Assembly: GCA_029260815.1 (NCBI GenBank)
Contig: JAJDCN010000028.1
Coordinates: forward strand, 1 to 33,302
Length of the DNA stretch: 33,302 nt
Direction: 5' to 3'
From: Planctomycetota bacterium
GTDB lineage: Bacteria; Planctomycetota; B129-G9; JAJDCN01
Shown here piece after piece: positions 1 through 33,302 of this stretch. Numbering within the stretch: position 1 is the first letter of the stretch; each line of letters starts with the position of its first letter. The position numbers and the translations under genes were made by a program. The notes under the pieces are model-generated. The model saw only the letters and a list, made by a program, of their open reading frames with translations, had not been told where the DNA came from and searched no databases.

Positions 1-1
1 G

Positions 2-91
2 GAGTCTTTGATTCCGCCGGCGAAGAAATCCGAGAAGCAGCCTGAGAAGAAGTCCGAGACAAAAACCGAGAAGAAAACCGAAGCGGAATAA
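2..91 (+). CDS. C-terminal tail of a CDS truncated by the window edge; Lys/Glu-rich
   Basis: Frame 2 reads ESLIPPAKKSEKQPEKKSETKTEKKTEAE then TAA at 89-91; followed by a short gap and the next same-strand gene. Confidence 0.6.
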   Translation, partial: ESLIPPAKKSEKQPEKKSETKTEKKTEAE

Positions 92-125
92 CCCAACCCC
101 ATTCAACAACGAGGAACCTACAAGG

Positions 126-3100
126 ATGACCACACGAAACAAATTTGCATGGATCGTCTTGATCGCCATTGCCGTTCCGGCCGCGGCCTGTTCTACTTCA
201 ACACCCCCGCCCGAAGACCCGCTCTCCGCAAGCCCCATGGAAGAGGCCGTAGCTGAAGCGGAGCCCGTTCCCGCACAACCCGAGGAGCCACAGATCCCGC
301 CGCGCGTCATCGCCGAAGATTCGCCCGGCTACCTGATCAAAGAAAATTTTGAAAAGGGGAGCCTGCTGCGGTTGCGCCAAACCAATTGCGAAATGAAGGT
401 GGCCTTTGAAGGCCCATCGGCGACCAAGCATGGCCAACTGTACCGACTGGATGCAACCTTGGGCAAGGCCGAGGGCAAGCCTGGGAATAATGCGTTCTAT
501 TACATTCCGGTCGCGCAAGCTATCGATTCTGAGATGAGCCTGACCGCAAAGGTGCGCGCCGGAGTCCTGCCGAAAGACACGACGATCCACTTCGGCATGT
601 TTCTGCATTTCCCGGCGCAGGGGAACGAGGAGCATTTCAAGAGCAGCTACGCCATCACCGCTACCGGCGAGAACTGGAATCAAGTCACCGTCAATGTTCC
701 ACAGGAAGCCGTCGCTTTTGCGGTCGATCGGGAGATCAATCCGCTCGGGGCGCGTATTACCGGCATTGGGCTGTGGGTCCAAGGCGACTTCACCGACGAT
801 CGCGTCGTTTTTGAAGTGGACGATGTCCGACTCTTCAGCCCGCTGGAGGAGCGGCGCTACGACTACATCAAGGCCTTTAACGAAAGCGGCGTCGGAACAA
901 CCTCTTTCTCCGACGAGAACCTGGCGATGCCTGTTAAAATTTTTGGCGTGCAGGCCGACGGCGTGTTTCGCGCGGAGCCGGTCGGGAACCAGCTTGCCGT
1001 GGTGCCGACGATGGCCAATATTTATTTCAACGTAGACGACAAGATCGTTCACAACAGCCGGGTGGGTGCCCAGGTCCGCGTGCAGTTCACCGACCGCGGC
1101 AAGGGAGCTTTCTCCCTGCAATACACCTCCCGGCCGACACGGATGGAGCCATTCCTGCGCTACCGGGGGGCGGGCTTGGTCGTTCAACTGGGCGATACGA
1201 ACCAATCCATGGAGGCCGTGTTCGACCTGCCGGAAGCGGCATTCGACAACGGCCTGTCTGGCGGCGACTTCCGATTGACCTTTCAGGGAGCGCAGCCGCC
1301 GATCACCGAGGTGGCCCTGCTGGTCCCGGGGGTGAACAAGGACCGGTTGTACACCCAATACCGATACGATACCTTGGTCCACCCGATCTTGGTCGATCTG
1401 AAGGGTAAACTGCTCAAGTTCAACGTTAACCTTGCCACCGCCGAGGGTCCCGACATCGCGGCGCTCCGCGCAAAAGTTGTCGCTTTGGAGACCGCCGCCG
1501 CCAAGGCGCAGGCGGAGTCGGAGAAGCTGACCAAACTCCCGCTTGCACAGTATGAGGCGAACAAGGGCCCTGCGGCGGAAGCCCTAGCTCAGTGCCAGGA
1601 CCTGCTGTCCGAATGCGATGGGTTGGTCACCGCCGTTATGACGCGCAAGGCTGGCAAGCCGGGTGTGGCCTATGCGATGACGTCCTTCGAAACCCTGGTC
1701 CCGCCGATGGCCGTGCCGCCGAAGGAGCTTTCGACCCAGCTTGCCGTCTTTGCCACGCCGGGCGAGTTCGAGCCAGCCACATTTGCATTCTTCGCAGCAA
1801 ACGCTTATCCCAAGATCCGCGTGAGAACCGAACCGCTGAAATCTGCGGACGGCTCCCTCATTCCCGCTGCCGCCATCGACGCGCGCGTCATGAAGGTCTG
1901 GCTACAGGCCGGCCCCTACGACCAGTACCAGTCAAGCCCGGCCCAGATCCCCGAGTTACTGGTAAAAGACGATCGCGTGGTGCTCGAAGGGATCCAGGGG
2001 CTTCGCCCGGATGTGCGGTTGACCGGTGCGGTAACCACCTCTATGACCGCCGGTCAGACCAAGCAGTTTTGGCTCACCGTCCGCGTGCCCGACGCGGCCA
2101 AGCCGGGACGCTATTCCGGAAAAGTCCATGTGACGTCCGGCGACAAGCCGGGGACAATCCTGGCCTCTCTGGATTTTCACGTGGACGTCTTGCCCTTCAT
2201 CCTCGACGATCATGGAAAAGACATCGGCATCTATCTGCAGAGCACGCTGACCGACAATAAGAAAGAAGAGGAGATGAACAGTTGCGAAGTTTCCGAGCGC
2301 CTGTTGGAGCTGCAACTGGCAGATCTACAGGAGCATGGTGTCACGGCGCCGACTTGTTACAACCGGACCCAGATGGACACCTTCGTCGCGCTGTTCAAGA
2401 AATACGGCTTTCGTGGACCCATCGGGTTCATGGGCACGACCGACAACATGAAGGCGCTGGACAAGCAGTTCAAGGCTGCCGGGCTGGGCGGGCTGGCAGC
2501 TTATATCTTCGACGAGCCGGCCACCGACGAAGCGATCAAGACCTCGCTGGCGGCGGCGGAACGGGCTCACAAAGCCGGCGTACTGACCTTCGCGGCCATG
2601 CTCAACGAACGGGCCGTCCGCGAGATCGGATCGAAACTGGATATTAACAACTGGATGATCGACAGCAACTTCCTGCCGCCGGACCACTTCCGCGGAATGA
2701 AGGCCCGGCGCGAGGCGGGCGAAAAGCTGCATAAAAAGTATTGGTACTACTGGCAATCGCTTACCGAGCACCCGCTGACCAATCGCACCTTCGTCGGATT
2801 GTACCTGCATATCTCCGGATTCGATGGGATCTGCCCCTACGTCTACCAGAGTTGTCCCACAGAGTTGTACCATGCGCAGGATCGGTGGCAGGTGTACGGC
2901 GGCAAGACCTATCGCATGCACCAGACCACATATCCCTCCAAGAACGGGCCGATCCCCACGATCCAGTGGGAAGGTTTTCGTGAGGGTGTAGACGATCTGC
3001 GCTACATCACGACACTAAAGAACCGGGTGGAAAAGTCGAAAGCGAGCCCGGCGGCCGAAGCAGGTCGCAAGCTGCTGGGCGAGATTCAAAACATCCCCTA

Positions 3101-3182
3101 TACGCGCGTAAACGCCAAGGGCCTGTTCGCATTGCGCAAGAAGATCGCCGACGCCATTGTTGCGATCGGTTCCGCTCATTGA
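126..3182 (+). CDS. Large lipoprotein with C-terminal DUF4091 / glycoside-hydrolase-like domain
   Basis: 1018-aa ORF; signal peptide with lipobox-like AAAC at the N-terminus; TIM-barrel-like region with YIFDEPA; C-terminal IQWEGFREGVDDLRYI typical of DUF4091 proteins. Confidence 0.75.
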   Translation: MTTRNKFAWIVLIAIAVPAAACSTSTPPPEDPLSASPMEEAVAEAEPVPAQPEEPQIPPRVIAEDSPGYLIKENFEKGSLLRLRQTNCEMKVAFEGPSATKHGQLYRLDATLGKAEGKPGNNAFYYIPVAQAIDSEMSLTAKVRAGVLPKDTTIHFGMFLHFPAQGNEEHFKSSYAITATGENWNQVTVNVPQEAVAFAVDREINPLGARITGIGLWVQGDFTDDRVVFEVDDVRLFSPLEERRYDYIKAFNESGVGTTSFSDENLAMPVKIFGVQADGVFRAEPVGNQLAVVPTMANIYFNVDDKIVHNSRVGAQVRVQFTDRGKGAFSLQYTSRPTRMEPFLRYRGAGLVVQLGDTNQSMEAVFDLPEAAFDNGLSGGDFRLTFQGAQPPITEVALLVPGVNKDRLYTQYRYDTLVHPILVDLKGKLLKFNVNLATAEGPDIAALRAKVVALETAAAKAQAESEKLTKLPLAQYEANKGPAAEALAQCQDLLSECDGLVTAVMTRKAGKPGVAYAMTSFETLVPPMAVPPKELSTQLAVFATPGEFEPATFAFFAANAYPKIRVRTEPLKSADGSLIPAAAIDARVMKVWLQAGPYDQYQSSPAQIPELLVKDDRVVLEGIQGLRPDVRLTGAVTTSMTAGQTKQFWLTVRVPDAAKPGRYSGKVHVTSGDKPGTILASLDFHVDVLPFILDDHGKDIGIYLQSTLTDNKKEEEMNSCEVSERLLELQLADLQEHGVTAPTCYNRTQMDTFVALFKKYGFRGPIGFMGTTDNMKALDKQFKAAGLGGLAAYIFDEPATDEAIKTSLAAAERAHKAGVLTFAAMLNERAVREIGSKLDINNWMIDSNFLPPDHFRGMKARREAGEKLHKKYWYYWQSLTEHPLTNRTFVGLYLHISGFDGICPYVYQSCPTELYHAQDRWQVYGGKTYRMHQTTYPSKNGPIPTIQWEGFREGVDDLRYITTLKNRVEKSKASPAAEAGRKLLGEIQNIPYTRVNAKGLFALRKKIADAIVAIGSAH

Positions 3183-3196
3183 GGTGACCCAACCCC

Positions 3197-4066
3197 ATGG
3201 CCTCTCGGAGGAAAAGGCTGAAGACCAATGTCGACGGCCCGTTCTTCGTCGACCGGACCTGTATCGATTGCGATACCTGCCGTAAACTTGCGCCCGAAGT
3301 GTTCGACCGCTCGGACGAAAAATCTCGCGTGTACGCGCAGCCGATTTCCGAAGTGGATTTCGTTTTGGCGACCCGAGCCTTGATCGCCTGCCCCACCGCG
3401 TCGATCGGGACCGAGGACAAGTCCCTCTTGACCGATGTTCGTTCCGCTTTTCCTGACGCGATCGACGACGGGGTCTATTTCTGCGGCTATACATCGGAGA
3501 AGTCCTTCGGGGCCTGGAGCTACCTGATCGTTCGGTCTGAGGGCAACGTGCTGGTGGACTCGCCCCGGTTTGCGGGTCCGTTGATCGAGCGCATCGAGGC
3601 GCTCGGTGGCGTGGAGGATCTGTTTCTGAGTCACAAGGACGACGTGGCCGACCACGCCGCCTTTCACGAACGTTTCGGTTGCCGCCGTATTTTGCACGCC
3701 AGGGAAATCCAACCCGATACGCGCGAAGTGGAGGTGCAGCCGACCGGCACCGACCCGATTCGCCTGGATGAAGATCTTCTGATGATCCCCGTGCCGGGCC
3801 ATACCGAAGGGCACATGGTGCTGCTCTATCGCAACAAGTATTTATTCACCGGCGACCACTTGGCCTTCTCGGCGGCGCTGGGACATTTGTACGCCTTCGA
3901 GCGGTTTTGCTGGTATTCCTTCGACGAGCAGCGGAAGTCGATGAAACGGTTGCTGGATTATGACTTCGAGTGGGTATTGCCCGGCCATGGCCGTCCGTTC
4001 CATGCGCCGGCGGCCCAGATGAGGGAAGAATTGGCGCGCTGTATTGACTGGATGGCCGGTTCCTAA
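3197..4066 (+). CDS. 4Fe-4S ferredoxin domain fused to metallo-beta-lactamase fold hydrolase
   Basis: N-terminal CIDCDTC...CPTAS ferredoxin-type cysteines; then LSHKDDVADH, PGHTEGH, TGDH, PGHGRPFH MBL motifs. Confidence 0.8.
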   Translation: MASRRKRLKTNVDGPFFVDRTCIDCDTCRKLAPEVFDRSDEKSRVYAQPISEVDFVLATRALIACPTASIGTEDKSLLTDVRSAFPDAIDDGVYFCGYTSEKSFGAWSYLIVRSEGNVLVDSPRFAGPLIERIEALGGVEDLFLSHKDDVADHAAFHERFGCRRILHAREIQPDTREVEVQPTGTDPIRLDEDLLMIPVPGHTEGHMVLLYRNKYLFTGDHLAFSAALGHLYAFERFCWYSFDEQRKSMKRLLDYDFEWVLPGHGRPFHAPAAQMREELARCIDWMAGS

Positions 4067-5121
4067 CGGCTCCACAGCGGCCCGTGCCGGCCTTTCTTTG
4101 CCTTCGCCTCCGCTTGTTCCAGCAGAGCCTTTTTTCCCAAAGGAAGCTTGGCAGCAAAACGCCGGTACAGGCGCGCGTAGCCGTCTCGGATGATCCCTTC
4201 GTTCAGACAAACAGGTGTCAATCCCGCTCCCGCATAATAAACAAAGGCCAGTGTTCGGTTGTAACGATCCCGTTTCGTCAGGCCGCCTGCCAGGCGCACC
4301 GATTGGCCTAGGACCCTTTTGCCGATATAGTTCTTGGCATCCAACGCCCGATTCGGGTGTTCGCCGGTGATCTCGTCTGCATCCACGCCCAACAGCCGGA
4401 TCTCCTCCCACTTGTCGTCCCAACGGCCATTGCCGTTGAGATCAACCACGATGGTGTCTCCGTCGATGACATTCAAGACAATGCGGGGTGACGAAAGGGT
4501 CCCGTCAACGGGGAGGACAAAATCGTTCACTGTGCTCTTTTTGGTTTTTGAAGCCGGTCTCTGTGTGGCGCGCTGGGCTATCGCCTCGGCGTTGGCGAAG
4601 CGTTCCCGCTTATCTTCTGGTAATTCGTGCTCGTAGCGTCGGAAAAACCGCGCATACCCTTCTTGGATAATAGCTTCGTTGAGCAAGACGGTTTTTCCAG
4701 AGCCCTGGATATACACAAAGGCCAGAGTTCGGCCATACACATCCAATCTTTTTGCGCCGCGCGACAGTCTCACGTGCAAGCCAGAAAGGAGACTTTCCAC
4801 GAATGTTTTGGCCAAGTGCGCAGCGTGGGAAGCGGGCTCGCGCATTTCCTCGGCGTCGACTCCCAGCAGTTGCACTTGTTCGGACTTGTTGTCCGCGTAA
4901 CCGTTGCCGTTGAGATCTACGACGATTGTGTCGCCGTCGAGGACGTCCAATACTCTTAACGGCTTGGAGAGGGACCCGTCGGCGGGGAGCACGTCGCCGG
5001 CCTGAGGCGGGATTGACAGCTCATGTCGCCATATCTTCACGACCGCCACAATCACGAGAATGGCGATTAAGGGATACAGGAATTTCCGTTGCATGAGCAC
5101 GATCGTGTTCACCTTTGCCAT
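4063..5121 (-). CDS. Membrane-anchored protein with two tandem thermonuclease (SNase-like) domains
   Basis: 352 aa; N-terminal hydrophobic helix; two copies of LDGDTIVVDLNGNG / IDGDTIVVDLNGNG, LLGVDA(E/D)E, (Y/N)RTLAFVY, GYAR(F/L)(F/Y)RR. Confidence 0.85.
   Translation of the reverse strand: MAKVNTIVLMQRKFLYPLIAILVIVAVVKIWRHELSIPPQAGDVLPADGSLSKPLRVLDVLDGDTIVVDLNGNGYADNKSEQVQLLGVDAEEMREPASHAAHLAKTFVESLLSGLHVRLSRGAKRLDVYGRTLAFVYIQGSGKTVLLNEAIIQEGYARFFRRYEHELPEDKRERFANAEAIAQRATQRPASKTKKSTVNDFVLPVDGTLSSPRIVLNVIDGDTIVVDLNGNGRWDDKWEEIRLLGVDADEITGEHPNRALDAKNYIGKRVLGQSVRLAGGLTKRDRYNRTLAFVYYAGAGLTPVCLNEGIIRDGYARLYRRFAAKLPLGKKALLEQAEAKAKKGRHGPLWSR
4066..4509 (-). other. SNase domain copy 2 (Arg, Glu, Arg catalytic positions retained)
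   Basis: Residues about 205-352; IRLLGVDADE and RDRYNRTLAFVY. Confidence 0.75.
4552..4965 (-). other. SNase domain copy 1 (catalytic Arg position is Gln)
   Basis: Residues about 53-190; EQVQLLGVDAEEM where copy 2 has EEIRLLGVDADEI. Confidence 0.75.
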
Positions 5122-5145
5122 TGGTGGCTCAAGAATCCGAATGCT

Positions 5146-5174
5146 ATCCTATCGGGGATCGAACGGAGCGTCAA
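5146..5174 (-). promoter_or_regulatory. Predicted sigma70-like promoter for the tandem SNase gene
   Basis: On the minus strand TTGACG - 17 nt - TAGGAT, -10 about 25 nt upstream of the ATG at 5121. Confidence 0.5.
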
Positions 5175-5212
5175 TACCACAGTGGTGTGCGGAGATTTCT
5201 GTGGCGAAGGAA

Positions 5213-5911
5213 TTATCGCACGCTTTTCTTCCGCGGCGGGTTGGGCGTGATGATCTTGTCGCAGTATTTCTCGATCGGGCAGCGGTGACACTGGGGCGTG
5301 ATCGGCTTGCAAACTTCCCGCCCGTGACTGACCAGTAGGCCGTTGAACCGCAGCCAGTGCTCGTAGTGGATGATCTTGACCAGTTCGAACTCTGTTTCGT
5401 CCGGCGTCTTTGTTTTCATCAATCCCAGCCGCTGGGAGATCCGGTGGACGTGAATGTCCACGGCGATGGCAGGGATGCCGAAGCCGAGGGTCAGCACGAT
5501 GTTGGCGGTCTTGCGGCCGACGCCACGTAGCGTAAGCAGCTCCTCTAAGGTGTCGGGCACCTTCTCTCCAAACTCGGTGACAAGTGTGTTGGACAGATCG
5601 AGGATGTTCTTCGCTTTTTCCCGGTAAAATCCTGCTGCGTGAATGGCCTTCTCGACCTGTTTTTGGGTCAACCGGGTCATTCCCTTTGGCGTCCGGGCTA
5701 GTTTGAATAGGGCTTTGGAGGCGACGAAGGTATTCTCGTCGCGAGTTCGCTGGCTCAGAACGCAGGAAACCAAGACTTCATAGGGTTTGTTGTAAAACTC
5801 CGCTGCCAATTTTCCCGGATCGTAGGTCGCGTCCAGGATCTCGATGATCGCGGTGATGCGTTTAGTTTGTTTCTTCGTAGCGGTCACGGATTTTCTTTCT
5901 ATAGGTTTCAA
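5213..5911 (-). CDS. nth: Endonuclease III
   Basis: HhH motif LRGVGRKTANIVL, AVDIHVHRISQRLG, C-x6-C-x2-C-x5-C iron-sulphur motif (CKPITPQCHRCPIEKYC). Start uncertain: track start is TTG at 5911; GTG at 5887 is an alternative. Confidence 0.92.
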   Translation of the reverse strand: MKPIERKSVTATKKQTKRITAIIEILDATYDPGKLAAEFYNKPYEVLVSCVLSQRTRDENTFVASKALFKLARTPKGMTRLTQKQVEKAIHAAGFYREKAKNILDLSNTLVTEFGEKVPDTLEELLTLRGVGRKTANIVLTLGFGIPAIAVDIHVHRISQRLGLMKTKTPDETEFELVKIIHYEHWLRFNGLLVSHGREVCKPITPQCHRCPIEKYCDKIITPNPPRKKSVR

Positions 5912-6977
5912 AGGCCCCGGCGCGAATCGCCTCCCGGGCGTCGGCCAGTAGTCGATTGTAAAAGGTCACATTGTGCAGTGTCAAGAGCGGTCGGGCGATG
6001 TATTCGTCCACGGCGAACAGGTGGCGCAAATAACCACGGGAGAACGTCGCGCAAGTGTAGCAGGCGCACGTCGCGTCCAGGGGCTCCTCGGCGGTTCGAT
6101 ATTCTTCCCGCGTGATCTTGATCCGGCCGGTGGAGGTAAACGCCATTCCGTTGCGCGCGTTTCGCGTTGGGATTACGCAGTCGAACATGTCCACGCCCAG
6201 AGCCACCGACTCAATCACGTCCAACGGCAGCCCCACGCCCATGAGGTAGCGCGGGCGGTCCGAGGGTAAGTGCTCCACGGTTACCCCAAGGGTGTCGATC
6301 ATCTGCCGATGCCCTTCCCCGACGCTCAAGCCGCCGATCGCGTAGCCGGGCAGGTTCATCTCGACCATCTGCTGTGCGCACGTCACCCGAAGCTCTGCGT
6401 GGGTGCCGCCTTGGACGATAGCGAACAAGATTTGGTCGTCATTGCGCTTGGCGCGCGCCGATCGAGCCAACCAGCGAACCGTTCGATCGGCCGCTTCGCG
6501 TGCGACCGATTCCTCGCAGGGGTAGGCGACGCACTCGTCCAGGGGCATGATGATGTCGGAGCCGAGCGCCGCCTGGATCTCGATCACGCGCTCAGGCGTA
6601 AAGTGGACAAGGTCTCCGTCGATATGGGAGCGAAAGGTCACGCCGTCTTCGCTGATTTTTTTCAAATCGCTCAGGGAAAAAACCTGGTAGCCGCCCGAAT
6701 CGGTCAGGATCGGTCCGTCCCAGGCCATGAACCTGTGGAGTCCGCCGAACTGTCGGATCAGCTCTTCACCGGGCCGCAGGGCCAGGTGGTAGGTGTTGGA
6801 CAGAACGATTTGGGTCTTGGCCGCGACCAGGTCCGCGGGGGTGAGGCACTTGACCGTCGCCCGCGTGCCCACGGGCATAAAAACAGGCGTGTGCACCGGT
6901 CCGTGCGCGGTTTGTAAGACGCCGGCTCGCGCGGCTCCATCGGTTTGTTCGAGCGTAAACGCGCCGACGTGGGTCAT
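5862..6977 (-). CDS. tgt: tRNA-guanine (queuine) transglycosylase
   Basis: DSGGYQVFSL, PLDECVAYPC, GGLSVGEG, zinc motif CACYTCATFSRGYLRHL. ORF opens at 7088 but MTHVGAFTL at 6977 is the likely start. Confidence 0.95.
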   Translation of the reverse strand: MTHVGAFTLEQTDGAARAGVLQTAHGPVHTPVFMPVGTRATVKCLTPADLVAAKTQIVLSNTYHLALRPGEELIRQFGGLHRFMAWDGPILTDSGGYQVFSLSDLKKISEDGVTFRSHIDGDLVHFTPERVIEIQAALGSDIIMPLDECVAYPCEESVAREAADRTVRWLARSARAKRNDDQILFAIVQGGTHAELRVTCAQQMVEMNLPGYAIGGLSVGEGHRQMIDTLGVTVEHLPSDRPRYLMGVGLPLDVIESVALGVDMFDCVIPTRNARNGMAFTSTGRIKITREEYRTAEEPLDATCACYTCATFSRGYLRHLFAVDEYIARPLLTLHNVTFYNRLLADAREAIRAGAFETYRKKIRDRYEETN

Positions 6978-8176
6978 TACCGAAAGTCGCGGCTGTGGAG
7001 CTTTTCGAGGGTGACGCCCGAATAATAGTACTTGAGGATGAGAACGTGGGTGCGCTTCTCGGCCATCTTTTTTGCGCCGTACTGGCACATGCCGACGCCG
7101 TGGCCGAAACCGTTGCCGTTGAATGTGAGCACCGCTCCGTTTCCGGAAACGGAGAAGCGGGTGCTGAACAGCTCCCGCGTGCCGACCGCCTTGCGAAATT
7201 GATCGCCGCTCAGATAGAGGGTTCCGCCGGTGTGCGCGACCGCCAGTCGCTTCACGTGCTCGCCAATGCCGCGCTGGTCGACACGCACCCCGGTGATCGG
7301 GCCGACGCCGAAGCCCGCCTGGGTCAGGCGTTGTTGGATGTCGATCTTGCGCACCTCGGTGCTCCAGGTGTACCGGGGCGAGTCGGTGCAGAATCCGCAG
7401 ACGGTGCCGCCGAGCGCGGCCAGCGGCGGGTCGCGAAAAATGTCCTCGACGTTTTCCGTATGGCCGCCGCAGGTGGAGTGGAAATAGGTCTTGAACAACC
7501 GTCGCCGGTGTTTGATAACGCGGTCGTGGGTGTCGGCTGCGGCGCGCCGGGTATTGGCGGTGGCGGAGGCGGTGCCGCCGTAGGCTTGATCGCTGACCGT
7601 GGCCAGGACATCGTAATTCAAGCCCGCTTGCATGCGCTGTTTTCTCATGTACATGGCATAGCTGCGGGAGGCCACCGCCTGGGCCTTGAGGGCCTCGAGC
7701 GGCCAGCTCGCGGGCATTTCCGCACCGACCACGCTGGCGATGTAGTCGTCCAGGGTGACCCGGTTGATGAAATCCAGTTGACTGGCGTTCTTGCGGATTA
7801 CCACCAAGTCGCCTTCATACCGGGCGCCGTGGAAGACGAGCATCGCCGGTTTATTCGGCTTGATCCGTAGTGCGTCGGTGCCGAATTCATGATTGCCGAT
7901 CTGGATGCCGTTTGCGGTGGGGCGGATCACCGAGTTTTTGAGCGATCGCTTGATGCCGGCAATCGGTCGCTCGCCGGGATCGGGATAGGTAAAGATGCGG
8001 AACGGTGAATCGATCGACACGATCGCCTCGGGCACATCGATCGCCAAGCCGACACGGACATGGGAAAACTGGGTCCGGCGTGTGAGATTCGGGTCAGGGT
8101 AATACTCCGGCGAACCGCACCCGGCGAGCAGGACCAGGGCCAAGCCGGTGAGCAAGAAAGTGGCGCGATGGCTCAA
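6977..8176 (-). CDS. SpoIID/LytB domain lipoprotein
   Basis: VGAEMPASWPLEALKAQAVASRSYAMY, FHSTCGGHTENVEDIF, GFGHGVGMCQYGA; lipobox LLAGC; TTG start preceded by AAAAGGAG. Confidence 0.9.
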   Translation of the reverse strand: MSHRATFLLTGLALVLLAGCGSPEYYPDPNLTRRTQFSHVRVGLAIDVPEAIVSIDSPFRIFTYPDPGERPIAGIKRSLKNSVIRPTANGIQIGNHEFGTDALRIKPNKPAMLVFHGARYEGDLVVIRKNASQLDFINRVTLDDYIASVVGAEMPASWPLEALKAQAVASRSYAMYMRKQRMQAGLNYDVLATVSDQAYGGTASATANTRRAAADTHDRVIKHRRRLFKTYFHSTCGGHTENVEDIFRDPPLAALGGTVCGFCTDSPRYTWSTEVRKIDIQQRLTQAGFGVGPITGVRVDQRGIGEHVKRLAVAHTGGTLYLSGDQFRKAVGTRELFSTRFSVSGNGAVLTFNGNGFGHGVGMCQYGAKKMAEKRTHVLILKYYYSGVTLEKLHSRDFR

Positions 8177-9192
8177 AACAACTCCTTTTGGGGCTCCGAA
8201 TCGTCTGCGGGTTGCGCCTGCATGTGGCGGAAGGCCGATTCCATGGCCTTGCGTCCACGGGGCGTCTTGGCCACGAAGCCTTCCTGGATTAGGTAGGGCT
8301 CGTAGACGTCTTCGATGGTTTCTTCCTCTTCAGAGACGGAGACGGCCAGGGTCTTAAGCCCGACGGGCTCGCCGCCATGGCGGATCAACGTGGCCAGGAT
8401 GCGGCGGTCCAGCTCGTCCAGGCCGGCCTCGTCGATGCCCAGCATCCGCAAGCCTTCCCAGGCGATTGCCTCGGTGATGGTGTCGGTGCCCTGTACTTGG
8501 GCCACGTCGCGGATTCGGCGCACGAAGCGGTTGACCACTCGGGGTGTGCCGCGACTACGCCGAGCGATGATCTCTGCCGCAGTGGGTTCAATGGCGACTT
8601 CCAGAATTTGCGCGGTTCGCTGGAGGATGCTCGACAGATCTGCCCAGGGGTACATGGCCAGTTTTTCGTAGATGCCGAACCGTCCGCGCAGCGGTGAGGA
8701 GAGCAGTCCTTCGCGGGTGGTGGCGCCGATGAGCGTGAAGCGTTGCAATTCCAGATTCAGCGTCCGGGCGCTGGGGCCTTGGTCGATGATGATATCCACG
8801 CGGAAGTCTTCCATGGCGGAGTACAGGTGCTCCTCCACGGCTCGCGATAGCCGGTGGATCTCGTCGATGAACAGTACGTCGCCGGCTTCCAGGGAGGTCA
8901 GGATGCCGACCAGGTCCCCGCCCTTGTCGATGGCGGGGCCGCTGGTGGCCCGCAGGCGCGCGCCCATCTCGTTGGCGACAATATGGGCCAGGGTTGTTTT
9001 ACCCAGGCCCGGCGGACCCGACAGGAGCATGTGGTCCAGCGGTTCGCCACGGGCCATGGCGGCCTGGATGTAGATGGTCAGATTCTCTTTGATCCGCGCC
9101 TGGCCCACGAATTGGTCGAAGCGGGCCGGTCGGACCGATTGCTCGAACCGCTCTTCGGCTGTGTGGAGCTTTCCGTCGGAGACTCTTTCCAT
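8173..9192 (-). CDS. ruvB: Holliday junction branch migration helicase RuvB
   Basis: RPARFDQFVGQ, Walker A GPPGLGKTT, Walker B LFIDEIHRL, TRRGTPRVVNR-like region (RRSRGTPRVVNRFVRR). ORF opens at 9246; MERVSDG at 9192 is the likely start. Confidence 0.95.
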   Translation of the reverse strand: MERVSDGKLHTAEERFEQSVRPARFDQFVGQARIKENLTIYIQAAMARGEPLDHMLLSGPPGLGKTTLAHIVANEMGARLRATSGPAIDKGGDLVGILTSLEAGDVLFIDEIHRLSRAVEEHLYSAMEDFRVDIIIDQGPSARTLNLELQRFTLIGATTREGLLSSPLRGRFGIYEKLAMYPWADLSSILQRTAQILEVAIEPTAAEIIARRSRGTPRVVNRFVRRIRDVAQVQGTDTITEAIAWEGLRMLGIDEAGLDELDRRILATLIRHGGEPVGLKTLAVSVSEEEETIEDVYEPYLIQEGFVAKTPRGRKAMESAFRHMQAQPADDSEPQKELF

Positions 9193-9236
9193 CCATTCGC
9201 CTCTGAAAGATCGAAACGCTGTGGGAACCCGTGCGG

Positions 9237-9265
9237 ATGCTAACACGCTCTATGAGTCAAGTCAA
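9237..9265 (-). promoter_or_regulatory. Predicted sigma70-like promoter for ruvB-spoIID-tgt-nth
   Basis: On the minus strand TTGACT - 17 nt - TAGCAT, -10 about 45 nt upstream of the ruvB start. Confidence 0.5.
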
Positions 9266-9299
9266 GCCAGGCTGAGCGTGGACGGAGCCCAGATAGGGA

Positions 9300-9327
9300 T
9301 TGAATTGATGGGCGCGGACTGTATAAT
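9300..9327 (+). promoter_or_regulatory. Predicted sigma70-like promoter for yajC-secDF
   Basis: TTGAAT (9300-9305), 16-nt spacer, perfect TATAAT (9322-9327). Confidence 0.6.
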
Positions 9328-9380
9328 AATTTGGTTTAGGCATATCCTGAGGAGACTTCCCTAGTTTGAACGGAGTTGAG

Positions 9381-9716
9381 ATGAATTTGTTGACGATCTT
9401 TTTGGCCGAAGGCGAGCCGCCCACGCAACCCCAAGGGAACATGGTCCCCGTGCTGATGATGGTCGCCGTTATGTTCGCGATCATGTGGGTGATCCTGATC
9501 CGGCCCCAGAAGAAGGAGCGCCAGCGACGCGAGGCAATGATCGAAAGCCTTCAGAAGAATGCACACGTGGTAACGATAGGCGGAATTCACGGGGTGGTCA
9601 CCGCGCTACGCGATTCAGACGTGACGATTCGCGTGGACGACGGTCGGGACGTCAAGATCAAGATCACCCGCAGCGCGATCGCTTCGGTGATCGAAAAATC
9701 CGACGATGGAGAATAA
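9381..9716 (+). CDS. yajC: Preprotein translocase subunit YajC
   Basis: Single TM followed by LIRPQKKERQRREAMIESLQKNAHVVTIGGIHGVV; CGGAG ribosome-binding site ahead of ATG at 9381. Confidence 0.92.
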   Translation: MNLLTIFLAEGEPPTQPQGNMVPVLMMVAVMFAIMWVILIRPQKKERQRREAMIESLQKNAHVVTIGGIHGVVTALRDSDVTIRVDDGRDVKIKITRSAIASVIEKSDDGE

Positions 9717-9774
9717 TCGCATCCAAAACTCGGCGATTGAAACAAGAACGGTCCTGGATGGAGATAGGAAGTAA

Positions 9775-12700
9775 ATGTACGACAAAATCGGGCTGAAGAT
9801 ACCGCTGATTGTTCTCGTTGTTGCGGGCGCCCTCTGGGCGATGCTGCCGCTGGAAGAGAAGATTATCCTCGACGAATCCCTCGCCGGTGGCACGGAGCTG
9901 TTCTACGAGGTCAAAGGGGCCTCCACCACGGATGCGGTGCGTCAGGCCAAGGCGGTGATCGAGAAACGGCTCAATATTACCGGGGCCGAAGATATCAAGG
10001 TAATCGTCTCCGGGACCAACCGGTTGACGATCAAGCTGCCCGGCATGTCCGCAGAAATGGTGGATCGGTACAAAAAACTGATCGAGAACATGGGCGAACT
10101 AGTCTGGAAGCTGGACGCGGAGCCCGAGGTGCTCAACCCCTGGAGCGCCCGCTTGACCCCCGAGATGACGCAGGGCTTGAGAAGTGAAGACCCGGCGGCG
10201 GTGATCCAAGCCCGGCGGGATCTGCCCCGTCCGCCGACCGGCTACAGCCTCCACTTTCCGCCCCTGCCCACTGCGACCAACCAAGAGGAGCGCGCCGGGT
10301 TAGGCCCGGTCTATCTACTGTGGAACAACAACTCGATTCCCGGAGTGAACATTAAGCAGGTCTTTGTTTCTTATAACCAGCAAGGCCGGCCGGCCGTAGC
10401 TTTCGATCTCGACAGCGACGGAAGGGTCGCTTTGACAAAGCTCACGACGATCGCCACCGAAACGAACCCGCACCGCAGTCTGGTAATTTTATTGAACAAC
10501 GAGGTGGTGTCGGATCCGGTCGTCAACGAGCCGCTTACTACGGGTTCCGGCATCATCACCTTTGGACGTTCCGGTGGTGAAGATGCTCTGAAGCAGGCCA
10601 ACGACCTGATCGCCGTGATCCAGGCGGGATCCCTTAAGTCGCAGTTAAACTTTCTCTACCAGTTCACCACCGGAGTGGGCTTGGGGCAGGACCAGATCGA
10701 CAAGGGCAAAGCGACCATCGCCGCCACGTTCCTGTTGGTGATCGCCTTCATGCTGCTGTATTACCTGGGCGCGGGGATCGTGGCCAACGTGGGCTTGTTG
10801 ATGAACCTCGTCCTGGTCCTGGGCATGATGTGCTTCTTCAAGGCGACCTTCACGATTCCGGGGATCGCCGGCTTGATCCTTACCGTCGGCATGGCGGTGG
10901 ACGCAAATATCCTGATTTTCGAGCGAATCCGCGAAGAGAAACGCAAGGGCAAAACCCTGCGACAAGCGGTCAAGAACGGCTACGACCGGGCCTTCCGAAC
11001 GATCGTGGATGCCAACGTGACGACCCTGCTGACTGCCGCGATTCTCTATTGGGCCGGTTCGGTGGAGATCCGCGGCTTCGCGGTGGTCTTGTCTCTGGGC
11101 ATTCTGTGCAGCATGTTTACGACCCTGTTCGTCATGAAGGTTTTCTTCACGATCCTGGTTCGCGCGAACATCTTCCGTTCCATGACCATGCTCCGCCTGA
11201 TCGGGCAGCCGAAAATTCGGTTTCTGGCGCTCGGCCGCGGCGCGTTGGTGTTTTCCGCAATCGCGATCACGATCGGCCTGGTGGCCTTTTTCTCCCGCGG
11301 CAAGGAGAGTTTCGGGATCGATTTTCTCGGCGGCTCTCGCTACCACATCGTGCTCAAGGAGCCGGTTCCGATCGGTCAGGTTCGCGCCAAGGTGGATGCG
11401 ATGATCCGAAACGCACATATCCAACGGATGGAACCGATGGCGATCGAAGTCGGAGAAGAGACCAAAAAGACCACCGAAAATACCGAGTACGTTATCAGTG
11501 TGGTCGCCACCGAGGTGGATCGCCTGGGCGCGGAGCATGGAGTGGCGGATCAGAGCGCTCATGAAGCCGTTCGAGGCCTGATTCTGGAAATGTTCCAAGG
11601 CAAGTTCGTACCCCGAAGTGGCCTGGGAATGGGCATCCGTCCGCTCTATGGAAAGATCACTTTTACCACCAAAGAGCCGATTACCAAGGACCGTGCCGAC
11701 GCGATCCATGGTGCTCTGGCTGGTCTGCGCTACAGTGACCGAGACATCCAGGTGGAGGGCTCTGATTCCACGGACAATCAGCCGAAGACCTTTTCGATTC
11801 TGCTGAACCTCGAAGAGAAGACCTTTAAGGATAGCGTCGCCGCGGTTCGCAACGCCCTGTCCGTGTTGGAGCAGACGGTGGAATTGGCGCAGGGGACCGG
11901 TTCAGAGCCACGGCTGTCAGCCGACGAGCAGGAGGAGCGAAATCCGCTGATCCTCACGCCAATGGTGGAGATTCTCGGCGCGACTCTGCCGACCGATGAT
12001 GAAATGAAGGGCTACATGCAGGCGGCACTGAATCGGGCCAATGCGGCCACGCCGACGCTCGAATCGGCGGAGGCACCCACAAAGTACGACGTCCTTCGCG
12101 CACAGGTGCATCGGGACGGTTTCCAATGGAATCCCGATACCCGGAACTTCGTCCCGGTTACCGTGGACGTGCTATCCAGTACGCTCAAGCCCGGGGACCC
12201 CCTGTCTCTGAAGACCGAACGGGATGAAATCCAAAAATTGTTGGAGCGGCAGACCGACAAACTGCGTGTCTCGCCGGGACCCTTGGCCCGCGAGGAGGTG
12301 GTCGGCAAAGCCATCGCCGAGACCTTTAAGCAAGATGCGTTCTTTGCTATTGTCGCCGCGCTCATCGCGATCGTCGCCTACATCTGGATCCGCTTCCGCC
12401 ATCTGCGATACGGATTCGCCGCAGTCGCGGCCTTGGCCCACGACGTCCTGTTCACCCTGGGCGCCTTGGCGCTACTCGCCTATGCCGGCGTAGAGATCAA
12501 GATCGATTTGGCGATCATTGCGGCGTTCTTGACGATCGTCGGCTATTCGCTCAACGATACGATTGTGGTGTTCGACCGGATCCGCGAAAATTCTACGGGC
12601 CGACACGCGAAGCATTACGTGGACGACGTCAACACGAGCATCAACCAGACCCTCTCTCGTACGATGTTGACGTCGTTTACGACGTTCATGGTGGTGGCCA

Positions 12701-12888
12701 CCCTGGCGATCTTCGGAGGTGGAATTATTCGTGGATTTGCCCTGTCCATGATGATTGGTGTCGTCGTGGGAACCTACAGTTCCATCTTCGTCGCCAGTCC
12801 CACGGTCGTGTGGCTCCACAACCGCGAACAACAAAAGAAGCAGGGATTGACCGCCGGTCGCGTTGCGGATCAGGCCGCGGCCCTATAA
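9775..12888 (+). CDS. secDF: Fused preprotein translocase SecDF
   Basis: SecD motifs (SGIITFGRSG, GMAVDANILIFERIREE) and SecF motifs (DFLGGSRY, GYSLNDTIVVFDRIREN) in one 1037-aa ORF; AGGAAG upstream. Confidence 0.95.
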   Translation: MYDKIGLKIPLIVLVVAGALWAMLPLEEKIILDESLAGGTELFYEVKGASTTDAVRQAKAVIEKRLNITGAEDIKVIVSGTNRLTIKLPGMSAEMVDRYKKLIENMGELVWKLDAEPEVLNPWSARLTPEMTQGLRSEDPAAVIQARRDLPRPPTGYSLHFPPLPTATNQEERAGLGPVYLLWNNNSIPGVNIKQVFVSYNQQGRPAVAFDLDSDGRVALTKLTTIATETNPHRSLVILLNNEVVSDPVVNEPLTTGSGIITFGRSGGEDALKQANDLIAVIQAGSLKSQLNFLYQFTTGVGLGQDQIDKGKATIAATFLLVIAFMLLYYLGAGIVANVGLLMNLVLVLGMMCFFKATFTIPGIAGLILTVGMAVDANILIFERIREEKRKGKTLRQAVKNGYDRAFRTIVDANVTTLLTAAILYWAGSVEIRGFAVVLSLGILCSMFTTLFVMKVFFTILVRANIFRSMTMLRLIGQPKIRFLALGRGALVFSAIAITIGLVAFFSRGKESFGIDFLGGSRYHIVLKEPVPIGQVRAKVDAMIRNAHIQRMEPMAIEVGEETKKTTENTEYVISVVATEVDRLGAEHGVADQSAHEAVRGLILEMFQGKFVPRSGLGMGIRPLYGKITFTTKEPITKDRADAIHGALAGLRYSDRDIQVEGSDSTDNQPKTFSILLNLEEKTFKDSVAAVRNALSVLEQTVELAQGTGSEPRLSADEQEERNPLILTPMVEILGATLPTDDEMKGYMQAALNRANAATPTLESAEAPTKYDVLRAQVHRDGFQWNPDTRNFVPVTVDVLSSTLKPGDPLSLKTERDEIQKLLERQTDKLRVSPGPLAREEVVGKAIAETFKQDAFFAIVAALIAIVAYIWIRFRHLRYGFAAVAALAHDVLFTLGALALLAYAGVEIKIDLAIIAAFLTIVGYSLNDTIVVFDRIRENSTGRHAKHYVDDVNTSINQTLSRTMLTSFTTFMVVATLAIFGGGIIRGFALSMMIGVVVGTYSSIFVASPTVVWLHNREQQKKQGLTAGRVADQAAAL

Positions 12889-12901
12889 ACGGGACATTGC
12901 A

Positions 12902-13762
12902 ATGGCCAAAAGTTTTATGATCGGACTGGTCGCCGCCTTGGCGATCGGGGCGTTGGCTTGGGTGATGTTTATCGATCCGAGCGCAAAGTCGGCGACCGAA
13001 ACGTTGGGTAAGACATTACCACCTCGGCCCGAAGTGTCAGAAGAGGAACCAGCGGGGGATACCCGAAACGTGCTGGAACCGTCTCAAGACCCGGAGCGGG
13101 GCGTTGTCAACCCGCCGGTTGTACCGCCGCCTCCCTCGAAGTATCCCATTGCCTACACGGTCCAACTCGGCGATGGGTTGATCAAAATCGCCAGACGGTT
13201 TTACAACGATCCAACACTTTCCCGGATTATCGCGGCCGCCAATGACATCGAGAACGAAAACCTGATTCGTACCGGCCAGTCTTTGTCCATTCCGGATCCG
13301 GCTCGCCGTGTGGAGTTGATGGCGAAGTACGAAGAGATGACACTGGGGCGGAAATTTGCGGTGTACCGCGCTCGGCGCGGAGACACCTTGGCGAAGATCA
13401 TCGAGACGACCTATGCAGCGGTCGAGCCCGGGGAGGTTGCCGCCGTTCTCGAGCAGATTGCCGGGGCCAACCGCCTGGCCCCGGGCCAGGAGCCAGTGGC
13501 CGGCCAGTGGCTGCGCCTGCCACCGGGAACAACTGCGAGCGTTCCGGGAAATTCTCGGAGGGTATTCTGGGCGCGAGACCATACGGTGGTTCCCGGCGAC
13601 ACGTTTTATAAGCTCTCCGGCGGTACGGATGAGGGGGAGCGGTTGGTCCGGGCGATCAACGGGCTTTCTACCGGGGTGGAGGTTTTGCGCGTCGGCAGCA
13701 AGATTCTCAAGCCGGATTGGAAAACCGTGCGCCCGGAGACGTATGCGTTGATGCGCGAGTGA
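12902..13762 (+). CDS. Single-pass membrane protein with three LysM-like repeats
   Basis: N-terminal TM (KSFMIGLVAALAIGALAWVMF); YTVQLGDGLIKIARRFY, YRARRGDTLAKIIETTY and HTVVPGDTFYKLSGG repeats. Confidence 0.8.
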   Translation: MAKSFMIGLVAALAIGALAWVMFIDPSAKSATETLGKTLPPRPEVSEEEPAGDTRNVLEPSQDPERGVVNPPVVPPPPSKYPIAYTVQLGDGLIKIARRFYNDPTLSRIIAAANDIENENLIRTGQSLSIPDPARRVELMAKYEEMTLGRKFAVYRARRGDTLAKIIETTYAAVEPGEVAAVLEQIAGANRLAPGQEPVAGQWLRLPPGTTASVPGNSRRVFWARDHTVVPGDTFYKLSGGTDEGERLVRAINGLSTGVEVLRVGSKILKPDWKTVRPETYALMRE

Positions 13763-13786
13763 TCATGGGAGGCGGCGGGTCTGTTC

Positions 13787-13815
13787 TTGCGGGTTGGTTA
13801 GAGACTTGCTAGAAT
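13787..13815 (+). promoter_or_regulatory. Predicted promoter upstream of the response regulator gene
   Basis: TTGCGG - 17 nt - TAGAAT. Confidence 0.4.
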
Positions 13816-13884
13816 CGCGTACGCCGCAAGACGTGCGGTCAATATTGGTTGGATTTTTCTGGAGCGGGGGAATCCGGTTTTGCC

Positions 13885-14727
13885 ATGCGCCTGAATGAGA
13901 TTACTATCCCCATGGTGCAACAAGCCATCGACCTCTATCTGGAGAACGCGTATCCCGGCGATCCTCCGGCACATCCGCAAAACCTCCGCTATACGGATGC
14001 CGGCTCTGCAGCGGATCTGATCGATCAATTCGATGACGAGAGCCACTACACCGAAAACGAACTATCCCACCGGTACATCCTGCGCTTGGGCAACCGGTCA
14101 TATCCTCACATGAAACTCGTTTTGGAAGAATACCTGGTTCGCGAAGAATTTTTCTTTACTGTCGATTCTCACGACGGAATGGTCAAGCTTAAGAGCACCT
14201 CGCCGGACTACGACGCCTGGCAGCAACTGCGGATCCACAACGCCGAGGTAAAAGCCACAATCGAAACGGCTTGGCAGGCTGCGAACCTTCCGACTTATCG
14301 AGACCTTCGGGGGTTGATGGCCGAACAAACCGAGGCCCAAAAGAAGGGCAGAGGAAAGATCCTGATCGTTGACGACGAGCGAGACGTCGCCGATACTACA
14401 CAGACACTTCTGAAAGCCCATGGCTTTGAGGTGGATATCGCCTACAATGGCTACGAGGCTCTGGAAAAGATTGCCGAGAACAAGCCGGACATCGTTTTAC
14501 AAGACATTATGATGCCGGGCATGGATGGCTACGAAGTGTGCTCGAAGATTAAGCGAAATGAGCAGACTAAAGACGTTGCGGTGCTTCTGGTAACGGCCGG
14601 AACTGGGGAAATGATCGCAACGCGGGAGGCCGACGGATTCCTGGCGAAGCCCTTCAAGCAAGACATCCTGCTTACTTTTATCAACCACCTGCTGAATCCG
14701 CCGCCGCTAGAGGCGGAAGACATCTAA
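13885..14727 (+). CDS. Response regulator: unassigned N-terminal domain plus C-terminal receiver domain
   Basis: C-terminal KILIVDDERDVADTT...DIVLQDIMMPGMDGYEV...LLVTA...LAKPF; about 150 residues upstream without a recognised family. Confidence 0.8.
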   Translation: MRLNEITIPMVQQAIDLYLENAYPGDPPAHPQNLRYTDAGSAADLIDQFDDESHYTENELSHRYILRLGNRSYPHMKLVLEEYLVREEFFFTVDSHDGMVKLKSTSPDYDAWQQLRIHNAEVKATIETAWQAANLPTYRDLRGLMAEQTEAQKKGRGKILIVDDERDVADTTQTLLKAHGFEVDIAYNGYEALEKIAENKPDIVLQDIMMPGMDGYEVCSKIKRNEQTKDVAVLLVTAGTGEMIATREADGFLAKPFKQDILLTFINHLLNPPPLEAEDI

Positions 14728-14795
14728 CAGCCCTCTCCAATGCTTCTTACTGCGGCCGGTTGTAAGACCCGCCAACAGCCTTCTGGCCTGCTTGA

Positions 14796-17700
14796 CTAAC
14801 CCGGGCCCGGCGCGGGAATTTTAAATTCAGGATTCAGCTCCTGGGCCTTCTGGAAGTTCTCCTCGGCCTTTTTCGCGTCTTCTTCTAATCGATACAGCTC
14901 ACCTAGGCGCGCATAGGCCTTCCAGTCACTCTTGTATCCGGCGCGTGTTGCCCTTTCAAGCACGCGAATGGCCCCGGTCATGTTTCCCTGGCGTTCCCGT
15001 GCGATCGTCAGGTTGATTAGCGGCACGATCCAACCCTCAGACATGATCTGGGAGGCTTTCTGGAAGTTCTTCTCGGCTTCCGCAAGTTTCTCCTCCTGCA
15101 GATAGAGTTTTCCGCTTAGGTTCAGCAAGAAGTGGTTGTTTTGCCAACGGGGCTGCTCCTCGACCCACGCGCGCATTGCATCGGGTGAGTTCGGATGCTT
15201 TTTGTCATAGAGTTGTTCTATCAGACCAAAGATGTCCCCGCGGAGAGGATTGTCCAGAAATGCCAGGCGCGCGACCGAGAGGCTTTTTCCCGGCTCTTTG
15301 GCGTCCCAGTGAAGCCGAGCGATGTAATAGCGGGCATCCGAGCGCAGATTGATCAGTCCTGGATCGGTGCCGCGCTGGGTCAACGCCTCGCCAATTAACT
15401 CGATTGCGGTGTTGAATTGATCTTCCGCGGCCAAGTGTCTGTCCTCTCGAGCCAGGTAACACCGTCCCAAAAGAATGTAGGACTGAATGCTTCCTTTTCC
15501 TTTCTCGTGTATGCCTTCCAGGAGAGAGGCCCCCTTTTCGGACTGCTGGCCGTCCAAATAAGCATTCGCGAGGAGCATTCGATACGCAAAGTGCGCTCCA
15601 CTGTGCTTGGCTGTATCCACCATGTTTTCGAGAAAGGAGATGGCATCCGCATCCGGTTTTTCAGAATACGCGGCAATCAGGTCCAGCACCTCCTTGGATG
15701 CCGGAATGTCCGACGGTCGCAGGGCCACGGATCGCGTGTAGTTTTCGATCGCCTCGCGCCATTGACCCAAGGCGGCGCTGTGCCGCGCCTTGAGCGCCAG
15801 ATTTTCCGGGTCGCCGCTGTTGTGCTCCACCAGCCTGTCGACAAAATCCGTTCGAGCCGCATCGAGATCGGGTCCCCTATAGAGGTGCGCCAAAAGGTCG
15901 TAAACCTTGCGCTTGGCCTGCGCGTTAAAAGGGCTGATTCGGTGTACGGCCCGATAGGTTTCCAGGGCGTCGACAAAGCGTCCAGTCTGTTCTTGAAGTT
16001 GAGCCAGGAACATCGGGTAGGTGGGGCTTTGGGGTGCCAATGCCATCGCACGTTGGATTTCTTTTTCGGCCTCTTCTGTGTTCTTGGCGGAGATTTGCAC
16101 GAGAAACTTGTATCGATGGATTTCGGCTTGACCCTTCTCGTTGTCCTGATTTGCCGCGATGGCCCGATCCAGTGTTTCCAAAGAGGTGGCTCGGGCTTTT
16201 TTTCGATCGGCGGCATGCGCAGCGAAAGCAAAATCCGAGTACTGGCGCCAGGCCAGAAGGTTGGAGGGCTCGTGGGTAACCGCTGCCTCGAAATGCTTGC
16301 TGGCGTCTTCGATATTCTTTTGCGCTCTGTAAGCGCGAGCGAGCTCCAAATGGGCTCGGGTGATCCCTATGCCATTGCTGACGGCACTGTCGAGGGCTTG
16401 TTGGAACAGTTTGATCACGCGGTCCGAATAAGAGCCGTCGATTTCTCGATAAATTCTGGCCCGGAGACTAAAGATTTCCGGCGCCCGCTTGCCGGTGGTG
16501 ACAAGTCCGACTTCGTCGGCCAAGACATTGGCTCGCCGTGGCTTGCCGAGGCGCAGATATGTGTTGGCCAATTGGATGCGTAGCCAGGTACGATCCGCGT
16601 CTGACAGGCTCTGCTTGAGGGCATTTTCACCGGAAGTTTTCGCCTGTGGAAATTGTTCCAAACTAAAGTCGTACTTAAAGCGCAAGAAGTCGACCCGTGT
16701 CTCCAGCCCCGTTGAGCCCACCTCCTCGAGTCGGCTCAGCCGACGCGAACCGCGCTCCAGGTAGTCATCTCGCTCCGACGGAATGGCCGAGATGTTCGCC
16801 GCTCGGTACAGCAGGTCCGCCGCTTGGAACAGCAGCTCCGGACTGTTGGGGTCGGTTTCTAATTTTCGGTCGACCTTGGCCAGCGCTTCGTTCAGATCAG
16901 GTCCTGCATCCTGTTCGATGAGTTGAAGCATTCGGATTGCAATATAGTCGGCGGGGACGCGCTTTAGCAGCTCTTGGTAATATTTTTTTGCATCGTCCGA
17001 CCAACCGAGGCGGTAGGCCTCGCGCGCGGCCTTGCCCAGCGCGGCGAGGCTGTCGGGGTCTTCGGTCCAGGCCTCTTTATATTGCTCGAAAGCTTTCTGG
17101 AATTGGCCTTGGCGTCTGTAATAATCGCCAAGCCGCTCCAGAAAGGGTGACTTCCCACCGTCCGGGGCTTCCCGCCATGCGATTTTCAGGCATTGCTCGG
17201 CGTTGATCACAGCCCCCTCGGGTGTGCTCGAGTCGGGGCGCCGAGAAAGCTCGTAGATCTCCGACAAGACTGTATAGGCTTCCGGTTGCCGCTGCGCGTG
17301 CTTGGCGTCGGACAGAACCCCCTCGACGGATTGTTCCGCCTCCTGGTAGTATCCTTGGACCGCATAGAGTCGGGCGCGTTCAAGATGAAGTCTTGTCACA
17401 TCGAATTTGGTTGAAAGGAACCGGATTCCCACCGTGCAAATCCGGTGTGCCACCGCCTCCGCTTGGTATTCTCTGCAAAGCTCTATTGCTTTGAGAGCGC
17501 CTTGGATGGGATCGTTCTTGTTGTCGGCGTCTTTGAAGTCTCTCGCGCTTTTCGCCAAGCTGGAAAAGATCAAGTCTCTCGCGTGCTTTGCGAGGCGTTC
17601 GGCTTTTGGCGTCAAAGCCTCCAGTCGATTCAACTCGAATTGAATACGGGCTCGCTCAAAGGCATACTTTGAATTGTTAGCAAGGGTTGTCAGGTCCAAC

Positions 17701-18446
17701 AAGACCTGGTTTGCGTTATCAAAGAACCGTTCAGTTGCCCGATAAAGATCGCGCTTTTTGTCCAGGCTGAGGCGATTGTATTGGCTGGAGATCTCCTCGA
17801 TGCTACCTTTCCCCAAGACCATGTACAATTGGACTTGATACCAGTTGGCCTTCTCATCGGTATCTGTTGCTGCTTGGTACGCATCGGAACCTTTTTCAAG
17901 GGTTGTCAGTTCTTCTTTCAGGTTCGCAGAGGCCAATTTGGCCCAGGAGATTGCCTGGTTGTAGAAACTGTTTTTTTCTTCGAGGGATCGAAAGCGTCCT
18001 TCAAAATAGGAGCGGTAATCAAGAAGCAGGGCGCAACGGGCGAGTTTGATTTCGGGGTCGTCTGGATTCCGCTCATCGCAGGTTTTCAGACTTTCCCGCA
18101 TCGTGGTCAACTGTTCCTCAAGGAGTTTGGCGTCCCGCAGGACTTCCGGTTGGACGATCCGGTCCTTGGCGATCTGGTAGCGCAGGTAATGAGACTCCCA
18201 GCCCTCGGGGTTGAGGGTTTCGATTTCTTTGCACAGTTGGAGGACCGCTTCCCGCATTTCTTCTGTGCGCGATCCTGACTGGTCCATGATAGCGTGAGCT
18301 TGAGCGAGCAGGTCCTGCGCCTGCTCCGGGCTCTTGTCGCGAAGCAGGAAGTAATACGTTCCAGCACCGGTCAGCGTCAACAGAACCATCACCAGGGTCA
18401 GTCGCAGCTTCCAACCAAAGAATCGCTTTCTTGCTTGGCGAATCAT
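14796..18446 (-). CDS. Membrane-anchored giant TPR-repeat protein (1216 aa)
   Basis: N-terminal TM (LRLTLVMVLLTLTGAGTYYFLL); many TPR-like helical pairs such as LERLGDYYRRQGQFQKAFEQYKEAWTEDPDSLAAL and LGELYRLEEDAKKAEENFQKAQELNP. Confidence 0.85.
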   Translation of the reverse strand: MIRQARKRFFGWKLRLTLVMVLLTLTGAGTYYFLLRDKSPEQAQDLLAQAHAIMDQSGSRTEEMREAVLQLCKEIETLNPEGWESHYLRYQIAKDRIVQPEVLRDAKLLEEQLTTMRESLKTCDERNPDDPEIKLARCALLLDYRSYFEGRFRSLEEKNSFYNQAISWAKLASANLKEELTTLEKGSDAYQAATDTDEKANWYQVQLYMVLGKGSIEEISSQYNRLSLDKKRDLYRATERFFDNANQVLLDLTTLANNSKYAFERARIQFELNRLEALTPKAERLAKHARDLIFSSLAKSARDFKDADNKNDPIQGALKAIELCREYQAEAVAHRICTVGIRFLSTKFDVTRLHLERARLYAVQGYYQEAEQSVEGVLSDAKHAQRQPEAYTVLSEIYELSRRPDSSTPEGAVINAEQCLKIAWREAPDGGKSPFLERLGDYYRRQGQFQKAFEQYKEAWTEDPDSLAALGKAAREAYRLGWSDDAKKYYQELLKRVPADYIAIRMLQLIEQDAGPDLNEALAKVDRKLETDPNSPELLFQAADLLYRAANISAIPSERDDYLERGSRRLSRLEEVGSTGLETRVDFLRFKYDFSLEQFPQAKTSGENALKQSLSDADRTWLRIQLANTYLRLGKPRRANVLADEVGLVTTGKRAPEIFSLRARIYREIDGSYSDRVIKLFQQALDSAVSNGIGITRAHLELARAYRAQKNIEDASKHFEAAVTHEPSNLLAWRQYSDFAFAAHAADRKKARATSLETLDRAIAANQDNEKGQAEIHRYKFLVQISAKNTEEAEKEIQRAMALAPQSPTYPMFLAQLQEQTGRFVDALETYRAVHRISPFNAQAKRKVYDLLAHLYRGPDLDAARTDFVDRLVEHNSGDPENLALKARHSAALGQWREAIENYTRSVALRPSDIPASKEVLDLIAAYSEKPDADAISFLENMVDTAKHSGAHFAYRMLLANAYLDGQQSEKGASLLEGIHEKGKGSIQSYILLGRCYLAREDRHLAAEDQFNTAIELIGEALTQRGTDPGLINLRSDARYYIARLHWDAKEPGKSLSVARLAFLDNPLRGDIFGLIEQLYDKKHPNSPDAMRAWVEEQPRWQNNHFLLNLSGKLYLQEEKLAEAEKNFQKASQIMSEGWIVPLINLTIARERQGNMTGAIRVLERATRAGYKSDWKAYARLGELYRLEEDAKKAEENFQKAQELNPEFKIPAPGPG

Positions 18447-19240
18447 GAGTCCTCAATCTTCGGTAAATGCTTGGCCATTACGTTTGGGAGGAATGAGCGG
18501 GAAAATTCAACCAGTCGTTCTTTGGCTTCCTCTTCTGTCTCAAACCGATTCTCTTTTCGGAGCGGCCGCAGATAGGTGTCGAGCCGGATCTGCGCCAGAT
18601 AGCCCAGCCGGCCGCCCGTCAGGGTTTTCCAAAAAGTTCCGATCCTTCCAGAGAGGCGATCCCCAATAATCCGATCTCCATTTTCCATCCAATAAACAAC
18701 CAATCGCTTTCTGTGCATCGTCTGGCCGTCGCGGTCGGTTGCCAGTTCGAGAAACAAATAGACCGTTACAGAGATTTTGCCATCCATATAGCCGGGGATC
18801 TCGATTTGCACTCCTTCTTGCTTGCCAAGAAGTTTCGCGCCGCTGCCTTCAAAGCAGAGTTCCGGGTAGTGCAACGCGCCGGTGTTGCTCCCGACAGCGA
18901 AGCTTTCGCTGTAGGCCACGTAGGCGCCCAGGAAGGAGTTTTGTATCTGGCGGTCCTTGTATTGCCGGCTGAAGTAGGAGTCCGCTCCGGCGGCATCAAC
19001 GATCTCTCGAGGGATCGGCATCTCGCGACCAACCCAGCGGTGGTTGTTCTTCGGATTGACGGCCTCTAAGGCTTTCTTGTCCCAATCGGACGGCTCCTTT
19101 TCAGGGACTTTATTGAAAGGGATGGCCAGCTCAAACCGTTTGTGAAGTTTTTGAACTTTTGCGTTGACCACATGGTAGGAAACAATGGCAATAAGAAGGG
19201 CAAGAGCGGCGATGATCAATTTTGGAGAAAAAGCTTTCAT
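18443..19240 (-). CDS. EpsI-like exosortase-associated protein
   Basis: N-terminal TM; HYPELCFEGSGAKLL resembles the conserved EpsI His/Cys motif; directly follows exosortase. ORF opens at 19294; ATG at 19240. Confidence 0.75.
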   Translation of the reverse strand: MKAFSPKLIIAALALLIAIVSYHVVNAKVQKLHKRFELAIPFNKVPEKEPSDWDKKALEAVNPKNNHRWVGREMPIPREIVDAAGADSYFSRQYKDRQIQNSFLGAYVAYSESFAVGSNTGALHYPELCFEGSGAKLLGKQEGVQIEIPGYMDGKISVTVYLFLELATDRDGQTMHRKRLVVYWMENGDRIIGDRLSGRIGTFWKTLTGGRLGYLAQIRLDTYLRPLRKENRFETEEEAKERLVEFSRSFLPNVMAKHLPKIEDS

Positions 19241-20178
19241 CCTGTGGCCTCCCTTTGTTCCTGCAGAGGTTGATCGATCGGGACCGTAATCCAATCGATC
19301 AGACGACTGATGCCCAACAGCAAGAGAAACGCCAAAGCAAAAGTAATCAGCCCCCAGATCTCATGGGATCTTCCACCCGCCATGGAAGGGTCGACCAGGT
19401 CCACGAGCACGCCCGTTGTCGCAACGCGAAAAACATTTAAGAGGATTGCGACTGCGATGGAAAGAAGAAAAATAGTGATGCGAGACCACAGTTCTTTTCG
19501 CAGGACGTAGACCATGACGGCCGCGAGGCAGGTCATCGCCAACAAGGAGCGGATTCCGCTGCAGGCCTGCGCCACCTCCATGGTAAACGGGCGCTGCTCC
19601 TCGAGTGGCAGGTCCTTGTCCTCCGGGTTCTTTACGTTCTTGAGGATCATTTGATTGCCCCGATCCTGCTCGACCGGGATGCCGATGTTGTTAAGTGTCC
19701 GAACCGAACAGTCAGAAGCAAGTAACTGAAGAGGCATTGCCAGCTTGGAGTACATGATGTTCGGGATCGGAACCATGAAGAAAAGGAAGACAATGGGAAA
19801 CAGCACTTTCTTGAGGAATTGTCGGCCGCGAAGCAACAGCACCGAGCCGATCAAGATCGGAATGATAGCCAGCCGACCCGGGTAATCGTACATCCCCGGC
19901 AGTGAGGCGATGCACAGCAACAGTCCCGCCAAGAGGATCGGTAGTCCGATCCAGTGACCGTTGGGCCGGATATGGGCCAGTTCGGATCGTTTCCACCAAA
20001 GCAGGCCGATCGCGATGGGGATGACCAGGAACGCATGCGTGTAATCCGGGTCGTTTTCCCACTTTTGGATCATCCCGCCTATCTGGGGCGCGTAGAACAG
20101 GGTCGCCAGGGCCAGGACGACCCATAGGTCCCAATTCTTGTGGCTCGCCACTTCTACTTTTGACTCATTCGTTGCCAA
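19237..20178 (-). CDS. Exosortase (transpeptidase-like integral membrane protein)
   Basis: Polytopic; catalytic triad motifs QACSGIRSL (Cys), LNVFRVA (Arg), RSHEIWG (His). TTG start with GGAG upstream. Confidence 0.88.
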   Translation of the reverse strand: MATNESKVEVASHKNWDLWVVLALATLFYAPQIGGMIQKWENDPDYTHAFLVIPIAIGLLWWKRSELAHIRPNGHWIGLPILLAGLLLCIASLPGMYDYPGRLAIIPILIGSVLLLRGRQFLKKVLFPIVFLFFMVPIPNIMYSKLAMPLQLLASDCSVRTLNNIGIPVEQDRGNQMILKNVKNPEDKDLPLEEQRPFTMEVAQACSGIRSLLAMTCLAAVMVYVLRKELWSRITIFLLSIAVAILLNVFRVATTGVLVDLVDPSMAGGRSHEIWGLITFALAFLLLLGISRLIDWITVPIDQPLQEQREATG

Positions 20179-20737
20179 AAAGGGTCTCCTCTGCGATTTC
20201 GCAGACGATGTGGCCGATCGTGATATGGCACTCTTGGATCCGCGCGCTCTCTAAGGAGTCGATGCAGATACACTGGTCGACAAGGGGTTTGAGCTTTCCG
20301 CCCTCCCTTCCCGTCATGCCGAGAGTCGCCGCGCCCCGCTTGCGCGCGGCGGCGATGCCGCCGAGCACGTTCTCCGAGTTGCCGCTGGTGCTGATGCCGA
20401 TGACAACATCCCCTTCTTTCACAAAGGCCTCGATCTGGCGCGAGAAAATCTGGTCGTAGCCGAAATCGTTGCCCACCGCGGTCAAAACGGAGGTGTCGGT
20501 GGTCAACGCCAGGGCGGGCACCGGGGCCCGGTTGCGCATGAAGCGACCGACCAGTTCCGCGGCCAGGTGCTGCGCGTCGGCCGCGGAACCGCCGTTGCCC
20601 ATCAAGTAGATACAGTGGTCCCGCACCAAAGCGTCGCAGATCGTCTTGGCCGCTGCTTCGATTTGGGCCACGTGATTGCCCAACAGGTCGTGCCGCAGTC
20701 GGATGCTCTCTTCCAGTGCCTTTTGAACGGCGCCCAT
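20165..20737 (-). CDS. gmhA: D-sedoheptulose-7-phosphate isomerase
   Basis: SIS domain: GNGGSAADAQHLAAEL, ISTSGNSENV, ARIQECHITIGH. Confidence 0.88.
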   Translation of the reverse strand: MGAVQKALEESIRLRHDLLGNHVAQIEAAAKTICDALVRDHCIYLMGNGGSAADAQHLAAELVGRFMRNRAPVPALALTTDTSVLTAVGNDFGYDQIFSRQIEAFVKEGDVVIGISTSGNSENVLGGIAAARKRGAATLGMTGREGGKLKPLVDQCICIDSLESARIQECHITIGHIVCEIAEETLFGNE

Positions 20738-20740
20738 AAC

Positions 20741-22240
20741 TTACTTCTTGTCCTTGATCTTGTTCACAATGTTGGTTGTGGATATTCCTTCCACCAGCGG
20801 TGCCCGTCGGACGATGCCGCCGTAGGTCTCGACGAACGCTTGGCCGACGACTTCGCTTTTCTGGTAGTCGGCGCCCTTCACCAGTATATCAGGTCGGACT
20901 CGTTTTACCACCGGTAGGACGCTGGTCTGGTCGAAAATCACGATGTAGTCCACGTCCTCCAGGGCTGCCAGAATCTGCGCCCGTTCCAATTGCTGGAGAA
21001 TCGGTCGCCCCGGGCCTTTGAGCCGGGCGATCGAGGCGTCGGAATTCAGACCTACGACGAGCAGGTCTCCCTGCTTGCGGGCATATTTAAGCAGGCCGAT
21101 GTGGCCTACGTGCAAGACGTCGAAGCAGCCGTTGGTAAAGACGATCTTCTGTTTTCGAGACCGACGCGCATTCAATAATGGAACCAGGTCGTCAAGCGTC
21201 TTCGTCTTGGCCGTGATCTGATGGCTCAAGTCTTCCAGGCGGTGGATGATTTCCGTGCGGCCGACCGGCGCGGTTCCGACCTTGGTGACCGCGGCGCCCG
21301 CCGCCACGTTGGCGATTTGGAGTGCGCAGCCCAGCGCGTGGCCACCGGCCAGCACAAAGCCGATGGCTGCCAACGCAGTGTCGCCGGCGCCCGTCACGTC
21401 AAAGGTCTCCTGCTCCTGGGTCTCGAACGCCTGCATCCGTTTGCCCTGTTGGATCAATTGCATCCCGTCCTTGCCAAGAGTGACCACGATGGCATCGGCT
21501 TGAAGCTGCTTGAGCAGCTTCTTACCCGCTGTTTCCATCCTGCGCTCTTCCTGCGTGTCCGGCCGCTCAGCTTCGGAAAGGGGCTTGCCGGTCTGTATAA
21601 GGATCGCTTGCCGAAATTCGTTTAGGTTTGGTTTGATGACCGTGGCCCCGCGGTAGATGCGGAAATCCTCGGCCTTTGGATCCACCACGACCGGAATGCC
21701 CACTGATCGGCCGGCCGCGACAGCGATCTTCATCAGGTCCGGTGTGATCAGGCCTTTAGCGTAATCGGAAACCAGGATCACATCTGCTCGTTTGGCTACG
21801 CGCTTTAGATGCTGTGCAACCCGGGTTTGGATGTCGTCCTGAAGCGGGCGACTGTCTTCCCGGTCGATGCGCAGAAGGTGTTGGTGCTGCGCGATGATGC
21901 GGCTCTTGCGCGTTGTCGGCCGGGTATTGGTTGTGACCAGTCCGGCGGTGGAAATTGCCTGTTCCTGCAAGAGTCTACGGAGCGTCTGCCCCGCTTCGTC
22001 TCGGCCCACCACGCCCACGGCGGTAACCTTGGCGCCCATAGCGGCCAGGTTGGAGCATACGTTCCCCGCGCCGCCGACCCGTTCCTCTTCGTCCGTGGCT
22101 TTGACCACCAGGACCGGGGCCTCGGGAGAGATCCGTCCGGAGGTGCCCCAGATGTACCGGTCGAGCATGAAGTCGCCAACGACCAGTACCCGAGGCGGTT
22201 TGGCTGGATTGAGGATTTCGATGAGTTCCCGATTGGGCAT
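20741..22240 (-). CDS. hldE: Bifunctional heptose-7-phosphate kinase / heptose-1-phosphate adenylyltransferase
   Basis: PfkB-type kinase domain (GGAGNVCSNLAAMGA, DVTGAGDT) plus nucleotidyltransferase domain (FTNGCFDVLHVGHIGLL). ORF opens at 22393; MPNRELIEIL at 22240. Confidence 0.92.
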   Translation of the reverse strand: MPNRELIEILNPAKPPRVLVVGDFMLDRYIWGTSGRISPEAPVLVVKATDEEERVGGAGNVCSNLAAMGAKVTAVGVVGRDEAGQTLRRLLQEQAISTAGLVTTNTRPTTRKSRIIAQHQHLLRIDREDSRPLQDDIQTRVAQHLKRVAKRADVILVSDYAKGLITPDLMKIAVAAGRSVGIPVVVDPKAEDFRIYRGATVIKPNLNEFRQAILIQTGKPLSEAERPDTQEERRMETAGKKLLKQLQADAIVVTLGKDGMQLIQQGKRMQAFETQEQETFDVTGAGDTALAAIGFVLAGGHALGCALQIANVAAGAAVTKVGTAPVGRTEIIHRLEDLSHQITAKTKTLDDLVPLLNARRSRKQKIVFTNGCFDVLHVGHIGLLKYARKQGDLLVVGLNSDASIARLKGPGRPILQQLERAQILAALEDVDYIVIFDQTSVLPVVKRVRPDILVKGADYQKSEVVGQAFVETYGGIVRRAPLVEGISTTNIVNKIKDKK

Positions 22241-22257
22241 GGTGTTTCCCAAACGAA

Positions 22258-23289
22258 TCAGCCCATTACACGCTGAAGCATTTCCTGGTTTTCCGAAACC
22301 CAGTCGTACAACTGGCGAACGCCCTTTTCGACAGTGGTCTTTGGCTTCCAGCCGAAATCTTTTCGGGCCCTGTCGATGTTGCAGACAAAGCACGGTTGGT
22401 CGCCGGGCCGCCAGTCGTCAAACTGGTGCTTCAGCTTTTTGCCCGTAAATTTTTCCAGGAACGCGATCAGCTCCAACAGGGACATCTGGTTTTTTGGTCC
22501 GCCGCCGACGTTGTAGATACGGCCGCTGATCTTCTTGATGTTCTTGATCGCCAATTCGTAAGCGTCCACCAAGTCTTCGATGAACAAAACATCACGGACC
22601 TGCATGCCGTCTCCGTAGACAGTAACCCGCTTACCGAGCGCTGCAGCGATCGTAAACCAAGCCACCCAGCCCTGGTCTTCGATCCCGAACTGGCGGTAGC
22701 CGTAAATGCAGGACTGACGAAAGACGACCGTGGGGATCTCGTAGATCCGCGCGTAATCGCGGACGTACTGGTCCGCGGCCCCTTTCGAGCAGCCGTAGGG
22801 CGAATGGAAGTCGAGAACCTCCTTTTCGTCGATCCCTTTAGGAAGATCGCGGTACTGGTAGCGCTTCTGCCGTTTTACGACCTTGATGTGTTCCATGCCC
22901 CCGTATACTTTGTTGGTCGAGGCGAAGATCACCGCCGGCTTGCGCCCGCTCTCGCGGATCGCTTCCAAGACGTTGAAGGTGCCCAGAGCGTTGATCTCGA
23001 AATCCTCGCGCGGATCGGTCACCGAGGTGGTCACCGCGACTTGGGCCGCCAAGTGAATGACGGCGTCGTACTTCTGGCGGGCGAAGACGCGTTTGACTTC
23101 TTTGTGCTCGCGAATGTCCGCCTTGAACAGGTCGCACCGCCCGACCTTACGTTTGAGCCACTCAATATTTTCTTTGGTGCCTCTCCGGCTCAGGTTGTCC
23201 AGGATGGTGACCTTGTGTCGGTTGCGGATAAATCGCGCCGCTGTATTCGCACCCACGAACCCGGCGCCCCCAATAATCAATACCTTCAT
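22258..23289 (-). CDS. NAD-dependent epimerase/dehydratase, resembling CDP-paratose/tyvelose 2-epimerases
   Basis: GGAGFVGAN Rossmann motif; YGCSKGAADQYVRDYARIY (YxxxK); VVFRQSCIYGYRQFGIEDQGWVAWF. Confidence 0.85.
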   Translation of the reverse strand: MKVLIIGGAGFVGANTAARFIRNRHKVTILDNLSRRGTKENIEWLKRKVGRCDLFKADIREHKEVKRVFARQKYDAVIHLAAQVAVTTSVTDPREDFEINALGTFNVLEAIRESGRKPAVIFASTNKVYGGMEHIKVVKRQKRYQYRDLPKGIDEKEVLDFHSPYGCSKGAADQYVRDYARIYEIPTVVFRQSCIYGYRQFGIEDQGWVAWFTIAAALGKRVTVYGDGMQVRDVLFIEDLVDAYELAIKNIKKISGRIYNVGGGPKNQMSLLELIAFLEKFTGKKLKHQFDDWRPGDQPCFVCNIDRARKDFGWKPKTTVEKGVRQLYDWVSENQEMLQRVMG

Positions 23290-23372
23290 GTGATCTCCAT
23301 CTTCTTGAATCCAAAAATCGTGAATCGTTTTGTTTTGTTCATTTCATCTTTCCCGCGCGATTGGCTCGGCGC

Positions 23373-24491
23373 TCAGTTGCGCAGGATTTCGTTGTACACT
23401 TTCAACGTCTTTTGTGCTGTCTGTCTCCAGGTGAATTGTTTGCACCGCTCAAATCCTTTTTCCCGTAGTGTGTCCGAAACTGTCGGGTCTTCCAGTACCC
23501 GGGTCATGGCATCGCACAAAAATTCCGGGTTTCGGGCATCCACCAGCAACGCTGCATCGCCCACCACTTCCGGAAGGCAGGCCGCGTCGGAGCAGATGAC
23601 CGGAGCCCCGCAGGCCATGGCCTCTACCGGCGGGATGCCAAACCCTTCGAACAGGGAGGGAAAGACAAATGCCTCAGCAGCCGCCAGGATCGGCGGCAGG
23701 TCGTCATTGGCCACGTGTCCTTGAAAAACGACGTGGTCGTCCAGTCCGTGGGCTGCCACGCGTGCGCGAATTTCGGCTTCGCCGTTCCAGTCCCGCCCGA
23801 CAAAAACCAGTTTGTGCGGACAGTCGAGCTTCTGTCGAAGATGGGCAAAGGCTTCGACCAGGGCGACGTGGTTTTTCGACGGATGCTCCAGCCGAGCGAC
23901 GTAGACGAAGTAGTGTTCCGGCAGGCCGTGTCGATCCCGGGCAATGGTTTGCGCCCATTCAGGGTCGACCGGGGCGAAGCGATCTGCGTTGTATCCCAGA
24001 TGGATCACCCGGATCTTGGCCGCGTCGATTCCGATCAGGCGGATGATTTCTTGTTTGGAAAAATCCGAGTCGGTCAAGATTCCGTCCAAGCGTCGCGCCA
24101 GAACGGGAATGACTTTTTTCAGGTACAGCATACGGGAGGAACTGTATTTTTCCGAAATGACGAAGCCGCCCAAGTCGTGGATTGTGCCCACCGTTCGGCA
24201 GCCCTTGAGGAAGGTCAGCCGTTGGTGACTCGACAGGTGTAGCAGATCCAGCCGAGCCCGCCGAGCGGCGGCCGGTAGGGCGGTTTGATGCCAGATCAGG
24301 CTGGGGATCGGGCGCGCAAGCGCGCCGGGCGCGGGATGGACTGAGTCATAAGTATCGGCAAAGGGTTCCATGTGGTCTCGGTTGACAAACAGGTGCATTT
24401 CGTGTTCGGTTCCGATCTGTCGGAGTTGGCGCATTAGGTTGATCTCGTACTGAGCGATCCCTGATTTGCCGCCATCTGCATGTGAGGCCAT
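23373..24491 (-). CDS. GT4-family glycosyltransferase
   Basis: GKSGIAQYEINL, VARLEHPSKNH, PSLFEGFGIPPVEAMACGAPVI. ATG at 24491; a TTG at 24506 is an alternative start. Confidence 0.88.
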   Translation of the reverse strand: MASHADGGKSGIAQYEINLMRQLRQIGTEHEMHLFVNRDHMEPFADTYDSVHPAPGALARPIPSLIWHQTALPAAARRARLDLLHLSSHQRLTFLKGCRTVGTIHDLGGFVISEKYSSSRMLYLKKVIPVLARRLDGILTDSDFSKQEIIRLIGIDAAKIRVIHLGYNADRFAPVDPEWAQTIARDRHGLPEHYFVYVARLEHPSKNHVALVEAFAHLRQKLDCPHKLVFVGRDWNGEAEIRARVAAHGLDDHVVFQGHVANDDLPPILAAAEAFVFPSLFEGFGIPPVEAMACGAPVICSDAACLPEVVGDAALLVDARNPEFLCDAMTRVLEDPTVSDTLREKGFERCKQFTWRQTAQKTLKVYNEILRN

Positions 24492-24507
24492 GAATCCGAT
24501 TCGCAAT

Positions 24508-25266
24508 CTACCGCTCCCCGGCCTTTCGGTGTGCGCGCAACACCCGTGTGATGAACAGAGGGTTTCCAATGATGTACCGCCGCCATAGCCGGCGCGGCTC
24601 GGCGGCCAACCGATAGAGCCATTCCCAGCCCCGGTCGAGCATCCACTGCGGGGCACGGGGCAGCGCTCCACTGGTAAAGTCGAACAGGGCTCCCACTGCG
24701 AAACTGATGCCCACGTTCAGTCGCTCGCGGTTTTCGTGGATCCATTGCTCCTGTTTGGGCATGCCCATGGCCACGAGCAGCACATCGGTGCCGGCATCGT
24801 TGATTTGTCGGATGACTTGGTCCTCCAGCTTCGGGTCGTCGTCGATGTAGCCGTGGTGCGTGCCGGCGATCTTCAATCCTGGGTATTTTTTGCACCAGAT
24901 TTCGGCCGCTTTTTCGGGAACGCCTTCCTGGCTGCCCAGTAGAAAAAACGAATAGCCTTCCGAACGGGTCTGATCGCACAACATGGGGATGAAATCGGTC
25001 CCGCAATTGTTTTCCGGGAACGGCTGGCCCTGTCGCCGCGCGGCCCAACCGACACCGGTACCGTCGTTGAGCAGGAGATCGGCCTGGTTGAGCAGCTCGC
25101 GATAACTCGGATCCGAGCACGCCAGGTTGGCGCAGTGAGCATTGATAAAATACGCGATCGCGGAGCGACGCTCGGCGACCAGAGGCTTCACCCGCTCCAG
25201 GGCCTCGGCACAGGTCAACTGAGGGATCTGAATGCCCAGGATATCTGTCGTATTATTCGGGACCAT
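24508..25266 (-). CDS. WecG/TagA/CpsF (GT26) glycosyltransferase
   Basis: FINAHCANLACSDPSYRELLNQADLLLNDGTGVGWAAR, VAMGMPKQEQWIHENR, GALFDFTSGALPRAPQWM. Confidence 0.9.
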   Translation of the reverse strand: MVPNNTTDILGIQIPQLTCAEALERVKPLVAERRSAIAYFINAHCANLACSDPSYRELLNQADLLLNDGTGVGWAARRQGQPFPENNCGTDFIPMLCDQTRSEGYSFFLLGSQEGVPEKAAEIWCKKYPGLKIAGTHHGYIDDDPKLEDQVIRQINDAGTDVLLVAMGMPKQEQWIHENRERLNVGISFAVGALFDFTSGALPRAPQWMLDRGWEWLYRLAAEPRRLWRRYIIGNPLFITRVLRAHRKAGER

Positions 25267-25304
25267 CTGCTCCGTCGCGGGCTCCACGATTTCTCCGACC
25301 TTTC

Positions 25305-26492
25305 TTACGTGAGATACTTCTTGTACAGTTCCTGATAACGCCGCGCGGCATCGATCCAATCGCCGCGTACGCCCAACAAGGGATTGATTTCCTTTTTCCA
25401 CTCCCAGTCGGCTGGCCGATAAAGGAGCGCCGGAAAGGCCGCCAGCATCCGATCGCGCGGGTGTCGCAGAAACCACCATCCGCGGTCGCCCAACGCGTCC
25501 AGGGCGCCGAACTCGCGGAAATTGATCAGAAAGTCCCGTACCCGTTTGAGCGGGCCCTCCAGGGTGCCAAAACCTTCGGCCGTTACCTGGTGATATTGTG
25601 TCTGCCAGGTTAGTTCCTCGACGCCCAACCGCTGTTTTTCGAACCACAGGTGGATCGGTTCCAGAACCGAGAGTACGCTCATAAGCCAGTCGGTGTAATC
25701 CCGCTCCATGTACTTGGCGTAGTTCGGCTCGAAACGAAATTCAGCAGCCTCCTTGTAGATCGCCTTGAGTAGCTCGGCCCGTGGGACTTCCTGTATGTCC
25801 AGGTTGATGATCCGCTCCAGCTTGGTCGCGTAGCTCGTGTCGTACCAGCCCTTGGCGATCAACACCGCATCGCCGTAGCCGATCGTCGCCTTGAAAATGT
25901 GGCGGATGAACTTGCGACGCTCGTCCTCCCGGTAGTTCTGGCCCACCTCCAATGCCATTCGGTTTTCCAGCAGGCAGTTGCCTCGGTTGCGCAACAGCGC
26001 GGCGCCTTCACTGAGGGGCACGTCAGTTTTGTCGTACTCCGGCATTCGTGCGAGAATATTCAAATCGCCCCATAGCACATGGTGGCCGAAGCGCAGGTCG
26101 TGATTGATCAGAATGTGCACGGCGTTGTCGAGAAACGCAACGGGCCGAATGTTGACATCAACCCCGAGGTCGACGATTTTTGCCAAGGTTCTACCCGCGG
26201 TGGTTGCCCGATGAAAATACGCCTTACGGCGGCTCAGGGGCATTTTCTCAATTAATACCAGCAGGTCGTAATTGTTGTGCGGTTTGGGTCGGCCGTGTTC
26301 CATCAGGGCTCCGCCCTCGCCGCGACCGTACCCGCCCAACAGGACGATGGCCTGAAGGCTGTCGCCGGAAAATTCGCCACGCAGGTGCTCGACGATCTTT
26401 TCCATATCCGAGGCGATTCGCTGCTCGACCTCGGGCTTGCCACGCAGGGTGTAGCGTTCAGGGGTCGTCTGTTGTTGCTGCAGCTCGGTCAA
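25305..26492 (-). CDS. Predicted nucleotidyltransferase-fold (pol-beta-like) protein in polysaccharide cluster
   Basis: LLGGYGRGEGGALM followed by NNYDLLVLIEKM and LGVDVNIRPV. Confidence 0.6.
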   Translation of the reverse strand: MTELQQQQTTPERYTLRGKPEVEQRIASDMEKIVEHLRGEFSGDSLQAIVLLGGYGRGEGGALMEHGRPKPHNNYDLLVLIEKMPLSRRKAYFHRATTAGRTLAKIVDLGVDVNIRPVAFLDNAVHILINHDLRFGHHVLWGDLNILARMPEYDKTDVPLSEGAALLRNRGNCLLENRMALEVGQNYREDERRKFIRHIFKATIGYGDAVLIAKGWYDTSYATKLERIINLDIQEVPRAELLKAIYKEAAEFRFEPNYAKYMERDYTDWLMSVLSVLEPIHLWFEKQRLGVEELTWQTQYHQVTAEGFGTLEGPLKRVRDFLINFREFGALDALGDRGWWFLRHPRDRMLAAFPALLYRPADWEWKKEINPLLGVRGDWIDAARRYQELYKKYLT

Positions 26493-27663
26493 CGGTGCCG
26501 CTCGCCTCCAAAAGTAAAGACTCTATTTTATCAAGATAATCGTTGAAGCGAAATCGTTCTTCCAGCATTTCCCGGCCCCGCTCCCCCAGCCGCCGACACA
26601 GGGCGACATCGCCCAAGAGGGCATCGACCCGCTGGGCCATCGTCTTGACGTCTTGTTCGCCCAAGAGGTAGCCGTTTTCACCGTCTTCCAGCCAATCGGG
26701 GATCCCACCCACACGGAAGGCCACGACCGGGCGTTGGTTGCCCATGGCCTCGGAACCGACCAGGTTGAAGGACTCTGGGGCTCGGGAGGTCACTGCGACC
26801 ACACGGGCGCGGCGGATCTGTTCGGCCAATTGTTCGCGGTTCAGCCATCCGATGAATTCCACCCGGTCTTGCAAACCCAATTGGCGGCACAGTCCTTGAA
26901 ATTTCTGGTCTTGCCGGCCGGTGCCGACGATCGCCGCAGTGAAGTCGGTCTGCAGCCGGGCAAGCATTTTGAGGAACAGGTCGACTCCCTTGGAACGGAT
27001 CTGTGTGCCGATAAACAGGACGTGCCGACTGTTGGGGTCGATCGGTTCCGGTTGATCAGGGATGTCGCGCAGGGCCAGGGGAACGATCGCAATCTGGCTT
27101 TCAGAAAATCCGTTGGCAATCAGGACGTCGCGCATGTAGCGGCTGGATACGACGATTCGTACAAAGATGCGGTTGTGGCGCATCTGTTTGAAGTGTTGAA
27201 GGTAGCTCTTGTGTCCGATGGGAAAGGTCCGGTCGCGCCGCTCGAGGAACCCGAAACAAGGGAGGATGCACCAGGGACCCAGAGGGCGATGACAGGTCTT
27301 GCCGCTGATGGGGAAATACTTGTGTCGTCGCAGGCAGACGGGAGCCACGTCGTGCATCATTCGGACCGAGGGGACGGCGGTCATCAGGGGGATGAGGGGG
27401 GTAAGATTGTCCACGCGATGAAAATAGGTCACGTCGGGTTTGGAGTCTGATAAAATTCGGCTGAGCGTTTTATGGACAGGCTCTTCGAGCGGGTAGGCGT
27501 GATCGAAGGGACGCCGAAAATCTTTCAGTCCCTGCTTGCACTCTCGGGCGTACAGCAGGTCGCTGGTATGTCCGCGGTCGGAGAGGCCTTGGGCCACGTC
27601 GTGGATGTTCTTTTCAGCCCCGCCGGCGAATCCGATCTCGTCGTTGACGTGCAGCACTCTCAT
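26458..27663 (-). CDS. GT4-family glycosyltransferase
   Basis: MRVLHVNDEIGFAGGAEKNIHDVAQGL; IGTQIRSKGVDLFL; Ex7E motif APESFNLVGSEAM. ORF opens at 27717; ATG at 27663. Confidence 0.88.
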   Translation of the reverse strand: MRVLHVNDEIGFAGGAEKNIHDVAQGLSDRGHTSDLLYARECKQGLKDFRRPFDHAYPLEEPVHKTLSRILSDSKPDVTYFHRVDNLTPLIPLMTAVPSVRMMHDVAPVCLRRHKYFPISGKTCHRPLGPWCILPCFGFLERRDRTFPIGHKSYLQHFKQMRHNRIFVRIVVSSRYMRDVLIANGFSESQIAIVPLALRDIPDQPEPIDPNSRHVLFIGTQIRSKGVDLFLKMLARLQTDFTAAIVGTGRQDQKFQGLCRQLGLQDRVEFIGWLNREQLAEQIRRARVVAVTSRAPESFNLVGSEAMGNQRPVVAFRVGGIPDWLEDGENGYLLGEQDVKTMAQRVDALLGDVALCRRLGERGREMLEERFRFNDYLDKIESLLLEASGTVDRAAATTDDP

Positions 27664-27670
27664 GGTCGTC

Positions 27671-28492
27671 TCATCCGTCGGTAGTCGCAGGACACAAGTG
27701 GGCCGCCTGTCCGGCAAACACCGACTCTTTGGTCGCTAGCCGGTCGCACAGCTTTTCGAAGGTCTCGAAGCGATCCGCCAGGTACATGCACAGAGGATGG
27801 GCCAAAATCGTGGCGACACCTCCGGCGGCGTCAATTCGCTCGATCTGTTGGGTCGCTTGATCCAACCACTCTGCGGGCGTGTAGGACTCGCTGGGGAAAT
27901 CTCCGGGTGTGTCTTGTGCCCGTTGCGCGACTCGTTCGGGGGTGCGGTGCGCGTGGTAGAGGTGCTCATGGTCGGGAACGACGTTGATCGGCAGGCTGAC
28001 GACGCCCTCGGGCATGGGTTCCGGCCCGGTTTTGGTGGAGGCCACTTCGTCACTGAGCACCCGGACGCCTGCTTGGGCCAGGAGGCCCGGCGTGTTGTCA
28101 TCACGGATGTACGCATGGTCGCGCCAAGCGACGGGTCGGGTCCCGGTGATGTGCTCTGCCAGGTCCAGGGTTTTGCGGATCTCCCGACGCTGCCAGGGTG
28201 CGGGCCCGCAGTGGGTACCGAACACAAAACCAAAGCCGCGGTAGAGCAAATCAGGACTGAAGGCGGTCCATGTATGCCCGCCGATTTCCACGTGGGGCTG
28301 TTGCGCGATATCTCGAAGTATTTCAGGTTTTTCCAGGAAGGCCTTTCCGGTGACGAACATGGTGATTTTCAGGTCGTGCCGGGCGGCGATTTGGACGTAG
28401 GTACGTGCCGCTTCCACCTCACCGCAGTCCGCGTACTTCTGGTCATTCGTACGCAGTGTGGCGTGGTGGACATCGCCGGTCAAACAAATCAT
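27671..28492 (-). CDS. Polysaccharide deacetylase (NodB)-like protein
   Basis: MICLTGDVHHATL, VTGKAFLEKPEILRDIAQQPHVEIGGHTW, AWRDHAYIRDD, ILAHPLCMYL. ATG at 28492 overlaps the preceding stop. Confidence 0.75.
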   Translation of the reverse strand: MICLTGDVHHATLRTNDQKYADCGEVEAARTYVQIAARHDLKITMFVTGKAFLEKPEILRDIAQQPHVEIGGHTWTAFSPDLLYRGFGFVFGTHCGPAPWQRREIRKTLDLAEHITGTRPVAWRDHAYIRDDNTPGLLAQAGVRVLSDEVASTKTGPEPMPEGVVSLPINVVPDHEHLYHAHRTPERVAQRAQDTPGDFPSESYTPAEWLDQATQQIERIDAAGGVATILAHPLCMYLADRFETFEKLCDRLATKESVFAGQAAHLCPATTDG

Positions 28493-29727
28493 ACGCGTCC
28501 AGCCAACTTCCGGACCCGGTAGAGCCATTTCTCGCCGTTTTTCTTGCTGAGCAGCCAGTCGCGAACGTAGTTGCGAAGCATCCGGTCGACGTCGAATCCC
28601 TTCATGCCGCCGATGAGCGCCAGCATGCTGCTGTCGGAGACTTGGCGGCGGCCCAACAGGCAGGTGCGACAATCCGTTTCGGGCTTCTCGGAGTTCACCT
28701 GCTTGCGAAAGGCTTGGTATTTTTTGGAGTTCCAGGCTTCCATGAAATCCTGTTTGCGCAGGTCGCCCATGATCTGGGTGGAGGAGCCGCAAGGGGTGAC
28801 GACCCCGCGTTCGTCGATGACCAGCGTCGTCCAGGGCCAGAAGCACTTGAACGTCTTAATTTGGCAACCGCCGCTGGAGCTCTCGTCGAAATCCTCTGGC
28901 GGCTCGACGGTCATTGCCGGAATCTCGAACGGCTCTGGGAAGTCGACCGGCTGGCCCAGCTCGCGCGCCTTCTCGATAGCCTGGGCGATACAGTCGTTGG
29001 TGAGCGACTTGTGGTAGACGAGGGATTGATACCTCTGGTGCTCATAGTGCGGTCGCAGGTGGTGGGCGGTGACGCGCTCCACGCCCAACTCTTTTCCCTT
29101 TTCCACCAGCAGCGGCAGCTCGCGGATATTGCTCTCGCAAAGGGTAGCGGAGAAGTGGACCTGGGTGTCGTTGCGTCCCATGGCTTTGCTGTAGGCCAGG
29201 GTATTGCGCACGAAGTCATAGAGCCGCTCCACGCTCGCCCCACGGATCATTCGGAAGGTTTCGTCGGTCGCGGCGTCGATGGACAAGCGGATGATCACAC
29301 CCCGTTCGGCCAACTGGCGACAACGGTCGTCGTTGTACAGGGTGCCGTTGGTCTGGAGTGTGAGCTCAAAGTCGTACTTGCACATCCGCCCGAAGTAATA
29401 ATCCCACTTGCGCGCGAACATCTGCTCGGCGTCGTTGCCTCCGCCCAAGGTGACGCGGGAGACGTAGGGCAACAGGTCCCTGTCGATTTTATCGAAGACT
29501 TCATCCGAGATGTCCGCGGCGCTCAAAGGAATGCGTCGGCCCTTTCGGATTCCGCAATGGGCGCAATCCAGGTTGCAGCGGCCGGTGAGGGACAGCACCG
29601 CGTGGGTCGGCCGAGACTCCAAGACCGGGGCCTCGCGCTTGATCTCCTCGATATTCAGTCGCTTGTTTCCAGCGATTCGTTGTTTTCGTTCTGCCCGTTC
29701 CTGATCGGTAATCGGTGCAAGTGCCAT
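28489..29727 (-). CDS. Radical SAM protein with C-terminal SPASM-like cysteines
   Basis: SLTGRCNLDCAHCGIRKG (CxxxCxxC); C-terminal CQIKTFKCFWPWTTLVIDERGVVTPCG and ETDCRTCLLG. Confidence 0.88.
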   Translation of the reverse strand: MALAPITDQERAERKQRIAGNKRLNIEEIKREAPVLESRPTHAVLSLTGRCNLDCAHCGIRKGRRIPLSAADISDEVFDKIDRDLLPYVSRVTLGGGNDAEQMFARKWDYYFGRMCKYDFELTLQTNGTLYNDDRCRQLAERGVIIRLSIDAATDETFRMIRGASVERLYDFVRNTLAYSKAMGRNDTQVHFSATLCESNIRELPLLVEKGKELGVERVTAHHLRPHYEHQRYQSLVYHKSLTNDCIAQAIEKARELGQPVDFPEPFEIPAMTVEPPEDFDESSSGGCQIKTFKCFWPWTTLVIDERGVVTPCGSSTQIMGDLRKQDFMEAWNSKKYQAFRKQVNSEKPETDCRTCLLGRRQVSDSSMLALIGGMKGFDVDRMLRNYVRDWLLSKKNGEKWLYRVRKLAGRV

Positions 29728-29735
29728 TTTTGCCT

Positions 29736-30998
29736 CTATCTATCTTCGTTTACAACGCCGCCTTTGGCGGCGATGACTTCGTTGCATATGTCGGCCAGTT
29801 GATCGGCCACCACGGCCCAGTCGAATCGCCTTCGGGCCGTTTCGGTCCCCGCGTGGCGAATTCGGTCATACAGTTCACGATCCTCCAGCAGGCGGGCGAC
29901 TTGTTTGCCCAGTCCGTCGGCGTCGTTCGTTTCAAACAACAGCCCGTCGGTGCCGTCCTCGATGATCCACGGCAGGCCGCCGGCATTGCTGGCGGCCACC
30001 GGTTTCCCGGCGCTCATGGCCTCCAGGACCACGGTTGCGCCGCATTCCTGGATCGAGGACAGGATGAACACCTCGCAGGAAGCGTAGGCGTTCAGCAGGT
30101 CCGAGCTGTCCGGCTCCAAGCCCTCGATGATGAGGACCTTGCTCTCCAGGCCCTGCTTGGCGATGAGCTCCTTGAGCTCCTCGTAGTAGCTGCGGACGGT
30201 CACCGAGCCGATAAGGACCAGGACTAAATCGTCCCAGCGTTGCAGAAGCTGTGGCAGGGCCGATACAATCAACTTCTGATTTTTTTGCGTGTCGATCCTC
30301 CCGATATTCAAGAGGATCCGCTTGTCTTCTAAACCATACTTCTTCTTAAACGCCTCCGGATGGCCGGTGGCAAAATATTCGGTGTCCACGCAGCAGGGCA
30401 CGTAGTAAACCCGCTTATGCGGGTAGGCCTGCTTGGCATATTCGTAGTCTTGTCCGCCGGCGCAGACCAATGCGTCGGCATTTCCCATCAGCTTTCGGCT
30501 GCCAAACAAGGCGCCGAACGGCTTGCCCCAGTCCAAGGTGCCTTTGAGGGGTTCCTGGAACTTGGCCAACTCCGCGGCGGGCACCTTAGCCGGAAACCCG
30601 CCTTGCATATTGACGATATAGGGAATCCCCTTCCACTTGCAGGCGGTCGCGACCATTGCTCCGAGCCTGCCCATGGCGAACAGCTGTACGGCATCGACCG
30701 ACGGGTCTTTCAACAAGGCGAAAAACATCGAAAACGAGAGCGAGTTTCCACCTTTACGATCGAATGCCGCCCATCGGTCCCCACTCAAGCCCAGGTAGGG
30801 GTAGAAATATGAAAAACGATGGACCTCGAGTCCGGCGATGTTTTCATGCACCTGGTCGGACATGCTGTTGGTGGTAAACACCTTATTGCGAAAGCCGCGG
30901 TTTTCCAATTTGCGGCTGGCATTAACCACGAAGGTCTCGATACCACCCCATTCCTGGGGGATAAACCGTCTGACAACATGGGTTAGGTTTATTCCCAT
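29736..30998 (-). CDS. GT4-family glycosyltransferase
   Basis: FIPQEWGGIETFVVNASRKL, LLNIGRIDTQKNQKLIV, SIQECGATVVLEAMSAGKPVAAS. Confidence 0.9.
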   Translation of the reverse strand: MGINLTHVVRRFIPQEWGGIETFVVNASRKLENRGFRNKVFTTNSMSDQVHENIAGLEVHRFSYFYPYLGLSGDRWAAFDRKGGNSLSFSMFFALLKDPSVDAVQLFAMGRLGAMVATACKWKGIPYIVNMQGGFPAKVPAAELAKFQEPLKGTLDWGKPFGALFGSRKLMGNADALVCAGGQDYEYAKQAYPHKRVYYVPCCVDTEYFATGHPEAFKKKYGLEDKRILLNIGRIDTQKNQKLIVSALPQLLQRWDDLVLVLIGSVTVRSYYEELKELIAKQGLESKVLIIEGLEPDSSDLLNAYASCEVFILSSIQECGATVVLEAMSAGKPVAASNAGGLPWIIEDGTDGLLFETNDADGLGKQVARLLEDRELYDRIRHAGTETARRRFDWAVVADQLADICNEVIAAKGGVVNEDR

Positions 30999-31014
30999 TG
31001 AACGCTACAGTATA

Positions 31015-32577
31015 TCATTTTTTGACAAGAATTCCAAGTGTCAACCGGGCCAACGGGGAGCCGGATCGGGCCAGCAGCCGGGCGTCCTCCGCTTCGAGGA
31101 GCCGAAGCTGGCGCATGGCGAACACCATGAGCCCCCCCGCTGCGACCACCAGAGCCACAAGCCCATATTCAGTATCGACATAAGAACGCAATGGGTACAA
31201 CAAAAAGGCACTACTGGAGGCCAGAACGCACTTGCCCAGGAACCCTATGGGGATGTCCAATCCACCAATGGCCCGGCTGGCGATCCATAGGGTGACCCCG
31301 CTGCCGACCAGGACCGTGCCGAATTTGGAGATCATTGCCCCTTCCACACCCATGCTGGGAATTAGTAGGAAGTTCAGTGCCAGGATCGAGATGATCTGAC
31401 AAATGTTGATGGGCACCATGACCATCCACTTTTCCATTGTTACAAGTGCCACTGTGATCGGGATGAAAATCGTGCCATAAACGTGATAGACAGCAAAGAT
31501 TCGGATCAATGAGCCTGCGTGGGCATATTCGGAGCCGACCAGAAGAATCAAGGCCTTGTCGCCCAAGAGCACGCCCATCGTCGCGATGGGGACCAGGAGG
31601 GTGAATAACAGTTTGTAAAAGTAGCGAATGCCCTGTCGTAGTTTCTGCGGGTCCTTCACGTAGAAATGGGAAAAGCTCGCAACCGCCAACGTGTAGATCG
31701 GCGGGACGAATATTCCCATGGCAAAGTACGACAACCCGTAGGCCAGACCGTAATTGGCCGTGTCCTTGAATCCGGAGATGCCCAGGAAGGTGAAGAGCAA
31801 CTCGCCGGGCAAGCTGATGATGACGAACTGGAGATTGGACACGAGCGTCGGAACGATCAGTCGACTCAGCCGCGACGCTTGTATACCAACCGGGGCTTCG
31901 GATTCCCCAGATCCCGGTTCCTCGAACTCCTCGCCCTTCCCATGCAGAAGGAACCGGTACTGGCGTCCAAGCATGAAGGCCAGTTGGATCGCCACGCTAA
32001 TCGCCTGCGCCCCGAACACTCCCCGCAAGCCCCAGCCCCAGTCGAGGAACAGAAACGTCAGGCCGACCCAGATCGGACAAGAAATTAGATTGGCGATGCT
32101 GACGATGAAGGTGTCGAAGCGGGACACGCAAATGTTGAACAGAATTGTGCGGTACAGCCACAACGCCACCAGGCTTATCAGGACCCAGAAGTAGGGGGAC
32201 AGCTCCACCGCCTTGGAGCTCTCGTAGTAGGACCCGCCCCAGACCAGCAAGGCAGCCTCGACAACCAACGCGATCGCCAGCAGCCCGAGAGCCCCCCATA
32301 GCAGCCGCCGTACAGCCTTCGGGTTGCCACGGTGGATCAGTTCCGGAAGGAAGCGGGGGATGACTTTCTCCAGGCCCAGCCCGAACATGAACGGCGTGGC
32401 CAACACAACCCATTTAAGCAATTCGTAGATCGCGTAGGTCTCGGCGTCTTTTTCATAATAATTTGGAATCTTGGCGGCCAGAATTACGCCGGATAAAGCA
32501 ATGACAACGCGCGCCAGGATCGTCCATGGCGCTGCCTGGGAAAACTTCTGGATAGTCGTGTCGGCGGGGTCTTCCAT
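31015..32577 (-). CDS. Wzx-like polysaccharide flippase (MATE/MOP superfamily)
   Basis: Many TM helices over about 500 aa, ordered as in O-antigen flippases (AAPWTILARVVIALSGVILAAKI...); located among glycosyltransferases. Confidence 0.8.
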   Translation of the reverse strand: MEDPADTTIQKFSQAAPWTILARVVIALSGVILAAKIPNYYEKDAETYAIYELLKWVVLATPFMFGLGLEKVIPRFLPELIHRGNPKAVRRLLWGALGLLAIALVVEAALLVWGGSYYESSKAVELSPYFWVLISLVALWLYRTILFNICVSRFDTFIVSIANLISCPIWVGLTFLFLDWGWGLRGVFGAQAISVAIQLAFMLGRQYRFLLHGKGEEFEEPGSGESEAPVGIQASRLSRLIVPTLVSNLQFVIISLPGELLFTFLGISGFKDTANYGLAYGLSYFAMGIFVPPIYTLAVASFSHFYVKDPQKLRQGIRYFYKLLFTLLVPIATMGVLLGDKALILLVGSEYAHAGSLIRIFAVYHVYGTIFIPITVALVTMEKWMVMVPINICQIISILALNFLLIPSMGVEGAMISKFGTVLVGSGVTLWIASRAIGGLDIPIGFLGKCVLASSSAFLLYPLRSYVDTEYGLVALVVAAGGLMVFAMRQLRLLEAEDARLLARSGSPLARLTLGILVKK

Positions 32578-32588
32578 GGGCCCTCGCG

Positions 32589-33302
32589 TCAGGCCTGTTT
32601 TCGGAAAAGAAGGTTGATTCCGAATCCGCGTAGAACCAATACCGGCCACAGCACCGCTCGCATCGCCAGCCACGTTAGTTTGTCGATGACCGGGATCTTT
32701 AGTAGGGTGCGCATCAGCCCGATGCGGGAAAACTTCAGGCGCGTGCTTTCCCGTGGAAGGTACATCTCGGCGCTCAGCCCCGCTGACCTGGCGGCCCCGC
32801 TCCAGGCGAAGACCGAGTAAATATGCTCGTTGGCGCCCGCCGCGAGAGCCTCTTCCATCACTTCGCCCTTAAAGATTTTTTTGTAGATTCCACCCACCGG
32901 TTCGTTGGCCAGGGCCAGTACGCCACCGGGTTTGAGCAGCTTGGCGAAACTGCGAAACGATTTGGGCAGATCCGACACGTGGTGCACCGCTGCGTTGGCG
33001 AAGATCCCGTCAAAGGTGGCCGGCGCGAACGGTGGATCCGACAGATCGCCCAGGACCCGCTCAAAGTGGATGCCTTCCGCTTGGTGGTACACGTCTCTAC
33101 AGCCCAGCCCCGTGTATCGCTCCGGTGCGATATCGAGGGCCACGCAGTCGTATCCACGTCGGGTCATCTCCCGCGTGGTCCAGCAGGTGCCGGTACCCAG
33201 GTCCAGGATGCGAGACCCCTTCGGTAGATTCGCACGCTCCAAGATGTCGCGGAAATTCATTCCGTTGTACTTCCAATGGTTTGGCATCTTCGGGTGGTAG
33301 CC
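32589..33302 (-). CDS. Class I SAM-dependent methyltransferase, 5' end possibly beyond the window
   Basis: RILDLGTGTCWTTREMTRRGYDCVALDIAPERY; frame remains open to the window edge (GYHPK upstream of the M at 33287). Confidence 0.8.
   Translation of the reverse strand, partial: GYHPKMPNHWKYNGMNFRDILERANLPKGSRILDLGTGTCWTTREMTRRGYDCVALDIAPERYTGLGCRDVYHQAEGIHFERVLGDLSDPPFAPATFDGIFANAAVHHVSDLPKSFRSFAKLLKPGGVLALANEPVGGIYKKIFKGEVMEEALAAGANEHIYSVFAWSGAARSAGLSAEMYLPRESTRLKFSRIGLMRTLLKIPVIDKLTWLAMRAVLWPVLVLRGFGINLLFRKQA

Follow-up and report, generated by a model that had tools for sequence, protein, structure and literature searches.

Exosortases, which sort PEP-CTERM proteins to the cell surface, are found together with EpsI proteins (TIGR02602 / TIGR02914, PF09721 / PF11984), in some cases as a single fused protein (XrtD and XrtW, for example). 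It is not settled how an exosortase hands proteins over to their final, probably glycan-linked, surface site, and its known partners are few. The closest described TPR partner is PrsT (TIGR02917), a large TPR protein tied to the XrtA/PEP-CTERM system and to exopolysaccharide genes, which carries a lipoprotein signal and has PrsK and PrsR as partners (Haft et al. 2006, PMC1569441). Of 13 cases, only 3 have the genes for PrsK, PrsR and PrsT near or adjoining that for EpsH (Haft et al. 2006, PMC1569441). In Aquincola, prsT is required for floc formation, and the cloned gene complements the defect (PMC9850573). Long envelope TPR superhelices also occur within glycan operons, in PgaA, BcsC, PelB and AlgK, which are outer-membrane associated and mostly carry a barrel. 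In the PNAG, alginate, cellulose and Pel systems, TPR scaffolds are binding platforms for polymer and modifying enzymes, and the TPR domain of PgaA binds both the polymer and its modifying enzyme (PMC9384988).

The window, a stretch of 33,302 nucleotides from a planctomycete draft genome, encodes an exosortase-EpsI pair that is joined by a third member, the gene for a giant TPR protein (Table 1). These are the last genes of a glycan-assembly run of about 15 genes on the minus strand; a convergent response-regulator gene (13849-14727) faces the run, 68 bp past the TPR stop. Purine-rich, ribosome-binding-like stretches lie just upstream of each start (GGGAGG for EpsI, GAGG for the TPR gene and AGGAG for the exosortase TTG). 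The TTG start of the exosortase (20178) is located 14 nt within the end of the gmhA-like gene, so that the chain of coupled genes is longer than the preliminary description had it. Four-nucleotide gene overlaps are frequent in bacterial operons, and the two ATGA overlaps are for that reason unremarkable by themselves; the remarkable part is the recurrence of the gene order. A promoter scan of the stretch gave no sigma-70-like site, and terminator-like sites are not above chance.

Table 1 Features of the exosortase-EpsI-TPR locus and the adjoining glycan-assembly genes.
Feature	Position	Strand	Remarks
Giant TPR protein	14796..18446	-	1216 aa; anchored by an N-terminal TM segment; TPR solenoid predicted to be periplasmic
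ATGA overlap, EpsI TGA / TPR ATG	18443..18446	-	sequence
EpsI / DUF3485 partner protein	18443..19240	-	265 aa; single N-terminal TM segment
ATGA overlap, exosortase TGA / EpsI ATG	19237..19240	-	sequence
Exosortase (EpsH/Xrt family)	19237..20178	-	313 aa; TTG start
GmhA-like sedoheptulose-7-phosphate isomerase (SIS domain)	20165..20737	-	PF13580 over cut-off; TIGR00441 187.5 bits, PRK13936 199.1 (both under cut-off)
HldE-like bifunctional heptose kinase/adenylyltransferase	20741..22393	-	TIGR02198, TIGR02199 over cut-off
NAD-dependent sugar epimerase/dehydratase	22258..23289	-	PF16363, PF01370
GT4-type glycosyltransferase	23373..24671	-	PF00534
WecG/TagA/CpsF glycosyltransferase	24508..25647	-	PF03808; TIGR00696 over cut-off
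GT4-type glycosyltransferase	26458..27717	-	PF00534
Polysaccharide deacetylase-domain protein	27671..28846	-	PF01522 34.7 bits
Radical SAM/SPASM protein	28489..29727	-	PF04055, PF13186
GT4-type glycosyltransferase	29736..30998	-	PF00534
Polytopic membrane protein, ~11 TM segments	31015..32673	-	Wzx-flippase-like by topology (hydropathy) only; no Pfam match

The exosortase scores 212.7 bits against PF09721 (cut-off 25.7; 7.4e-63) and 152.7 bits against TIGR02602 (cut-off 105.55). In an alignment of 100 exosortases of the phylum, Cys206, Arg251 and His272 are kept in 98%, 100% and 98% of sequences, and Asn248, which is also present, falls in the same range of 98-100%. None of the named Xrt subtype models reaches its cut-off for this protein, the best being XrtA (175.4 against 208), and a PDB sequence search returned no match. 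Ahead of the catalytic Cys, residues 187-194 form a short insertion, DKDLPLEE, which is missing from 99% of the aligned exosortases. EpsI scores 61.3 bits against PF11984 (cut-off 26.1; 1.3e-16) and, at 39.0 bits, lies slightly under the TIGR02914 cut-off of 42.8. The window exosortase is the single one found in the 3.53-Mb draft genome, in which 39 PEP-CTERM matches to TIGR02595 lie above cut-off. All eight tails that were read are canonical, with a V/IPEPGTLxLLG...RKRR pattern (for example VPEPGTLALMGLGFVGAGILRKRRRR). The window shares with known exosortase-EpsI pairs the catalytic residues, the adjacency of EpsI and the genomic PEP-CTERM substrates.

The TPR protein matches PF07719 with 101.6 bits, and its TPRs are scattered from residue 356 to residue 1207 of 1216. 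A TM segment spans approximately residues 16-34, with a net charge of +6 before and -1 after it; from this pattern the TPR part is predicted to be periplasmic. No lipobox was found in the N-terminus. The AlphaFold model, based on 22 aligned sequences, is all helix with a mean pLDDT of 69; residues 420-1000 are mostly at 70-95, while 176-420 are poor. A C-terminal barrel is absent, and the model of residues 1-1200 contains no strand, which rules out an export porin of the PgaA/BcsC/PelB type. Foldseek comparison of the model with the PDB gave generic helical-repeat scaffolds only, with TM-scores of 0.13-0.26 on the query. LapB/YciM (NF008757) resembles the window protein in having an N-terminal TM helix followed by TPRs, and its TPR part is cytoplasmic. 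However, the window protein scores 51 against the LapB cut-off of 363, and the charges flanking its helix predict a TPR part outside the cytoplasm, making a LapB-like cytoplasmic protein unlikely. The preliminary description had reported three ORFs at these positions, tightly coupled by two ATGA overlaps, and had called them an exosortase with Cys/Arg/His motifs, an EpsI-like protein and a membrane-anchored 1216-aa TPR protein lacking a lipobox; the overlaps, the coupling and all three identities are borne out by the data above.

Searches with the TPR protein in relatives and on the contigs of its own genome yielded generic TPR cross-matches only. Because the divergence of the repeats defeats protein searches, linkage to exosortases was assessed through gene order. 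A TPR ORF was counted as linked if it had at least 700 aa and at least three TPR matches and lay on the same strand, at most 6 kb downstream of the exosortase; ORFs were called with a simple in-house routine, and TPR and EpsI were scored with equally simple in-house profiles. The loci comprised the 20 first exosortase regions of relatives, the window and 80 further regions drawn from a search of 392 genomes of the phylum, 177 of which carry an exosortase match. Giant TPR genes beside EpsI were first noted in the set of 20. Exosortase loci are best matches, draft contigs shorten some of them, and 93 had enough sequence. The threshold was fixed after the first 20 loci had been seen, and the 80 later loci replicate the linkage.

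A giant TPR gene is linked to the exosortase on the same strand at 51 of the 93 loci; the 80 later regions contribute 40 of these. At 34 of the 51 it lies within 150 nt of the EpsI gene or of a fused exosortase-EpsI gene; elsewhere it is usually found 2-4 kb further along on the same strand. The linkage is not universal, as about 45% of the exosortase loci have no linked giant TPR gene. With the same profile and thresholds, such a gene occurs in 1 of 40 random 12.8-kb regions from the same genomes (Fisher p ~1e-9 for exosortase loci against random regions). Among polysaccharide-export (PF02563) loci, it occurs in none of 20 from exosortase-negative genomes, inspected over up to 20 kb, and in one of 20 that lie far from an exosortase in exosortase-positive genomes, where the ORF starts with a non-protein-like stretch. 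The controls together thus give 2/80, and the preliminary description's idea of a TPR component that accompanies exosortases survives this comparison clearly. All 51 linked proteins have an N-terminal TM segment, 43 show an N-in/C-out charge bias and one has a lipobox. The exception (L150:7159-11727) carries a lipobox-like LGGC after a hydrophobic stretch, indicating PrsT-like anchoring in one lineage. At four further loci (L076, L081, L151, L164) a giant TPR gene lies near the exosortase on the opposite strand, and these are excluded from the count. In the open-licence papers searched, we found no description of an anchored TPR partner of exosortases or of a phylum-wide linkage.

On a FastTree phylogeny of the 100 exosortases, the linked state requires 14 changes, compared with 33.6 for shuffled labels, and none of 500 shuffles was as low. 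It is present in several deep clades and under 19 family labels. The trio is retained throughout certain clades, among them a supported one in which 17 of 17 members carry it, and some of these clades have exosortase and EpsI fused. It is missing from others, notably one in which the exosortase lies about 2.4 kb from EpsI. The window exosortase forms a long branch of uncertain placement; in its class-mates L070 and L075, a TPR gene comes after an exosortase-EpsI fusion. Single-ORF fusions with a giant TPR gene directly after them are found in several clades (L070, L075, L072, L100, L136, L154, L156, L157, L160 and L163). L086 and L087, each the third exosortase of its genome (G005 and G036), form their own long-branched pair and have no EpsI or giant TPR gene close by.

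The phylum-wide linkage suggests that the exosortase machine has a third working part that has been overlooked. On balance we think it probable, with considerable reserve, that exosortase, EpsI and the TPR protein are one working module of the PEP-CTERM sorting system within a glycan-assembly operon. In such a module the exosortase, a transpeptidase-like protease of the Cys/His/Arg type that is integral to the inner membrane, would cut the PEP-CTERM tails of exported proteins, with help from EpsI on the periplasmic side. The giant TPR protein would be held in the same membrane by its one N-terminal helix, with its long superhelix reaching into the periplasm as an adaptor that brings exosortase and EpsI together with freshly exported PEP-CTERM proteins, with the glycan destined for them, or with both. 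It would work like PrsT, with a helix in place of a lipid as its tether to the inner membrane, and the gene overlaps may help to keep the three products in step. The three proteins may touch one another, and the TPR part may bind substrate or glycan; by analogy with prsT in Aquincola and with the TPR domain of PgaA, a scaffold role appears plausible. A wider proposal, which we put forward tentatively and with less confidence than the module itself, is that planctomycete exosortases use a third core component not described before, a giant TPR platform tethered to the inner membrane, whose gene directly follows that for EpsI. This platform would present PEP-CTERM proteins and/or the glycan acceptor to the exosortase, have another anchor and other partners than PrsT, and be ancestral in many lineages. 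The recurrence of this unit of three genes, in which exosortase and EpsI are at times a single protein, singles out a concrete candidate for the adaptor that is missing.

Alternatively, the TPR protein may serve polysaccharide export or polymer processing, as the TPR parts of PgaA, BcsC, PelB and AlgK do, and stand beside the exosortase only because exosortases sit in exopolysaccharide clusters. The setting suits such a role, since the trio closes a long glycan run whose other products include glycosyltransferases, a protein with a deacetylase domain and one resembling a flippase, and TPR scaffolds of comparable systems bind polymer together with its modifying enzymes. We nevertheless consider it unlikely. 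The 40 PF02563 control loci give no support to a plain polysaccharide-cluster effect: they are nearly empty (0/20 and 1/20) compared with 51/93, so the association is with exosortases and not with polysaccharide loci generally. In addition, the window protein has a predicted inner-membrane helix and no barrel, unlike the outer-membrane-associated scaffolds.

That the TPR protein is a diverged PrsT of the same family, its lipid anchor swapped for a TM helix, seems less probable still. The window protein has PrsT as its best NCBIfam match, and so do all of the 12 further TPR proteins scanned, which are linked to or near an exosortase; three of the 12 (L069, L089 and L134) pass the PrsT cut-off of 312.2 with 360-555 bits. 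However, these also pass cut-offs of unrelated TPR families (MamA, Tgl, PilW and SctY in the case of L134), so that the PrsT score is not specific among TPR-rich proteins and the boundary of the family is blurred. A C-terminal NNLA...LDTLG stretch, which resembles the end of PrsT, recurs among the linked proteins (a strict pattern finds it in 14 of 51, inspection by eye in more); it is absent from the window protein. The latter scores 106.9 bits against TIGR02917, through internal TPR stretches only, and PrsK (TIGR02916) is above cut-off in none of 99 genomes of the phylum, the window genome included. PrsT membership of the window protein is rejected on score, on anchor (a TM helix and no lipobox) and on partner (no PrsK), although both share co-occurrence with exosortases; direct linkage to EpsI further sets the planctomycete proteins apart. 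We read the window protein as PrsT-like yet not PrsT by the defining tests, a differently anchored scaffold of the exosortase-EpsI machine.

The preliminary description had suggested that the TPR protein may be a divergent or new accessory component that scaffolds sorting and polysaccharide export. Divergent it is, even among the linked proteins: its aligned identity to the others is approximately 15-18%, and when the N-terminal 300 residues are clustered, the linked proteins form one large group and one class-mate pair, and the window protein stands alone. With sequences so diverged and repeats that can cross-match, this clustering does not demonstrate one ancestry, or orthology of the window protein. 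Its novelty is weakened by the linked proteins that pass the PrsT cut-off. Finally, although 82 stretches of this TPR-rich genome match the PrsT model, so that a TPR neighbour at this locus is more easily had by chance, and 4-nt overlaps are common in bacteria, a chance passenger gene with overlaps that reflect genome compaction alone is highly improbable and largely refuted at the phylum level by the same order at 51/93 loci under 19 family labels, with the same anchor type, against 2/80 controls.

Elsewhere in the window genome, a cluster of several large TPR-rich ORFs (G000:C187:9830-18973) comprises paralogues, one of which scores 357.8 bits against the PrsT model, above its cut-off. The PSCyt2 family, which is expanded in planctomycetes, occurs in many copies in relatives (57 in one genome), and the sampled genomes are assigned to Planctomycetota on this basis; it has no match in the window genome or its class-mates. 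On the plus strand of the window, a fused SecDF (9775-12888) precedes a LysM protein and a response regulator, with no relation to the exosortase module. Within the glycan run, positions 25305-26492 on the minus strand encode a 395-aa protein lacking a Pfam match, in which a GGYGRGEG / NNYDLLVL stretch is suggestive of a nucleotidyltransferase fold.
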